The notes under the pieces: generated by a model | Database searches by the model: none | The model's input: only the letters and a program-made list of their open reading frames with translations | What the model was told of the DNA's origin: nothing | DNA from: Flavobacterium weaverense | Lineage (GTDB): Bacteria > Bacteroidota > Bacteroidia > Flavobacteriales > Flavobacteriaceae | Reading direction: 5' to 3' | Length of the DNA: 64,000 nucleotides | Assembly (NCBI RefSeq): GCF_003688495.1 | Contig: NZ_REFH01000009.1 | Location: forward strand, 124,001 to 188,000 | In this document: piece after piece, positions 1-64,000 of the stretch | Layout of the letters: each line of letters starts with the position of its first letter | Numbering within the stretch: the first letter of the stretch is position 1 | Position numbers and translations under genes: made by a program

Positions 1-382
1 GGAATGCAAACTCAAAATTTCACATGAATATTTTCCCATTAAGAAATCGGGTAGGCGTAGCAAACCAAAAATGAGACGCTCTGTCGCACAGAAATACATC
101 AAACACTTTATCGTTTTAGGAGTGGATCCTTTTGTAATTGCTGATGTCATGCTTTACAATGTAGAAATTGCACAAACATTCTCATCAGAAAATGCGGTAA
201 AGCAAGATTTGTTTTTTAAAAGTATGTTCAACTCCTTTGAGCAAGCGGTAATTTTTTTAATTGCAAATGGAATATTGTCGGAATTCAAAGCGAGAATTTT
301 AGCGATTCACAATCAGACAATTGTCCAAAAATGGTATAACGAACCAGAATTCAACGCGATCATCGAGCGATTTGAATATTAA
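1..382 (+). CDS. C-terminal part of an unknown protein (enters from the left edge)
   Basis: The reading frame is open from base 2 with no start codon upstream, so this is probably the last 126 residues of a gene that begins outside the window; the ATG at 71 is likely internal. The visible part starts with a basic stretch rich in Lys, Arg and Ser, followed by a compact mixed segment with hydrophobic helices and no signal peptide or obvious membrane span. I do not recognise the family. The next gene is 270 bases away and has its own promoter, so the two are probably not one operon. Confidence 0.6.
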   Translation, partial: ECKLKISHEYFPIKKSGRRSKPKMRRSVAQKYIKHFIVLGVDPFVIADVMLYNVEIAQTFSSENAVKQDLFFKSMFNSFEQAVIFLIANGILSEFKARILAIHNQTIVQKWYNEPEFNAIIERFEY

Positions 383-655
383 ATCAAGTATTTTTCATAC
401 AAATTTGCTCTTAATAATACTTAGAAATGTAAAAATAGAAGGCGGATGGAATAATTATGAAGATCCAGATCGATGATTTTTAAACAAGTTATTTCTTACC
501 ATTTATTATCCGTTATTTTAAAAATGCTAATAAAATAGGCGTTTTTTACTCTTCCCTTAAAATAATTTTATTTAAACACTACCCTATATTTTTAGATAAA
601 TATGGCCCGTAAACTGTTTTTTAGCCGTATTTTTGCAAAAATCCAATAAGAAGCA
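383..655 (+). promoter_or_regulatory. Intergenic region with a candidate Bacteroidota promoter (-7 TATTTTTG at 628-635)
   Basis: This gap carries no convincing gene. The octamer TATTTTTG at 628-635 matches the Bacteroidota -7 consensus TAnnTTTG and sits about 20 bases before the helicase start at 656. I see no clear TTTG at the -33 position, so the call rests on the -7 box and its position. Confidence 0.45.
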
Positions 656-2200
656 ATGCCGGAAAACACCTTAGAAATTGAAATCGAAGACAAAAAAGAA
701 CTCTATGCTTACCAGAAGGGAGATATAGATTCCATCTTTGAACGTATCGATAATGGACCTCGTCAACATCATTTGTTATATCAACTACCTACAGGCGGTG
801 GGAAAACAGTAGTTTTCTCTGAAATAGTACGCCGTTATTTATCTAAACACGATAAAAAAGTAGTGGTTTTAACACACAGAATCGAACTTTGTAAACAAAC
901 TTCAAAAATGTTGAAGGGTTTTGATGTAAAAAACAAAATCATCAACAGTAAAGTAAAAGAACTTCCAGATCAAAACGACTATTCTTGTTTTGTGGCGATG
1001 GTAGAGACTTTGAAAAACCGAATCAATGATGAAAAATTGCATTTGGATAACATTGGTTTAGTAATTATCGATGAGGCGCATTACAACTCTTTTAGAAAAT
1101 TATTAAGCTCTTTCAAAAACGCATTTATATTAGGAGTTACGGCAACACCGCTAAGTTCTAATGTAAAATTACCAATGCATGAAAGCTATGATGAATTGAT
1201 AGTAGGAGATACTATCAGTTCTTTGATTGATAAAGGATTTTTGGCAAAAGCCATTACTTATAGTTATGACGTTGGATTGACATCATTAAAAGTGGGGATT
1301 AACGGAGATTATACCGTAAAATCTTCTGATGATTTATACACCAATATGGCCATGCAAGAAAAATTATTGCATGCCTACACCGAGAAATCTATTGGTAAAA
1401 AAACCTTGATTTTTAATAACGGGATCAATACCTCTTTATATGTTTATGAAACATTTAGAGAAGCCGGTTATGAAATCCGTCACTTAGATAACACTAGTAG
1501 CACTGAGGAACGTAAAGAAATTTTACATTGGTTTAAGCACACTCCAGATGCTATTTTGACATCTGTTGGAATTCTTACCACTGGTTTTGATGAACCTACA
1601 GTCGAGACAATTATATTAAACAGAGCTACTAAATCATTGACTTTGTATTACCAAATGATTGGTCGTGGCTCTCGTAAATTACCTAATAAAGATAGCTTTA
1701 ATGTAATCGATTTAGGTAATAACGCAGCACGTTTTGGATTGTGGAGTGAGCCTGTAAACTGGCAACACATCTTTAAATCTCCTGAGTTTTACTTAGAGAA
1801 TTTACGTGATGATACGGAGATTGAATTGTATTTTAAATACAGTATGCCTCCTGAATTACGTGAAAAATTTAGTAAAACTGCTGTCGTAACTTTTGATGTC
1901 GATGAAGAACACAAATTAATCATCAAGCAAAATTTACGTTCTAAGGAAGTTTTAGATAAATCACTAGAGCAACATGCCGCAATGTGTGTCGATAATTCGG
2001 ATACTTTGCAGGAAGCAAAAGCTTTAGGAAAATTGCTAGAGGACGATATCGATTGTCGTATCAAGCGTTATTCAAAATGCTTGAGTCAATGCAGTAAAAA
2101 TTATCGTGAATGGCTAGTGGACGATTACAAATTGAAACTAGTATTGCTAACAGGTAAAAAATACCGTGAGAAAATTATGAACGAACCGGATGAAGATTAA
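656..2200 (+). CDS. DEAD/DEAH-type superfamily II helicase
   Basis: This 514-residue protein has a complete SF2 helicase core. Walker A (PTGGGKT) lies at residues 45-51, the DEAH box (VIIDEAH) near residue 140, a TATPL motif III follows, and a C-terminal RecA lobe carries the arginine-rich motif VI (MIGRGSRK). The core resembles the SSL2/RAD25-like DNA helicases common in bacteria. After the core comes about 130 residues with several cysteines (for example CLSQCSKNY) that could bind metal, but no defined zinc motif is evident. It probably acts on nucleic acid in the cytoplasm. It stands alone on its transcript, with a dispersed hairpin element directly after the stop codon. The family is sure; the specific role is unknown. 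Confidence 0.85.
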   Translation: MPENTLEIEIEDKKELYAYQKGDIDSIFERIDNGPRQHHLLYQLPTGGGKTVVFSEIVRRYLSKHDKKVVVLTHRIELCKQTSKMLKGFDVKNKIINSKVKELPDQNDYSCFVAMVETLKNRINDEKLHLDNIGLVIIDEAHYNSFRKLLSSFKNAFILGVTATPLSSNVKLPMHESYDELIVGDTISSLIDKGFLAKAITYSYDVGLTSLKVGINGDYTVKSSDDLYTNMAMQEKLLHAYTEKSIGKKTLIFNNGINTSLYVYETFREAGYEIRHLDNTSSTEERKEILHWFKHTPDAILTSVGILTTGFDEPTVETIILNRATKSLTLYYQMIGRGSRKLPNKDSFNVIDLGNNAARFGLWSEPVNWQHIFKSPEFYLENLRDDTEIELYFKYSMPPELREKFSKTAVVTFDVDEEHKLIIKQNLRSKEVLDKSLEQHAAMCVDNSDTLQEAKALGKLLEDDIDCRIKRYSKCLSQCSKNYREWLVDDYKLKLVLLTGKKYREKIMNEPDED

Positions 2201-2208
2201 TTTCATTA

Positions 2209-2285
2209 GGAGCTTTTTCCCGCTATCCGCTATATCTGCTGTGGCAAACACGGCCACAACAGGATAACGCTACTATCGGGGCTAG
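2209..2285 (+). repeat. Dispersed hairpin repeat, copy A
   Basis: Begins GGAGCT 9 bases after the helicase stop and ends with CGGGGCTA. Its centre is a short hairpin: arms 2237-2245 and 2253-2261, 8 of 9 paired. A second copy with the same flanks but different arm sequence lies at 47909-47987, also just after a stop codon. I recall similar elements as abundant in Flavobacterium intergenic regions. It may also serve as a transcript 3' end structure. Confidence 0.7.
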
Positions 2286-2336
2286 CGTTCTCGATTACAA
2301 ACAACTATTTTTTCCAACTTATAAAATCCAAATAAA

Positions 2337-3674
2337 ATGTCAAAACAATTCGCTGATTTAGGAATTTCTAAACCAATATTGAATGCACTTTCTGATTTGA
2401 ATATTGTTACTCCGACAGAAATTCAGCAAAAAACAATTCCGTTATTATTAGCTAACACAACTGATTTTGTTGGATTAGCTAAAACAGGAACTGGTAAAAC
2501 AGCTGCTTTTGGATTGCCTATTTTACAATTAATAGACACTAATTCTACACTTGTTCAAGCGGTTATTTTAGCGCCAACGAGAGAATTAGGCCAACAAATA
2601 TTCAAGAATTTAGAATCGTTTGCTACATTCTTGCCAGAAGTTTCTATCGCAGCCACTTGCGGAGGAATTCCTATAAAACCTCAAATCGAACGTTTAGCAT
2701 CGCCAACGCATATTGTTGTAGCAACGCCAGGACGTTTAATTGATTTAATTCAACGCAAAGCGATTAATCTTAAGGAAACTAAATTTTTAGTGCTTGACGA
2801 AGCAGATGAAATGGTCTCTATCTTAAAAGAAAGCCTTGACGAAATCGTAGCCGAATTACCTAAAGAGCACAAAACCTTTTTGTTCTCAGCAACGATGCCA
2901 GGAACCATCAAACAACTGGTTCAGAATTACCTAAGTAAAAACGTAGTTCAGGTCAGTGCTAACATGGAAACAGTAGGAAATCAAGGAATTGATCACGAGT
3001 ATATTGTGGTAGATCCTATTGAAAAACTAGATGTTTTGATGCATTTCTTAAACTCAAAAGAAGGCGAACGCGGAATTATCTTTTGTAAAACAAAAGCGGC
3101 TGTAAATAAACTAGCTAAGAATTTAGCAATTAATCGTTTTTCATCAGGCGCTTTACACGGAAGTTTATCACAAGGAATTAGAGATCGTATCATGGAGCAA
3201 TTCCGTGAAGGTCATATCAATATATTAGTGGCTACAGATCTTGCGGCAAGAGGAATTGACGTAAAGGAAATTTCGTATGTGGTTAATTACCATTTACCAG
3301 ACGCTTATGAAGCATACGTTCACCGTAGCGGAAGAACGGCAAGAGCAGGAGCAAAGGGACTTTCGTTAACCGTATTACAACCGGAAGAAGTTGGCGAAAT
3401 TGCCGATTTCGAAAAAGAATTGGGAATTAAATTCACCGAATTTAAAAAGCCAAGTTCACTAAGCATCGAGGAAAACAATACCCTTTTATGGGCCAAACAA
3501 ATATTCAAAACCAAACCTAACCATGAAGTGGATGCGGAATTGAAAACAAAAATAAAAACCGTTTTCCATCATTTAACTAAAGAGGAGTTGATCGAAAAAC
3601 TGTTGGCTAATTATTTGTTACAAAACAAAAACGAACCAGCCGAAAAACCGGTTAAAAGACAAAAAATGAAATAG
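2337..3674 (+). CDS. DEAD-box ATP-dependent RNA helicase
   Basis: This 445-residue protein is a standard DEAD-box helicase: Walker A AKTGTGKTAAF, motif Ia PTRELGQQ, motif II DEAD (LVLDEADEM), motif III SAT, and motif VI HRSGRTARAG are all present in order. A short Q-motif region precedes them (near residues 8-25, GISKPILNAL). The C-terminal 90 residues are charged and end in a basic tail (PVKRQKMK), typical of the RNA-binding tails of bacterial RNA helicases acting in ribosome assembly or mRNA turnover. The gene is monocistronic and followed by a clear rho-independent terminator. The subfamily (RhlE, CsdA or other) cannot be fixed by eye. Confidence 0.93.
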   Translation: MSKQFADLGISKPILNALSDLNIVTPTEIQQKTIPLLLANTTDFVGLAKTGTGKTAAFGLPILQLIDTNSTLVQAVILAPTRELGQQIFKNLESFATFLPEVSIAATCGGIPIKPQIERLASPTHIVVATPGRLIDLIQRKAINLKETKFLVLDEADEMVSILKESLDEIVAELPKEHKTFLFSATMPGTIKQLVQNYLSKNVVQVSANMETVGNQGIDHEYIVVDPIEKLDVLMHFLNSKEGERGIIFCKTKAAVNKLAKNLAINRFSSGALHGSLSQGIRDRIMEQFREGHINILVATDLAARGIDVKEISYVVNYHLPDAYEAYVHRSGRTARAGAKGLSLTVLQPEEVGEIADFEKELGIKFTEFKKPSSLSIEENNTLLWAKQIFKTKPNHEVDAELKTKIKTVFHHLTKEELIEKLLANYLLQNKNEPAEKPVKRQKMK

Positions 3675-3702
3675 AATTTTTTTTCTGTTTTAAGAAATTG
3701 AG

Positions 3703-3746
3703 AAACCATTATAAAGCTTGAAGAAGTTTTGTAATGGTTTTTTTTT
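3703..3746 (+). terminator. Rho-independent terminator after the DEAD-box helicase gene
   Basis: A perfect 9-bp stem (AAACCATTA at 3703-3711 with TAATGGTTT at 3732-3740) is followed directly by a run of T. It lies 29 bases after the stop. Confidence 0.85.
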
Positions 3747-3973
3747 ATAAATTTTCTAAAATTGAAAGAAAAAGATTAATTATTTAATTAAATAAAGAAT
3801 TAAGTATATATTTGATTTTGTATGTTATTAACGGCTTTGATAAAAAAAAATTAGATTAACATTATGGGGTCAGAAAAAATAAAAAGTTAATAATAATATC
3901 CCTATGTTCAAGCAAATATACTTTTAGTCAACACTAATAATTTCTTTACATTGACAACTAAGATTTAAAACGA
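3747..3973 (+). promoter_or_regulatory. AT-rich leader of the Shango-like operon; candidate -7 box at 3807-3814
   Basis: No gene is visible. TATATTTG at 3807-3814 fits the TAnnTTTG -7 consensus and would leave a leader of about 150 bases before the ATG at 3974. A 10-base word CATTGACAAC at 3949-3958 recurs just after the last gene of the operon (9399-9408). Confidence 0.35.
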
Positions 3974-5953
3974 ATGACAGCATTAATTATAATTGGAGTA
4001 ATAATAATCATAGTTTTTGTTGTGAAAGGCAATAAAAAGCGAACACGACAAGACGCTATTTACTCAAATTTGAAAATCAGACAGAAATCAGAGAAAGAAA
4101 TTCACGACGAATTAGTTCAAAGTCTTGTCAAAAATATTAAGATTACTGTGACGACAAGTAACGGAACTAGTAGTTATAACGATGACTCAATAATTGATGT
4201 AACAGACCAAATTTATAACATTAATTCAAACAATAGTTTGAAAAAATACAGTATTGGGGTACCTTACTGGACACATTATTATGTTTATTCGTACTCTGAA
4301 TTATTAAGTGCATCGGCTGAACAAAAGAAATTTTATAACATTTTTAAAGCTAACTTTTTAAATGGCGAGTATATCGATTTAGAAGGGAATACAAATTACG
4401 CATTCATTTTATTGTTTGACTTACTCAATGAATACGATAAAGATATATCAATATTAGAAAGCCAACTTAAAATCTTAGGGCAATATTATCCAAAAACTAA
4501 ATCGTATGGAGTTTCATTTTTAATTAAAAAATTGGAAATAGATGGTTATAGTGAAGACGTTTCAAGACTTAGAAGAGAGGACAGGTTTAGCTATCAAAAT
4601 TACAACTCAGATTACGATTATGACTACTGGAGGTTAGGGAGTAAATACAAATCCAGATTAAATCTCAATGAAAAAGAAGTAAAACTTTTAAACAAGCTTT
4701 ATTATCCAAGTAATAATTTTTGCAGGATTGAATTTTGTATCCTTGAAGTTATAAAACTTTACATGTCGTTGATTTCTGAATTGAAATCTATATATGAATC
4801 AGAGGGAACAAATATTGATAAAGAATTTTTATTTGTTGCAGATGTGCTCGCAAGGAAACACTTCAGATACAGAAAAGGAAGTCAGAATTATAATTATTCT
4901 ATTGTATCAACCACAAATGAATTCTATTCTAACATTTTTAAACATTGTGAAAATGCAGTTCGTGAATCCTTTGGTCATAAACGGAAATTAAATACAGATA
5001 CTTATTACACGAATGATGAAGCCAAATTTGAATTTGAATCTAAAATAGTGGCAAAGGTTTTAGAATTATTGCCAGCCTTAATTTCTAATGTTAACGCACC
5101 TGATGAAGAAACTGAAATTGAACTTTATTCACAGACGATAAGTAGATGGAAATTAAAATTTGAGGAATTAACAACGAATTATAAAAGTAATCAAAAGGAA
5201 TTTGTAGAATCAATTATCGAGCTTGGAAAACTTAATAAAAAGAATCCCTCTATTGAAAATATATTTTTTGAAGCATCAAAATTTATTGCAAAGCACGATA
5301 AAGTTTCATCATTGATACTTTATATTCTTTACTTACACCACGATATAAAATCTGTAACCTTTGACAACAAGAAACTAACAAAGACAATCCAGAAAGGTCT
5401 TTTTAAAACTAATGAGCAAATTCAAGATTTTGAACAAATTGTTAACGAATTTATAAGTGATAAGAAATTAGATAAGGCACTCAAAGCTGTTGTGAAAGTG
5501 TACGAAGTAAAACGAAAAAAAATACAACTAGACAGAACTACAATTAAGGAAGTTCAAGCACAACATTCCGGAACGGTTGAACTTCTTAATGAATATTTAC
5601 GTGATGACTTTGAAGATGAAAATGACACGATTCAAAATCAAGAAATAAATAGTGAAGAAATAATGATTGAAATAATTCAGAAAAATGATGAATCTCATCA
5701 ATCGCCATTTTTACCTGAATTATCACTTAATCAAATCCAAATTTCTATTTTAGAACTGTTTTATAAAAATAATTTTTCAATTCTTCAAAGTGAAATTGAA
5801 GAATTTGCAAAATTAAAAGGTGTGTTTAAAAATCAAGTAATCGAAAGTGTCAATGAAACCTGTTATGAAGTTTTAGATGATGTGTTAATCGAAGAGGAAG
5901 ACGATTACTATTCAATAATTCCAGAGTATTTCCAAAAAATTTCAATAAAATGA
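3974..5953 (+). CDS. TerB-domain protein, SngA-like (Shango-type defence)
   Basis: The 659-residue product starts with a hydrophobic stretch (residues 2-18, mostly Ile and Val) followed by KGNKKRTR, which reads as an N-terminal membrane anchor with a cytoplasmic body. Residues about 85-330 match the TerB-N type, with the hallmark sequence NFLNGEYIDLEGNTNYAF. The last 75 residues resemble a TerB-C domain: LSLNQIQISILELFYKNN, then an acidic end. The stop overlaps the next start (ATGA), so it is translationally coupled to the ATPase gene. TerB-domain protein, ATPase and helicase in this order is the composition reported for the anti-phage system Shango (SngA-SngB-SngC). Gene assignment by architecture is good; activity is inferred. 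Confidence 0.75.
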   Translation: MTALIIIGVIIIIVFVVKGNKKRTRQDAIYSNLKIRQKSEKEIHDELVQSLVKNIKITVTTSNGTSSYNDDSIIDVTDQIYNINSNNSLKKYSIGVPYWTHYYVYSYSELLSASAEQKKFYNIFKANFLNGEYIDLEGNTNYAFILLFDLLNEYDKDISILESQLKILGQYYPKTKSYGVSFLIKKLEIDGYSEDVSRLRREDRFSYQNYNSDYDYDYWRLGSKYKSRLNLNEKEVKLLNKLYYPSNNFCRIEFCILEVIKLYMSLISELKSIYESEGTNIDKEFLFVADVLARKHFRYRKGSQNYNYSIVSTTNEFYSNIFKHCENAVRESFGHKRKLNTDTYYTNDEAKFEFESKIVAKVLELLPALISNVNAPDEETEIELYSQTISRWKLKFEELTTNYKSNQKEFVESIIELGKLNKKNPSIENIFFEASKFIAKHDKVSSLILYILYLHHDIKSVTFDNKKLTKTIQKGLFKTNEQIQDFEQIVNEFISDKKLDKALKAVVKVYEVKRKKIQLDRTTIKEVQAQHSGTVELLNEYLRDDFEDENDTIQNQEINSEEIMIEIIQKNDESHQSPFLPELSLNQIQISILELFYKNNFSILQSEIEEFAKLKGVFKNQVIESVNETCYEVLDDVLIEEEDDYYSIIPEYFQKISIK

Positions 5954-7263
5954 TAGATAACATAAAACCAAAAGAAGCCACTTCAATAATCAATTCACTT
6001 ATTGGTGGTGTAGTTCCAAAGATTGGTATTCAACATATAACTGTTGGTCGATCAGAAGAAATAAATGCAGTCGTATCTGCTTTAGAGGATGTGAAAAATG
6101 GCCATAGTATGGTGAAATTCTGGATTGGAGACTTCGGTTCAGGTAAATCGTTTATGCTTCACTTGCTCAATACAGTTGCTTTAAAACAAAAGTTTGTAGT
6201 AGCTAATGCAGATTTCACACCTGATAACCGTTTGTATTCAAATGATGGAAAAGGTGTTGCTCTTTATTCTGCAATAATGGATAATGTTTCCATTCAGACA
6301 AAACCCGAAGGTGGAGCTTTGCCTACTTTGTTGGAAAAATGGATTGAACAAATTATTACAAAAACAGCAGATGAAAATAATATCTCGATAGCTGATATTC
6401 GAAATGAGCAATACTTGAATCTGATTCAGAACAATATAATGACAACCATAAATGAAATTACTGACGTTGGTGGTTTCGACTTTGGAACAGTTGTAATGAA
6501 ATATTACGAAGGTTACATTAAAGGAGATGAACAACTAAGAAGAAATGCATTAAAATGGCTCAAAGGAGAATATAGAACAAAAACCGAAGCAAGGCAGGAT
6601 TTAGGCGTTAGAGAAGTAATTAATGACCTAAATTACTATGATATGCTTAAAAACTTCTGTAAACTTTTTGTAAGTATGGGTTATAGTGGTTTTATGATAA
6701 ATCTTGACGAAGCTATAAATCTATACAAGATTTCGACTTCTGTAATGAGAGAAAAAAACTATGAAAAGATTCTAGCTATTTACAATGATTGTTTTCAAGG
6801 AAAGGTTTCTAACATATTCTTCAATTTTGCTGGAACAAAAGAGTTCTTGGAAAATGAACGTAGAGGGCTTTTCAGTTATGATGCTCTGAAAACAAGACTT
6901 GCAACCAATAAATTTGAAACAGCTCTAATAAGAGACTTCGCGCAGCCTGTTCTGAAATTATTACCTCTAAATAATAACGAAATATTTGTATTACTTCAGA
7001 AATTAAAAGCAATCTTTGATTACAACTACAAAACTGAAATACAAATTTCTGATGATGAAATTCAGCAATTTATGGAGGAGCTATTCAATAAACCTGGTGC
7101 TTCAGAATTTTTAACTCCGAGAGAAGTAATTAGGGACTTCTTAAATATCCTAAACATTATTCGACAAAACCCAACTATTGATAAAAACATGTTATTTGGA
7201 GAACTTGAAGTTTCTGATGAAAGACCTGAAGAATTTTCATTAGATAGCATAGAAGAATTATAA
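5950..7263 (+). CDS. P-loop ATPase, SngB/BrxD-like (DUF2791 type)
   Basis: This 437-residue ATPase has Walker A (GDFGSGKS) near residues 57-65 and a Walker B-like segment FMINLDEAINLYK near residue 250. The opening segment (residues 1-35, with ATSIINSLIGGVVPKIG and the HITVGRSEE motif) is typical of the DUF2791/BrxD ATPase family, which accompanies Lhr-like helicases in several defence operons, including BREX subtypes. The start overlaps the SngA-like stop and its own stop TAA overlaps the helicase ATG, so the three genes form one tightly coupled operon. It probably acts with the helicase at DNA. No PglX, PglZ or BrxC gene is present nearby, so the Shango reading is preferred over BREX. Confidence 0.78.
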   Translation: MIDNIKPKEATSIINSLIGGVVPKIGIQHITVGRSEEINAVVSALEDVKNGHSMVKFWIGDFGSGKSFMLHLLNTVALKQKFVVANADFTPDNRLYSNDGKGVALYSAIMDNVSIQTKPEGGALPTLLEKWIEQIITKTADENNISIADIRNEQYLNLIQNNIMTTINEITDVGGFDFGTVVMKYYEGYIKGDEQLRRNALKWLKGEYRTKTEARQDLGVREVINDLNYYDMLKNFCKLFVSMGYSGFMINLDEAINLYKISTSVMREKNYEKILAIYNDCFQGKVSNIFFNFAGTKEFLENERRGLFSYDALKTRLATNKFETALIRDFAQPVLKLLPLNNNEIFVLLQKLKAIFDYNYKTEIQISDDEIQQFMEELFNKPGASEFLTPREVIRDFLNILNIIRQNPTIDKNMLFGELEVSDERPEEFSLDSIEEL

Positions 7264-9398
7264 TGTCATTTGATTTACTTTCAGAACCAATACGAAAATT
7301 TATTCGTGATAAGGGTTGGGAACAGTTGCGACCAATTCAAAATGCTGCTATTTCCAGAATTTTGAGTTCAGATGAAAATTTTATTTTGGCTTCAAGAACT
7401 GCATCTGGTAAAACAGAAGCAGCATTTTTGCCTATACTTTCAAAAGTAAACTTCAATGATAAAGGTGTTCAAGTTCTTTATATTTCACCATTAATTGCTC
7501 TTATAAATGATCAGTTTTATCGTGTTGAAGAACTTTGCAAAAATCTTGATGTAACCGTTACCAAGTGGCACGGCGAAGCTAACAAAACTTTGAAAGAAAG
7601 ATTATTAAAACAACCAAGCGGAATTATACTAATCACACCTGAATCATTGGAAGCAATGTTTGTGAACAAACCTTACAATGTCAAACAATTATTTTCCAAT
7701 TTAAAGTATGTAGTTATTGATGAAATCCATTCGTTTATCGGAACAGATAGAGGAACTCAACTAAAATCCATATTAAGCAGACTTCAAAAAGTAAATTCCA
7801 GTTCTTTTAGTATTGTTGGTCTTTCTGCCACAATGAGCGAAGAAAATAAATTTATTGAAGTAAAAGAGTTTACTGGAAATGTAGAAAAAACAAAAATCCT
7901 AATAGATCGAACAGCGAAAGAAATCAATTCTGTATTTCGTTTCTTCAAAAATGAAAATGAAGAATTACCGTTAGAACTTTTGAAGGATTTATATATAGAA
8001 ACGAAAGACAATAAAGTTTTAATTTTTCCAAATAGCAGAGGGCGAGTTGAAGAAGTAGCTGTAAAACTTAAAAAAATATCTGAAAGAGTAAAAGGACATC
8101 CTAATTATTTTTCGCATCATTCATCCGTTGATAGAGAAGTACGAGAATATGTAGAATACTTTGCAAAGAATAACAAGCGAAATAACTTTTGTATTTCTTG
8201 CACATCAACATTAGAACTTGGAATAGATATAGGTTCTGTTGATGAAGTTGTCCAAATCGATGCTACGCATAGTATTGCTTCTTTGATTCAGAGAGTTGGA
8301 AGAAGTGGTAGAAAAGACGGAGAAAGTAGTAATTTATTTCTTTATGCAACAAATAAATGGAGTTTACTTCAATCTATTGCTTGCTGGCTTTTGTATAAAG
8401 AGGGTTTCATAGAGCCTCCAGAAAAAAATGAAAAGCCTTATGATATTTTGGTGCATCAGGCTTTATCAATTACTAAAGGACATTCCGGAATACTTCTTAC
8501 TGAATTAATAAAACAACTTAAAGAAAATGCTGCATTCAATTTGATTGAACGATCAGAAATTGAAGAAATACTTCAACATTTGATTGAAATTGATTTTCTA
8601 GAAAAACTTCAACTCGAAGTTATTATAGGCGTTGAAGGCGAGAACATTGTTAATAGTCGGGAATTTTATAGCGTATTCAAAACTGAAGAAAACTTTAAAG
8701 TTGTAAATGCTGGCAATACAATTGGTCAAATACCTTTTTCACCTCAAATTATTGAGGATGAAAACATATTGCTATCTGCAAAAATATGGAAGATAAAATT
8801 CGTTGATCACAAAGCTAAGAAAATTGAGGTCATATCAGCAAAAGATGGTAAAAAGCCAATGTTTTTTGGTGGAGGTGCAGCTATTCATCAGAAAATTAGA
8901 GAGAAAATGTTTGAAATATTATATTCTAAAATAGAATATGATTTTCTTGATGAGCCTAGTTTTGATGAAATAGAAAATATGCGAAAAGATTTCTTAGTAT
9001 TCAAAATTAAGGATTTACAATCTGAAAGACCATTGTTGACATCAGAAAAACACGTGCAACTATTCACATTTACTGGAACACGAATTAACAGGACTTTACA
9101 ATTGCTTTTAAATATTGCTGGCATTAAAAACAAGATCGACGAGAGTAATAGTTCGTTTGATATTGAAGTTTCAGAAGAAGATTTGATTTCAAAATGGAAT
9201 TTTTTGTCCTTTCCATTGACTGATATTGACACTCACATTTCGACACTTTTAGAGTCTAATCCCACTCTTTTAGACTTTTCTAAATGGGGAATATATTTGC
9301 CCTTGAAATATAAAATTAAAGTTATTAAGAATAAATACTTTGACATTGAACAGACAAAAGTATTATTAAATAATTTTAAATTAATTTCTACTAAATAG
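7263..9398 (+). CDS. DEAD/DEAH-box helicase, SngC-like (Lhr/BrxHI-type core)
   Basis: The 711-residue protein has an SF2 core: Walker A ASRTASGKTEAAF near residues 43-55, DEIH box (YVVIDEIHSFIG), SATMS motif III, and motif VI QRVGRSGRKDGE. The core resembles Lhr and BrxHI helicases, but the protein is far shorter than BrxHI (roughly 1,700 residues), which suits the compact SngC of Shango. About 300 residues follow the core, with a beta-rich segment near PMFFGGGAAIHQKI. The start codon overlaps the upstream stop. It likely supplies the nucleic-acid translocase of the defence complex. Confidence in the helicase call is very high and in the system call moderate to good. Confidence 0.8.
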   Translation: MSFDLLSEPIRKFIRDKGWEQLRPIQNAAISRILSSDENFILASRTASGKTEAAFLPILSKVNFNDKGVQVLYISPLIALINDQFYRVEELCKNLDVTVTKWHGEANKTLKERLLKQPSGIILITPESLEAMFVNKPYNVKQLFSNLKYVVIDEIHSFIGTDRGTQLKSILSRLQKVNSSSFSIVGLSATMSEENKFIEVKEFTGNVEKTKILIDRTAKEINSVFRFFKNENEELPLELLKDLYIETKDNKVLIFPNSRGRVEEVAVKLKKISERVKGHPNYFSHHSSVDREVREYVEYFAKNNKRNNFCISCTSTLELGIDIGSVDEVVQIDATHSIASLIQRVGRSGRKDGESSNLFLYATNKWSLLQSIACWLLYKEGFIEPPEKNEKPYDILVHQALSITKGHSGILLTELIKQLKENAAFNLIERSEIEEILQHLIEIDFLEKLQLEVIIGVEGENIVNSREFYSVFKTEENFKVVNAGNTIGQIPFSPQIIEDENILLSAKIWKIKFVDHKAKKIEVISAKDGKKPMFFGGGAAIHQKIREKMFEILYSKIEYDFLDEPSFDEIENMRKDFLVFKIKDLQSERPLLTSEKHVQLFTFTGTRINRTLQLLLNIAGIKNKIDESNSSFDIEVSEEDLISKWNFLSFPLTDIDTHISTLLESNPTLLDFSKWGIYLPLKYKIKVIKNKYFDIEQTKVLLNNFKLISTK

Positions 9399-9495
9399 CA
9401 TTGACAACAAGTCATAAGACTAATAAAAGCAAAAAAGGACAAAATTCGTTCCTCCTAATTACTACATAATTAGCAATTTTATAAATCCTTAATAA

Positions 9496-9894
9496 ATGAA
9501 AAGAATCAAATTCGACAATTTACAATACAATTGGTTTTTTATTTCATTAATATTACTATCCTTATTCTGTATCATGTTCGGTCTTTTTGAAATAAATGAA
9601 TTTCAAAATCCAAAAATAAATAAAGGAATTAGTGCAATTGGATATGTATCGCAAGTAGTATTTTTCTCAAGAATGTTTTGGTTTAAGAATTATGTACAAT
9701 ATAATAAAAAAGGAATTTTTATTCGGATTAAAACATTTTTTGGAAAATCAATATCATTTGGTAATGTGGAGAGAACAGAATTAGAGAATTAGGTTCTAAC
9801 AATTTATAAATGTGATGGAAATAGATATGATTTTCACTTACAAGAAATTGATGAAAATGATTCTAGAAAGCTTTTTGAGGTAATTAATCAATAG
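9496..9894 (+). pseudogene. Small two-span membrane protein interrupted by an in-frame stop
   Basis: An ORF of 98 residues begins at 9496 and stops at TAG 9790-9792. The same frame then stays open for 33 more codons to TAG at 9892-9894, encoding a plausible continuation (VLTIYKCDGNRYDFHLQEID). The intact protein would have been 132 residues: two membrane segments (about residues 13-30 and 45-60) followed by a beta-rich cytoplasmic tail, like small bacterial PH-like membrane proteins. The interrupting stop suggests a recent nonsense mutation, though a sequencing error or a functional short form cannot be excluded. It follows the Shango-like operon by 97 bases. Confidence 0.55.
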
Positions 9895-9903
9895 TCTTCT
9901 TAG

Positions 9904-10035
9904 AATAATTATTATGTGACTAAATATAACTTCTATTGTAGAAACTGCTACCAAATTAATGTTCAAACTTTAACAAACGGATTATACTTCTTAAAATTAG
10001 AAAGCGGTAAAACCTTTAAAATTTTAAAAGAATAA
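9904..10035 (+). pseudogene. Remnant of a T9SS C-terminal sorting domain
   Basis: The frame ending at TAA 10033-10035 encodes INVQTLTNGLYFLKLESG followed by KTFKILKE. This matches the end of a type A type IX secretion signal, which typically closes with ...L..GlYfvkl.....tfKiiK. There is no start codon and no sizeable upstream frame, so only the tail of a secreted protein gene survives. A terminator follows at 10071. This supports a T9SS-bearing Bacteroidota host and a deletion at this spot. Confidence 0.65.
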
Positions 10036-10070
10036 AAACTTTTTTTTTAAGTAAACACAGATAAAAGTAT

Positions 10071-10112
10071 GCCATTGTATGAACTTGATAGAGTAGTGCA
10101 ATGGCTATTTTT
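10071..10112 (+). terminator. Terminator after the T9SS-tail remnant
   Basis: GCCATTG at 10071-10077 pairs with CAATGGC at 10099-10105, followed by TATTTTT. It is probably the original terminator of the deleted secreted-protein gene. Confidence 0.6.
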
Positions 10113-10206
10113 AAATCTTCAATTTTATAAAATGATACTGTTTAACTAAACCCAACAGAACGTTAAAATTAAACCTATTAAATAAATTACTTCTTACCTT
10201 TGGCTC

Positions 10207-10575
10207 ATGATTAAAAAGTTGCACCTATATCTCGTAATTCTAACTCTTGGCCTATTCTTACTGCCAGGTTTGACTTATGCGTGTGGAACTCAGTCAGAAA
10301 AAGAATGTTGTAAAATGGAAACAACTTCAAAACAAGAGCATAAAGGATGTTCTGAAGAAAGTCATGCTGCTGATAAAAATAGCGGTTGCGACGGTCAATG
10401 CGGACATTCAAATTGTACAACAACTTCGGTACAAGTAAGCTTAGCTTTGTTTAGCCAAAATGAATTTGGCTACACTTTCTTTAATTTTCCTAATGAAAAG
10501 CAAAAGTTTTACAGTTCTAAAACTTTCGTATCATCTGGATATACTACATTATGGCTTATTCCTAAAATAGGCTAG
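10207..10575 (+). CDS. Cys/His-rich secreted protein of the copper island
   Basis: A 122-residue protein with a signal peptide (hydrophobic residues 6-24, ending TYAC). The middle (residues 25-75) is rich in Cys, His, Glu and Lys, with CC, HKGC and a CDGQCGHSNC cluster that looks suited to metal binding. The rest is hydrophobic and aromatic. It lies 180 bases upstream of HMA-domain genes in the same orientation, so a role in periplasmic copper or other soft-metal capture is a fair inference. No named family was recognised. The Cys directly after the signal region could also be a lipidation site, but the lipobox is weak. Confidence 0.7.
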   Translation: MIKKLHLYLVILTLGLFLLPGLTYACGTQSEKECCKMETTSKQEHKGCSEESHAADKNSGCDGQCGHSNCTTTSVQVSLALFSQNEFGYTFFNFPNEKQKFYSSKTFVSSGYTTLWLIPKIG

Positions 10576-10755
10576 TTTTATTTCTTGACAGCCATAACTA
10601 TGGCTATTTCACTGCATTTGCAGTACATTAACTTCAATTTTTATATTAATAAGGAACGTATTTACGCTCTTATTATCTACTGATTGTTCACAAATCAAAA
10701 TTTTAATTAAAACACTTTCGAAAGAAAACTCTCTTTTGATATAAAACCCTATACT

Positions 10756-11619
10756 ATGAAATATTCAATTTCAAACGTAATGGTAGCAGCAACAATGTTG
10801 TTAACCTTTACAATCTCTAGCGCACAAATAAAAAATTCAGTAACTGAAAACGTAAAGATTTACGGTAACTGTGGCATGTGTGAAAAAACAATAGAAAAAG
10901 CAGGTAATCTAAAAAACGTTGCTACTGTTGATTGGAATAAAGACAGCAAAATGGCTTCGATAACTTATGATTCTAAAAAAACAACTCAAGACGAAGTTTT
11001 AAAACGCATTGCTTTAGCAGGATACGATAGCGATACTTTCCTTGCGCCAGAAAATGTTTATAATGAATTACCAGGTTGTTGTCAATATGATAGAGAAAGT
11101 AAAATTGCAGTAAAAGCAACTTCATCTACGATGAATCATCAAAATCACACAAATCACATGGATATGACAAATACAGCAATGAAAGAAATGAACCAACTTA
11201 CGTCAGTTTTAGATAATTATTTCGCAGTAAAGGATGCATTAGTAGGTACAGACGGATCAATGGCCGCTGCAAAATCTAAATCGCTACTTACTAATTTAGA
11301 AGCGGTACAAATGGATAAATTGGAAATGGATGTTCACATGGTGTGGATGAAAGTTTCTACCAATTTAAAAGAAGATGCTAAACACATCGCTGATACTAAA
11401 GATACTGAACACCAAAGAGAGCGTTTTATCAACTTGTCAAAAAACATGTATGAATTAATCAAGGTTTCAAATACCGAAAACCCTATTTACTACCAGTTTT
11501 GTCCAATGGCAAACAAAGGAAAAGGTGCTAACTGGTTGAGCAAAGAAAATGCAGTTAAGAATCCATATTACGGTTCAATGATGATGACTTGCGGTAAAAC
11601 GGTAGAAACAATTAAATAA
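10756..11619 (+). CDS. Secreted HMA-domain plus DUF3347-type metal-binding protein
   Basis: This 287-residue protein has a signal peptide (to about residue 24, SSAQ). An HMA fold with metal site GNCGMCEKTIE follows at about residues 37-47 and continues to about residue 95, with a nearby GCC pair. A His/Met-rich linker (MNHQNHTNHMDM) leads into a helical C-terminal domain (about residues 145-287) of the DUF3347 type, often found with CusB-like copper efflux proteins; it includes QFCPMANKGKG and MMMTCGK. It probably binds Cu(I) in the periplasm and passes it on. A terminator follows immediately, so it is transcribed separately from the TlpA gene, at least in part. Confidence 0.82.
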   Translation: MKYSISNVMVAATMLLTFTISSAQIKNSVTENVKIYGNCGMCEKTIEKAGNLKNVATVDWNKDSKMASITYDSKKTTQDEVLKRIALAGYDSDTFLAPENVYNELPGCCQYDRESKIAVKATSSTMNHQNHTNHMDMTNTAMKEMNQLTSVLDNYFAVKDALVGTDGSMAAAKSKSLLTNLEAVQMDKLEMDVHMVWMKVSTNLKEDAKHIADTKDTEHQRERFINLSKNMYELIKVSNTENPIYYQFCPMANKGKGANWLSKENAVKNPYYGSMMMTCGKTVETIK

Positions 11620-11624
11620 ACGGA

Positions 11625-11660
11625 GCAAAGTCCATTTGTGAAATTTGGGCTTTGTTTTTT
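11625..11660 (+). terminator. Terminator between the HMA/DUF3347 gene and the TlpA-like gene
   Basis: CAAAGTCC (11626-11633) pairs with GGGCTTTG (11647-11654; one G-U pair), followed by six T. It overlaps an upstream in-frame ATG of the next ORF (11638), which supports the later start at 11680. Confidence 0.8.
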
Positions 11661-11679
11661 ATTAAAAAAAATAATTATA

Positions 11680-12156
11680 ATGGATATCAGGACAAAACTA
11701 ATCGTCTTTTTATTAGTAGCTTTTAGTCTTACTTCATTTGCACAAATAAAAATTGGAGACGCAATTCCATCAATTGAATTGAAAAGCAGCAAAGAGGTAA
11801 AAATTAATATAAATGAATTCAAAGGTAAGTTCGTATTAATTGATTTTTGGGCTTCCTGGTGCGGACCATGCAGAGTGGGGAATAAAAAGCTAGTGCAAAT
11901 GCATAAAGATTTAGATTCAAGTAAAATAGAAATTATTGGAATTTCAATTGATACAGACGCTATTAAATGGAAAAAAGCGATTGAAAAAGACAAGATACAT
12001 TTTTTGCAATTAATTGATCCAAAAGGATTTGATGCTAACGCAGCAGTAACTTTTGGAGTAGAAGAGTTGCCTTCAAAATTCCTATTTGATAGCGAAGGAA
12101 TATTAATAATGAAAAACCCAACAGATCAAGAAATAATAAATCTAATAAATAAATAA
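11680..12156 (+). CDS. TlpA-like periplasmic thioredoxin-fold protein
   Basis: The product (158 residues from the ATG at 11680) has a signal peptide (LIVFLLVAFSLTSFAQ) and a thioredoxin fold with active site WASWCGPCR near residues 60-68, followed by a cis-Pro-like VEELPSKF. It is a TlpA/ResA-type thiol-disulfide reductase, probably keeping Cys pairs of the neighbouring metal-binding proteins reduced. The longer ORF start at 11638 lies inside a terminator stem and would spoil the signal peptide, so 11680 is preferred. The next gene starts one base after its stop, so the two are cotranscribed. Confidence 0.88.
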   Translation: MDIRTKLIVFLLVAFSLTSFAQIKIGDAIPSIELKSSKEVKININEFKGKFVLIDFWASWCGPCRVGNKKLVQMHKDLDSSKIEIIGISIDTDAIKWKKAIEKDKIHFLQLIDPKGFDANAAVTFGVEELPSKFLFDSEGILIMKNPTDQEIINLINK

Positions 12157-12157
12157 A

Positions 12158-12655
12158 ATGAAAATAGTAAATATAAAATACAGCGCTCTAATAGTTTTAA
12201 TGGTGATGTTTTCGGCGGTAAGTAATGCACAAATTTCAAAAGCAGAGATTGTAGCAACGGGATTAACGTGCTCTATGTGCTCTAATGCAATAAACAAACA
12301 ATTAAAATCAATGACAGAAGTTAAGAATGTTGAAATCGACTTGAATTCAAACACTTTCATTGTTTCGTTAGCAGATAATAATTCACTATCACCTTCGATC
12401 TTCAAAGAAAAAGTGGAAAAAGCAGGTTTTTTCATTGGTTCCCTAATCGTAACAGTTGATGCTGAAACTTTAAAGAAAAACTCGTTCGTTGTTTTAGACG
12501 GTAAAGAAAGCAAGAACAAGGAAGTTCAAATACAAGTTTTAGATAAAGGTTACGTAACTGATAAAGAGTTTAAAAAACTCTCTAAGACATACAAGAACAG
12601 CACAAATTATGCTATGAACAATGAAAAAGATTTCCATATTAAAATTGTAAAATAA
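12158..12655 (+). CDS. Secreted heavy-metal-associated (HMA) domain protein
   Basis: This 165-residue protein has a signal peptide ending SNAQ (about residue 24) and an HMA domain with the metal motif GLTCSMCSNAI near residues 36-46, where CxxC is expected to bind Cu(I). The C-terminal 75 residues form a second beta-rich region without further cysteines. It lies between the TlpA-like gene and an outer-membrane protein gene: its last base overlaps the A of the next ATG (TAATG). The four genes from 11680 onward read as one operon for periplasmic copper handling. Confidence 0.85.
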   Translation: MKIVNIKYSALIVLMVMFSAVSNAQISKAEIVATGLTCSMCSNAINKQLKSMTEVKNVEIDLNSNTFIVSLADNNSLSPSIFKEKVEKAGFFIGSLIVTVDAETLKKNSFVVLDGKESKNKEVQIQVLDKGYVTDKEFKKLSKTYKNSTNYAMNNEKDFHIKIVK

Positions 12656-13464
12656 TGAAGAAGTTTCTAGTACTAGTTGTCCTATTCATTTTCCAAAAAG
12701 GTACGAGTCAGGAACTATTTCTGATGACAGATCCAGCCAGTAACGTTCCTGCAAACTCCTTAGGTGTAAATGTATTGCAGTCTTTCTTAAAAAAAGAAGG
12801 TACTTCAGCATACAATTATTATCTCATGCCGGAGGTAAGTTATGGAGTTAATAAGAATCTAATGTTAAGAGCGTCAGCGTTTGCGAGTAATGCCGACAAT
12901 AATTTTGTAGGAGAAGGAGGGAGCGTTTACGCTAAGTATCGCTTCTATTCTGAGGATGATATCAATAGTCACTTCCGAATGGCTGCTTTTGGCCGCTATA
13001 GTTTTAACAATTCTACAGTAAATCAAGAGCAAATTGAAATTATGGGTAACAATACCGGTTTTGAAACTGGTGTTGTTGCTACAAAATTGATTAAAAAAGT
13101 AGCGATCAGTTCATCGGTAAGTTTTGAGAAGGCATTCGATAATACTTCAAACCATAGATTTCCAACTAATTTTGGAAGTACTGCGACGAACTATACTTTG
13201 TCTTTTGGTAAATTAATGTATCCAAAAAAATATACCAGTTTGAAACAGACGAATATTAATTTAATGTTAGAATTTGTTGGTCAAACGATCAATGAAAATG
13301 GTAAATCCTATCTAGATGCAGTACCAGTTATTCAATTTATTTTTAATAGTCAAGCCCGTTTGGATTTAGGATATAGAAAAGAATTAATTAATTCTATGAC
13401 GCGTTCCTCTTCAGATGGAATTTACTTTAATTTATACTATACTTTTTTCAATTTGAAAAATTAG
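12655..13464 (+). CDS. Predicted outer-membrane beta-barrel protein of the copper operon
   Basis: The product (269 residues) has a signal peptide (residues 1-18) and an array of amphipathic beta-strands with aromatic girdles (for example SVYAKYRFYSE, RMAAFGRYSF), ending in an aromatic strand YFNLYYTFFNL, as expected of a small outer-membrane barrel. It resembles the transporter-like barrels found beside HMA proteins in flavobacterial copper islands. The start overlaps the upstream stop. A porin or metal export role is inferred from the context only. Confidence 0.7.
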   Translation: MKKFLVLVVLFIFQKGTSQELFLMTDPASNVPANSLGVNVLQSFLKKEGTSAYNYYLMPEVSYGVNKNLMLRASAFASNADNNFVGEGGSVYAKYRFYSEDDINSHFRMAAFGRYSFNNSTVNQEQIEIMGNNTGFETGVVATKLIKKVAISSSVSFEKAFDNTSNHRFPTNFGSTATNYTLSFGKLMYPKKYTSLKQTNINLMLEFVGQTINENGKSYLDAVPVIQFIFNSQARLDLGYRKELINSMTRSSSDGIYFNLYYTFFNLKN

Positions 13465-13552
13465 CACGTGAATTATGAAATAATTTTTATAAAATTTATA
13501 ATATTTTTTGCTAAATATAAACGTCTTTAGCATCAACTTAAAACTCTACAAA

Positions 13553-13876
13553 ATGAAAATATTAAATTTTAGTTTACTATTAGGTTTGTTTTTAATCATA
13601 ACTTCTTGTAAACAGCAAACTATCGAAGACAATAGTAATAAAGAATCACACATGATGAATGATTCAACAATGATGAACCATGATTCAACGATGATGAACC
13701 ATGATTCAACGATGATGAACCATGATTCAACGATGATTCAAAATAGTGATAAGAAGATGGATACTAATATATCATATTCTTGTCCAATGCATCCAGAAGT
13801 TATTGGAAGTAAAGGCGATAAATGTCCTAAATGTGGAATGGATTTGGAGCAAATTTCCACAAAAGATTTACAATAG
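13553..13876 (+). CDS. Lipoprotein with a heavy-metal-binding domain (CPMHP type)
   Basis: From the ATG at 13553 the product is 107 residues with a lipoprotein signal (LLLGLFLIITSC; Cys 19 or so is the lipidated residue). A tandem repeat of HDSTMMN units follows, rich in His and Met. The C-terminal domain YSCPMHPEVIGSKGDKCPKC plus GMDL is the short heavy-metal-binding domain found in copper P-type ATPases and CusB proteins. The earlier in-frame start at 13508 would hide the signal peptide. It is a likely periplasmic copper buffer anchored in a membrane. Confidence 0.82.
   Translation: MKILNFSLLLGLFLIITSCKQQTIEDNSNKESHMMNDSTMMNHDSTMMNHDSTMMNHDSTMIQNSDKKMDTNISYSCPMHPEVIGSKGDKCPKCGMDLEQISTKDLQ
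13652..13732 (+). repeat. 21-bp tandem repeat coding for HDSTMMN
   Basis: Three exact 21-base units (13670-13732) follow one 18-base degenerate unit (13652-13669) inside the lipoprotein gene. Unit number changes would lengthen or shorten the Met/His metal-binding tract in steps of seven residues without changing frame. Confidence 0.9.
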
Positions 13877-13957
13877 AAATAATGATTTCAATATCATTTT
13901 TCAAAGTTGATTTATTCGAATAGATCAATCAATATTTAACTTAAAGACTATAGTAAG

Positions 13958-14440
13958 ATGGAAAATTTAGAGAAACACAAAAAGCAAAACATGTATACAA
14001 AATTCATTTCAATGTTAGGACTCTCCTTTCTTGCAATGTATGGTACGATGTATTTAAATACGTACTCAGTAGACCATGTATACTTTAGTCTGACACGATT
14101 TTACATGACTTGCTTAGGAATTTCAGCCATGTCATTAATAATGTTATTTTTTATGATGGGAATGTATCGCAACAAGAAAAAAAACATGCTGATAATATTA
14201 GGAAGTATTCTTTTATTTAGTTCTGCTTTGTTTCTTGTTCGCGTTCAAAAACCAATCGTTGGCGATACGCTTTGGATGAGAGCAATGATTCCACATCATT
14301 CAATCGCAATTTTGACAAGTGAAAGAGCAGATATTAAAGATCCAGAAGTTAAAAAATTAGCAGATGATATTATCACTGCGCAAAAAAAAGAAATTGAACA
14401 AATGAAACTAATGATTAAAAGATTAGAAAATGAAAAATAA
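13958..14440 (+). CDS. DUF305-family membrane protein
   Basis: This 160-residue protein has three hydrophobic segments (about residues 15-32, 45-65 and 75-92), followed by a DUF305-type segment with the typical MRAMIPHHSIAI motif and a Lys/Glu-rich helix (AQKKEIEQMKLMIKRL). DUF305 proteins are ferritin-like helical proteins often encoded beside copper oxidases. Its end overlaps the start of the multicopper oxidase gene by 11 bases, so the two are coupled. A role in copper handling at the membrane is inferred. Confidence 0.85.
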   Translation: MENLEKHKKQNMYTKFISMLGLSFLAMYGTMYLNTYSVDHVYFSLTRFYMTCLGISAMSLIMLFFMMGMYRNKKKNMLIILGSILLFSSALFLVRVQKPIVGDTLWMRAMIPHHSIAILTSERADIKDPEVKKLADDIITAQKKEIEQMKLMIKRLENEK

Positions 14441-16907
14441 TATTATAATCGCTGTTGTTTTTGTACTCTTTATTTCAAATATGCTTTTGGCTCAAAAAGT
14501 CGTCCATTATGATCTTTATGTAAAAGATACTTTAGTGAATTTTTCTGGAAAAGAAAAAAGAGCAATTGCGGTAAATGGACAGATTCCAATGCCAACGCTA
14601 ACTTTTACAGAAGGCGATATTGCTGAAATTGTAGTTCATAACCAATTGAAAGAAAGTACTTCATTACATTGGCACGGATTATATTTGCCAAACAAAGAAG
14701 ATGGTGTTCCGTACTTAACACAAATGCCTATTGAACCTGGTGAAACCTTTACGTATCGTTTTCCAATTGTGCAAAATGGTACACACTGGTACCACAGTCA
14801 TAGTGGAATGCAAGAGCAAATAGGAATGTACGGTTCGTTAATTTTAAAGAAAAAAGCCGACGATAAAACGTTCAGAAAAGGAATTGATGACTTACCACAA
14901 GTTCCTGTAATTTTAAGCGAATGGACGGATTTAAACCCTAAAAACGTACATCGATTATTACACAACGCTTCCGACTATTTTGCCATTAAGAAAGGAACTA
15001 CTCAGAGTTACTCAGAAGCTATAAAGGCAGGACATTTCAAAACGAAACTAACTAACGAGTGGAAACGCATGTTAGCCATGGATGTGAGTGATGTTTATTA
15101 TGACAAATTCTTAATAAATGGTCAAAACGAAAGTCAGCTAACGCAATTTAAAGGCGGAGACAAAGTACGATTACGAATTTCCAATGGTGGTGCATCATCC
15201 TATTTTTGGTTGAATTATGCTGGCGGAAAAATGACTGTAGTGGCTAACGACGGTAATGATGTAGATCCGGTTGAAGTAGATCGATTGATTATCGGAGTTT
15301 CAGAGACCTACGATGTTGTGGTTACCATTCCTGCGGATGACACGTCGTACGAGTTTGTAGCTACTCCAGAAGATAGGACTAAAGCAACTTCTATTTATAT
15401 TGGTAAAGGGATCAAACAATTAGTTAGTCCGATGCCAAAATTGAAATATTTTGAAGGAATGAAGATGATGAACGACATGATGAACATGGACGGTTCAATG
15501 AATGATATGGGAATGGATATGTCGTTGCAAAAAATGGATATGAATACAGTTATGTATCCAGAAATTTCAGGAGTTACTAAAAAGCCGAAAGCTAGAGGTA
15601 GCGATCCGATGAAAATGGACGGAAATATGGATCATTCAAAATCATCTGCTAAATCTTCAAATGAAGCTAAACAGGAAAGTGGAATGAAAATGGATGGAAA
15701 TATGGATCATTCAAAATCATCTGCTAAATCTTCAAATGAAGCAAAACAAGAGAGCGGAATGAAAATGGATGGAAATATGGATCATTCAAAATCATCTGCT
15801 AAATCTTCAAATGAAGCAAAACAAGAGAGCGGAATGAAAATGGATGGAAATATGGATCATTCTAAACACAATATGAGTGCGATGAATTCTGATATTGTAA
15901 CGCTGAATTATTCAATGTTAAAATCACCAACTAAAACTTCTCTTGATAAAAATGCTCCTGTGCGCGAAATTAGGTTTGAACTTACTGGAAACATGAATCG
16001 TTATGTGTGGAGCATGGATAATAAAGTTTTATCTGAGGTGGATAAAATTTTAATTAAAAAAGGGGAGATCGTTCGTATTACTTTATACAATAATTCAATG
16101 ATGCGTCATCCTATGCATTTGCACGGACATGATTTTAGAGTTATAAATGGTCAAGGAGAATATTCCCCTTTGAAAAATGTATTGGATATTATGCCAATGG
16201 AAACAGACGTCATTGAATTTGCTGCAAATGCAGATGGTGATTGGTTCTTCCATTGTCACATTTTATATCACATGATGTCTGGAATGAATCGCGTTTTTAG
16301 TTATGAAAATTCAGAACCAAATCCATATCTACCAAATAAAGCTGCAGCCTATAAAACATTGCAAGCTGAGAGTAATGAAACTCATTTCATGGCTCAAAAT
16401 GATTTTGCTACCAATGGAAACGACGGAATGGCAATGATACAAAATGCGCGCTGGAGTTTCGGAACAGAATGGCGTTTAGGATATAATAAAATGCATGGTT
16501 ATGAAGTAGAAACTCATGTGGGACGATACATTGGAAAGAATCAATGGTTTATGCCATTTGTTGGATTTGATTATCGCTATCGAAAAATGGGAATGGACCA
16601 GCAAGAAACTAATTTATTCAATCAATCCAATACTAAGGACAATCGCAGTTTAGTTAGTTTAGGGTTTGATTACACTTTACCAATGCTCGTTATTTTTCAA
16701 GCAGAAGTATATCACAATGGAGATGTTCGTTTCCAATTAATGAGAGAGGATATTCCAGTTTCAAAAAGATTACGAGCTGGTTTTATGGTTAATACAGACA
16801 AAGAATATATGGCTGATTTACGATACATCATAAATAAAAACATGGGTATTAGAACGCATTACGACAGCGATATGGGATTTGGAGTAGGATTGTCGGTAAA
16901 CTACTAA
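14430..16907 (+). CDS. Multicopper oxidase (CopA-like) fused to a CopB-like outer-membrane domain
   Basis: The 825-residue protein begins with a signal peptide (residues 1-21). The four copper-site motifs of a three-domain multicopper oxidase are present: HWHG, HWYHSHSG, HPMHLHGHDF and HCHILYHMMSGM. A Met/His-rich insert (about residues 345-485) contains a 25-residue unit repeated three times. After the oxidase ends (about residue 635), a further 190 residues of beta-strands follow (FGTEWRLGYNKMHGYE, then DYRYRKMG, ending VGLSVNY), which resemble the barrel of CopB. It probably oxidises Cu(I) at the cell surface or periplasm. The gene overlaps the DUF305 gene and is followed by a terminator. 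Confidence 0.88.
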   Translation: MKNNIIIAVVFVLFISNMLLAQKVVHYDLYVKDTLVNFSGKEKRAIAVNGQIPMPTLTFTEGDIAEIVVHNQLKESTSLHWHGLYLPNKEDGVPYLTQMPIEPGETFTYRFPIVQNGTHWYHSHSGMQEQIGMYGSLILKKKADDKTFRKGIDDLPQVPVILSEWTDLNPKNVHRLLHNASDYFAIKKGTTQSYSEAIKAGHFKTKLTNEWKRMLAMDVSDVYYDKFLINGQNESQLTQFKGGDKVRLRISNGGASSYFWLNYAGGKMTVVANDGNDVDPVEVDRLIIGVSETYDVVVTIPADDTSYEFVATPEDRTKATSIYIGKGIKQLVSPMPKLKYFEGMKMMNDMMNMDGSMNDMGMDMSLQKMDMNTVMYPEISGVTKKPKARGSDPMKMDGNMDHSKSSAKSSNEAKQESGMKMDGNMDHSKSSAKSSNEAKQESGMKMDGNMDHSKSSAKSSNEAKQESGMKMDGNMDHSKHNMSAMNSDIVTLNYSMLKSPTKTSLDKNAPVREIRFELTGNMNRYVWSMDNKVLSEVDKILIKKGEIVRITLYNNSMMRHPMHLHGHDFRVINGQGEYSPLKNVLDIMPMETDVIEFAANADGDWFFHCHILYHMMSGMNRVFSYENSEPNPYLPNKAAAYKTLQAESNETHFMAQNDFATNGNDGMAMIQNARWSFGTEWRLGYNKMHGYEVETHVGRYIGKNQWFMPFVGFDYRYRKMGMDQQETNLFNQSNTKDNRSLVSLGFDYTLPMLVIFQAEVYHNGDVRFQLMREDIPVSKRLRAGFMVNTDKEYMADLRYIINKNMGIRTHYDSDMGFGVGLSVNY
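15609..15863 (+). repeat. 75-bp tandem repeat in the multicopper oxidase gene
   Basis: Three units (15609-15683, 15684-15758, 15759-15833) and the start of a fourth encode a 25-residue repeat that begins MKMDGNMDHSK. Units 2 and 3 are almost identical, unit 1 differs at a few silent sites. This is a slippage-prone, in-frame Met/His tract of the kind that binds copper. Confidence 0.92.
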
Positions 16908-16951
16908 AGTAAGAATAGATATTTAATAGATTTCTTTTAGAATTAAAATTT

Positions 16952-16993
16952 AAACCGTTATTAGACTTGGAAGAGTTTAGTAACGGTTTTTTT
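16952..16993 (+). terminator. Terminator of the copper island
   Basis: A perfect stem AAACCGTTA (16952-16960) with TAACGGTTT (16981-16989) is followed by T residues. It closely resembles the terminator at 3703 in sequence and layout. Confidence 0.88.
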
Positions 16994-17083
16994 ATGCGAA
17001 AGATTATATAAAAATCTCATCTAATTCTAAAACACGAAAATTGACTTTTACTTTATCTTTAAAATATTAAACTTAAACGTATT

Positions 17084-18091
17084 ATGAAAGATAAAGAAAC
17101 TGCCCAGGAGATAAAACATGTAGGTGATGAAGCCATGTCGATTCATAAGCGAAAGAGAGGTAAAGGCTATCAATATTTTGATGAAGAAGGAAATAAAATC
17201 ACCGATACCGTATTATTAAGTAGATTTCGCCGACTAATAATTCCGCCAATGTGGAGCGATGTTTATATCTGTAAATGGGATGATGGACACATTCAAGCCA
17301 TTGGTAGAGATGCAAAAGGCAGGAAACAGTACATTTATCACTCTACATTTGAAAAAGCGAAGCAAGAAGAGAAATTTGCAAAGATGAAAAGCTTTGGAAA
17401 AGCATTGAGTAAATTTCGACAAAAAATATTAGAAGATATTGACACTAAAGAATGGAGCAAGGAGAAAATTCTAGCGCTCATTGTTTTACTTTTAGACGAA
17501 ACTGGAATCCGAATAGGTAATAAGCAATATGCCAATCAAAACGGAACTTTTGGACTTACAACATTACGCAGAAAGCACATTACTTTTGAAAAAAACCATG
17601 TGGTATTTGAATACAAAGGAAAAAGTAACCAAATGCGACATATTGAAGTCGATGATATGCAGTTAGCAAAATTGATAAAAAAGTCTTCTGAATTACCCGG
17701 TTACGAAATATTTAGATACAAGGACGATGATGGTAATTTCCAGGCGATAGATAGCGAAGATGTGAACGAGTATATTCGCACACACATGGGAAAAGGTTTT
17801 AGTAGTAAAGATTTTAGAACATGGGTCGCAAGCCGTTTAGCAGTTGAATTATATCCTCATGCGTTAGAAGCCATTGGTGATACTAAAAAAAGAAAATTCA
17901 GTAATACATTGATTCGAATGGTGGCTGATGAATTAGGAAATACACCTACAGTATGCAGATCATATTATGTACATCCTAACATCATGCAGAAAATTGAATC
18001 GAAAAGTCTACCCAGTAAATGGCATGAGGATGACGGGATGAATCAGTTTGAACTCACTTCGTCAGAAAAAGAAGTGATGAAGCATATTTAA
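17084..18091 (+). CDS. DNA topoisomerase IB
   Basis: The 335-residue product has the layout of bacterial (poxvirus-like) type IB topoisomerases: an N-terminal domain with RLIIPPMWSDVYIC, then a catalytic domain with TGIRIGN, TTLRRKH, KDFRTWVASRLA, and the tyrosine motif CRSYYVHPNIM. The active-site Tyr (the residue two before His in YVHP), Arg and Lys residues are all present. It would relax supercoils through a 3'-phosphotyrosyl intermediate. The stop abuts the convergent MFS gene stop with no gap. Confidence 0.92.
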   Translation: MKDKETAQEIKHVGDEAMSIHKRKRGKGYQYFDEEGNKITDTVLLSRFRRLIIPPMWSDVYICKWDDGHIQAIGRDAKGRKQYIYHSTFEKAKQEEKFAKMKSFGKALSKFRQKILEDIDTKEWSKEKILALIVLLLDETGIRIGNKQYANQNGTFGLTTLRRKHITFEKNHVVFEYKGKSNQMRHIEVDDMQLAKLIKKSSELPGYEIFRYKDDDGNFQAIDSEDVNEYIRTHMGKGFSSKDFRTWVASRLAVELYPHALEAIGDTKKRKFSNTLIRMVADELGNTPTVCRSYYVHPNIMQKIESKSLPSKWHEDDGMNQFELTSSEKEVMKHI

Positions 18092-19387
18092 TTAATGAAC
18101 GGTTACTATTTCCTCATCAGACGAAATAGCAATCGTTTTTTTTATTTTCTTTCTACCTAAAATTAGAATTATTAAAGCTAAAATAGTGGTTACAGCCATT
18201 ATAGCAACCATAGGAACTGTAGAATTATGTACAAAAACACCAACTAAGAACGAAACAAAAGCACCTAATCCTAATTGTATGGCACCCATTAAAGCAGAAG
18301 CGCTTCCAGCATTCCTCGCAAAAGGAGCAAGGGTTAATCCAGCAGTATTAGGATTTGAAATTCCTAAACACGCAAGAAATAAAAACAACATCGTGATTGT
18401 TCCATATAAACCTAGTAAATCATTTAATGATAGAATTAGGAATAACGATACAATAAAGGTTTGCGAAATTAATGCACCAAAAATCATTTGCTCACTGTTA
18501 AACTTGCGTAACAGTAATGAATTCAATTGACTAGCACTTATAAAACTTAAAGACATAAAAGCAAAAATCCAACCGTAAGTCTTTGCATCTACTTTAAATA
18601 TATCCATGAATATGATAGGAGAGGCAGCGACATACGTAAATAAACCAGAGAAAGCAATTGCACCTGCAAAAGCATAAGTATAAAATTGAGGCTCTTTTAG
18701 AATACTAATAAAATTAGTAATAATTGGTTTTGGTTTTAACGAAATTGAAGTATCTGGTAGATAGGTGTTTGGTAAAATTAATTGCGCTACAATCATAATA
18801 ACTATTCCCATGCACATCAATATAAAAAATACAGTATGCCAACCATAATCTGCAGTTACGTATCCACCAATTGTTGGCGCTAACATTGGTGAAAGCCCAA
18901 CAACTAACATTAATAATGAGAACACCTTTGGAATATCTTTAACTGGAAATAAATCACGCACCATCGATACTGAAGCGACCGTTGCAGCACAACTACCCAC
19001 AGCTTGAATGAATCGTAAACCAATAAAAGTGTCAATATCAGTTACAAAAACGCAACCTAGAGATGCTAAAATGTAAACTAATAATCCAATAAATAAAGGT
19101 TTCTTTCTACCAAAACGATCTAATAATGGTCCGTATAATAATTGTCCTGCAGATATACCAATAAAATAACTCGATAATGTCATAGACACATTAGCAACTG
19201 TCGTGTTTAAATCCTTTGCAATTCCAGAAAATCCAGGTAAATACATATCAATTGAAAATGGTCCTAATGCAGTTAACGAACCTAAAATTAGGATTAACTT
19301 AATATATCTCTTTCTGGACATCGCGGTATTATTGTTCAAAGTAGCTGTTTTAATTTTTTGCAAAGGTAAATTAATTAAATCGGTCAT
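18092..19387 (-). CDS. MFS multidrug transporter, Bcr/CflA type
   Basis: This 431-residue protein has twelve predicted membrane spans. The signature GRKK-type motif A appears as LLDRFGRKKPLFIGL after TM2, and the start of the membrane part (LGPFSIDMYLPGFSGIAKDL) is typical of the Bcr/CflA drug-resistance branch. It is a proton-coupled efflux pump of unknown substrate. Translation could also start at the internal Met (19321, MSRKRYIK), which would remove 22 hydrophilic residues; the sequence does not decide. Confidence 0.88.
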   Translation of the reverse strand: MTDLINLPLQKIKTATLNNNTAMSRKRYIKLILILGSLTALGPFSIDMYLPGFSGIAKDLNTTVANVSMTLSSYFIGISAGQLLYGPLLDRFGRKKPLFIGLLVYILASLGCVFVTDIDTFIGLRFIQAVGSCAATVASVSMVRDLFPVKDIPKVFSLLMLVVGLSPMLAPTIGGYVTADYGWHTVFFILMCMGIVIMIVAQLILPNTYLPDTSISLKPKPIITNFISILKEPQFYTYAFAGAIAFSGLFTYVAASPIIFMDIFKVDAKTYGWIFAFMSLSFISASQLNSLLLRKFNSEQMIFGALISQTFIVSLFLILSLNDLLGLYGTITMLFLFLACLGISNPNTAGLTLAPFARNAGSASALMGAIQLGLGAFVSFLVGVFVHNSTVPMVAIMAVTTILALIILILGRKKIKKTIAISSDEEIVTVH

Positions 19388-19436
19388 TGAAACTTAAAAG
19401 CCTTATAGAAAGTTAAAACTTGGGCTTTGATCAATT

Positions 19437-20156
19437 CTAATTTTTAATGATTAGCATAAAGCCTGAAATAAAAAGTAAACCTAGAATGAATTTCTTCAAA
19501 AATTCTTCGTTCAATTTGAGATAAACCATCTTTCCCAAAACTAAAGCTAGAATAAAAAAGGGAAGAACGTATAAAGAGTTAATCAATTCGCTTCTAGTTA
19601 AAACACCTTCAAAAGCTAATACAGAAATACGCATTATTGAAACAATTCCTAATATTCCAAACATCGTAGCGCGGAAAGCTTGCACCGTAGCGGTTTCACT
19701 TTTAATTATTACTGCATACAATGGACCGCCCGTTGAAAAAACTCCAGAAAAGAATCCACCAAAAAGACCCAATATAAATTGAACTTTAGCTCCAAAACGT
19801 TTATTATTTTTATTTATTAAATTGTTTATAACAAAGAGCAAAATAAAGATTCCCAAAGCTTTTTTTAAGATATTGGGTTCGCCAAATAATAAAACTATGG
19901 ATCCTATTAAAACACCAAAGAAAGAAGTGATTGCTAGTTTTTTTAGTAATTCTTTGTCCATATTCTTCCATTCCTTATAGAAATAGATTGGTGAAGCAAT
20001 CGAATAAAAAATAGATATATAACAAACAGCTTCTGCTAATGGCATTACAAGGAGTAAAAAAGGTAAAGCAACTAATGCACCAGCAAAGCCGCTAATAGTT
20101 TGAACAAAAAAACCAAAGAAAATCCCGATTATAAGTAATAATAACATTGTATCCAT
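19437..20156 (-). CDS. TSUP-family (TauE/SafE-like) membrane transporter
   Basis: The 239-residue protein has about eight hydrophobic spans. The N-terminal FFGFFVQTISGFAGALVALP and the internal GGFFSGVFSTGGPLYAV are the two halves of the duplicated TSUP motif. Such proteins export sulfite, sulfonates or other organic anions; the substrate here is unknown. It is transcribed divergently from the Lrp-type regulator gene, which could therefore control it. Confidence 0.85.
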   Translation of the reverse strand: MDTMLLLLIIGIFFGFFVQTISGFAGALVALPFLLLVMPLAEAVCYISIFYSIASPIYFYKEWKNMDKELLKKLAITSFFGVLIGSIVLLFGEPNILKKALGIFILLFVINNLINKNNKRFGAKVQFILGLFGGFFSGVFSTGGPLYAVIIKSETATVQAFRATMFGILGIVSIMRISVLAFEGVLTRSELINSLYVLPFFILALVLGKMVYLKLNEEFLKKFILGLLFISGFMLIIKN

Positions 20157-20233
20157 ATTACAAAAGTAGTTCTGGAGTTGATTTTATTAAAATTTAATCA
20201 GTGGTTATATTAGCAATTTTCCGCTAAAAAAAG

Positions 20234-20241
20234 TATTTTTG
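20234..20241 (+). promoter_or_regulatory. Candidate -7 promoter box for the Lrp gene
   Basis: TATTTTTG fits TAnnTTTG and lies 19 bases before the ATG at 20261, inside the divergent promoter region shared with the TSUP gene. Confidence 0.5.
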
Positions 20242-20260
20242 CACTAAATAAACATTAATA

Positions 20261-20680
20261 ATGGTAGATACTATAGATTTAAAGATAATAGATAAATTGA
20301 AGCTAAATTCTAGAGCCTCATTTGTTGAAATAGGCAAACAAATTGGTTTATCACCATCTAGCGTTCGAGAACGCGTTCAAAAACTTGAAGATTCAGAAGT
20401 TATAAAGGGTTACCATATTCAGCTCGATAATAAGAAATTAGGTTTTGGTCTTGAAGTTTTTATTATGTTCAAATTGTTCAGTGGAAAATTAATTCTTTTT
20501 TGTGATCACTTAAATGTATTTCCCGAAATAGCTGAAATACATAGAATCACTGGAACACACAATATTTTTATGAAAGTCATCTTAACTGATCAATTGCATC
20601 TACAGCAATTTATAGACAGACTTTTGGTTTATGGCGAACCAACGACTCATTTAATATTATCAGATTTAAAGGACGAGTAG
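20261..20680 (+). CDS. Lrp/AsnC-family transcriptional regulator
   Basis: The 139-residue product has an N-terminal winged-helix DNA-binding domain (IDLKIIDKLKLNSRASFVEI, recognition helix around LSPSSVRERVQKLE) and a C-terminal RAM ligand-binding domain (about residues 65-139; VIKGYHIQLDNKKLG at the junction). These regulators act as dimers or octamers in response to amino acids. Its position, divergent from the TSUP transporter, suggests it regulates that gene and itself. Confidence 0.92.
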   Translation: MVDTIDLKIIDKLKLNSRASFVEIGKQIGLSPSSVRERVQKLEDSEVIKGYHIQLDNKKLGFGLEVFIMFKLFSGKLILFCDHLNVFPEIAEIHRITGTHNIFMKVILTDQLHLQQFIDRLLVYGEPTTHLILSDLKDE

Positions 20681-20818
20681 CTAACAAGAGTTTTAATATG
20701 GTGTTTTCATTGATTTAGGTCTACTTTCACTCTTTTTGCAACTATATATAAATGAACTATAATTTATATTATGTAAAATAGACTTTATTAAAACCTTGCT
20801 CTTCATATATTAGCAGTA

Positions 20819-20849
20819 ACAAAAAAAGCACCGTCTCCCGACGATGCTC
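20819..20849 (-). terminator. Terminator of the DUF2911 gene
   Basis: On the minus strand a 9-bp stem (AGCATCGTC with GACGGTGCT; one G-U pair) with a GGGA loop is followed by seven T. It lies 22 bases past the stop at 20871. Confidence 0.9.
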
Positions 20850-20870
20850 TACTAATAAACATAATTCTGC

Positions 20871-21377
20871 TTATTTAATCATTACTGGAATATTCCATTT
20901 CTCCCAGCTAAGTGTCATTTTATTTTTTGCTATTGTGTATACCAACTTTTCTGCTGATGATTTTGCAACTTGTGGTTTAACTTTAACTCTCAGCTGATCT
21001 TCTTTTTCGTTGTACTTTCCAGATCCCCATTGTTTCGCTTCTTTGTTAAAGATGATGATACATTCTTTTGCGCTTGGAATAACAAAAAATGAATACTTTC
21101 CAGCTGGTAGTTTTGATCCTTCTACCATAATATCTTTAGTAGTTTCAAAAGTTGTAGCTTCATTTGCACCAGCGCGCCATACTTCATTAAAAGGAACTAA
21201 TCCGCCCCAAATTTCTCTCGCTTTCACTGATGGACTACTGTAATTGATAGTAATATCGGCACCCTTAATTTTTCCAGTTGCAACTTCTTTGCTACTAGCT
21301 GGTTTGGCTTGCGCGTTCATAAAATTTACAATAAGCAGTGCAATAAGTGAAAAATGTAATTTTCTGATTAACTTCAT
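20871..21377 (-). CDS. DUF2911-family secreted protein
   Basis: A 168-residue protein with a signal peptide ending MNAQA (residues 1-24). The body has the DUF2911 pattern: INYSSPSVKAREIWGGLVPF, then VWRAGANEATTFET and PAGKYSFFVIPS. The family is widespread in Bacteroidota and of unknown function; its members sit in the periplasm or outside. The gene is monocistronic with a strong terminator. Confidence 0.9.
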   Translation of the reverse strand: MKLIRKLHFSLIALLIVNFMNAQAKPASSKEVATGKIKGADITINYSSPSVKAREIWGGLVPFNEVWRAGANEATTFETTKDIMVEGSKLPAGKYSFFVIPSAKECIIIFNKEAKQWGSGKYNEKEDQLRVKVKPQVAKSSAEKLVYTIAKNKMTLSWEKWNIPVMIK

Positions 21378-21560
21378 GATTTAAAATGTTTTAGTTTGAT
21401 AAATAAAAGTAAATAATGTTGTTCTAAATACTTATAAATCTCAATTTTTTTAGGAAAAAATTAAGCATTGTATAATTAACCTATTTTGCTTGAGTTATGA
21501 TAGTGATATAATTTTAATTTCGTTATTTTTACAAAAACATACCTTATTTACTTACACGAT

Positions 21561-23477
21561 ATGAATACTATTGCTGAACACATTGCTGATTTTTTAAAGG
21601 AATACGCTCCTTTTAATCATTTGACTTTTGAAGAATTATCTGAAATAGCCACTAGCATACGTGTTGTCAATCTTGAAAAACATAAAATATTATTTCAAGT
21701 CAATGATGTTTTGCATGATAGTTTTTACGTTGTTGCAAGTGGTATTATATCGTTATCAGTCATAGCTGATTCTGAAGAGACATTATTAAACAAATGTACC
21801 GAAGGAGAAATATTTGGAATACGTCCGTTTTTTGCCAAAAATAATTATATGATGACCGCTAAAGCGCGAGAGGAAAGCATTGTATATGCAATTCCTATTG
21901 CTATTTTTCGTCCTTTCGTAGCTAATAATTCTGATGTTTTAAATTATTTATTAGAAAGTTTTGCAGTCAATACTCGTAATCCAAAAGATAAAGAAAACTT
22001 AATAGGTAAATTAATTTCTGATAATGTTTACTATTCCGGTGAAAAATCAGAAATGCAATATTTTCAGTCTTTATCGTACAACACCTCACCATTAAAAACG
22101 AATAGTTCTGCAATAGTTCAAGATGTTGCGCAGATAATGACAGAAAGTTTGAAAAATAATATCGTAGTTTGCGATAATAACAATCCTATAGGAATTATTA
22201 CCGATACGGACATGCGTTCTAAGATAGCAACTGGTCGCTATCCAATTACTACCACAGTTGATAAAATAATGTCGGCTCCAGTTATTACCGTTATGGAAAA
22301 TGTCTCTTTGGCGGAAGCCCAATTATTGATGTTAAAATATAACGTAACGCACTTATGTGTTACTAAAGACGGTACTGATAAATCAAATGTAAAAGGTATT
22401 ATTAGCGAAAATGATTTAATAATTGCCCAAGCTAGTAATCCAGGTGTTTTAATCAAAGAAATTAAACGTTGTCAAGCTCCAAAAGAATTAAAGCAAATTA
22501 GAGATCGTTTAACCGATTTAATTCAGACTTCGATAACTAAAAATATTCCAGTTTCACACATTTTTAATATTGCTAGTGAAATCAATTTGGCTATCATCAA
22601 GCGTTCTGTAGAATTATCGATTTTAGACTTAGGCTCACCTCCTGCTCGCTTTGCATGGCTAAGTATAGGTAGTCAAGGTCGTAAAGAGCAACTACTATTA
22701 ACCGATCAAGATAGTATTCTTATTTTCGAAGATGTTTCAGCCGATAAATACCGCGAAGTGAAAGATTACTTCCTGAAATTAGGTAAAAAAACAACGACGA
22801 CTCTTGAAGAAATAGGTTATGCCTTATGTCCTAATGGACACATGGGAAGCAATACGCAATGGTGTAAATCATTGACGGACTGGATTAAACAGTATGACAG
22901 TTGGATGAATACTCCAGGTGAAAATAGTAACGAAATAAGTAGTATTTTCTTTGATTACGAAATCGCTTTTGGTGAACAAAAAATTGAAGATACAATAAGC
23001 GATGTCGTTTATAAGAATGCAAAAAATAATATTTTATTTTTTGACTTCCTAGGAAATGATGCCTTAAGAAAAAATTCTCCTCTTAGTTTTTTCAAAAACT
23101 TTAATGTGGAGGATGAAGGTCCAAATAAAAATAAATTTGATATAAAAACTCGAGCGATATTGCCATTAGTTGATGGTGCTCGTCTGTTTGCTTTAAATTT
23201 TGAAGTTAGAGGAATAAACAATACATATCAAAGATTCAAGCAGTTTGCGATCAATGATCCGCGACACGCAGAGATTTATTTGAATTGCGGAGAAGCATTT
23301 TTAACTTTGTCAAAATTTAGAACATTAGAAGGTTTGAAAAATGATAGTTCAGGCCAATTCATTAATCTCGATGAATTATCTAAACTTGATCGCGACAAAC
23401 TAAAAAGTGCATTAGCACCAATGAGGGAATTAGAGGAATTAATTAAAAGTAAATTTAAACTAACTCAATTTTCATAA
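21561..23477 (+). CDS. Cyclic-nucleotide/CBS/DUF294 nucleotidyltransferase-like protein
   Basis: This 638-residue protein has three parts in order: a cNMP-binding fold (about residues 15-130), a pair of CBS domains (about residues 175-310; GIITDTDMRSKIATGRYP in the first), and a DUF294 putative nucleotidyltransferase domain with WLSIGSQGRKEQLLLTDQDS (about residues 367-386), followed by its C-terminal domain. The G-S..R.E...D.D pattern is the GlnD-like nucleotidyltransferase signature. Families of this type often sit beside an exonuclease-like gene and acetate metabolism genes, and acetyl-CoA synthetase lies 7 kb away here. The next gene starts 3 bases after the stop, so the two are coupled. 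Confidence 0.9.
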   Translation: MNTIAEHIADFLKEYAPFNHLTFEELSEIATSIRVVNLEKHKILFQVNDVLHDSFYVVASGIISLSVIADSEETLLNKCTEGEIFGIRPFFAKNNYMMTAKAREESIVYAIPIAIFRPFVANNSDVLNYLLESFAVNTRNPKDKENLIGKLISDNVYYSGEKSEMQYFQSLSYNTSPLKTNSSAIVQDVAQIMTESLKNNIVVCDNNNPIGIITDTDMRSKIATGRYPITTTVDKIMSAPVITVMENVSLAEAQLLMLKYNVTHLCVTKDGTDKSNVKGIISENDLIIAQASNPGVLIKEIKRCQAPKELKQIRDRLTDLIQTSITKNIPVSHIFNIASEINLAIIKRSVELSILDLGSPPARFAWLSIGSQGRKEQLLLTDQDSILIFEDVSADKYREVKDYFLKLGKKTTTTLEEIGYALCPNGHMGSNTQWCKSLTDWIKQYDSWMNTPGENSNEISSIFFDYEIAFGEQKIEDTISDVVYKNAKNNILFFDFLGNDALRKNSPLSFFKNFNVEDEGPNKNKFDIKTRAILPLVDGARLFALNFEVRGINNTYQRFKQFAINDPRHAEIYLNCGEAFLTLSKFRTLEGLKNDSSGQFINLDELSKLDRDKLKSALAPMRELEELIKSKFKLTQFS

Positions 23478-23479
23478 CT

Positions 23480-24076
23480 ATGTTAGACTGGTTAAAAAAT
23501 ATTAGCAAAGAACATCCAGAATTTTGGAAGAGCTACCTATCAAAATTTGATGAGAAATCATCTCGATACGTGGTATTGTCAACTGAAACTTCAGGTTTGA
23601 GCGCTATAAAAGATGTAATCTTATCAATAGGTGCCTTTGCTGTGGTTGATGACAGTATTAGAATTGGAGATAGTTTTGAGGCCGTTTTATTGCAATATAA
23701 ATTTTTTCACGACAACGGAATTCTGAATGAATTTTTAGTAGAAAGTAAAATGAAAAAATTTCCGGAACCGGAAGCAATTCAAAACTTTATTGAATTCATA
23801 GGCAATGCAGTTTTAGTGGGACATCACGTAGATTTTGACGTAGAAATAATCAATACAGCCTTAGATCGTTTGGGTTGCGGAAGATTAAAAAATGAAGCAC
23901 TCGATATCGATGTGATGCATAGGAAGTTGCATGATATAAATGACAGACAGTTTTCATTAGACGAACTTTGTAAAACTTACAATGTGCCTATAAGCGAAAG
24001 AAATTCTTCAGCAGAGGATGCTTACAAGACAGCTTTATTATTTTTGAAGTTGAAATCGAGATTGGGAATAAAATAG
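23480..24076 (+). CDS. DnaQ/epsilon-like exonuclease-fold protein with degenerate active site
   Basis: The 198-residue protein follows the DEDDh exonuclease layout, but two of the catalytic residues are changed. ExoI reads LSTETSGL, so the first Asp is Ser34 while Glu36 remains. ExoII is HHVDFD with Asp120 kept. ExoIII reads NSSAEDA: Asp180 is kept, but the His is Asn175. Loss of both the first Asp and the His should abolish or strongly reduce nuclease activity. It is cotranscribed with the CBS/DUF294 gene and probably acts with it as a binding or regulatory partner. Confidence 0.85.
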   Translation: MLDWLKNISKEHPEFWKSYLSKFDEKSSRYVVLSTETSGLSAIKDVILSIGAFAVVDDSIRIGDSFEAVLLQYKFFHDNGILNEFLVESKMKKFPEPEAIQNFIEFIGNAVLVGHHVDFDVEIINTALDRLGCGRLKNEALDIDVMHRKLHDINDRQFSLDELCKTYNVPISERNSSAEDAYKTALLFLKLKSRLGIK

Positions 24077-24089
24077 TACTTGCAAAAAA

Positions 24090-24587
24090 TCAGTATTCAA
24101 ACTTCAATGCGATTCCTTTCCAAAAACGGCCGTGATGCGTTATAGAAACCACTCTTTTAAATGATGAATTTTGGTTCTCTAAAAAAGGAATACCGTCTAC
24201 CTTAATGATTTTATCTTCAATTACAATAGCTGCTATTGTCTTAAATAAATCCTGCTGACTAACGGCGATTGTGTATACAAAATCTTCTGAAAGCACTGTT
24301 TTAGTAAAATATTCAAAACCTCTACAAGAAACAGTTCCTATATTCTCAGATTCATAACTACATTCAAGCTGTAACGGAATAAAGGCTCGAATACTAGTTT
24401 CTCTATTATAAATCTTATACGCCGCCTCTTTCCTACTCCATAAATTCCAAACCATTAAATTAGGATTTTGAGTGTTATTTATAAGATGCTGTTCTTGCTG
24501 CGTGAATATTTTTTCAAGATATCCTTTTCGGCGCCAATTGCTTTGCTTTTTGGCTAAAGCCAAATCAACGATATCGTTTCCAATCAT
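24090..24587 (-). CDS. 4'-phosphopantetheinyl transferase superfamily protein
   Basis: The 165-residue product starts MIGNDIVDLALAK and contains NLWSRKEAAYKIYNRE, the two magnesium and CoA-binding motifs of the PPTase family. It would transfer phosphopantetheine from CoA to the serine of an acyl carrier protein, and the ACP gene lies directly upstream (18 bases). It is the last gene of the minus-strand polyketide operon and converges on the exonuclease-like gene with 13 bases between the stops. Confidence 0.88.
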   Translation of the reverse strand: MIGNDIVDLALAKKQSNWRRKGYLEKIFTQQEQHLINNTQNPNLMVWNLWSRKEAAYKIYNRETSIRAFIPLQLECSYESENIGTVSCRGFEYFTKTVLSEDFVYTIAVSQQDLFKTIAAIVIEDKIIKVDGIPFLENQNSSFKRVVSITHHGRFWKGIALKFEY

Positions 24588-24605
24588 ATTTGAAAAATTA
24601 AAATT

Positions 24606-24884
24606 CTAATTTTTCTCTGCTAATTTACTTGCAATAATTTCCATTGCTGCTTTAACATTTATCATTCGCTCCATAGCATCGTTGTCAATTTCGATATTAT
24701 ATTTCTCTTCAATATCAAGAATGACATCTACTAAATTAGCTGAATTTATTTTCAAATCACTTATGAAATCAGTGTCTTCTGTTAATGCATCAAACGCCGT
24801 TTGATCTTGAATATAAGGTTTTACAATTTCTTTTAATTGATCTATAACTTGTTGCTTATCCATTTTAATTTGCTGATTTTTCAC
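24606..24884 (-). CDS. Acyl carrier protein of the polyketide operon
   Basis: A 92-residue acidic helical protein. The segment DLKINSANLVDVILDIEEKY fits the ACP phosphopantetheine site region, with Ser in NSA instead of the usual DSL. The start at 24884 gives ten extra residues before MDKQQVIDQLKEI; the inner Met (24863) is also possible. It carries acyl chains for the KS and dehydratase encoded next to it. Confidence 0.85.
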   Translation of the reverse strand: MKNQQIKMDKQQVIDQLKEIVKPYIQDQTAFDALTEDTDFISDLKINSANLVDVILDIEEKYNIEIDNDAMERMINVKAAMEIIASKLAEKN

Positions 24885-24931
24885 TAAAGTAAAGGTTTTA
24901 TTTTTAATTACTATAGCTTTATTTTCTATTT

Positions 24932-26206
24932 CTATTTTATAAATTTTTTAAAAATCACACAGCCATTCACGTCTCCAAAACCAAAACTAGCTTTAGCCAC
25001 AATCTGAATATCTTTGTGGATTAACTTCATTGGTATTTGCGATTCATCTATTATTGCAGTGATATCGGGATTCAAGTCTTCGCAATTGATATTTGGAAAA
25101 ATAAAACCGTGATGTAATTGCAATACTGCAGCAACACTCTCAATACTTCCAGCTCCTGATAAGCAGTGGCCAACCATTGATTTTAATGAATTTATGTATG
25201 GAAAATGTTTTCCTTTTCTATTTAATGCTTCACTCCAGTTTTGAATTTCTAAACTATCCTTAGAGGTCGCAGTCAAATGTCCATTAATCACGTCGATTTC
25301 ATTAGCATTTACTCCAGCGTTTAAAAGCGCATCAGTGATACATTTTTTAACTGCAACTGGGTTTGGCGCCGTCATAGTGCCGAGTCCGCGTTGACCTCCA
25401 GAATTTACATTTCCTCCTAAAATCTCAGCGTAAATTGTAGCGCCACGTTGCAAAGCGCTTTCTAAATCTTCGATAACCATTGCTCCTGCGCCACTTCCTG
25501 GAACAAATCCAGAGGCAGTTGCACTCATGGGTCTCGAACCTTCTTCAGGCGATTGATTGTGTTTAAAAGTACAAACTCGCATAGCATCAAAACCACCCCA
25601 GATATAAGGGCCAGAATCGCTAGTACTTCCTGCTACTATTCGTTTAGCTTGACCTAATTTAATTCTTTCGTATGCCATCAAGATACTTTCGGTACCCGTT
25701 GTGCAAGCAGAAGAATTTGTTGTGACTTGGTTACCCAAACCTAATTTTCCACCTAAATAAGCGCTAACACCACTATTCATTGTTTGCGCGACGGCCGTAC
25801 TTCCCAAACGTCTCGTTTGGAGATCGTCAATTTTATAAATGCTCTCTCGAAATTTATCAATCCCAGAAGTTCCAGTTCCAAATATAGTTCCGCTATCCCA
25901 ATCAGGTTCTTTATTATTTTCTATAGCTAAACCTGCATCTTTCCATGCATCAATTCCTGCAATAACACCGTATAGAATCCCAGACGAATTAAAATTGCGC
26001 AGTTCTAACTCTGAAAAATAATTCAAAGATAATTCTGTAGAAATTTCTGGTTTTCCTGATATCTGACATGAAAACTGCAAGCGTTCCAATTCAGCATCGT
26101 GCTTTATTCCTGATAAACCATTTTTTATGGCGTCAGTGAATGCGTCAAGCCCCACTCCATTTGGTGCAACTACTCCAAGTCCCGTTATTACTACTCTTCT
26201 ATTCAT
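24932..26206 (-). CDS. Beta-ketoacyl-ACP synthase (FabF-like KS)
   Basis: From the Met at 26206 (MNRRVVITGLGVVAPNGVG) the product is 424 residues. The KS catalytic triad is present: Cys in TNSSACTTGTES, His in NGHLTATSKDS, His in MVGHCLSGAGS. It should condense malonyl-ACP with an acyl starter. The longer frame from 26230 adds eight residues and would be atypical. It lies between the ACP and a hotdog dehydratase gene in an operon with a type III polyketide synthase, so it probably makes or modifies a dedicated acyl chain for that enzyme. Confidence 0.9.
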   Translation of the reverse strand: MNRRVVITGLGVVAPNGVGLDAFTDAIKNGLSGIKHDAELERLQFSCQISGKPEISTELSLNYFSELELRNFNSSGILYGVIAGIDAWKDAGLAIENNKEPDWDSGTIFGTGTSGIDKFRESIYKIDDLQTRRLGSTAVAQTMNSGVSAYLGGKLGLGNQVTTNSSACTTGTESILMAYERIKLGQAKRIVAGSTSDSGPYIWGGFDAMRVCTFKHNQSPEEGSRPMSATASGFVPGSGAGAMVIEDLESALQRGATIYAEILGGNVNSGGQRGLGTMTAPNPVAVKKCITDALLNAGVNANEIDVINGHLTATSKDSLEIQNWSEALNRKGKHFPYINSLKSMVGHCLSGAGSIESVAAVLQLHHGFIFPNINCEDLNPDITAIIDESQIPMKLIHKDIQIVAKASFGFGDVNGCVIFKKFIK

Positions 26207-26301
26207 TTGTAAATACAGTTTAAAGGACAATTAAAAAATAGTAAGATGAAATTAAATATCAATTTCAATTGTATAAAAATAATGGTTTAAGATCATACAA
26301 A

Positions 26302-26733
26302 TTAAACGAGCATTCCAGCAATTATTCCTGTACAAACTACTTCATTATTTTGATTTTTCATTACTACTTTGCATTTTAATTTTCCAAATCTAAAATATAT
26401 TTTTTCTGAAATTACGCTTACTTTTTCGTTAGGAAATACTGGTTTTAAAAATTCAATATCAGTTGATGTTAAGGCAATTGAATTACTTTTACTTACTTCT
26501 TTATTTAATATGAATATTCCCAAACAAACGAGACCAATTTGAGCCATTGTTTCGGTCAAAATAACTCCAGGAGTAATGGGATTGTCTTTAAAATGTCCTT
26601 TATAAAATTCGAGGTTTTCATCGAAAGTGTAATTCCCTTCCACTCCATTTTCATCAATATGAGTTATTTCATCAACAAACAAAAATGGTTTTGAATACGG
26701 TAATTTTGAAATAAGATCTTGAAAATTCAGCAT
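26302..26733 (-). CDS. FabZ-like 3-hydroxyacyl-ACP dehydratase
   Basis: The 143-residue hotdog protein has the FabZ/FabA central helix motif FYKGHFKDNPITPGVILTET followed by MAQIG, with catalytic His and Glu in place. It lies between the KS and type III PKS genes and fits a short fatty acid synthesis module. A housekeeping FabZ role is less likely given the location. Confidence 0.85.
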   Translation of the reverse strand: MLNFQDLISKLPYSKPFLFVDEITHIDENGVEGNYTFDENLEFYKGHFKDNPITPGVILTETMAQIGLVCLGIFILNKEVSKSNSIALTSTDIEFLKPVFPNEKVSVISEKIYFRFGKLKCKVVMKNQNNEVVCTGIIAGMLV

Positions 26734-26817
26734 TTTAAATATTTCATTTTTTATAATGTGATTACAAAAATTAAGTTCAGTAATTAATATCTAAATTTTT
26801 ACGAACTAATTTTCTTT

Positions 26818-27870
26818 CTAAAACTGCAGTAAAACACGTTGAGCTGAAAATCCTGGACCAAAGCTCAACATAAGTCCTCTTGTTCCTTTTTCTGGTTTAT
26901 CATCCATAATACGCTCTAAAACATACAAAACTGTAGCGCTTGACATATTGCCGTAAAGTCTAAGCACTTCTTTAGTGTCATTTATATTTTTGCCCATGTC
27001 AGAAAATAATGCTTCAACCGTTTGAACAATTTTTTTACCACCTGGATGAAAAATTAAATGATCAATTTGCGAAATGTCTAATTGATTTTTTTCCAGAAAA
27101 GGATTAATTATTGCAGGAAAATGCGAAGAAATAGTTTCAGGGACCTCTATATCTAATACCATCTGCAAACCAGAATTAGTAAGTTTGAAACCCATCATGT
27201 CTATGTTGTCATAGAAATGATACATTTCTTCAGCTACTATTTCAGGACCTTCATCATCTTCATGTGAAGAAAGTAATACGCAAGCAGCTCCATCACCAAA
27301 AATAGCGGCGCTTACTATATTAGCCATAGAGTAATCATCTAATTGAAAAGTTGCTGTTGGACTTTCGACAGCAATTACAGCAGCACGTTTACCAGGATTT
27401 GCTTTCAAGAAGTTTTTAGCATAAATTATCCCTGAAACACCTGCAGCACAACCCATCTCAGTAACAGGAAGGCGTACAATATCTTGGCGCAATTTTAATT
27501 TATTAATTAGGTAGGCATCAAGCGAAGGAATCATAATTCCAGTGCAGCTCACCGTGATTATATAATCTAAATCTTCTGGCATCCATTTTGCCTTTGCTAG
27601 CGCTTTTACTAATACTTTTTCACCTAAATCAATTACTTCGCGTACATAAATATCATTTCTTTCTTCAAAAGAAGTTTTGGTAAATACTTCGATTGGATCC
27701 ATTATGGAATATCGTTTATCTACTGCGGCTCCTTCAAATATTTTTTTTACTTTTCGAATGAAGCGCTCGTCTTGACCTTCTAACCACGCGTCAAGAAACG
27801 GAATGATCTCGTCAGTATTTCTAGAATATTTTGGTAACTGTTTTGTTACTGTTTTTATCTTTACACTCAT
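26818..27870 (-). CDS. Type III polyketide synthase (chalcone synthase-like)
   Basis: Started at 27870, the product is 350 residues. The Cys-His-Asn triad is visible: Cys in TEMGCAAGVSG, His in LIFHPGGKK, Asn in YGNMSSATVL. The end GPGFSAQRVLLQF is the usual G.GPG family motif. The ATG overlaps the methyltransferase stop (ATGA), which favours this start over the one at 27888. Homologs condense acyl-CoA or acyl-ACP with malonyl-CoA to resorcinols, pyrones or quinolones; the product here is unknown. Confidence 0.93.
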   Translation of the reverse strand: MSVKIKTVTKQLPKYSRNTDEIIPFLDAWLEGQDERFIRKVKKIFEGAAVDKRYSIMDPIEVFTKTSFEERNDIYVREVIDLGEKVLVKALAKAKWMPEDLDYIITVSCTGIMIPSLDAYLINKLKLRQDIVRLPVTEMGCAAGVSGIIYAKNFLKANPGKRAAVIAVESPTATFQLDDYSMANIVSAAIFGDGAACVLLSSHEDDEGPEIVAEEMYHFYDNIDMMGFKLTNSGLQMVLDIEVPETISSHFPAIINPFLEKNQLDISQIDHLIFHPGGKKIVQTVEALFSDMGKNINDTKEVLRLYGNMSSATVLYVLERIMDDKPEKGTRGLMLSFGPGFSAQRVLLQF

Positions 27871-28580
27871 AATTTTGAAATTATCCATTGGTATCTAAAT
27901 GCCCATTTCCAATGAATTTTATAATGGGTAAAATTTAATTTTTTAGAAAAAGTTACTAATTCTTCTTTTTTAAATCCTCTTAAAATCGAAGTTAGTCCAT
28001 CTTCTCTTGACATATCGTTCAAATTAAAAACAAAGCATAAAGCTTGAAATAACCGGTAAGCGACAGCGCTTCTTTGTAAATCGTTTATAACAATTCCTAT
28101 AGTTGCATTTGAATAAAAAGTTTGTAATAAGTCAACTATTTCGTCATCTTTAAAATGATGTAAAGTCAATGTGCACAATACAATATCATATTTCATTTCG
28201 CGGAATTCTTCATCGAAAATGTCTTGACAACTATAACTAATATTCTTGTAGTTTTCTGATAATTTTATTGCGTGCGATATTGTAAATTTATTTGCATCTA
28301 TTCCTAAAAGTTTAAATTTAATGTTTTTTTCCAAACCAAATTCAGCTAGAGTACGCAGCATATCACCGTTTCCACAACCTATATCTACAATTACAATTTC
28401 TCTATCTTTTGCATCTGCAGGAAGTAAATCTTTCACTCCTTCTAATGTAAGTTTGTTTCCTCCTAAAAGCTGATTGATTTTGGCGATTTTATCTAAAGCA
28501 TCTCTCAAAATTTCACCCTCCATTGCAAAATCGTCCATTATCTCTGGCTCATCAGTTCTATATCTCGTATCTATCGCCAT
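27867..28580 (-). CDS. SAM-dependent methyltransferase of the polyketide operon
   Basis: The 237-residue protein has a class I methyltransferase fold with the glycine-rich motif VIVDIGCGNGDMLRTL near residues 60-75 and a CTLTLHHFKD segment for post-I. It abuts the FAD oxidoreductase (0 bases between coding regions) and overlaps the polyketide synthase start. Such triads (type III PKS, methyltransferase, FAD oxidoreductase) are typical of phenolic lipid or quinone-type pathways; the site of methylation cannot be read from the sequence. Confidence 0.9.
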   Translation of the reverse strand: MAIDTRYRTDEPEIMDDFAMEGEILRDALDKIAKINQLLGGNKLTLEGVKDLLPADAKDREIVIVDIGCGNGDMLRTLAEFGLEKNIKFKLLGIDANKFTISHAIKLSENYKNISYSCQDIFDEEFREMKYDIVLCTLTLHHFKDDEIVDLLQTFYSNATIGIVINDLQRSAVAYRLFQALCFVFNLNDMSREDGLTSILRGFKKEELVTFSKKLNFTHYKIHWKWAFRYQWIISKL

Positions 28581-29693
28581 CTAAATTGGTTTTCCATGCG
28601 TTTTTTTTATGATCATTGGTAACAAAGAAGGAAATAAAATTAAAAACTTAAGTGCAAATTGTGCTGTCTTTTCATGTTGAAGTAATTTTCCTAATGTACG
28701 TCCTACTTTTAGTCTACTTTTAAAATTATTATTCCAATCTAGCCTATAATTATTTTCTAAGGTAGACCTATTTATTCTATTTTCAAGAAACTCAATTGAA
28801 TTTTCTGCTGCTAATTTTGCGCTGTGAATGGCCATAGCCATACCGTTACCGCAAAGCGGATGAATTAATCCCGCTGTATCACCAATCATTAGAATATGAT
28901 TTTCTACACTTTTTTTCTCTTCAAAAGACACTTGACTGATCGTTAACGGTTTTTCAAATTGTATACTTGCAGCTCTAAATATTTCTTTTAAAATCGGATT
29001 CTTACAAACGATGTTTTCCTGATAATCATCGATAGATTTATAGCTTTTAAAAGTCTCGTAATTAGCTAAATAACAAATATTTACTAAATCATTTTCGACT
29101 TTAGAAACACCGCAGTATCCACCTTTAAAATGATGCAGTCCTACAACATCATCTGGAAAATCTAATTTGTAATGTGCTTTAACGCCAAGCCAGTTGGACT
29201 GTTTTTGAATAAATTTTCGTTTTAATTTGATGTCTAAGTTTGATCTTTTGCCAAATGCACCAAGAACAATTGACGCACTATAATGAGCAGTATTTGTAGT
29301 AACTTTAAATAGATCATCTGAGAAATCAATATTTAAAACAGTCTCTTGAATCACTTGACAACCAATGCTTCTCGCATAATTATAAAGATATAAATCTAAT
29401 GCATATCGACTAATCCCTATTCCACCTAATGGTAATACAGTGTTAATCGTTTTTCCTGAGACTAAAGAGAAGGATAGATTTTCAATATGTTTTGGAAGAA
29501 GTGACTCAATGTTTAAACCTAGAGATTCTAAATATGGTAAAACTTCTTTAGAGATATATTCTCCGCACACCTTATGTTTAGGAAAGTCATTTTTCTCAAT
29601 CACTAAAACAGTATAATTTTTATTTCGAAGATGAATAGCTGCAGTAAGCCCAGCTAATCCACCTCCAACAATCACTATAGTTTTTTGTGCCAT
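28581..29693 (-). CDS. FAD-dependent oxidoreductase (geranylgeranyl reductase-like)
   Basis: The 370-residue product from the Met at 29693 has an N-terminal dinucleotide fold (IVIVGGGLAGLTAAIHL) and the motif FPKHKVCGEYISKEVLP. It also has the second FAD motif IGDTAGLIHPLCGNGMAMAI near residue 285. The family holds geranylgeranyl reductases and aromatic monooxygenases. It is the first gene of the minus-strand polyketide operon. A longer ORF from 29711 adds MLNLRD and is less likely. It probably hydroxylates or reduces the polyketide product. Confidence 0.88.
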   Translation of the reverse strand: MAQKTIVIVGGGLAGLTAAIHLRNKNYTVLVIEKNDFPKHKVCGEYISKEVLPYLESLGLNIESLLPKHIENLSFSLVSGKTINTVLPLGGIGISRYALDLYLYNYARSIGCQVIQETVLNIDFSDDLFKVTTNTAHYSASIVLGAFGKRSNLDIKLKRKFIQKQSNWLGVKAHYKLDFPDDVVGLHHFKGGYCGVSKVENDLVNICYLANYETFKSYKSIDDYQENIVCKNPILKEIFRAASIQFEKPLTISQVSFEEKKSVENHILMIGDTAGLIHPLCGNGMAMAIHSAKLAAENSIEFLENRINRSTLENNYRLDWNNNFKSRLKVGRTLGKLLQHEKTAQFALKFLILFPSLLPMIIKKTHGKPI

Positions 29694-29795
29694 ATCTCGT
29701 AAATTTAGCAATTTAGCAGACTAATCACGTAATAACAGTATTAAATTTTTAATGCTTTTTGTAATAAAAATTTAAAATGCTAGATTTGTTTAATA

Positions 29796-30524
29796 ATGAA
29801 AATTAAAAATATAAAAAGTGCCTTACTAATTTTCCCCGTAATTTTTCTGGGAATCTACTTTTGCGCGGGAATTTTTTTTGATTCAAATTTAGTCGTTTAT
29901 ATCAAACCACTTATCATACCCTCATTCTTAGTTTACGCATTAGTTAATAATTATAATAAACTCACTCCTAACTATATTTTATTTGTCGTTCTATTTTATT
30001 TGAATGAATTGCTGATTTTATTTTGGGATGATTCGGTGCAGTTATTTAGAGCAGCTTTGCTAGCCTCTTTTTTCTGTTACCTATCATTAATCAGTTTAGG
30101 GTATAAATCAATAAAAAGTTTAAAATTATATACCCCTCCAAACGGATTTACACTATTTATTCTAGCTTTAAACGCTGTTTTTTTAATAGCTATAATGTAT
30201 ATTTTAATATCGGCAATAGGAGACCTTTATCTGAATGTTATATTAATTTTTAATTCACTTGTAACTATACTTTTAGCTATTACTGCTGTTTTATATTTAG
30301 GAAAATTTGCGAATAAAAAAGCATATTACTATTTTTTTGGGGCAATAGCCTTGATATTTAATGATGTTTTTGCTGCTATAGGTACTTACTTTGTTGAAAA
30401 TGTGGTGCTAAACACTTTTGATAGACTACTACATTTCATTTCGTTTTATCTTATTTACCTTTTTGTGATAACAGACAAAAAAAAGGTTGGAAATCATATC
30501 ACTGATTCCCAACCTCAATTTTAA
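29796..30524 (+). CDS. YhhN/lysoplasmalogenase-like integral membrane protein
   Basis: This 242-residue protein has eight hydrophobic segments spread evenly along its length. The pattern, and a polar end TDKKKVGN, resemble the YhhN (TMEM86) family. Only a weak motif match supports the name, so treat the function as open. Its last 40 bases of coding sequence also contain the terminator hairpin of the convergent acs gene. It is transcribed away from the polyketide operon. Confidence 0.6.
   Translation: MKIKNIKSALLIFPVIFLGIYFCAGIFFDSNLVVYIKPLIIPSFLVYALVNNYNKLTPNYILFVVLFYLNELLILFWDDSVQLFRAALLASFFCYLSLISLGYKSIKSLKLYTPPNGFTLFILALNAVFLIAIMYILISAIGDLYLNVILIFNSLVTILLAITAVLYLGKFANKKAYYYFFGAIALIFNDVFAAIGTYFVENVVLNTFDRLLHFISFYLIYLFVITDKKKVGNHITDSQPQF
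30477..30515 (-). terminator. acs terminator embedded in the 3' coding end of the YhhN-like gene
   Basis: On the minus strand a 13-bp stem (30503-30515 with 30484-30496, one G-U pair) encloses a six-base loop and is followed by eight T. The whole structure lies before the YhhN-like stop codon (30522-30524), 28 bases beyond the acs stop. Confidence 0.88.
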
Positions 30525-30542
30525 ATAATACTTTATTCTTTC

Positions 30543-32450
30543 TTAAATCTTACCTTCTTTTATTTCTTCTACAATTTCAGGATTTAATAAAGTTGAAATA
30601 TCACCAAAATTAGAATAATCTCCTTCTGCAATTTTTCTAAGAATTCGTCTCATAATCTTACCAGAACGCGTTTTAGGTAATCCAGAAACAAACTGAATTT
30701 TATCTAATTTAGCAATTGGACCAATATGATCAGAAATAAGTTGGTTAATTTCCTTAGTTAAATTCTCTCTTACACGATATTCTCCAGTCTCTTTTAAGAT
30801 TACAAAACCGTAAAGAGCGTTTCCTTTTATATCATGAGGAAAACCTACAATAGCGCTTTCTGCAACTGCTGGATGTTCGTTGATTGCATCCTCAATTGGT
30901 GCAGTTCCTAGATTATGTCCAGAAACAATTACAACATCATCTACGCGTCCAGTAATTCGGTAGTAGCCCACTTCATCTCTTAATGCGCCATCTCCTGTAA
31001 AATATTTACCTGGAAAAGCAGAGAAATAAGTGTCTTTATAACGCTGATGATCTCCCCAAATAGTTCTTGCGATTCCTGGCCACGGAAATTTAATACATAA
31101 ACTTCCTGTAACTTGGTTTCCTTCTATTTCGTTGCGTTTATCATCCATCAAAACAGGTTGAACTCCAGGTAATGGTAGAGAAGCGTATGTTGGTTTTGTA
31201 GGTGTAACAAATGCTAGTGGTGAAATAAGAATTCCTCCAGTTTCAGTTTGCCACCAAGTATCTACTAAAGGACATCTTTTACCTCCAACATGGTCGTTGT
31301 ACCAATGCCAAGCTTCTTCATTAATAGGCTCTCCTACAGAACCAATTACTTTTAATGACTTAAGTTCATATTTTTGAACGTACTCCAAATTCTCTTTCGC
31401 TAAAGCGCGAATAGCAGTTGGAGCAGTATAAAACTGTGTAATTTTATGTTTTTCGATTATTTCCCAAAAACGGCTAAAATCAGGATAAGAAGGAACACCT
31501 TCAAAGATTACTGTTGTCGCTCCATTCAATAATGGTCCATAAAGTATGTACGAATGCCCAGTAATCCAACCTATATCAGCAGTACACCAGAAAATGTCAT
31601 TGTCCTCGTAGTTAAAAACATTTTTAAAGGTGTAAGCACTGTAAACCATATAACCTGCAGTGGTGTGAACCATTCCTTTTGGCTTTCCAGTTGAGCCAGA
31701 AGTGTAAAGAATAAATAATGGATCTTCAGCATCCATTATTTCTGCAACATTATTATCCGTTGCTGAGTCTAAAAGTGGTTGTAACCATTGGTCACGACCT
31801 TCTTTCATAGTAATTTCAGAGTTTATTCTTTTTACTACCAACACATTTTCGACGCAAGAACATTTTTCTAAGGCTTCATCAACTATTCCTTTTAGATCAA
31901 TTGTTTTGCTACCTCTATAACCACCATCTGATGTGATAACCATTTTACACTCACTATCGTTGATACGGCTGGCTATAGCTGATGCTGAAAATCCAGCAAA
32001 TACAACAGAGTGAACTGCTCCTATTCTAGCGCAAGCTAAAGTCGTAATGGCTAATTCAGGAATCATTGGTAAATAAATACAAACGCGATCTCCTTTTTTA
32101 ATTCCTTGGTCACGTAATACATTTGCCATTTTACATACGCGCTCGTGTAATTCATTATACGTTATATGCAATGCCTCTTCCGAAGGATCATTAGGTTCAA
32201 AAATTATTGCAGTCTTATCTCCTTTTTTAGCTAAATGTCTATCTATACAGTTTTTAACGATGTTTACTTTTGCTCCGGTAAACCATTTGATATCGGCTTC
32301 TACCATATCAAATTCTACAACTTTATCCCATTGCTGGTACCAAGTGAAATTTTCTTGTGCAATTTTACCCCAGAATTTTCTAGGCTCACGAACTGATTTA
32401 TTGTAGTGTTTAAAATACTGTTCTAAATTTTCTATTTTATAGTAGCTCAT
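30543..32450 (-). CDS. acs: Acetyl-CoA synthetase
   Basis: The 635-residue product matches AMP-forming acetyl-CoA synthetase over its full length: the ATP motif YTSGSTGKPKGMVHTTAG, the core motif near DTWWQTETGG, YFTGDGALRDEVGYY, and the C-terminal lysine motif KTRSGKIMRRILRKIA whose Lys is acetylated in other species to switch the enzyme off. It activates acetate via acetyl-AMP. No acetate permease is next to it. It ends at a strong terminator located in the neighbouring gene. Confidence 0.96.
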   Translation of the reverse strand: MSYYKIENLEQYFKHYNKSVREPRKFWGKIAQENFTWYQQWDKVVEFDMVEADIKWFTGAKVNIVKNCIDRHLAKKGDKTAIIFEPNDPSEEALHITYNELHERVCKMANVLRDQGIKKGDRVCIYLPMIPELAITTLACARIGAVHSVVFAGFSASAIASRINDSECKMVITSDGGYRGSKTIDLKGIVDEALEKCSCVENVLVVKRINSEITMKEGRDQWLQPLLDSATDNNVAEIMDAEDPLFILYTSGSTGKPKGMVHTTAGYMVYSAYTFKNVFNYEDNDIFWCTADIGWITGHSYILYGPLLNGATTVIFEGVPSYPDFSRFWEIIEKHKITQFYTAPTAIRALAKENLEYVQKYELKSLKVIGSVGEPINEEAWHWYNDHVGGKRCPLVDTWWQTETGGILISPLAFVTPTKPTYASLPLPGVQPVLMDDKRNEIEGNQVTGSLCIKFPWPGIARTIWGDHQRYKDTYFSAFPGKYFTGDGALRDEVGYYRITGRVDDVVIVSGHNLGTAPIEDAINEHPAVAESAIVGFPHDIKGNALYGFVILKETGEYRVRENLTKEINQLISDHIGPIAKLDKIQFVSGLPKTRSGKIMRRILRKIAEGDYSNFGDISTLLNPEIVEEIKEGKI

Positions 32451-32977
32451 GTTTAATTTTTTTTATAAAAGTATTAAATCTCTCTGTATTCTTAAAACTA
32501 TTTACATTATTAATAAGCACATAAAAAAACACATAATGAATAAAAATCATAGTTTTTATGCTAATTCATCTAAAATTTAGGTTTGTTCGAAAAAAATAGA
32601 AATAAAAAAAACGAGAAAGATTTACTCCTTCCCGTTTTTCTAATAACAAAATTGAAAACCTAGTATTTAGTAACAGTAAGTATCATCTAAATCATAATTA
32701 ACCACTAATTTAATTTAAAACAAGAACACTTATTACCAAAAATTTTAAAATTGAAATTCTATAAAAGAAACTCAATTATTGCATTAATTATGTACTATTC
32801 TAAAAAATAAGGGATCAATTCACTTAACTCTATCCTCATATAAAGTCAAGTGAATGTAAAAGCAATCTACTTCATTTTTAACCCTTTAATAAATTTTAAC
32901 TAATTCAAAATAATATTAAATTAAATGAGATAGTGCTAATCCCTAAAACAAATATTTAAAATTCCTTTCTAAGGAAA
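32451..32977 (-). other. Gene-free stretch between acs and ilvC with two hairpins
   Basis: No ORF is supported. A hairpin at 32819-32854 (10-bp arms, TTCACTTGAC and GTTAAGTGAA on the minus strand) lies 124 bases beyond the ilvC stop. A second one at 32603-32640 (minus strand AACGGGAAGG with CTTTCTCGTT) is followed by seven T and reads as a true terminator, giving ilvC a 3' region of about 330 bases. A small RNA here cannot be excluded, and the acs promoter must lie in the last 150 bases. Confidence 0.55.
32603..32640 (-). terminator. Terminator downstream of ilvC
   Basis: A 10-bp stem with two G-U pairs is followed by a T tract on the minus strand; some T also follow on the plus strand. It is the first strong terminator after ilvC. 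Confidence 0.7.
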
Positions 32978-34447
32978 TTATCCAATTTTCTTCATCGCAG
33001 TCATCGATTCTCTCAACCATTCACCAACTTCTTCAATTGGATGTTGACGGATGCTTTTATTCACTGCAATCAATACTGCATTCTCAACTCCATTTGATTT
33101 TGAAAATGGTTTACCAATAACATTAGTATCAACTGTTTTCATAAAGTCAGTTAATAATGGTTTACAAGCGTGGTCAAATAAATAACAACCATATTCTGCT
33201 GTATCAGAAATTATTCTATTCATTTCGTACAATTTCTTTCTCGCAACAGTATTTGCAATTAAAGGAAGCTCGTGCAAAGATTCATAATAAGCTGATTCTT
33301 CAATAATTCCGGATTGAGTCATCGTTTCAAAAGCTAGTTCTACTCCTGCTTTTACCATTGCAATCATTAAAACTCCATTGTCAAAATACTCTTGCTCTGA
33401 AATATCTGCCGTAGTTGGCGCTGTTTTTTCAAAATTAGTTTCTGCAGTTGCAGCTCTCCACGTTAATAGATTGATATCGTCGTTCGCCCAGTCAATCATC
33501 ATGTTTTTTGAAAATTCACCTGAAATAATATCATCCATGTGTTTTTGAAACAATGGACGCATAATATCTTTTAATTCATCTGCTAATTCGTACGCTTCAA
33601 TTTTTGCAGGATTAGACAAACGATCCATCATATTGGTTATTCCGCCATGTTTCAAAGCTTCGGTTACTGTCTCCCAACCAAATTGTATTAATTTAGAAGC
33701 ATAAGCTGGTTCAATTCCTTTTTCGACCATTTTGTCAAAACATAAAATAGAACCTGTTTGTAACATGCCACAAAGAATGGTTTGTTCACCCATTAAATCT
33801 GATTTTACTTCAGCAACAAATGAAGAATTTAAAACTCCTGCTTTATGACCTCCAGTAGCAACTGCGTATGCTTTTGCTTGTTCGAATCCAACTCCGTTAG
33901 GATCGTTTTCTGGGTGAACTGCAATTAAAGTTGGCACTCCAAAACCTCTTTTATATTCTTCTCTTACTTCAGAACCTGGACATTTTGGCGCACACATAAT
34001 TACCGTAATATCTTTGCGAACTTGCATTCCTTCTTCCACAATATTGAATCCATGTGAATATGCTAGAGTAGCACCGTTTTTCATTAATGGCATAATTGCA
34101 TTAACAACAGCAGTATGCTGTTTATCTGGAGTTAGATTACAAACTAAATCTGCTGAAGGAATTAATTCCTCGTATGTTCCAACTTTGAATCCATTATCAG
34201 AAGCATTTTTAAAAGAAGCTCTTTTCTCTGAAATTGCATCTGCTCTTAAAGCGTAAGATATATCTAATCCAGAATCTCTCATGTTCAATCCTTGGTTCAA
34301 ACCTTGAGCTCCACAACCAACTATGACTACTTTTTTTCCTGCTAAAGCTTTTGTTCCATCTACAAATTCTGATTGGTCCATAAATTCACAAACGCCTAAT
34401 TGCTCTAATTGTAATCTAAGTGGTAATGAATTGAAATAATTTGCCAT
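32978..34447 (-). CDS. ilvC: Ketol-acid reductoisomerase, class II
   Basis: The 489-residue length and the NADPH motif [20 protein letters not shown] match the long class II enzyme (as in E. coli), with two C-terminal knotted domains. It converts acetolactate to 2,3-dihydroxyisovalerate. It follows ilvB and ilvN in the same direction, and has 70 bases of spacing to the upstream ilvN gene. Confidence 0.97.
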
Positions 34448-34516
34448 TGTATATTTTTTAATGATTTTTTAATTTTTATTTGAAGTGACTTTATTCGAAA
34501 AGAGAAAGTCTAATTT

Positions 34517-35038
34517 TTATTTTAATGCTTCTAACATCGTTGATATTTCCATTTTTTGTTTCGATACCGAAATTCTTCCAGAACGAACAAACTGCATAAT
34601 CCCAAAAGGTTTCAACTTTTTGTATAATTCCTCTATTTCTGCTCGTTGACCTGAAATAGATATCACAAAAAAGTCTCTCGCAACAGTCACAATTTCTGAA
34701 TGACTTTCCTTAATTATATTTTGAATTTCTCTTTCGTCAAAAAGTAAACTAGATTCTATTTTGAATAAAGCATTTTCCAAGAAAATAGTTTCTTCATCAA
34801 TATGATAAAAAGCTTTTATAACCTCTATTTGCTTTTCTATTTGCCCAACTATATTTTGGACCCATTTTTCAGTAGTATCAACCACAATGATAAATCTTGA
34901 AACGTTTTCTATTTCAGATTCAGATACATTTAAACTTAAGATATTGATATGGCGCTTCAAGAATATTCCAGATATTCTATTCAATAAGCCCACATTGTTT
35001 TCTGAATAAACAGAAATGGTGAATGTTTTATTTTCCAT
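34517..35038 (-). CDS. ilvN: Acetolactate synthase small (regulatory) subunit
   Basis: The 173-residue protein has an N-terminal ACT domain (FTISVYSENNVGLLNRISGI, with NILSLNVSESE) and a C-terminal ACT-like half (VTVARDFFVISISGQRAEI). This is the regulatory subunit that confers valine feedback on IlvB, which is encoded immediately upstream, 4 bases away. The NCBI symbol could also be ilvH. Confidence 0.93.
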   Translation of the reverse strand: MENKTFTISVYSENNVGLLNRISGIFLKRHINILSLNVSESEIENVSRFIIVVDTTEKWVQNIVGQIEKQIEVIKAFYHIDEETIFLENALFKIESSLLFDEREIQNIIKESHSEIVTVARDFFVISISGQRAEIEELYKKLKPFGIMQFVRSGRISVSKQKMEISTMLEALK

Positions 35039-35042
35039 AATA

Positions 35043-36740
35043 TTAACTTAATCGGATATCAGAAACCGATGCTCCTGTTGGAATCATTGGGAATACGTTA
35101 TTTTCTTTTTCTACCATTACCTCTAAGAAATAAGATTCTTTAGAAGCCATCATTTCTGCGACAGCGGCATCAAGATCTTCGCGTTTAGTGACTTTTTTAG
35201 CTTTGATGTAATACCCTTCAGCGATAGCAATAAAATTAGGATTTGTCATTTCTGTAGAAGCGTAACGCTTATCAAAAAACAGTTGTTGCCACTGACGAAC
35301 CATTCCTAAAAACTCGTTATTCAGCACTACAATTTTTACAGGAACTTTAGTTTGGAAAATTGTACCCAGTTCTTGAATTGTCATTTGGAAACCACCATCT
35401 CCTATTATAGCGACCACTTCACGATCAGGCATTCCCATTTTAGCGCCGATTGCTGCTGGTAAAGCAAATCCCATTGTCCCTAAACCACCTGAAGTTACAT
35501 TACTTTTTGTAGTATTAAATTTTGCGTAACGGCAAGCAAACATTTGATGTTGCCCTACATCTGAAACCATAATTGCATCACCTTTTGAGTGCTTATTAAT
35601 CATTTCAATAGTTTCTCCCATCGAAATACCTTTACCATTTGTAGGAGCTAACTCCTCGTTGATAACTTGATCTAATTCAATTTGATATTTCTCCTTAAAC
35701 TCATTGTGCCAAGATTCGTGCACATTATTTTCGATTAAGGGAAGTAATGCAGTTAATGATTCTTTTAAGTCAGCTAAAACTGCTACTGTAGTTTTTACAT
35801 TTTTATCAATTTCAGCAGGATCAATTTCTAGGTGAATTACTTTAGCTTGTTTCGCGTAAGTAGCTAAATTTCCAGTAACGCGATCATCAAAACGCATTCC
35901 TAATGCAATCAATACATCGCATTCATTTGTTAAAACATTTGGGCCGTAATTTCCATGCATTCCAACCATTCCAACATTAAGTGGATGGTCAGTAGGCAAA
36001 GCTGAAAGACCTAAAATAGTCCACGCAGCAGGAATTCCTGATTTTTCAACTAATGCTTTTAATTCCGCTTCGGCTTCACTAAGAATGATACCTTGACCAA
36101 AAATTATAAAAGGTTTTTTTGCAGAATTTATTATTGCCGCCGCTTCTTGAACTTTTTCAAGATTCAATACTGGCTTCGGATTATAGCTTCTTATGCTTGT
36201 ACATTTTTTATAGCTGAACTCGATTTCATCAAATTGAGCATTTTTAGTAATATCAATTAATACGGGACCTGGACGACCTGATTTTGCTATATAAAAAGCT
36301 TTCGCCATTATTTCTGGAATTTCAGATGCTTCCGTAATTTGATAATTCCATTTCGTAACAGGAGTTGAGATTCCTATGATATCCGTTTCTTGAAAAGCGT
36401 CAGAACCCAATAAATGTTTTCCTACTTGACCCGTAATACAAACCATTGGTGTGGAATCTATTTGAGCGTCAGCAATTCCAGTAACTAGATTAGTTGCTCC
36501 CGGTCCTGAAGTTGCAATTGCTACTCCTACTTTACCAGTTGCTCTTGCAAATCCTTGCGCAGCATGTGTTGCTCCTTGTTCATGACGTACTAAAACGTGG
36601 TGCAATTGACCTTGAAATTTATATAATTCATCGTAAACTGGCATAATCGCCCCACCGGGATAACCATAAACCAAATCTACCCCTTCTTCTAGCAAGCATC
36701 TTATTACAGCTTCAGCACCAGATATTTTATTATTTTTCAT
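35043..36740 (-). CDS. ilvB: Acetolactate synthase large (catalytic) subunit
   Basis: The 565-residue ThDP enzyme has the catalytic Glu region (HHVLVRHEQGATHAAQGFAR) and the ThDP motif GDGGFQMTIQELGT plus EFLGMVRQWQ. It condenses two pyruvates, or pyruvate and 2-oxobutyrate, to acetohydroxy acids. It follows ilvD by 50 bases and leads into ilvN. Confidence 0.97.
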   Translation of the reverse strand: MKNNKISGAEAVIRCLLEEGVDLVYGYPGGAIMPVYDELYKFQGQLHHVLVRHEQGATHAAQGFARATGKVGVAIATSGPGATNLVTGIADAQIDSTPMVCITGQVGKHLLGSDAFQETDIIGISTPVTKWNYQITEASEIPEIMAKAFYIAKSGRPGPVLIDITKNAQFDEIEFSYKKCTSIRSYNPKPVLNLEKVQEAAAIINSAKKPFIIFGQGIILSEAEAELKALVEKSGIPAAWTILGLSALPTDHPLNVGMVGMHGNYGPNVLTNECDVLIALGMRFDDRVTGNLATYAKQAKVIHLEIDPAEIDKNVKTTVAVLADLKESLTALLPLIENNVHESWHNEFKEKYQIELDQVINEELAPTNGKGISMGETIEMINKHSKGDAIMVSDVGQHQMFACRYAKFNTTKSNVTSGGLGTMGFALPAAIGAKMGMPDREVVAIIGDGGFQMTIQELGTIFQTKVPVKIVVLNNEFLGMVRQWQQLFFDKRYASTEMTNPNFIAIAEGYYIKAKKVTKREDLDAAVAEMMASKESYFLEVMVEKENNVFPMIPTGASVSDIRLS

Positions 36741-36790
36741 TTGATATTTGTATTTTCAAATCGTATTGAAATTTCTTTTTTTTCTTCTGC

Positions 36791-38464
36791 TTACTTATCT
36801 GTAACACATCCTGTTGAGGCACTTGAAACTGCTCTCGCGTATTTCAACAACACTCCTTTTGTTGCTTTTAATTCGGGTTGGACCCAAAGTGCTTTTCGAG
36901 CAGCAAATTCTTCATCAGAAATTTTAAGATTTATCGTGTTGTGTTTAGCATCAATAGTAATTACGTCTCCGTTCTTGACGAGTGCTATTCCACCACCATC
37001 AAAAGCTTCAGGAGTAATGTGCCCCACAACGAAACCATGTGTACCTCCAGAAAATCTACCGTCAGTAATTAAAGCAACTGAATTTCCGAGTCCAGCTCCC
37101 ATAATCGCAGAAGTTGGTTTTAACATTTCTGGCATTCCTGGACCACCTTTTGGACCACAATTTCGAATGACAACTACATTACCTGGATGAACTAAACCAC
37201 TTTGAATTCCAGGAATAACTTCAAATTCACTTTCGAAAACGATAGCCTCACCTTCAAAAAATTCTCCTTCATTACCACTAATCTTCGCTACAGAACCTTC
37301 CTCAGCTAAATTTCCGTACAAAATCTGAATGTTACCTGTCGGTTTTAAAGCTTTCTGAATTTCGTGAATCACATCTTGTCCATCACTTAAATCAGGAACA
37401 GATGCTAAATTTTCTGCAACTGTTTTTCCAGTAACCGTTAAACAGTCGCCATGAAGCAAACCTTCTTTTAGTAAATATTTCATTACCGCTGGAACGCCAC
37501 CTACTTGATGTAAATCTTCCATCATGTATTTACCACTTGGCTTTAAATCAGCCAAAACTGGTGTTTTATTACTTATATCTTGGAAATCTTTTAACGTAAT
37601 TTCGATATCTACAGAATGCGCCATTGCTATAATATGCATCACGGCATTTGTTGATCCACCTAAAACTGCTACCATCATAATCGCATTTTCAAAAGCCTTG
37701 CGAGTCATAATATCCATAGGTTTGATATCTTTTTCTAACAATAGTCGTATCGCTTGACCAGCATGAACGCACTCTTGTTTTTTCTCATCGCTTAAAGCAG
37801 GATTTGACGAACTATATGGCAAACTCATTCCTAATGCTTCAATTGCCGATGCCATTGTATTAGCGGTGTACATTCCACCGCAAGCTCCAGCACCTGGACA
37901 AGCATTTTGAACTACTCCTTTAAAATCTTCGTCAGTTATAGTATTATTGAATTTCTTTCCTAGAGCTTCAAAAGCAGAAACAATATTTAGAGATTCACCT
38001 TTCCATTTCCCAGAGTGAATTGTTCCTCCGTAAACCATTATAGCAGGACGATTTACTCTACCCATTGCGATTATTGCACCTGGCATATTTTTATCGCAAC
38101 CTGGAATTGCAATCATACTATCGTACCATTGTGCACCCATTACAGTTTCAATAGAATCAGCAATTACATCTCTTGAAACTAATGAGAAACGCATTCCTTC
38201 TGTTCCATTTGAAATCCCGTCACTGACTCCAATAGTATTAAAAATTAAACCAACTAAATCTGCATTCCAAACTCCCTTTTTAACATCTTTTGCAAGATCA
38301 TTTAAATGCATATTACAAGTATTCCCTTCATAACCCATGCTCACAATTCCCACTTGTGCTTTCTTCAAATCATCTTCAGTTAGACCTATTCCGTAGAGCA
38401 TTGCTTGAGCAGCAGGTTGTGTCACGTCTTGAGTTATTGTCTTACTATACTTGTTTAATTCCAT
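36791..38464 (-). CDS. ilvD: Dihydroxyacid dehydratase
   Basis: The 557-residue protein has the iron-sulfur cysteines and motifs of Ilv[24 protein letters not shown] and [18 protein letters not shown], and the C-terminal [13 protein letters not shown]. It converts dihydroxy acids to 2-oxo acids, the last shared step before transamination. It is the first structural gene of the ilvDBNC operon and is preceded by a leader peptide and terminator (38499-38625), a probable attenuator. Confidence 0.97.
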
Positions 38465-38498
38465 TGTGTTGTTATTTGTCTAATTTTTAATTTATTCC

Positions 38499-38530
38499 AA
38501 AAAAAAACCTCCCAATTTACGGGAGGTTTT
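38499..38530 (-). terminator. Attenuator terminator upstream of ilvD
   Basis: On the minus strand AACCTCCC pairs with GGGAGGTT across a seven-base loop, followed by nine T. It lies between the leader peptide and ilvD, 34 bases before the ilvD start, so read-through is required for operon expression. Confidence 0.9.
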
Positions 38531-38550
38531 AAATATATTTTAATTTATAT

Positions 38551-38625
38551 CTATACCATTTCCCCTGCGCTTGTGTTTACCACAACGACATTAATAATTA
38601 GAGAAATAATAATTGAATTTTGCAT
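38551..38625 (-). CDS. ilv leader peptide
   Basis: A 24-residue ORF on the minus strand begins MQNSIIISLIINVVVV and then NTSAGEMV. Eleven of the residues are Ile, Val or Leu: three Ile in a row, then two Ile, then four Val in a row. It lies between a candidate promoter and a terminator directly upstream of ilvD, as expected of a branched-chain amino acid attenuator in which ribosome stalling at Ile or Val codons prevents the terminator from forming. The Val codons overlap a small hairpin (TTGTG with CACAA) that stalling would open. Confidence 0.85.
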   Translation of the reverse strand: MQNSIIISLIINVVVVNTSAGEMV

Positions 38626-38646
38626 CTTAATCTTTTATTTACTCTG

Positions 38647-38654
38647 CGAAAGTA
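38647..38654 (-). promoter_or_regulatory. Candidate -7 box of the ilv leader transcript
   Basis: On the minus strand TACTTTCG matches the TAnnTTyG form of the Bacteroidota -7 element, 21 bases before the leader ATG. A TTTTG sequence lies about 24 bases further upstream, slightly beyond the usual spacing. Confidence 0.5.
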
Positions 38655-38737
38655 GGACTACTTAAGTAATAAAAAAAACAAAATCTCAATTTTTAAGAAA
38701 ATCTTAATTATTAATATACTTTTTTAACAATTTAATA

Positions 38738-39853
38738 TTAAACAATCGTTGATTGTCCGATATATACATTATCGCTTTTAAAATACAAGTCGTCTTTACT
38801 CAAAATGTAATTTGAAATAAAATCTCCTACCTCATTTGTTCCAAATTTTGAATAAGGATTTAAGTCAGCCGTCACCACATTTAATTCGATTGCTTTATGA
38901 ACAGCTTCGTAAACTTTTTCAGATTCAAGATGAAGACCAAAATGTTCTAATAGCATTGCTGCTGATAATACAGAAGCGATTGGATTTGCGATATTTTTTC
39001 TTTTAGCTTCTGTAAAAGAACCATGAATTGGTTCAAAAAGAACACTTGAATTTCCTAATGATGCAGATGGCAATAAACCAATAGCGCCAGTTATAACACT
39101 AGCTTCATCAGATAATATATCACCAAATAAATTTTCAGTTAGTATAACGTCAAATTGTTTAGGATTAATTATTATTTGCATCGCGGCATTGTCAACTAAA
39201 AGGAATTCTAGCGCTACATCAGGATAATTTTTTGCAACTTCAGTCGCTGTTCTTCTCCATAATCGAGAAGTTTCAAGAATGCTGGCTTTATCGACAAGAG
39301 TAACTTTGTTTTTTCTTTTTTGCGCAGCTTTGAAAGCCAAATGAGAGATTCTGATAATTTCTTCTTCCGTGTATTCACACAAGTCCGAAGCTACAGTTCC
39401 CTGATCATTTATCTTTTTCTCACAAAAATAAGAACCTCCAGAAATTTCTCTGAAAATTATAAAATCCGTGTCTTCAATAATTTTTCTTTTTAAAGGAGAT
39501 AAATCAAGAAGGTCTTTATAAGGTTTAATCGGTCGAATATTTGCGTACAAACCTAGTGCTTGGCGCAATTTTAGTAAACCTTGAATAGGATTTAATTTAT
39601 TATTTATATCATTGTCATGCTCTGCATCGCCTACAGTTCCAAAAAGTACTGCATCAGTATTTAAGCATAAATTTAGTGTTTGTTCTGGTAGCGGATTCCC
39701 CGTTTTTTCGACAGCAATTGCCCCAATAAAAGCATCCTCAAATACAAACTCATGGTCATAAACAATAGCAATAGCATTTAATGCTTTTTTTGCTTGTAAA
39801 ATAACTTCTGGACCTATCCCGTCTCCTGAAAGAACTGCTATTTTTAAATTCAT
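38738..39853 (-). CDS. leuB: 3-isopropylmalate dehydrogenase
   Basis: The 371-residue product has the family layout: LSGDGIGPEVI at the start, then REISGGSYFCEKK, TLVDKASILETS, DNAAMQIIINPKQFD and LFGDILSDEASVITG, followed by the conserved FEPIHGS segment. It oxidises 3-isopropylmalate to the leucine precursor using NAD and a divalent metal. It follows leuA by 53 bases on the same strand, with its own region before the ilv leader. Confidence 0.95.
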   Translation of the reverse strand: MNLKIAVLSGDGIGPEVILQAKKALNAIAIVYDHEFVFEDAFIGAIAVEKTGNPLPEQTLNLCLNTDAVLFGTVGDAEHDNDINNKLNPIQGLLKLRQALGLYANIRPIKPYKDLLDLSPLKRKIIEDTDFIIFREISGGSYFCEKKINDQGTVASDLCEYTEEEIIRISHLAFKAAQKRKNKVTLVDKASILETSRLWRRTATEVAKNYPDVALEFLLVDNAAMQIIINPKQFDVILTENLFGDILSDEASVITGAIGLLPSASLGNSSVLFEPIHGSFTEAKRKNIANPIASVLSAAMLLEHFGLHLESEKVYEAVHKAIELNVVTADLNPYSKFGTNEVGDFISNYILSKDDLYFKSDNVYIGQSTIV

Positions 39854-39906
39854 AAGATTGCTTATTTTTATATTCGAATGCTACTTTTTAAATCTTGAAA
39901 ACTGTA

Positions 39907-41088
<1,182 letters not shown>

Positions 41089-41237
41089 TTATTTAATGTA
41101 ATTTCACATCTTAATAACAAAGTTATATCTGAAGGCTTTGATTATAAAACTCATTTTAACCTAATATACTATTTATAAAGCATACATAACACACTTAATG
41201 TATTGATTTTAAATATATTACACTTCTTTAATTTACA

Positions 41238-42782
41238 ATGGCTAACCATCAAAAAGATTTTTTATTTGTTTTAATAAAATCCCTTTCTAAGTCTGAGAAA
41301 AGGCAATTCAAGATTTTTGCGAGTAGATTAGAAACAAGTTCTAACACTAAATTTATCGAGCTTTTTAATATTCTCGATAAATCGGAAGGCTACGATGAAA
41401 AGCTGATTTTAAAAAGTGGAGTTATAAAAAAAGTACAATTATCGAATCTCAAGTCGTACTTATACAAACAAATTCTAGTAAGCATAAGACTGAATATTCC
41501 TAGTCAAAACATGAGGTATCAACTTCGTGAACAAATAGATTTTGCAACAATCCTATATAACAAAGGTTTGTACAAACAAAGTCTGAAAATTCTAGATAAA
41601 ACTAAAATTCTTGCATTGGAAAATGATGAGAAATTGATGGCTTATGAAATCGTAGAATTCGAAAAGTTAATCGAATCACAGTATATCACGCGAAGTATCC
41701 AAGGCCGTGCAGATGAATTAGTAGTACAAGCTAAAGAATTGAATTACCAAAATACGATTTCAAGTAAACTGTCTAATCTATCGCTGCAGCTTTACGGGAT
41801 AATGTTAAAAACGGGTTACGTAAAAACAGACGAGGAATATAAATATATTGATAGTTACTTTAACAAACATATCTCAAAGTTAGACGAAAATAAATTTGGT
41901 TTCAGAGAGAAATATTGGTTTTACAACGCTAATCTTTGGCGCAGTTTCTTAGTACAAGATTTTTTAAGTAGTTATAAATATGCTTATAAATGGGTCACTC
42001 TATTTTATGATCATCCAAGTATGATTTCGCTAAACCCAGTTTTCTTTCTCAAAGGAAATCACTATTTATTGGAGTCCTTATTTATGCTTAAATATAAATC
42101 TAAATTTAAAGAGTATTTGCTAAAATTAGAAGAAACTATAAACGATGTCAAATTTCCAGTAAATGACAACATTGCATCTTTATCATTCTTATACCTATAT
42201 AATAATAAATTAAATTATCATATTCTAGAAGGAACGTTTTCAGAGAGTGAATACCTGATTCCAGAAATTCTACATAAGTTAAATTTACATAGTGAGCATT
42301 TAGATGAGCATCACGAAATGTTATTCTTTTACAAGATTGCTAGTATTTACTTTGGAAATGAAAAGTATATCGATTGTATTTTTTATTTAGAAAAGATAAT
42401 TAGCAATAAGAATTTATCGATGCGTGAGGATTTAATGTGCTTTGCAAGACTTTTGAGTTTAATTGCGCACTACGAGCTAGGCAATGACTATTATTTAGAA
42501 AATCAGTTGAAAAATACCTACAAATTTCTTCTAAAAATGAATGACTTACACGAAGTTCAAAAGGAAATAATGCGTTTTATGAAAAATCTAAATTCTATTT
42601 ATCCAAGCGATATAAAAAAGGAGTTTATAAAAATGAGATTGCGTTTTATAGAGCTGGAAAAAAACACGTATGAGAAAAGAGCCTTCTTATATCTAGACAT
42701 TATCTCATGGCTGGAAAGCAAAATTGAGAATAAAAAAATAAGTACTATTATAAAAGAGAAAGCAAAATTAAGTAATAGATAA
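41238..42782 (+). CDS. Unknown helix-rich protein conserved in Bacteroidota
   Basis: The 514-residue protein has no signal peptide or membrane span. It starts MANHQKDFLFVLIKSLSKSE and is built of amphipathic helices through its whole length, in a pattern like TPR or other helical repeats, with no catalytic motif. It is read divergently from leuA, sharing a 149-base promoter region. A strong hairpin ends the gene. I do not recognise a function. Confidence 0.75.
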   Translation: MANHQKDFLFVLIKSLSKSEKRQFKIFASRLETSSNTKFIELFNILDKSEGYDEKLILKSGVIKKVQLSNLKSYLYKQILVSIRLNIPSQNMRYQLREQIDFATILYNKGLYKQSLKILDKTKILALENDEKLMAYEIVEFEKLIESQYITRSIQGRADELVVQAKELNYQNTISSKLSNLSLQLYGIMLKTGYVKTDEEYKYIDSYFNKHISKLDENKFGFREKYWFYNANLWRSFLVQDFLSSYKYAYKWVTLFYDHPSMISLNPVFFLKGNHYLLESLFMLKYKSKFKEYLLKLEETINDVKFPVNDNIASLSFLYLYNNKLNYHILEGTFSESEYLIPEILHKLNLHSEHLDEHHEMLFFYKIASIYFGNEKYIDCIFYLEKIISNKNLSMREDLMCFARLLSLIAHYELGNDYYLENQLKNTYKFLLKMNDLHEVQKEIMRFMKNLNSIYPSDIKKEFIKMRLRFIELEKNTYEKRAFLYLDIISWLESKIENKKISTIIKEKAKLSNR

Positions 42783-42784
42783 AG

Positions 42785-42814
42785 AAAAAAGAGGAACATT
42801 GTTCCCCTTTTTTT
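42785..42814 (+). terminator. Terminator between convergent genes
   Basis: An AAAGAGGAAC and GTTCCCCTTT hairpin with one mismatch is followed by seven T on the plus strand; A residues on the other side allow some function on the minus strand too. Confidence 0.75.
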
Positions 42815-42818
42815 GTCA

Positions 42819-43040
42819 TTATAATTCTTTCCTACCTCTGATAATATCATCAAACGCAGCACACTTAACATGTTCCTGTTCTCCATCAATTGTCATAGGA
42901 AGAAAAACGAATTCCACTTCAGATAAATCTTCTTTTAAATAAAACTGCATGTCTTCTAATTTATAAAACCATTCTGTATCAAATTGAACTTTATTAATAG
43001 TTGCATCTTTAATCAGCAACTTTTCTTTGAGAGGTTTCAT
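42819..43040 (-). CDS. Small hypothetical protein
   Basis: From the Met at 43040 (MKPLKEKLLIKDATINKVQF) the product is 73 residues, acidic, without signal peptide. The longer frame from 43082 adds a stretch that looks non-coding. No family recognised. Confidence 0.55.
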   Translation of the reverse strand: MKPLKEKLLIKDATINKVQFDTEWFYKLEDMQFYLKEDLSEVEFVFLPMTIDGEQEHVKCAAFDDIIRGRKEL

Positions 43041-43212
43041 AATTTTTAAATTAAGTTTCAAAATTAAAGTATCGTTAAACATTTGCCAAATTATTATACT
43101 ATTTTTATCATCAAATCAAAAAAATTTGTTTTGGTTTTTCAAAAAAATAAAAATTGAATAGGAACTTTTTTAACGATCAATAAGTATACTAATAACCTTA
43201 AAAATTAAAATT

Positions 43213-43329
43213 ATGAACGGATTTTTTAAAACAATTATTGCAGGATACGGTGCCAAAAAATTAGGTGGCGGATGCTTCGGAACAATTATATTCTTTATAA
43301 TTATTTACTGGATATTAGGTTATTTTTAG
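43213..43329 (+). CDS. 38-residue small membrane protein
   Basis: A short ORF encodes a basic glycine-rich start (MNGFFKTIIAGYGAKKLGGG), then CFGTIIFFIIIYWILGYF, one membrane segment. I recall near-identical small proteins in other flavobacteria, which supports it being a gene. It sits alone between the small hypothetical gene and the E1 gene, with an AT-rich leader. Function unknown. Confidence 0.6.
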   Translation: MNGFFKTIIAGYGAKKLGGGCFGTIIFFIIIYWILGYF

Positions 43330-43365
43330 AATGTAAATTCTAAACTTCCCGATTTACAATATTAA

Positions 43366-45342
43366 TTAATACTCTAAAAGCTCTTTAAGATCATTTTCGA
43401 ATCTGCCTTTTGGCAAATACTGATCTTCAAGGGCTTTTGTAAATGGTATTGGGCTGTCTAAACTTGCCACGCGCTTTACTGGAGCATCTAAGTACTTAAA
43501 GCAATTTTCCATAATCATCGCTGATATATCGCTAGCCAATCCTCCAAACATGCTGTCCTCTTGATATATGATTACTCTTCCAGTCTTTTTAACTGATGCA
43601 AAAATAGCGTCGCTATCTAAAGGTTGTAACGTTCTTAGATCTAATAAATCAGCAGATATCTGCGGATTTTTTGTCAAAGTATCTAATGCCCAATGTACGG
43701 CTGCACCAAAAGAAATAATAGTCACGTCATTCCCTTTCTTTAACAAAGCTGCTTTTCCTAGTGGAATAGTGTAATAGTCCTTTGGAACTTCTTGGTAAAC
43801 GCTTCGATATAGTTGTTTGTGTTCAAAAAACATCACAGGATTCGGATCGTTAATTGAAGTATTCAATAATCCTTTGGCATCATAAGGAAAAGCTGGATAA
43901 ACTACTTTTAAACCTGGCGTTTTAGTAAACCATGCTTCGTTTGTTTGCGAATGAAAAGGTCCGGCTTGAGTTCCTCCACCGCACGGCATTCTAACTACAA
44001 CATCTGCGTTTTCTAACCATCGGTAATGCGATTTAGCTAATAAATTTACTATTGGATTAAAACCTGTTGATACAAAATCAGCAAATTGCATTTCTACAAT
44101 TGCTTTGTAACCGTTAATAGATAATCCCATTCCTGCAGAGACTATTGCACTTTCACAAATAGGTGTATTTCGAACCCTATCTTTTCCAAATTGGGCCATA
44201 AAACCATCTGTGATTTTGAAGGCACCACCATAATCAGCGATGTCTTGTCCCATTATAACAGAGTTAGGATGGCGTTCCATCGATTCTCTTAAACTATTAG
44301 AAATAGCATCTATAAAACGTATATTTTCTTTTTCTTCTGAATGTATAAAATCCTCATGCTGATACGGTTTGTAAACATCATTCAATTCATCACTATAAGT
44401 AGCTTCAATCTCTGGTTCTGCATTGGCAATAGCTAAACCTTCATCAATTTCTTTCTTAATTTCATTTCTTAAAGCCAAATCAAACTCTTCAGAAAGTACA
44501 CCATTATCTTTTAAAAACTTTCTATAATTATCTACTGGATCTTTAATAGCCCACATGTCCATTAATTCTTGTGGAACATATTTCGTACCACTGGCTTCTT
44601 CATGTCCGCGCATTCTAAAAGTTTTAAACTCTAGTAAAACAGGACGTGGTCTTTCAATCATCGAAGCCTTTAGCTCTGACAAAAGATTAAAAACTTCTAA
44701 TATATTATTACCGTCGATAATATGACTTTCCATTCCGTAACCAATTCCTTTATCAGCAAGATTTTCACAACGGTATTGTTCATTTGTGGGAGTAGATAAT
44801 CCATAACCATTATTTTCAATAACAAACATAACTGGCAATTCCCAAACCGAAGCAATGTTTAATGCTTCATGAAAATCACCTTCACTTGTCGCTCCTTCAC
44901 CTGTAAAAACAGCAGTTATTTTGCCGTTTTTCTTTAGTTTATTAGCTAATGCAATTCCGTCAGCAACTCCTAATTGAGGTCCTAAATGCGAAATCATTCC
45001 AATGATTTTATATTGCTGCGTACCAAAGTGAAAACTACGATCCCGACCTTTTGTAAAACCATTCGCTTTTCCTTGCCATTGCGAAAAAAGACGGTATAAA
45101 GGAATATTTCGACCAGTAAATACACCTAAATTTCGATGCATTGGAAGAATGTACTCATCAGTATCTAAAACAGCTGTAATTCCAACAGATATCGCTTCCT
45201 GACCTATTCCTGAAAACCATTTGGAAACCTTTCCTTGTCGTATTAGAATTAACATTTTTTCCTCTATCAGCCTAGGCTTCAGTATTCTTTTGTATAAATC
45301 TAATAATTGGTTATCAGTAAGATTTTTTCTGTCAAAGATCAT
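43366..45342 (-). CDS. Fused E1 alpha/beta of a 2-oxoacid dehydrogenase (branched-chain type)
   Basis: From the Met at 45342 (MIFDRKNLTDNQ) the product is 658 residues. The N-terminal half is an E1 alpha subunit with the ThDP segment TGEGATSEGDFHEALNIASV and RMRGHEEASGTKYVP; the C-terminal half (from about residue 335) is the E1 beta subunit with QDIADYGGAFKITDG, MPCGGGTQAGPFHSQ and PDSP-like end. The fusion is standard in Flavobacteriia, and the enzyme decarboxylates branched-chain 2-oxo acids for lipoyl E2. Its place near the ilv/leu cluster is notable but 2.3 kb apart. Confidence 0.92.
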   Translation of the reverse strand: MIFDRKNLTDNQLLDLYKRILKPRLIEEKMLILIRQGKVSKWFSGIGQEAISVGITAVLDTDEYILPMHRNLGVFTGRNIPLYRLFSQWQGKANGFTKGRDRSFHFGTQQYKIIGMISHLGPQLGVADGIALANKLKKNGKITAVFTGEGATSEGDFHEALNIASVWELPVMFVIENNGYGLSTPTNEQYRCENLADKGIGYGMESHIIDGNNILEVFNLLSELKASMIERPRPVLLEFKTFRMRGHEEASGTKYVPQELMDMWAIKDPVDNYRKFLKDNGVLSEEFDLALRNEIKKEIDEGLAIANAEPEIEATYSDELNDVYKPYQHEDFIHSEEKENIRFIDAISNSLRESMERHPNSVIMGQDIADYGGAFKITDGFMAQFGKDRVRNTPICESAIVSAGMGLSINGYKAIVEMQFADFVSTGFNPIVNLLAKSHYRWLENADVVVRMPCGGGTQAGPFHSQTNEAWFTKTPGLKVVYPAFPYDAKGLLNTSINDPNPVMFFEHKQLYRSVYQEVPKDYYTIPLGKAALLKKGNDVTIISFGAAVHWALDTLTKNPQISADLLDLRTLQPLDSDAIFASVKKTGRVIIYQEDSMFGGLASDISAMIMENCFKYLDAPVKRVASLDSPIPFTKALEDQYLPKGRFENDLKELLEY

Positions 45343-45436
45343 TTTTTCGATATTTTGGTGTAGTTCAAAGATAAAAAAATATAACAGTTTCACTATAAAT
45401 TGTTATATTTTTTTATTTTAATAATTGTTTTAAAAA

Positions 45437-45465
45437 TTTGGAATTAAAATTATTCTTTATCTTTG
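45437..45465 (+). promoter_or_regulatory. Promoter of the 2OG oxygenase gene
   Basis: TTTG at 45437-45440 and TATCTTTG at 45458-45465 are separated by 17 bases, matching the Bacteroidota -33/-7 consensus. This supports translation starting at 45510, not at the earlier in-frame start 45438. Confidence 0.65.
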
Positions 45466-45509
45466 TGTTTACAAGATTTATCTCTTGTAATTTATTAAAT
45501 AAAATAGAT

Positions 45510-46460
45510 ATGCAAAACATTCCTAGTGTTGACTTGCGTGATTTCCTTTCGGATGACCCGAAACGTAAACAAAAATTTGTAAATGAAATCGGAAGTGCTT
45601 TTGAAGTCATTGGCTTTGTAGCACTCAAAGGGCATTTTTTAAACGACCAACTGGTCGATGAATTGTATGGTGAAATTAGAAATTTTTTCGCTTTACCATT
45701 AGAAACAAAACACAGTTATGAAATTCCAGGAATTGGCGGACAAAGAGGTTATGTTTCTTTCGGAACAGAACATGCTAAAGGCCGCAAAGAAGGAGATTTA
45801 AAAGAATTTTGGCATTTTGGACAATACGTCTCAAAAGATTCAAAATACGCAGCTGAATATCCAGAAAATGTAGAAGTGAAGGAATTGCCTCGTTTCAATA
45901 TAGTTGGTAAAGACGCTTACCAAATGCTAGAAAAAACAGGTGTTTATGTACTGAGAGCTTTGGCTTTGCATTTAGGATTAGATGAATTCTATTTTGACAA
46001 ATTTGCTAAAGATGGAAATTCGATACTAAGACCTATTCACTATCCGCCTATTACATCTGAACCTGCAAATGCAATTCGTGCAGCCGCGCATGGAGATATT
46101 AATTTGATTACCCTATTAATGGGTGCACAAGGAAAAGGTTTACAAGTACAAACGCATGAAGGCGAATGGATTGACGCAATTGCTGAACCAGATGAATTGG
46201 TTATAAATGTTGGTGATATGTTATCGCGTCACACTAATAACAAATTAAAATCTACAATTCACCAAGTGGTAAATCCACCTAGAGAATTATGGGGAACTTC
46301 ACGTTATTCTATCCCGTTTTTTATGCATCCTGTTAGCGATATGAAATTAGATTGTTTGGAAAACTGCATCGATGCAGAAAACCCAAAGAAATTTGAAGAT
46401 ATAATTGCAGGCGATTATTTATATGAACGTTTAGTAGATTTAGGGTTAATTAAAAAGTAA
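45510..46460 (+). CDS. 2-oxoglutarate/Fe(II)-dependent oxygenase, isopenicillin N synthase-like
   Basis: The 316-residue product starts MQNIPSVDLRDFLSDDP. The Fe site is visible: AAHGDINLITLLMG gives His-x-Asp and the second His lies in STIHQVVNPP; the Arg of RYSIPFF binds 2-oxoglutarate. The family includes flavonol synthase and IPNS; the substrate here is unknown. It is divergent from the E1 gene and followed by an inverted repeat. Confidence 0.9.
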   Translation: MQNIPSVDLRDFLSDDPKRKQKFVNEIGSAFEVIGFVALKGHFLNDQLVDELYGEIRNFFALPLETKHSYEIPGIGGQRGYVSFGTEHAKGRKEGDLKEFWHFGQYVSKDSKYAAEYPENVEVKELPRFNIVGKDAYQMLEKTGVYVLRALALHLGLDEFYFDKFAKDGNSILRPIHYPPITSEPANAIRAAAHGDINLITLLMGAQGKGLQVQTHEGEWIDAIAEPDELVINVGDMLSRHTNNKLKSTIHQVVNPPRELWGTSRYSIPFFMHPVSDMKLDCLENCIDAENPKKFEDIIAGDYLYERLVDLGLIKK

Positions 46461-46496
46461 AACCTTAAATCGCCGGGAAGAGCAATAATTATACAT

Positions 46497-46560
46497 AAAT
46501 TCCAAAATCCAAGAAAATGAGACTAATTTAAACGTCGCAAAATATTGGAATTTGGAATTT
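46497..46560 (+). repeat. Long inverted repeat between the oxygenase and SUI1 genes
   Basis: The 16-base arm at 46497-46512 pairs with 46545-46560 with one mismatch (AAATTCCAAAATCCAA versus TTGGAATTTGGAATTT). Two T-rich runs follow, so it may terminate the oxygenase transcript. The AATTCCAA-type sequence recurs in flavobacterial intergenic regions as I recall. Confidence 0.7.
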
Positions 46561-46588
46561 GTTTTTTGAATTTTTTATTAAATTATTT

Positions 46589-46918
46589 ATGGACTTACAA
46601 GACCAATTAAAAAATCTTTTTCCAGATCACGAACCAGGTCCTGAGGAAATAATTGAAGCAGAACCACATGAATTATATGTTCAAAAAGAACCTATGATTT
46701 GCAAATTCGAAAAGAGAAAAGGAAAAGCCACAACGATCATTGAAGGTTATGAAGGAATCGATGAAGATTTCAAAATTCTAGCTAAAGAAATTAAAACGAA
46801 ACTTAGTGTTGGCGGTACTTTTAAAGACGACTCCATCATCATACAAGGAGATTATCGTGATAAAATCATGACCATTTTAAAAGATAAAGGTTTTAAAGTA
46901 AAACGTGTTGGAGGCTGA
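46589..46918 (+). CDS. SUI1/eIF1-family translation initiation factor
   Basis: The 109-residue product (from MDLQDQLKNLFPDHEP) carries the SUI1 fold: a CKFEKRKGKATTIIEGYEG segment, LAKEIKTKLSVGGTFKDDSI, then IQGDYRDKIMTILKDKGF. It resembles YciH. It probably affects start codon selection or ribosome recycling. The earlier start at 46559 is unlikely because it falls right after the repeat. Confidence 0.9.
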   Translation: MDLQDQLKNLFPDHEPGPEEIIEAEPHELYVQKEPMICKFEKRKGKATTIIEGYEGIDEDFKILAKEIKTKLSVGGTFKDDSIIIQGDYRDKIMTILKDKGFKVKRVGG

Positions 46919-46973
46919 AACAAGTGCTCCCTGGGCAGTTACTAGTACTCTCTTAAAAAATAAATTTAAATAG

Positions 46974-47016
46974 CTTAGTGAACTTTGCAAAATCCTTTGT
47001 GAACTTTGCGGTTAAA
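46974..47016 (+). repeat. Short direct repeat GTGAACTTTGC, 20-base period
   Basis: The word GTGAACTTTGC occurs at 46979-46989 and 46999-47009. This short unit (CTTAGTGAACTTTGC..., then ...CTTTGCGGTTAAA) resembles a dispersed intergenic element I have seen in Bacteroidota. It lies 12 bases before the nucleoside phosphorylase start. Confidence 0.45.
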
Positions 47017-47027
47017 CCAAATTAGAA

Positions 47028-47897
47028 ATGATAAAATCATCAGAATTAATTTTAAATCCAGACGGTAGTGTTTACCATTTGAATTTAAAACCAGAAAATA
47101 TCGCGCACGACATCATCTTTGTAGGTGATCAAAATCGTGTCGAAAAAATAACTCAGTTTTTTGATAGCATTGAATTTTCGACTCAAAAAAGAGAATTTAA
47201 AACTCAAACCGGACTTTTTAAGGGTAAAAGAATTACAGTAATGTCTACTGGAATTGGCCCTGACAATATAGACATCGTGATCAATGAATTAGACGCGTTA
47301 GTAAATATCGATTTAGAAACTAAAATGTCTAAAGAGAAATTAACCTCTCTCAATATTATCAGAGTTGGAACTTCGGGTTCTTTGCAGGCTGATATTCCAG
47401 TCGATTCGTTTGTGATGTCAAAATTTGGTCTAGGATTAGATAACATGCTCCGCTCCTACTTGATAGATGAAGTTTCTAATATCGAAATTGAAGATGCTTT
47501 TGTAAAACACACCAATTGGGACCCTAAAAAAGGAAAACCTTATGTTATCGCTTGTTCAGAGAAACTGGAAAAAATGATTGAAAGCGACAAAATGCACAAG
47601 GGAATTACGGCAACTGCTGGTGGTTTCTATGGTCCTCAAGGACGCGTTTTACGTTTGAATATCCAAGACGAAAATTTAAATTCTAAAATGGATAACTTCC
47701 AATTTGAAGGTAACAGAATCACCAATCTCGAAATGGAAACCGGCGCTATTTACGGACTTTCAGCACTTCTAGGACATAATGCACTTTCTTTAAATGCGAT
47801 AATTGCTAATCGTGCTTCGGGAACATTTAGTGAAGATCCATACAAAGCAGTCGACGAATTGATTGCTTATACTTTAGACAAATTGGCGAAAGCATAA
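47028..47897 (+). CDS. Nucleoside phosphorylase (uridine phosphorylase-like)
   Basis: The 289-residue product has the NP-1 fold: VFVGDQNRVEKITQFF-like start, MSTGIGPDNIDIVINEL for phosphate, SLNIIRVGTSGSLQADIPV, and NLEMETGAIYGLSALLGH for nucleoside binding. It cleaves a nucleoside to base plus ribose-1-phosphate. Whether it prefers uridine or purine cannot be read here. A dispersed hairpin element follows at once. Confidence 0.9.
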   Translation: MIKSSELILNPDGSVYHLNLKPENIAHDIIFVGDQNRVEKITQFFDSIEFSTQKREFKTQTGLFKGKRITVMSTGIGPDNIDIVINELDALVNIDLETKMSKEKLTSLNIIRVGTSGSLQADIPVDSFVMSKFGLGLDNMLRSYLIDEVSNIEIEDAFVKHTNWDPKKGKPYVIACSEKLEKMIESDKMHKGITATAGGFYGPQGRVLRLNIQDENLNSKMDNFQFEGNRITNLEMETGAIYGLSALLGHNALSLNAIIANRASGTFSEDPYKAVDELIAYTLDKLAKA

Positions 47898-47908
47898 TTT
47901 TTTTTTGG

Positions 47909-47987
47909 GGAGCTATTTCCTGCTCTTCACTGTATCTTTTGTACTCCTCGGCCGGAGTACAAAAGGATGCCGTTTCGATCAGGGCTA
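47909..47987 (+). repeat. Dispersed hairpin repeat, copy B
   Basis: Starts GGAGCT 12 bases after the phosphorylase stop and ends CAGGGCTA. Its hairpin has an 11-bp perfect stem (47937-47947 with 47954-47964), whereas copy A at 2209 has different arm bases but the same flanks, so base pairing is conserved while the arm sequence is not. Confidence 0.75.
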
Positions 47988-48024
47988 AAAAATCACTAAA
48001 TACATCCTAATAATTTTAAAAAAC

Positions 48025-48555
48025 ATGAATCTAGTACTTGAGACGGACCGACTATTGCTTCGGGAAATGAAATTGTCAGATGCAGAAGCACTATTCGAGA
48101 TGGATTGTAATCCAAACGTTCATAAATATTTATGGAATAAACCGATGAATTCTATTGATCAAGTCAACGAGTATATTAATATGATCAGAGCTCAATACGT
48201 CCAGAACAAAATTGGAAGATTTGTAGTGATCGAAAAAGAAAGTAATAAATTAATAGGCTGGGCTGGATTAAAATACGATACTGAAAAAATAAACAATAGA
48301 ATAAATTTTTATGATATCGGTTACCGACTCAATGAAAGCGCTTGGGGAAAAGGATATGCTTCTGAAGTTGCGTTTGCTTGGCTTGATTACGGTTTTAATA
48401 CCATGAAATTAGATTCGATTATGGCAGCAGCGCATGCTGAAAATGCAGCTTCGAATGCAATTTTAAAAAAGATCGGCATGAAAATCACCGAAAACTATCT
48501 CGAAAACGGAGTATTATGGAACTGGTTTGAATTAAAAAATGAAGCAAAACTATGA
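48025..48555 (+). CDS. GNAT-family N-acetyltransferase (RimJ/RimL type)
   Basis: The 176-residue product matches the RimJ/RimL acetyltransferase pattern: LETDRLLLREMKLSDAEALF, GYRLNESAWGKGYASEVAFA near residue 105 for acetyl-CoA binding, and AHAENAASNAILKKIGM. It acetylates an amine of unknown identity. Its stop overlaps the next ATG (ATGA). Confidence 0.9.
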   Translation: MNLVLETDRLLLREMKLSDAEALFEMDCNPNVHKYLWNKPMNSIDQVNEYINMIRAQYVQNKIGRFVVIEKESNKLIGWAGLKYDTEKINNRINFYDIGYRLNESAWGKGYASEVAFAWLDYGFNTMKLDSIMAAAHAENAASNAILKKIGMKITENYLENGVLWNWFELKNEAKL

Positions 48556-49403
48556 AAACAATAAAAATAGCTGGAGTACCAGAACATTTTAATCTTCCTT
48601 GGAATTTAGCAATAGATAATGGAGATTTCGAAAAAGAAAATATTGATTTGCAGTGGACTGATGTTCCTGAAGGAACAGGAAAAATGTGCCAAATGCTTCG
48701 CGATGGATCTACTGATATCGCTGTTATCCTAACAGAAGGAATCGTAAAAGATATAGTTGCAGGAAATAAAAGCAAGATTGTGCAGATTTATGTTGAAAGC
48801 CCTTTAATTTGGGGAATTCACGTAGCTGCTAAATCTGATTATAAAACGCTAGCCGACTTAGAAAATAAAAAAGTGGCTATTTCTCGTTTAGGTTCTGGGT
48901 CGCAATTGATGGCTTACGTAAATGCGGATAACCAAAATTGGAAAACAGAAAACTTGCAATTTGAAATTGTTAATACAATAGATGGCGCAGTCGACGCGCT
49001 GACAAGTGGGAACGCAGATTATTTTATGTGGGAACGTTTTATGACTAAACCGCTAGTGGATAATGGTACTTTCCGACGAATTGATGATTGTCCTACGCCA
49101 TGGCCATGCTTTGTAATTGCAGTTCGTGATGAAGTTATAGAAAATGACCCAACAATTATCTCAAAAATTCTTTCTGTTATAAATCAGACAACTGAAGACT
49201 TCAAAGATATCCCAAGTATTGATAAATCATTGGCATCAAATTACAACCAGAAAACAGAAGATATTAAAGAATGGCTTTCGTTGACGCATTGGTCGCAAAA
49301 ATCATTAGCACCACAAATGTTAAACAAAGTTCAAAATCAGCTTCTTCAACTTAAAATTATAGATAAAAAAGGTACTTTTGAGGATATTGTAAAAACAGTC
49401 TAG
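48552..49403 (+). CDS. Solute-binding-like protein without signal peptide
   Basis: The 283-residue product has the two-lobed fold of ABC transporter substrate-binding proteins of the NMT1/SsuA kind: IKIAGVPEHFNLPWNLAIDN, DLENKKVAISRLGSGSQL, FEIVNTIDGAVDALTSGNAD and CPTPWPCFVIAVRDEV. It starts directly with MKTIKIAG and has no signal peptide, and no permease or ATPase is adjacent. It overlaps the acetyltransferase gene. It may be a cytoplasmic ligand-binding protein or enzyme. The ligand cannot be read. Confidence 0.82.
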   Translation: MKTIKIAGVPEHFNLPWNLAIDNGDFEKENIDLQWTDVPEGTGKMCQMLRDGSTDIAVILTEGIVKDIVAGNKSKIVQIYVESPLIWGIHVAAKSDYKTLADLENKKVAISRLGSGSQLMAYVNADNQNWKTENLQFEIVNTIDGAVDALTSGNADYFMWERFMTKPLVDNGTFRRIDDCPTPWPCFVIAVRDEVIENDPTIISKILSVINQTTEDFKDIPSIDKSLASNYNQKTEDIKEWLSLTHWSQKSLAPQMLNKVQNQLLQLKIIDKKGTFEDIVKTV

Positions 49404-49419
49404 ATTACTGTTTTTATTA

Positions 49420-50358
49420 ATGCTTATGATAAAAATCAATAACATCAATTTTCAAGAAATAAAACAAAAACTTCAGGTCAAAAAACCATGGGATGATGTT
49501 ATTATTTTTGTATTGAATATTTTGATAGCCATCCCGCTTTTTATCATATTACATCAAAATTTAATAAATCCAAACTGGTTTTTAAACATTGATCGTGTTA
49601 TTCTCTTTATAGTGATGATTGTGGTTATTCAAATCATTCTTAGACTATTACGAAAATTTATTATTCCTTGTATCATCGTTTACTTATTGGTTTTGGGTTA
49701 CGGTTCAACGATAGGTAATTATGGATTTAATAATGTATATGACGATTATAATTCAATGATGTATAGCATGTCATATAATCCGTATCCGCAGGATATTATT
49801 ATCGCTAAACTTCTGCCCTTTCCAAATAAATCAAAAATTATAAATGCAATAGAATACCAAAATCCAAAGGTTCGAAATTTTGCTGTGATGGCAACATCAA
49901 AATATTTTAAAGATCTAAAAGGTTATTCTGAATACCGCACCATAATTCAGTGTTTTGCCGTTTTTAAGGAAATTAATGGCAGATGGAACTATGTAAGTGA
50001 CCCAAAAGCTGGCGATTATATTGCCACTGCAACTGAATCACTACTATATTTTTCTGGTGATTGTGATGACCATTCCATCTTGATGGCCGCATGTGTTAGA
50101 GCAATTGGTGGAACTCCCCGTTTGATACATACTAAAGGGCACATCTACCCTGAGATCTTAATAGGTTCGCACGCGGACTTAGAAAAAGTCAATTTTCTAA
50201 TTAAAAACATCTTGTTCCCAAACGAAAGCCGCGACAAAAAGCTCTTTTATCACGTAGACGAACGTGGCCAAATATGGATGAATTTAGATTATACGGCGAG
50301 ATATCCTGGCGGACCGTTTTTATCAGAAGAAATTTTAGGAGCGCTAACATTAGATTAA
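49420..50358 (+). CDS. Transglutaminase-like membrane protein
   Basis: The 312-residue protein has three membrane segments in the first 100 residues, then a soluble domain with the papain-like transglutaminase core: SGDCDDHSILMAACVRAIGG (Cys), KGHIYPEILIGS (His) and a downstream Asp in MNLDYTARYPGG. It is probably anchored with the domain in the periplasm. The start could also be the third codon (49426). The spacing of 16 bases suggests cotranscription with the solute-binding gene. Confidence 0.85.
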   Translation: MLMIKINNINFQEIKQKLQVKKPWDDVIIFVLNILIAIPLFIILHQNLINPNWFLNIDRVILFIVMIVVIQIILRLLRKFIIPCIIVYLLVLGYGSTIGNYGFNNVYDDYNSMMYSMSYNPYPQDIIIAKLLPFPNKSKIINAIEYQNPKVRNFAVMATSKYFKDLKGYSEYRTIIQCFAVFKEINGRWNYVSDPKAGDYIATATESLLYFSGDCDDHSILMAACVRAIGGTPRLIHTKGHIYPEILIGSHADLEKVNFLIKNILFPNESRDKKLFYHVDERGQIWMNLDYTARYPGGPFLSEEILGALTLD

Positions 50359-50501
50359 GTGTTTCTAGAAATTATTCATGCAGAAAAAGATCACTTAAAT
50401 TTTTTGCTTAATCGAACGTGAAAATGATGTTAATATGAATTCAAGCAAATTATATTTTGTTATCTTGAGCAAACTTAAGATTTACATTTAATTTGTTCAC
50501 C

Positions 50502-52760
50502 ATGGAAAATTCAACATTAAAAGCTTTCATACCACTATTTTATCTCGTTTGGTCAGACGACCTATTGACCGAAAAAGAATTCTCGACTTTGAAGAATTTT
50601 ATAACATCACAGAGTTGGTTGTCTAAAAAAGATCAAGAATTAATGCTATCTAAATTAGATGCAAAAAATCCTCCCTCTCGAGTTGTTTTAAACAGTTGGA
50701 AAGCCGAAATAGAAGCAGTCCTTAGCCTAAATCCAACTGTAAAATCAACATCAGAGATAGCAATTTTACTTTCTGATAACAATCAAGCGATAAAAAATAA
50801 TCATATTGAGTTTCTAAAACTTGAAAATGATTTAGGATTTTCAGGTGACGAAATTATTGCTGATTTCAGTAAAGAATCAAACAGCTTCACTTCAAATCAA
50901 GCAGCTTCTTCTAGTTTTGAAATAGAAAAATTAACCGAAATTTTAGATGGCGAGCAAGCTCCTATAATAAAAAAGGTAAAATCAATTATTAGCCAACCGG
51001 TATTTGCTTACGAAACCTCTACCGATACCGCCGTTTATCGGGAAAAAGTATTTGAATGGTGTAAAATTTTGGCAAAAGAAAACTTAGGAAATATGGCCTA
51101 TCCCACTGAATATGGTGGAGGCGATAATATTGCTGATTATTTTGCTATAATGGAAACCTTAAGTTATCATGACTTAAGCTTAGTAATTAAATTTGGAGTT
51201 CAATTTGGATTGTGGGGAATGAGTGTTCACTCCTTGGGAACAGAAAAACATTATGCTAAGTATTTAAGAGATATTGGTTCTTTGAAACTTCCTGGTTGTT
51301 TTGCAATGACGGAAACTAATCACGGTTCGAATGTTAAAGGAATGGAAACTACTGCAACATACAATCATGAGACAAAGACTTTTACAATTCACACTCCGCA
51401 TCCAAAAGCTCAAAAAGAATATATAGGTAATGCCGCTGTTCACGGCCAAATGGCGACAGTTTTTGCCAAATTAATTATTGGCGAAACAGATTATGGAGTT
51501 AATGCATTTATAGTTCCTATTAGAGATAGCAATAGTATTGTCTTAAAAGGAGTAACTATTAATGATTGTGGTTTAAAAATGGGATTGAACGGAGTTGACA
51601 ACGGAACAATTAGTTTTAATCAAGTTGTTATTCCGAAAGAGAATATGCTTGACCGATTTGCTTCTGTAAACGAAAATGGAGAATTTGAAAGTCCAATTCC
51701 TAGTGATAATAGACGCTTCTTTACCATGCTTGGTACTTTAGTTGGTGGTCGAATAGGTATCCCTAGATCGGCTTTGGCTGCAGCCAAATCTGGATTAGCA
51801 ATTGCAATCAGATACAGTGATAAACGCAGACAATTCGGTCCAGAAGGTGGTTCAGAAGTGCCAATATTAAATTACCGAATTCATCAAAGAAGATTACTAC
51901 CATTACTAGCAAAAACATACGCTACTCATTTTGCATTGAAATATGTTACGAAGCGTTTCATGGTCAGAACTGAAATTGAGATGCCTGAGATTGAAGCATT
52001 GGCGGCGGGAATGAAAGCGTACTCTACTTGGAGTACTACTGCCATTTTACAAGAATGTAGAGAAGCGTGCGGTGGAAAAGCTTATCTATCAGAGAACAGA
52101 ATTGATGCTCTAAAAAATGATACTGAAGTATATACCACGTTTGAAGGTGATAATACAGTTTTAATGCAATTAGTTGCTAAAAACCGCTTATCAGAATTCA
52201 GAAAGTCATTTGGAAAGATGGATACAATGGGAATCATTCAATATGTTTACGGAAATGCAAAAACTGCTATTTCTGAAAAAAATCCTATTGCAACACGCAA
52301 AACAGATGCAGAACATTTAATGGATGAAAAATTTCATTTAAGTGCTTTTCAGTATCGTGAAAAAACAACTTTGGCATCAGCCGCAAAACGATTAAAGAAA
52401 CTTATTGATGGCGGTCTCGAACCTTACGATGCTTTTAATGTGGTGCAGCACCAAATGATTGATGTAGCACAAGCATATCTTGAAAGAATAGTTTTAGAGC
52501 AATTTCAATTAGCTATTAAAACAATTGCTGATAAAGAAGTGAAGGCAATATTAGTAAAAGTATACCAACTATATGCGCTTTCACAAATTGAAAAAAATAA
52601 AGGATGGTATTTAGAAGACGGTTATATGGAAGCCGTTAAAACAAAAGCTATTCGTAAAATGGTCAATCAATTGTGTTGGGATATCCGACCAGAAGCCGTC
52701 GCTTTAGTGAAAGCTTTTGACATTCCTGACAGTTGCCTTGCTGCGCCAATTGCTTTTTAA
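50502..52760 (+). CDS. Acyl-CoA dehydrogenase, acyl-CoA oxidase-like
   Basis: From ATG 50502 the product is 752 residues, with an upstream TTG (50493) as a less likely start. The FAD/acyl-CoA core motifs are present: LPGCFAMTETNHGSNVKGME, GLKMGLNGVDNGTISF, ALAAAKSGLAIAIRYS, and EVYTTFEGDNTVLMQLVAKN near the catalytic region, which is the acyl-CoA oxidase signature. The first 150 residues form an extra N-terminal domain and the last 150 the helical C domain. It takes the first step of beta-oxidation. A strong terminator follows 92 bases after the stop. Confidence 0.9.
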   Translation: MENSTLKAFIPLFYLVWSDDLLTEKEFSTLKNFITSQSWLSKKDQELMLSKLDAKNPPSRVVLNSWKAEIEAVLSLNPTVKSTSEIAILLSDNNQAIKNNHIEFLKLENDLGFSGDEIIADFSKESNSFTSNQAASSSFEIEKLTEILDGEQAPIIKKVKSIISQPVFAYETSTDTAVYREKVFEWCKILAKENLGNMAYPTEYGGGDNIADYFAIMETLSYHDLSLVIKFGVQFGLWGMSVHSLGTEKHYAKYLRDIGSLKLPGCFAMTETNHGSNVKGMETTATYNHETKTFTIHTPHPKAQKEYIGNAAVHGQMATVFAKLIIGETDYGVNAFIVPIRDSNSIVLKGVTINDCGLKMGLNGVDNGTISFNQVVIPKENMLDRFASVNENGEFESPIPSDNRRFFTMLGTLVGGRIGIPRSALAAAKSGLAIAIRYSDKRRQFGPEGGSEVPILNYRIHQRRLLPLLAKTYATHFALKYVTKRFMVRTEIEMPEIEALAAGMKAYSTWSTTAILQECREACGGKAYLSENRIDALKNDTEVYTTFEGDNTVLMQLVAKNRLSEFRKSFGKMDTMGIIQYVYGNAKTAISEKNPIATRKTDAEHLMDEKFHLSAFQYREKTTLASAAKRLKKLIDGGLEPYDAFNVVQHQMIDVAQAYLERIVLEQFQLAIKTIADKEVKAILVKVYQLYALSQIEKNKGWYLEDGYMEAVKTKAIRKMVNQLCWDIRPEAVALVKAFDIPDSCLAAPIAF

Positions 52761-52851
52761 AAGTTAAAACCTTACCGGATAAATTTTTGAGAAGTTTAAC
52801 ACCCTGTTTTTCATTAAAGTTAAAGTAGAAAAATACATCAATATATTTTCT

Positions 52852-52891
52852 AAAAGCCCTCAACACGATACAAAGTGTTCAGGGCTTTTTT
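52852..52891 (+). terminator. Terminator (first of three related copies)
   Basis: AAGCCCT and AGGGCTT arms with an inner CAACAC and GTGTTC extension form a stem followed by six T. It is 92 bases after the acyl-CoA dehydrogenase stop, and its downstream part begins the duplicated pilin cassette. Confidence 0.85.
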
Positions 52892-52978
52892 GATTTATAA
52901 ATATATGTAAAAAGCTGTGTAGTGATTAAACTACATGCATTTCCATTTTCCACTACAAAGCCATTTGTAAAGCTAACG

Positions 52979-52986
52979 TAGATTTG
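52979..52986 (+). promoter_or_regulatory. -7 promoter box of pilin copy 1 (same in copy 2 at 53744-53751; copy 3 at 54509-54516)
   Basis: TAGATTTG fits TAnnTTTG; copy 3 has TAAATTTG at the same relative place, about 40-60 bases before each ATG. No obvious -33 TTTG at 19-21 bases, though TTTGTAAAG is close by. The box overlaps an earlier in-frame start of the longer ORF, which supports the ATG at 53041. Confidence 0.55.
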
Positions 52987-53040
52987 CAGTGTTCAAAAGG
53001 AACAAATAAAAAAGATATAAAATCCCAAATCTATATTATT

Positions 53041-53598
53041 ATGAAAAAACAAATCGTTATTGCAGCACTAGCTCTTGGAGCATTCGTTTTCGGAACTACA
53101 AATGCACAAGCTCAAACAGGAACCAGTTCTACACCAGTAAGCACTGCAGTAAATATTATTTTATCAGACGTTATTTCAATTGACGCTGGAAGTGTGGCAA
53201 CCGGAGGTTTTGTAAATTTCAATTATAGTACAACAGCAGATTATAACACGGCTAAAAATGAAACGGTAGCAAATAGTTTAAAAATAACTTCATCAAGAAA
53301 TTTTGATGTAAAAGTAAAAGCAGAAGGCGCAAATTTCGTAAACCCTACACATTCAGATGTTATTCCTGTAGATGTTTTACAAGTTAAAGCAGTAACTGGT
53401 GGAACAATGGTTGGAACTTTAAACGATATCACTTTATCTACAGCTGATCAGATATTGGTATCTGACGCAACTTTAGGAGCAGAAAGAACATTAGATATTG
53501 ATTACTCTATTTCTGCAACTAAAGCAAAAACTGTTCTTTTAGGAAAAGCACCTGGAACTTACACTCAAAAAGTAACTTACACGGCAACAGCTTTGTAA
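53041..53598 (+). CDS. Secreted pilin-like protein, copy 1
   Basis: From ATG 53041 the product is 185 residues with a signal peptide (MKKQIVIAALALGAFVFG...NAQAQ). The mature part is a single beta-rich domain: an N-terminal strand with alternating hydrophobics (VSTAVNIILSDVISID), core VNFNYSTTADYNTAKNE, and a C-terminal strand GTYTQKVTYTATAL. The Gly 14 residues from the end and the alternating pattern after it resemble the chaperone-recognition strand of chaperone-usher pilins. DUF4402-type pilin family is my best guess. Paralogs follow at 53806, 54554 and 55245. The same fold forms the end of the adhesin-like gene at 59552. Confidence 0.75.
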   Translation: MKKQIVIAALALGAFVFGTTNAQAQTGTSSTPVSTAVNIILSDVISIDAGSVATGGFVNFNYSTTADYNTAKNETVANSLKITSSRNFDVKVKAEGANFVNPTHSDVIPVDVLQVKAVTGGTMVGTLNDITLSTADQILVSDATLGAERTLDIDYSISATKAKTVLLGKAPGTYTQKVTYTATAL

Positions 53599-53616
53599 TT
53601 CATACTAAAAAAATTC

Positions 53617-53656
53617 AAAAGCCCTAAGCACGATTTAAAGTGTTCAGGGCTTTTTT
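53617..53656 (+). terminator. Terminator of pilin copy 1
   Basis: Stem AAGCCCTAAGCAC with GTGTTCAGGGCTT (one mismatch) and six T, 18 bases after the stop. It separates copy 1 from copy 2. Confidence 0.88.
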
Positions 53657-53805
53657 GATTTATAAATATATGTAAAAAGCTGTGTAGTGATTAAACTACA
53701 TGCATTTCCATTTTCCACTACAAAGCCATTTGTAAAGCTAACGTAGATTTGCAGTGTTCAAAAGGAACAAATAAAAAAGATATAAAATCCCAAATCTATA
53801 TTATT

Positions 53806-54363
53806 ATGAAAAAACAAATCGTTATTGCAGCACTAGCTCTTGGAGCATTCGTTTTCGGAACTACAAATGCACAAGCTCAAACAGGAACCAGTTCTACACC
53901 AGTAAGCACTGCAGTAAATATTATTTTATCAGACGTTATTTCAATTGACGCTGGAAGTGTGGCAACCGGAGGTTTTGTAAATTTCAATTATAGTACAACA
54001 GCAGATTATAACACGGCTAAAAATGAAACGGTAGCAAATAGTTTAAAAATAACTTCATCAAGAAATTTTGATGTAAAAGTAAAAGCAGAAGGCGCAAATT
54101 TCGTAAACCCTACACATTCAGATGTTATTCCTGTAGATGTTTTACAAGTTAAAGCAGTAACTGGTGGAACAATGGTTGGAACTTTAAACGATATCACTTT
54201 ATCTACAGCTGATCAGATATTGGTATCTGACGCAACTTTAGGAGCAGAAAGAACATTAGATATTGATTACTCTATTTCTGCAACTAAAGCAAAAACTGTT
54301 CTTTTAGGAAAAGCACCTGGAACTTACACTCAAAATGTAACTTACACTGCAACAGCTCAGTAA
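53806..54363 (+). CDS. Secreted pilin-like protein, copy 2
   Basis: A 185-residue near-identical copy of the gene at 53041. It differs at the C-terminal strand: Lys to Asn (TQNVTYTATAQ) and the last residue is Gln in place of Leu. The strand is the part expected to contact a chaperone and the next subunit, so the change could alter assembly or mark this copy as a distinct subunit. Promoter and terminator are the same as for copy 1. Confidence 0.75.
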   Translation: MKKQIVIAALALGAFVFGTTNAQAQTGTSSTPVSTAVNIILSDVISIDAGSVATGGFVNFNYSTTADYNTAKNETVANSLKITSSRNFDVKVKAEGANFVNPTHSDVIPVDVLQVKAVTGGTMVGTLNDITLSTADQILVSDATLGAERTLDIDYSISATKAKTVLLGKAPGTYTQNVTYTATAQ

Positions 54364-54381
54364 TTCATACTAAAAAAATTC

Positions 54382-54421
54382 AAAAGCCCTAAGCACGATT
54401 TAAAGTGTTCAGGGCTTTTTT
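54382..54421 (+). terminator. Terminator of pilin copy 2
   Basis: Identical to the copy 1 terminator, 19 bases after the stop; followed by a shared promoter-proximal stretch up to 54464, after which copy 3 diverges. Confidence 0.88.
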
Positions 54422-54553
54422 GATTTATAAATATATGTAAAAAGCTGTGTAGTGATTAAACTACTTTACTTTACATATTTGACTACAAAAGTATCTTCAA
54501 TGCTAGCATAAATTTGCAATGTTTAAAAGAAACGAAGAGAAATAATAAATTTC

Positions 54554-55099
54554 ATGACAAAACAAATCTTTAATGCTGTACTAATTTTAATAGCATTAAT
54601 TTTAGGAAGTACTAATCTGTTCGCTCAATCAAATGCGACTTCAGTAACTACAACCGTGAATATAATTTTGGCGGAAGTTATTTCTATTGACAATGGAAGC
54701 ATAGCAAATGGCGGAGTAGTAAATTTCAGTTACTTTACAGCTAGCGATTATAATAACACTAAAAATCTAACGATTGAAAATAGTTTAGTGGTGACTTCTT
54801 CAAATAACTTTGATGTAAAAGTAAAAGCAGAAGGAGAAAATTTTATAAGTGAAGCTGGCACTATTCCGGTGGGAGTTTTACAAGTTAAAGCTGTTAGCGG
54901 AGGATCAATGATTGGCACGCTAAATGATATTACTTTGTCAACAACTGAACAAATATTAGTTGGAAATGCAAATCCAGGAGCTCAGAGGACTTTAAGCATC
55001 GATTACTCAATTCCCGCAAATAAAGCTCGAACTGAACTTTTAGGTAAAGCACCTGGAACGTATACACAAAGAGTAAAGTTTACGGCAACCGCTTTATAA
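54554..55099 (+). CDS. Secreted pilin-like protein, diverged paralog
   Basis: The 181-residue product has a signal peptide (MTKQIFNAVLILIALILG...FAQ) and the same beta domain as the two upstream genes: VNIILAEVISIDNGSIANGG, VNFSYFTASDYNNTKN, and a C-terminal strand GTYTQRVKFTATAL. It is clearly paralogous but diverged. No strong terminator is visible after its stop, so the next genes may belong to its transcript. Confidence 0.78.
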   Translation: MTKQIFNAVLILIALILGSTNLFAQSNATSVTTTVNIILAEVISIDNGSIANGGVVNFSYFTASDYNNTKNLTIENSLVVTSSNNFDVKVKAEGENFISEAGTIPVGVLQVKAVSGGSMIGTLNDITLSTTEQILVGNANPGAQRTLSIDYSIPANKARTELLGKAPGTYTQRVKFTATAL

Positions 55100-55244
55100 T
55101 CAGATACCATTCATAGTTTTATGATATCGAATTAGGAGAATATTTAAATAATGTCTATTTTGCTACGATTATATATTTACAATTAAATTATTTAAGAAAA
55201 ATATAATTGAAATTTGTAGAAACACCCCAAACTACTAACCTATT

Positions 55245-55841
55245 ATGAAAAACATTTTGAAAACCTACCTACAAAGATTTCAAGAAAGTTTGTTTTTGCT
55301 TTTACCATTTAAATCTTCAACTTTAAGGGTATTATTTATTAGTGCATTAATTTTAACTACATCTTTTGCTAAAGCGCAGGAAGTAGCAACTAAAGTTAAT
55401 ATTACACTAGCAGACGTTTTATCAATTGACTCAGAAAGCGCTGCAAATGGTGGTGCTGTTGATTTTAGATACGAAACTGTTTCAGACTATAACTCTCAAA
55501 AAACAGCTACTGTACCAAAAAGCTTGGTAGTTACTTTCAGCAAAGCTTTTGATGTTAAAGTGAGAGCTAATGGAGAATATTTTGAAAATGGAATTAACCA
55601 AATTCCAATTAATGTTATCACCATACAAAGAAATGAGTCTTCAACGTTGATGGGGAAATCAACTCCCATTATACTTTCGACAACAGATCAAGTTCTTGTA
55701 GGCTCAGCCGCTTTAGGACTTAAACTACAATTAGATTTAGATTATATAATTCCAAAAGCAAAATCATCATCTACTGATATACTAGGTAAACCAGCAGGAA
55801 GTTATACTCAAACGGTTACTTACACTGCAAGTGCCTTGTAA
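55245..55841 (+). CDS. Secreted pilin-like protein, fourth paralog
   Basis: The 198-residue product has an N-terminal extension and signal region (LFISALILTTSFAKAQ) and the domain VNITLADVLSIDSESAANGG, VDFRYETVSDYNSQKTA, ending GSYTQTVTYTASAL. Its position 74 bases before the chaperone-like gene, and its divergence from the others, suggest a minor or anchor subunit. It could be the first gene of the assembly operon. Confidence 0.75.
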   Translation: MKNILKTYLQRFQESLFLLLPFKSSTLRVLFISALILTTSFAKAQEVATKVNITLADVLSIDSESAANGGAVDFRYETVSDYNSQKTATVPKSLVVTFSKAFDVKVRANGEYFENGINQIPINVITIQRNESSTLMGKSTPIILSTTDQVLVGSAALGLKLQLDLDYIIPKAKSSSTDILGKPAGSYTQTVTYTASAL

Positions 55842-55914
55842 AACGCATCTTTCAAAAAGTTTTAATTACCTACCTAATAAAACTTTTTAAATAATAATTT
55901 AATCCCAAATCCAA

Positions 55915-56721
55915 ATGTACAATTACTTTAAATTTGTATTAACTTTTATATTTATCCAAGGTTTCGCTTTAGTTGGCTTTTCTCAAGGAGTTTCAATGTC
56001 ACCTACTCGCTTATTTTTTACAGGTAATCCTGGTGAAACAGTAACTCAAAATGTTGTGATTCATAACGGATCTGCAAATGATTACATTTTCAATATAAAT
56101 GTAAAAGACTGGAATCGTGAAGAAGATGGAACTAAAGTCTACTTTGAGCCAGGAATATTAAAACAAACCAATTCGGCTTGGATTTCTACTCTTGAAAAAA
56201 ATATTAATTTACCTGCTAAGTCGACGCAGGAAGTTTTAGTTACAATGAAAATTCCAGCAAATGCATCGACAGTAGAAATGACAAATTCTATGCTATTTTT
56301 TACACAAATAGGAAAGCAAAAAGATGAGCTGAAATTAGATAAGGGAATAGGTATTATAGCCTTATTTGAATTTGGACTTCACGTTTACTACACACCTGCC
56401 GCTAGCAATTCAGTCAGCGTAGATATCATTAGTATTGAAGCGACGCCAAAACAGGTTGATAATTCTCAAGCGGTAGCAATCCGCCTTTTTAACGACGGTT
56501 CTGTAGTAAATGATGCTGCAGTAGAGTTAGAACTAACAAACATGGATTCTGGTGAGGAAATTAAATTGACTCCGATAAATCTATCGATGATGCCAGGTAC
56601 TTATCAAAATATCACACACAAGCTACCAGAAAATATTAAAGGAAAATATGCAGGAGTAATCATTGTTAAAATGGCAGGTTCGAATGATTTACGAGTTGGT
56701 GAAAAATCTTTTGAATTTTAA
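55915..56721 (+). CDS. Periplasmic Ig-fold chaperone-like protein
   Basis: The 268-residue product has a signal peptide (to about residue 24, GFSQ). Two Ig-like halves follow: VSMSPTRLFFTGNPGETVTQ opens the first, which ends with FTQIGKQKDELK; the second starts near IEATPKQVDNSQAVAIRL and ends VGEKSFEF. The pattern of an Arg after SPT and N-x-s strands is that of PapD-like and DUF916-like proteins. Between four pilin-like genes and an outer-membrane barrel it most likely serves as subunit chaperone. Nine bases separate it from the next gene. Confidence 0.75.
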   Translation: MYNYFKFVLTFIFIQGFALVGFSQGVSMSPTRLFFTGNPGETVTQNVVIHNGSANDYIFNINVKDWNREEDGTKVYFEPGILKQTNSAWISTLEKNINLPAKSTQEVLVTMKIPANASTVEMTNSMLFFTQIGKQKDELKLDKGIGIIALFEFGLHVYYTPAASNSVSVDIISIEATPKQVDNSQAVAIRLFNDGSVVNDAAVELELTNMDSGEEIKLTPINLSMMPGTYQNITHKLPENIKGKYAGVIIVKMAGSNDLRVGEKSFEF

Positions 56722-56730
56722 GTTTTATTA

Positions 56731-59541
56731 TTGAAATCTTCAATTAACATATTATCTTTTCTACAAAGAAAGGTTGCATTGCTACTGTTTATATTCTTTA
56801 TGTTTTCTACAAATATCTTTGGGCAAACCTCAGATAATGAGGTTAAGTTTTATTTTGAAGCTGACACTATTAAAGTCACACAAGGCAAAACTTTTACTAA
56901 TTTTTTGTACATAAAAAATTTATCGAAAACGAAACTAAATATTAGCAGTTTGATAGCTAGTGCAAATTACCCTGGAATTTTACTTATGCCTAAAACTCCA
57001 TCAGTTATTGGCATTGGTGAAACTGAAAAAGTATTTGTTAAGTTTATCGCTAGTACTCCATTTATGAAGATGAGCTCGAACGAAATTAAATTTGAACTTT
57101 CTTATTCGTTAGATGATGAAAAGAGCAAAACTATAGGAGCAAGTTTTCAAAGAAAAATAAATGAGGAAGAAGATGTACTAATTTATCCAATCACTCAAGA
57201 GAATTACATTAATCCCTTGATTCCAGAATCTACAATTTCATTATTTGTCGAAAATACGGGTTATGCAAGTCGATCCGTACGATTGCAATTTGATTCAGAC
57301 TTCGCAGGTCTAAAACTTTTAGAACGTCAAATAATTTTAAATTTAGAAGGGAAGGAAAAAAAAACTGTTGAATTAAAACTTTCAATGCGCCAGCAAAATG
57401 TATATTTTCCAAACTACAATATACAAGTTAAAGTCACTGATGTTAACAAAAACAAAATAATTAATATCAATACCATTAAGATAATGGTTCTCTCTAATAG
57501 CACTCAATTGATGCGTAATTCAAACATTGCCACTGACAAAAACTATATGGAGTTAGCTTATAATCAACTGAGCAGTGGTTTTGATTACACTCAGTTAAAA
57601 GCAAATACCCAACTTAATTTAGGAAACGAAGTTCGAGGCACTTTTAATACTGCGATCGATTATTACAACAGTGAAAATAAATTTAGCATATATGACACCT
57701 ATCTTGATATAGAACGTAAAGGGTCCTCAATCAGATTAGGAAATATTTATGGCAACGATTATGATTACTCCGTTTCTGGTCGTGGAGCTAAAGTTTTAGC
57801 AAATTTAGGTTCTAAAAGAAATTTAGAAGTTTTAGCTGTTGACAACAACTACAATATATTTAGTACTTACACTAACGGATTTGAAAGTTCAAAAACTATC
57901 GGAGCAAAATACAGCTTTGGTGATTACAACAGCTTTAATGGTAAAATATCTTATTTATTCGATCATGATCCTAGACTATCGATTGATTCGCAAATAATGC
58001 ACTATAGCTCTGGATTTCAAATCAATAAAAATCATAATTTCAGAATTGAAACCGGACTAAGTCATGAGCAAAGTGCGTTAAACGACAATAAAGAAGCTGG
58101 TTTTATGAGTAGTATTAATTATGACTATAGGGATAAGCGTTGGGATTTAAATTCACTTACTAACTTTGCGTCAAGTAATTATGTAGGAATGAACAGAGGT
58201 TCAGTCAATACCTATCAGAACATTGGATATCGATTTACAGAACAACAGCGCTTGTTTTTACAATATCAAAATTCACAGTCTAAACCAAAATATCTTTACA
58301 ATCAAGTGGTGACAGACAATAATGGACAAGTATTATTTGATTCCTACAATTTCTACAGTACGCATGGATTAAAGTTAGGATATCAAATTTCCAAAAATAA
58401 TTGGAATTTTACTTTTAGCCCGCAAGTAGAAAAACAAAAGAATATTAACAACCTTATCAATGAAGGAATACTATCATATCGATTTCGCACAGATATTGGT
58501 ACTGCAATTAAATCTCATCGAATTAATTTAACTGCGGAGTACTCCTACTCTGAAGCATCAAAAACGCTTTATAAATTTTCTAGTTTTAAAACAACTTTAA
58601 GCTACAGTTTTAAAAACTTTTCTTTGAATGGTACAGCGCAGTTTAATCCTAATACTATTTATGATTTAAATTATTTTTCAGAAAGCAGTGATAATTTTAT
58701 AAACTATAGTGCTTATTCCTCGTATAACTTTTCGGCTTTACAAAATAAAATCAAAGGTTATCTATCAGCAGGACTTAATTATTCTGAACTTTACAATAAT
58801 GTAAATCAGAATGCTAACGCAAATATCGAATATAAAATAACAGAAAGTTGGGCCGCTACAGGTTATGCTAACTATTCCAATTATCAATCTTTACTTGCAA
58901 ATAGTTTTAAAGGAAATAATTATCAATACAAGGTTGGTATTAAGAAATACTTTTCGAATGGAGGTTCGGGTGGCTATCACACTATTAGTTTACAATTCTT
59001 TCAAGATAAAAACTTAAATGGTATATTAGATAAAGGAGAAAATTTAATGGCAGAAGAAATTATCAAGTTGGATAGTTACGTTGCTAAAACCGATAAGAAT
59101 GGCAAAGTAAGTTTTAGAAATGTACCGAAAGGAACTTATAAGTTACGTGTGAATGAAAGCGTGGGCGTTCGCTTAATGCAGGATCCTGAAATCATAGTTG
59201 GTAAAAATGTAAATTTAAAAATAGGATTAGGAAAAAATAATAAGGTAAAAGGTAAACTGGTTGAAGTGAAGCAAACTTATGATGATTTAGAATCAGATGT
59301 TCGTGGAATTGTAGTTTATGCAGAAGATGATAAAGGACAAAAAACGTACACCGCGGTCGACCAAAATAATGAATTTGAATTCTACCTTAAAAATGGATCA
59401 TACCGCATTTTTATAGAAAACAATAAATACGAGTATGTTAAATCATCTCAAACAATACAATTAAACAATGCTGACTATTCTGAAACGCTTCTTTTCAATT
59501 ACGTGAAAAAAGACAGACAGATCAAAGTCAAGAAATTTTAA
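56731..59541 (+). CDS. Outer-membrane usher-like barrel protein
   Basis: The 936-residue product starts at TTG (56731); no ATG lies early enough to keep the signal peptide (LLLFIFFMFSTNIFGQ). Two Ig-like domains follow (about residues 35-260), then about 450 residues of amphipathic beta-strands with aromatic ends (residues 265-740), a probable outer-membrane barrel. Two C-terminal beta-sandwich domains close it; the first has FQDKNLNGILDKGENLMAEE, an SdrD-like calcium or B-domain motif, and a GTYKLRV end. This layout (N-domain, large barrel, C-domains) parallels the FimD usher. Similarity in sequence to FimD is not apparent, so the homology is by architecture and context. Confidence 0.72.
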   Translation: MKSSINILSFLQRKVALLLFIFFMFSTNIFGQTSDNEVKFYFEADTIKVTQGKTFTNFLYIKNLSKTKLNISSLIASANYPGILLMPKTPSVIGIGETEKVFVKFIASTPFMKMSSNEIKFELSYSLDDEKSKTIGASFQRKINEEEDVLIYPITQENYINPLIPESTISLFVENTGYASRSVRLQFDSDFAGLKLLERQIILNLEGKEKKTVELKLSMRQQNVYFPNYNIQVKVTDVNKNKIININTIKIMVLSNSTQLMRNSNIATDKNYMELAYNQLSSGFDYTQLKANTQLNLGNEVRGTFNTAIDYYNSENKFSIYDTYLDIERKGSSIRLGNIYGNDYDYSVSGRGAKVLANLGSKRNLEVLAVDNNYNIFSTYTNGFESSKTIGAKYSFGDYNSFNGKISYLFDHDPRLSIDSQIMHYSSGFQINKNHNFRIETGLSHEQSALNDNKEAGFMSSINYDYRDKRWDLNSLTNFASSNYVGMNRGSVNTYQNIGYRFTEQQRLFLQYQNSQSKPKYLYNQVVTDNNGQVLFDSYNFYSTHGLKLGYQISKNNWNFTFSPQVEKQKNINNLINEGILSYRFRTDIGTAIKSHRINLTAEYSYSEASKTLYKFSSFKTTLSYSFKNFSLNGTAQFNPNTIYDLNYFSESSDNFINYSAYSSYNFSALQNKIKGYLSAGLNYSELYNNVNQNANANIEYKITESWAATGYANYSNYQSLLANSFKGNNYQYKVGIKKYFSNGGSGGYHTISLQFFQDKNLNGILDKGENLMAEEIIKLDSYVAKTDKNGKVSFRNVPKGTYKLRVNESVGVRLMQDPEIIVGKNVNLKIGLGKNNKVKGKLVEVKQTYDDLESDVRGIVVYAEDDKGQKTYTAVDQNNEFEFYLKNGSYRIFIENNKYEYVKSSQTIQLNNADYSETLLFNYVKKDRQIKVKKF

Positions 59542-59551
59542 ATCGTACGAT

Positions 59552-60982
59552 ATGAAACTACTATATACATTATTTTTCGCACTATTTTTTTTACTGACAG
59601 GTACAGAGTCTGTTTCTGCGCAAGATGTTAGAATCACAATTCCAGGAAACTCCATTTTTAATCGATCTGAGTTTGTAACAGTTCAAAATGTAATGAATAG
59701 CCAAGGTAATAAGTCATGGAGAGTGGGCGGAATAGACCCAAAAATTAGGTCTGATTCAGGTGAAAATTTTAAGCATACTTCCTCTGGTGAATTTAAATTA
59801 CCTACATCTGTTCTTCAATGGCAACTAGCGAAGATTGGAAACCAAACTCCACCATTTGATTCTGGGGACGTGTTACCGGGATATAAATGGTTTACAAATT
59901 CTTTTCAAACATGGTATCAACCTAGTGGTGGCTCTAAGTATAATCAAGGAGATATAAATTTTAGTTTTCGAGTACCATCATTACAAATTGAGGGCAATAC
60001 CTTTCATGCAGGGCAGTATAAACTAGAGGTAGTGCAGGATTATGGTCGTAGCGGTTGGTATGCAATCCAATTTAGTCCTGATAATTTTAATGTTTTTATT
60101 TCCATTCCCGAAGAGATTAAGTGGATTTCAGGTGCTGACAGTAAAAATGTTACTATTAACTCATTAAATGATTTCCGCTCTGGTTCACAACTTTCTGTAA
60201 ATCTTGGTACAATGGAAGTTGGCCATACGGTTGATTTTACTTTAGCAGCAAAGAGTAGAAAAAAGGAATTTACATTTAAACCATTAGATGGAAAAGATGG
60301 AAAATTTACTATTTCAACAGTTAAATTGGGTAGTAGCAACCCAAAAATTAATTCTAAATTAATTACTGAGAAGTTTAATAATCACTCTGCAGAGGGTGCT
60401 TTTAAAGTGGAGCGTGGCAATAGAAGCGTTTTCGACTTAAATCTAACAATTAGTTCAGAAGATTTTAAAAATGACTTTTTCGAAGCTGGAACTTATGCTT
60501 TTCAAATTGTGCTTGATGCCAAAAGTGCTAATAAAGTTAACTCAGAAAAAGAAATTGAAGTTACATTAGTGGTTCCTGCATTATCAGAAATTTCGGTTCC
60601 TGGCGGAAACTCTGAGGTGAATTTTACATTCAATACGATGCAGCAATATAATGAAGGACAAAGCAAAACTGTTCCTAATCAGTTGCGGGTTTCTAATAAT
60701 GAAAAATATGAACTGTATGTGAAATCTGCTGCAAATTACTTTAATTCTAATGGTGTGCAATCGACTTTAAATTCATCTATATTGCAAATTAGTGTTGAAG
60801 GAAACACACAAAAACAAACACTCACTACTACTCCTAAAAAATTAATAGATAAAGGAAATCCTGCAATCGACAAGAATTTAAATGTTATCTATACAATATC
60901 ACCAGAGTCAGCGCAGTCGTTAGTTCAGCAGCAAAAGAAAATATACGGTATTAATATAATTTACAGCTTTACAGCTTTATAA
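59552..60982 (+). CDS. Two-domain adhesin-like protein with C-terminal pilin domain
   Basis: The 476-residue product has a signal peptide (residues 1-24, ending SAQ). The N-terminal part (about residues 25-340) is a beta-rich domain with no family match. The C-terminal 130 residues match the pilin fold of the upstream subunits: VNFTFNTMQQYNEGQSKTV corresponds to VNFNYSTTADYNTAKNETV, and the end IYGINIIYSFTAL to the subunit C-terminal strand. A binding domain joined to a pilin domain is the plan of tip adhesins such as FimH. It follows the barrel gene by 10 bases. Confidence 0.75.
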   Translation: MKLLYTLFFALFFLLTGTESVSAQDVRITIPGNSIFNRSEFVTVQNVMNSQGNKSWRVGGIDPKIRSDSGENFKHTSSGEFKLPTSVLQWQLAKIGNQTPPFDSGDVLPGYKWFTNSFQTWYQPSGGSKYNQGDINFSFRVPSLQIEGNTFHAGQYKLEVVQDYGRSGWYAIQFSPDNFNVFISIPEEIKWISGADSKNVTINSLNDFRSGSQLSVNLGTMEVGHTVDFTLAAKSRKKEFTFKPLDGKDGKFTISTVKLGSSNPKINSKLITEKFNNHSAEGAFKVERGNRSVFDLNLTISSEDFKNDFFEAGTYAFQIVLDAKSANKVNSEKEIEVTLVVPALSEISVPGGNSEVNFTFNTMQQYNEGQSKTVPNQLRVSNNEKYELYVKSAANYFNSNGVQSTLNSSILQISVEGNTQKQTLTTTPKKLIDKGNPAIDKNLNVIYTISPESAQSLVQQQKKIYGINIIYSFTAL

Positions 60983-60998
60983 TAAAAAATTTTAAGTC

Positions 60999-63743
60999 AT
61001 GGAAAAAATTGAAAATCCACATAACGCCGCTAAAAAAGACACTACATATAAATTAAGCATATTTGAAAACCGCTATGGTGAAGCATTTGATTTTTTGATT
61101 TTTTCAATCGTTAGTATGACTGACGTAGCCTTATGTACTGTGACGCTTTTTAGCGATGACAAAGCGTATGTAATAGCGACAAATGACAATTCCATTGAGA
61201 AAATTTGGCCGTTTGATAAACAATTCGATCAAATTTCAATTGATGATAATGAAATAGAAACTGCTCATGAAGCAAGTGCTTTAGATGTGAAATTCAGCAC
61301 TGCTTTTCCAATAACGGATTCTAATAATGTTATTATAGGAAGCTTAAATATTTTTGATACTAAAGAGCGTATTCTTACGCCAGAAAACAAAATCTATCTT
61401 GACAAATCAATCCAACAGCTAAATCGTTGGGTTAGAATCAAAGAAAAAGAGCAACGTTTGACTAATCAAGATCATTTATTTGAGTTTGCAGATGACTTAA
61501 TTGGAATATTTTCGCTTGACGGCAAATTTATAAAAATCAATCCCGCTTTCGAAAAAACACTTGGTTGGGAAAGCGAAGAGTTTATGGAAGCGAATTTTAT
61601 AGATTTTGTATTTGAAGAGGATAAACAAGAAACCTTAAATGCAATGAGCACTCTTAACAAGGGTGAACGGATTCAAAATTTCACTAATCGTTATCTTACG
61701 AAATCCAACACAATTAAATGGATTGAATGGACTTGCTCGTCTGATCTTGACTTAAACGTCGCATATACTATAGGAAGAGATGTTACTGAGTATGTACAAA
61801 AAGAAAAGTTATTACGTAAAAGTGAATTAAAATTCAGGAAAGTATTCGAAAATATTAGTGGAATATTAAGTGTTTTAGACCTTGATGGAAATTTTATCGA
61901 AGTAAACAAAGCTGGATTAATTGCTTCAGGCTTTTCAGAAGAAGAAATGAGCACTTCATCGCTTTATGATCTTATCGATCCAATAAGACATAATAGAATA
62001 GAATTCTTCTTAAGTGAAATTAAAAAACAAGGTTACGCAGCCGGTGAAATGGAAATCATCAAAAAAGATGGTGAGCAATCAACCTGGTACTTTATGTGTT
62101 CTCTAGATGAAGATCAGAACGGTAATAAGCAAATTTTCTCTAACGTAATTGATATCACGGAACGCAAGAGAATCGATGAAGAACTTAGAAAAGCAAAGGA
62201 AGATGCCGAAGAAGCATATTTAGCTAAATCTGAGTTTGTTGCTAATATGAGTCACGAAATACGTACGCCATTGAATGGAATAATTGGTTTCACTGAGCTT
62301 GCTTTAGGAACTAATTTAGATGACACTCAGAGACAATATTTAGAAATTATCAATCAATCTGGTATCTCACTGTACAGCATAATAAATGACATATTGGATT
62401 TTTCGAAAATGGAAAAGAACCATATGAAATTAGACATCGACAAAATTGATGTAGAAGAAGTAATCTCTGAAGCGTTCAATATTGTCTCTTACAGTGCCAA
62501 TAAAAAAGGTCTTGAAATGCTAATCGATATTGACCAAACCGCACCAAGATATATTTGGGCAGACGGTATGAGACTCAAGCAAATATTTGTAAACCTCTTA
62601 AGTAATGCACTTAAATTTACTGAAAAAGGAGAAATCAAATTATACGTTAAAGTATTAGACGACTTAGGCGATAGTAGATTAAAAATGCGTTTTGGCGTGC
62701 GTGATACTGGAATAGGGATTCATATTGATAAGCAGCAAGAAATATTTAATGCTTTTTCTCAAGAAGATGCTAGTATTACAAAGCGATTCGGTGGAACAGG
62801 ATTAGGGTTAACAATTTCGAACAAACTTCTAGCATTGTCTGACAGTGCGCTTGAGTTAGAAAGTGAACAAGGCAAAGGAAGTAATTTCTTTTTCGACATT
62901 GATTTCGACACTGAAAAAGAAGAATTTAAAATGGAGCTTGACGGAATAAAAAGCGTTCTAATTGTTGATGATAATGACAACAATAGAATGATTCTTCGTA
63001 GAATGTTAGAAATAAAAGGAATAGCAGTTACAGAAGTTAACAGCGGATTGCAAGCAGTGCTTACAATGATGGAAAAAACCAAGTTTGACGTAATTATCAT
63101 GGACTATCATATGCCTGTTATGGATGGTATTGAGACGATCAGAAAAATTAAAGATTTAAATAAAAATGCTCCTTTTATTGTACTCTATAGCTCTTCTGAC
63201 GATGAAACACTTCAGGAAGCCTGTGAGGAATTAGAAGTAGATAATAGATTGGTAAAGCCAATTAGAATGAACTTAATGTACAAAGTACTTTCTAAACTTA
63301 AAAATGATAGTAAAATTGAGGAAGAAGCTATTGAGATTGAAGAAAAGCAATCTGATGTTATAAAATACGGAGTAACGATATTAGTCGCTGAAGACAATCC
63401 AGTTAATATGTTCTTAACTAAAAGTTATCTGAAAGAATTAATTCCCAATTGTAACATCATTGAAGCTTCTAATGGCGAGGAAGCGGTTGAACAGTTTAAA
63501 AAACAAAGTTTAGATCTTATTTTAATGGACATTAGAATGCCTCAATTGAATGGAATCGATGCAACTTTATTAATACGCAGTTTAGAGAAAGATATCGAGA
63601 TTCCTATAATTGCTTTGACAGCAGGAAGTTTACCCGGTGAAAAAGAAAAATGTGTCCAAGCAGGAATGAATGATTTTTTAGCTAAACCCTTATTAAAATT
63701 AACTTTAGCTACTATGCTAAAAAAGTGGATTGGTAAAGAGTAA
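60999..63743 (+). CDS. Hybrid histidine kinase with PAS domains and two receiver domains
   Basis: The 914-residue cytoplasmic protein has a GAF-like N-terminal region (about residues 20-150), two PAS domains (about 155-395), HisKA with the H-box FVANMSHEIRTPLNGIIGF (His419), an HATPase with the N, G1 and G2 boxes (NLLSNALKFTEKGEI, RDTGIGI, GGTGLGL), and two receivers (VLIVDDNDNNR ... IIMDYHMP and ILVAEDNPVNM ... ILMDIRMP). No membrane spans, so it senses a cytosolic cue. It begins 16 bases after the adhesin stop in the same orientation, so it is likely cotranscribed with the assembly genes. Confidence 0.9.
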   Translation: MEKIENPHNAAKKDTTYKLSIFENRYGEAFDFLIFSIVSMTDVALCTVTLFSDDKAYVIATNDNSIEKIWPFDKQFDQISIDDNEIETAHEASALDVKFSTAFPITDSNNVIIGSLNIFDTKERILTPENKIYLDKSIQQLNRWVRIKEKEQRLTNQDHLFEFADDLIGIFSLDGKFIKINPAFEKTLGWESEEFMEANFIDFVFEEDKQETLNAMSTLNKGERIQNFTNRYLTKSNTIKWIEWTCSSDLDLNVAYTIGRDVTEYVQKEKLLRKSELKFRKVFENISGILSVLDLDGNFIEVNKAGLIASGFSEEEMSTSSLYDLIDPIRHNRIEFFLSEIKKQGYAAGEMEIIKKDGEQSTWYFMCSLDEDQNGNKQIFSNVIDITERKRIDEELRKAKEDAEEAYLAKSEFVANMSHEIRTPLNGIIGFTELALGTNLDDTQRQYLEIINQSGISLYSIINDILDFSKMEKNHMKLDIDKIDVEEVISEAFNIVSYSANKKGLEMLIDIDQTAPRYIWADGMRLKQIFVNLLSNALKFTEKGEIKLYVKVLDDLGDSRLKMRFGVRDTGIGIHIDKQQEIFNAFSQEDASITKRFGGTGLGLTISNKLLALSDSALELESEQGKGSNFFFDIDFDTEKEEFKMELDGIKSVLIVDDNDNNRMILRRMLEIKGIAVTEVNSGLQAVLTMMEKTKFDVIIMDYHMPVMDGIETIRKIKDLNKNAPFIVLYSSSDDETLQEACEELEVDNRLVKPIRMNLMYKVLSKLKNDSKIEEEAIEIEEKQSDVIKYGVTILVAEDNPVNMFLTKSYLKELIPNCNIIEASNGEEAVEQFKKQSLDLILMDIRMPQLNGIDATLLIRSLEKDIEIPIIALTAGSLPGEKEKCVQAGMNDFLAKPLLKLTLATMLKKWIGKE

Positions 63744-63799
63744 AAAATAACTAAATTCGCAATCCCCTTTTCGAATTAAAAATTAATAAAAAAGTACTA

Positions 63800-64000
63800 A
63801 TGATCAATACGCTTGAAGAATTACAACTAGAAAACACAAAACTTAAAAACGAAAATAATCTTTTGACAGGTTGGATTTCTTTGATTTCTCATGATACTAA
63901 GCAAATATTTGGCAATTTAAAATGGATAATCGAAGCTTACGACGATAATATTATTGGTAAAGAAGATCTTTTTAAAATGTTGCCTCAAATTAAAAAAGAC
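63800..64000 (+). CDS. Start of a second sensor kinase-like gene (runs off the right edge)
   Basis: The frame begins MINTLEELQLENTKLKNEN and has SHDTKQIFGNLKWI at residues about 27-40, which resembles a HisKA H-box (SHD...). No signal or membrane segment precedes it. It follows the hybrid kinase by 56 bases in the same direction, so this may be a multi-kinase signalling unit tied to the pilus-like genes. Confidence 0.65.
   Translation, partial: MINTLEELQLENTKLKNENNLLTGWISLISHDTKQIFGNLKWIIEAYDDNIIGKEDLFKMLPQIKKD

Follow-up and report, generated by a model that had tools for sequence, protein, structure and literature searches.

A conserved, putative chaperone-usher-like locus in Flavobacterium weaverense and other Bacteroidota

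The genome of Flavobacterium weaverense harbours a row of genes encoding pilin-like proteins, a two-Ig-domain periplasmic protein, a large outer-membrane barrel and a two-part protein, which raises the question of whether this member of the Bacteroidota possesses a chaperone-usher-like pathway building a surface fibre. We consider this reading likely, with a probability of roughly 0.75; no expression, fibre or interaction data are at hand, and strand exchange and fibres are inferred. Classical and alternate chaperone-usher systems are described from beta- and gamma-proteobacteria (PMC4654587), and archaic chaperone-usher pili from proteobacteria, Cyanobacteria and Deinococcus-Thermus (PMC4654587), a similar range being given in PMC10104325. 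No Bacteroidota chaperone-usher locus was found described in the open-access literature searched, which comprised titles, abstract openings and top-ranked papers, with subscription papers and preprints left outside; one survey left chaperone-usher systems out (PMC4793230). If the reading is true, the locus, found in Flavobacterium, Chryseobacterium, Myroides, Arenibacter and Pedobacter, extends the pathway to another phylum and accounts for a group of proteins that lack an assigned family.

The window, that is, the whole stretch of 64,000 nucleotides analysed here, encodes seven genes of this set. The first-pass annotation had described four pilin-like genes, a two-Ig protein, a barrel and a two-domain protein ending in a pilin domain, all in one direction, and this held, as the ORF listing contained all seven on the + strand with unchanged positions. 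The first pilin-like subunit, P1 (53041-53598, +), has 185 aa and a signal peptide, and was matched by the pilin profile in its own genome with E 3.9e-60. Its start was set at the ATG at 53041, which fits the signal peptide, while the ORF listing starts P1 at a TTG at 52984; the mature Gln1 was assigned by eye. P2 (53806-54363, +) is a near-identical tandem copy of P1, with 4 nt differences in 558, all within the last 28 nt. Both belong to a tandem duplication whose two 765-bp units differ at 8 positions, 4 of which fall inside the 558-bp genes. Two more pilin-like subunits, P3 (54554-55099, +) and P4 (55245-55841, +), were identified as ORFs with a pilin profile match. P4 adjoins the gene of C (55915-56721, +; 268 aa), a periplasmic chaperone-like protein with two Ig domains, which is followed by U (56731-59541, +; 936 aa), an outer-membrane barrel protein and candidate assembly platform, and by A (59552-60982, +; 476 aa), a two-part tip-adhesin-like protein. 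In this genome C and U have a single match each, and the five pilin-domain matches are all at the locus.

The conserved set extends beyond A, where the first-pass annotation had ended the locus. A hybrid sensor kinase with PAS, HisKA, HATPase_c and two receiver domains was predicted by Pfam (60999-63743, +), followed by a HATPase_c protein of 244 aa, of which only the start lies in the window (63800-64000, +), and, outside the window, by a LuxR-type response regulator of 212 aa. The last two genes occupy 3801-4535 and 4542-5180, respectively, of stretch L142.

From P1 to A the intergenic gaps measure 207, 190, 145, 73, 9 and 10 nt, so that P4, C, U and A are closely spaced (73, 9 and 10 nt). 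A terminator-like hairpin with a U run (52852-52889, +; -19.7 kcal/mol, z -6.4, RNA fold) is located 3' of an acyl-CoA oxidase-like gene and 5' of P1. Similar hairpins with U runs, each of -19.3 kcal/mol and z -5.7, are present in the P1/P2 gap (53617-53657, +) and in the P2/P3 gap (54382-54422, +). A TAnnTTTG box, which we take to be the Bacteroidota -7 element, precedes P1, P2 and P3; similar boxes also occur inside genes of the region. Based on these hairpins and boxes, the first subunit genes are likely to form separate transcripts and not one operon.

Protein C is a homologue of the FimC-type pilus chaperones, as shown by its predicted fold and its sequence profile. The model was obtained with the orthologue of Flavobacterium sinopsychrotolerans (L058, 82% identical), predicted as one chain with the neighbouring pilin (pLDDT 85.7, pTM 0.56). 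Its superposition on FimC (3bwu_C) by VIA-align gave Z 14.4 and an rmsd of 3.1 Å over 186 of 200 residues, with both domains covered. In the VIA-align list WxLIP comes first (Z 16.0, rmsd 6.5 Å, 226 residues), followed by FimC, SfaE, YadV, Caf1M, SafB, CupB2 and CsuC, and the top Foldseek match is the WxLIP of Enterococcus faecium (E 3.4e-11). Unrelated Ig-fold chains, such as ciliary proteins and transglutaminases, are interspersed among the chaperones in the fold list. For families that are missing from the fold lists, we draw no conclusion from their absence.

At the sequence level, a profile of 39 C proteins matched a profile of 11 E. coli K-12 chaperones in hhalign with 96.8% and E 2.6e-10 when signal peptides were included. 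After their removal the match remained at 94.0% and E 1.4e-7 over 195 columns, and the controls, reversed chaperones and pilins, gave E 0.29 and 0.12, respectively. The Arg site of the FimC motif TRVIY pairs with Arg32 of C, which is basic in all 39 proteins (R in 33, K in 6). The Lys site of the FimC motif RIKLYY pairs with His156, and is occupied by H in 19, K in 18 and Q in 2 of the 39; the C of the window has His. Pfam searches over the 39 members detected fn3_5 in 22, Motile_Sperm in 21, WxLIP_PGBD in 18 (best E 1.4e-7) and PapD_N in 4 (best E 0.01), PapD_N being without a match to the C of the window. In the PDB profile search with C, two WxLIP sequences were the sole matches under E 0.05 (best E 2.8e-4); pilus chaperones were absent up to E 10. 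The fold and profile matches thus relate C to WxLIP as well as to the pilus chaperones.

These matches bear on an alternative in which C, in the manner proposed for WxLIP and WxL of Gram-positive bacteria, remains bound to P at the cell surface as a structural partner and is not a released chaperone. In its favour, WxLIP tops the results for C by Foldseek, VIA-align Z and PDB profile search, and a WxLIP strand is predicted by AlphaFold2 to insert into WxL (PMC10599100). However, WxLIP proteins carry a C-terminal transmembrane helix (PMC10599100), whereas the last element of the modelled C is a strand that no helix follows, and C fits FimC tighter (3.1 Å over 186 residues) than WxLIP (6.5 Å over 226). 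In addition, an outer-membrane barrel is, to our knowledge, not known beside WxL genes. We regard this alternative as very unlikely, and prefer C as a periplasmic chaperone. Donor-strand complementation of P by C is inferred and was not shown by the fused P-C model, in which the C strand was not placed into P and the G1 segment had low confidence and was not a strand (pTM 0.56).

The pilin-like subunits possess a conserved sequence pattern at each end. The alignment used here contains 40 pilins, hand-picked from 82 left by the redundancy filter plus the window. P1 ends in GTYTQKVTYTATAL, and the first-pass annotation had noted a Gly 14 residues from the end and the lack of a penultimate aromatic residue. 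Both observations held for P1 and across the aligned pilins, as this Gly is kept in 35 of 40 and a penultimate aromatic was found in 0 of 40. Near the C-terminus, mature positions 147, 149 and 151 are hydrophobic in 40/40 each. At the N-terminus, hydrophobic residues occupy mature positions 7, 9 and 11 in 40, 38 and 40 of the 40 pilins, and positions 6 and 8 in only 2/40 each. Positions 10 and 12 are hydrophobic in 19/40 each, and therefore the alternation is imperfect. This donor-strand pattern is similar to that of the archaic subunit CsuA/B, in which Val8, Leu10 and Ile12 are the donor residues and no polymers form when all three are mutated (PMC4654587). In the modelled P, the L058 orthologue of P4, mature residues 1-12 have pLDDT below 50, as would be expected of a free donor strand in a predicted model. 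Over residues 31-150 the P part of the fused model reaches block-mean pLDDT values of 87-97; the fold lists of this model were filled by C.

Database searches gave no family for the subunits. The P proteins of the window have no Pfam family at E 10, and the 40 P members gave merely scattered single Pfam matches with E above 0.01, none of them convincing. PDB profile searches with P and with A found no pilus protein. The P profile reached 50.8% against E. coli pilins, and this was rejected as a signal peptide artefact; without signal peptides E was 0.13, that is, no similarity.

Protein A ends in the same pilin domain (residues 331-476; 60542-60979, +), as shown by an HMM match with i-Evalue 2.9e-21 and by hhalign with 99.6% and E 1.6e-23. 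The N-terminal part is a conserved domain in which Trp and other aromatic residues are frequent. A is conserved over its whole length, with a mean column identity of 57% among 14 proteins, and the A of the window has no Pfam match at E 10.

Another possibility is that the locus encodes surface fibres of the type V (FimA/Mfa1) or T9SS kind, and that C, U and P merely look like chaperone-usher components. The phylum uses such systems, and the fimbriae of P. gingivalis are said to be without chaperones and ushers and are treated as type V (PMC5954841). However, Gln, and never Cys, was read off the alignment at +1 after an AxA-like site in 40/40 pilins, and therefore P is not lipoprotein-like. The lack of Pfam matches at E 10 for A and the P proteins of the window also speaks against such a system. 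This explanation is all but excluded, and we retain the chaperone-usher-like reading.

The barrel protein U is the component that departs most from the known systems. Ushers combine a pore of 24 strands, with a plug domain in the beta6-beta7 loop, with one N-terminal and two C-terminal domains (PMC4356140). The model of U (pLDDT 83.3, pTM 0.52) predicts two Ig-like domains in the N-terminal region (residues 38-253; 56842-57489, +; from model strands), a barrel of 26 strands (residues 272-740; 57544-58950, +; from the DSSP listing of the model), and C-terminal beta-sandwich, or transthyretin-like, domains (residues 757-926; 58999-59508, +; from Pfam and the model). The count of 26 leaves out a 4-residue strand at 375-378 and is a prediction only. 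The two C-terminal beta-sandwich domains are an usher feature that the model meets; in Pfam they correspond to CarboxypepD_reg (33.5 bits) and SdrD_B (30.3 bits), both barely over the cut-off. The model has no plug, strands 6 and 7 being just 4 residues apart. The stretch from GRG to Asp413 has 58-63 aa in 56/56 and 60-63 aa in 27/27 aligned sequences, a near-constant length that leaves no space for a plug. A plain porin with neither plug nor chaperone interface had been named beforehand as an outcome that would count against the chaperone-usher reading, and as regards the plug the prediction went against it.

Structural comparisons of U were divided. The first nine Foldseek matches were all FimD or PapC (best E 3.7e-14 over 859 columns), with ciliary proteins and BtuB after them; the TM-scores to these nine ushers were only 0.21-0.32. 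In VIA-align, the best match was MtrB (Z 21.0, rmsd 4.5 Å, 414 residues), itself a barrel of 26 strands. FimD (9fy9_D) was second with Z 16.7 and rmsd 11.4 Å over 448 residues, in an alignment of model residues 267-925 with chain residues 136-833 that reaches the C-terminal domains. OccK10 (16.3), OccK3 (16.1), BtuB and PapC (both 15.9) and LptD (15.4) followed closely, and thus FimD does not stand above unrelated porins in VIA-align.

No relation of U to ushers was detected by sequence. A comparison with E. coli ushers gave E 0.031, not beyond the controls (reversed ushers 0.07, TonB receptors 0.12), in agreement with the first-pass remark that the barrel has no obvious FimD sequence similarity. 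One stretch in which the LGN...GRG strands of U align with LGD...FRG in FimD was rejected as evidence, its score being no better than controls. The U alignment took 55 of 75 full-length U proteins after the redundancy filter. In the PDB profile search with U the best match was NOMO2 (E 1.4e-9, profile positions 765-885, in the sandwich domains), and no pilus protein was found. The usher model PF00577 has no match in the own genome and is over the cut-off in 0 of 296 Bacteroidota genomes, with weak sub-cut-off matches in 3 of the 296 and a positive E. coli control. A FimD-type N-terminal domain was not detected in U, as the profile of its N-terminal region matched E. coli ushers with only E 0.66. 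This region is weakly similar to C over both domains (E 2.4e-4 over 194 columns, reversed 0.092, without signal peptides; E 1.5e-8 with them), and gave E 5.1e-4 against E. coli chaperones, or 0.017 without signal peptides; we keep the likeness to C as a lead only.

By most features tested, namely sequence, 24 strands, plug and N-terminal domain, U does not qualify as a member of the usher family, a conclusion that rests partly on the predicted model. We infer that it nevertheless probably functions like an usher. As to the suggestion of a distant or separately evolved usher, solved ushers rank first in Foldseek, but membership of the FimD family is not supported. A reading of U as a plain porin was rejected because of its conserved partners and its Ig and sandwich domains, and a T9SS cargo reading was also rejected.

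The gene set is conserved beyond F. weaverense. A scan of GTDB contigs with the C alignment gave 117 stretches, 89 relatives and 80 kept loci. U, A and a pilin were present together with C in 74 of the 80 loci, although C alone was used to fetch them, and therefore the co-occurrence is not due to chance. The gene types are thus kept together; their separation in homologous loci, one of the outcomes that would have spoken against the first-pass reading, was not observed. In the remaining six loci (L060, L063, L072, L075, L087 and L129), C is near a contig end or the contig has only 3-6 kb. The loci belong to the genera Flavobacterium, Aequorivita, Bizionia, Psychroflexus, Arenibacter, Chryseobacterium (many), Kaistella, Myroides, Paenimyroides, Mesonia, Pedobacter and Mucilaginibacter, and to a Chitinophagaceae bin.

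Searches with U alone led to the same gene set. In each of the four U searches no more than 2-4 candidates were scored in a genome, and the counts are therefore lower bounds. Within the genus, matches were found in at least 27 of 398 genomes (29 places). Gene content was read around these matches in 28 regions, 26 of which (L030-L055, labelled by hand) hold the gene set; the other two (L056, L057) are matched by the C-terminal domain of U alone and were excluded. Another U search detected matches in at least 42 of 196 genomes at E 0.001, 15 of them near-full-length by eye and many others restricted to C-terminal domains. A further one, at 1e-6, gave at least 21 of 392 genomes, with 12 long or paired matches (families f1, f5, f17, f22 and f24) and 9 short C-terminal-domain matches. 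A single-sequence search in about one genome per genus of the family found the own genome only (at least 1 of 199). At ten places hand-picked among the long U matches of the 196- and 392-genome searches (L168-L177), C and P were present in 10/10, and a labelled A or a long pilin-domain protein in 8/10, one of these being merely 151 aa.

Two main gene orders, P-C-U-A and P-C-A-U, were found. Among the 59 C-U-A loci, a response regulator was detected at E 1e-20 in 57, a HATPase protein in 53 and a kinase in 39, the last count possibly taking in other kinases. Loci of the P-C-A-U order are mostly located behind an ORF of about 280-305 aa, which is an AraC-type regulator in 3/3 tested. The upstream ORF of L134 differs by eye from the AraC-type ones. 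In the Mucilaginibacter loci and in 2 of 3 Pedobacter loci U lies on the opposite strand. Where more than 6 kb upstream of C were available (59 loci), 46 loci possess three or more P genes and 5 possess a single one.

The number of subunit genes is relevant for a third alternative, in which U is a dedicated export pore for P and A, C keeps these export-competent, and the products are single adhesins or short complexes without a pilus. The plugless U fits best on the wide, MtrB-like barrel, no polymer has been shown, and some loci (the 5 of 59 mentioned above) have a single P. However, three or more tandem P genes in 46 of 59 loci point to polymerisation, and so do the conserved N-terminal donor pattern of P and the pilin domain at the end of A. 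We therefore consider the export pore unlikely, and the fibre-building chaperone-usher-like pathway remains the preferred reading. This pathway, which had been proposed in the first-pass annotation, is supported by the fold and profile of C, the donor-strand pattern, the C-terminal strand, the pilin domain in A and the conserved gene set.

In the proposed pathway, the P subunits, C, U and A would be exported by Sec, as inferred from their signal peptides. C is inferred to bind each P or the pilin domain of A in the periplasm through donation of its G1 strand, and U, as a large outer-membrane barrel, would receive the chaperone-subunit complexes. These complexes may dock at the N-terminal Ig-like pair of U, which takes the position of the N-terminal domain of FimD. 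At U, the donor strand of an incoming P would replace the strand of C in the preceding subunit; the hydrophobic pattern of this donor strand is shown, the exchange itself is inferred. The resulting fibre is inferred to be tipped by A, with its C-terminal pilin domain and its aromatic-rich N-terminal domain. Since the modelled U has no plug, another kind of gating would be needed, and we can only speculate that either the Ig-like pair or the pair of C-terminal domains performs it. The genes of the PAS kinase, the HATPase protein and the LuxR regulator probably switch the locus, which is inferred from their conserved proximity.

A bolder reading can also be formulated, as one joint claim that we find slightly more doubtful than probable. 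According to it, Bacteroidota own a deep chaperone-usher branch with a plugless platform of about 26 strands and a tethered chaperone-like Ig pair at the position of the FimD N-terminal domain, C links the Gram-negative pilus chaperones to the Gram-positive WxLIP proteins, and donor-strand chaperoning may predate the classical, alternative and archaic classes, the barrel having been recruited separately. With a link between C and WxLIP, the origin of pilus chaperones would become accessible to tests, and the locus raises the question of how a pilus platform is closed without a plug.

Compared with known systems, the locus differs from type V pili, since P lacks a lipoprotein-type precursor (Gln1 in 40/40). 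It resembles the WxL/WxLIP clusters of Gram-positive bacteria in C, which matches WxLIP in sequence profile and in fold (the DUF916-DUF3324 pair), but the modelled C has no transmembrane helix and an outer-membrane barrel is present at the locus. Barrels of the MtrB type are the closest structural fit for that of U (Z 21.0 over 414 residues); in U, however, the barrel is predicted to be preceded by Ig-like and followed by sandwich domains, and the conserved neighbours of U are pilus-type genes. Archaic pili (Csu, CupE) resemble this system in the hydrophobic donor residues near the N-terminus of their subunits, at about positions 7-12, and the fold of CsuC is one of the closest to that of C. 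They differ in that most C proteins carry a pair reminiscent of the classical basic one (R/K, K/H), while archaic chaperones are said to lack it (PMC4654587), and in the absence of a sequence-level usher match for U. In comparison with classical pili (Fim, Pap), P lacks the penultimate aromatic (0/40), and the modelled U has neither a plug nor a FimD-type N-terminal domain and shows 26 strands in place of 24. Nonetheless, the similarities to classical pili include the FimC-like fold and profile of C, the C-terminal strand of P with Gly 14 residues from the end, a two-part, tip-like A ending in a pilin domain, and a predicted U barrel with C-terminal beta-sandwich domains.

The pilin unit of the chaperone-usher-like locus, 765 bp in length, is present as a near-perfect duplicate (window 52852-54381). 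The two copies differ at 8 positions, all of them close to the two ends of the unit and none elsewhere, and this pattern suggests that the unit was duplicated very recently or that gene conversion has taken place.

Several genomes of the genus labelled g203 possess two full-length loci of U, the outer-membrane barrel protein gene, per genome, among them the genome of contig G611:C1. In each pair, one locus scores about 1,440 bits and is near the window type, and the other, at about 400 bits, is distant; two distant-type loci, L168 and L176, were examined in this genus. Among the relatives' loci fetched by the chaperone-like gene, L080 (Chryseobacterium sp. E1) shows its U, tip-adhesin-like and pilin-like genes as short pieces, and in L115 U appears in two pieces. 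This apparent fragmentation reflects either gene decay or sequencing errors.

The window also encodes a multicopper oxidase (14430-16907), in which a Met/His/Lys-rich tandem repeat was recognised by eye in the translation. A type III polyketide synthase, identified by its chalcone/stilbene synthase domains, is found at 26818-27888, adjoining KAS-like, methyltransferase-like and oxidoreductase-like genes named by eye; together they could form a small biosynthetic cluster. Three neighbouring genes at 3974-9398 match the PADLOC models SngA, SngB and SngC (E-values of 1.8e-44, 4.2e-167 and 2.1e-211, respectively), a trio which we take to be a candidate Shango-type defence system.
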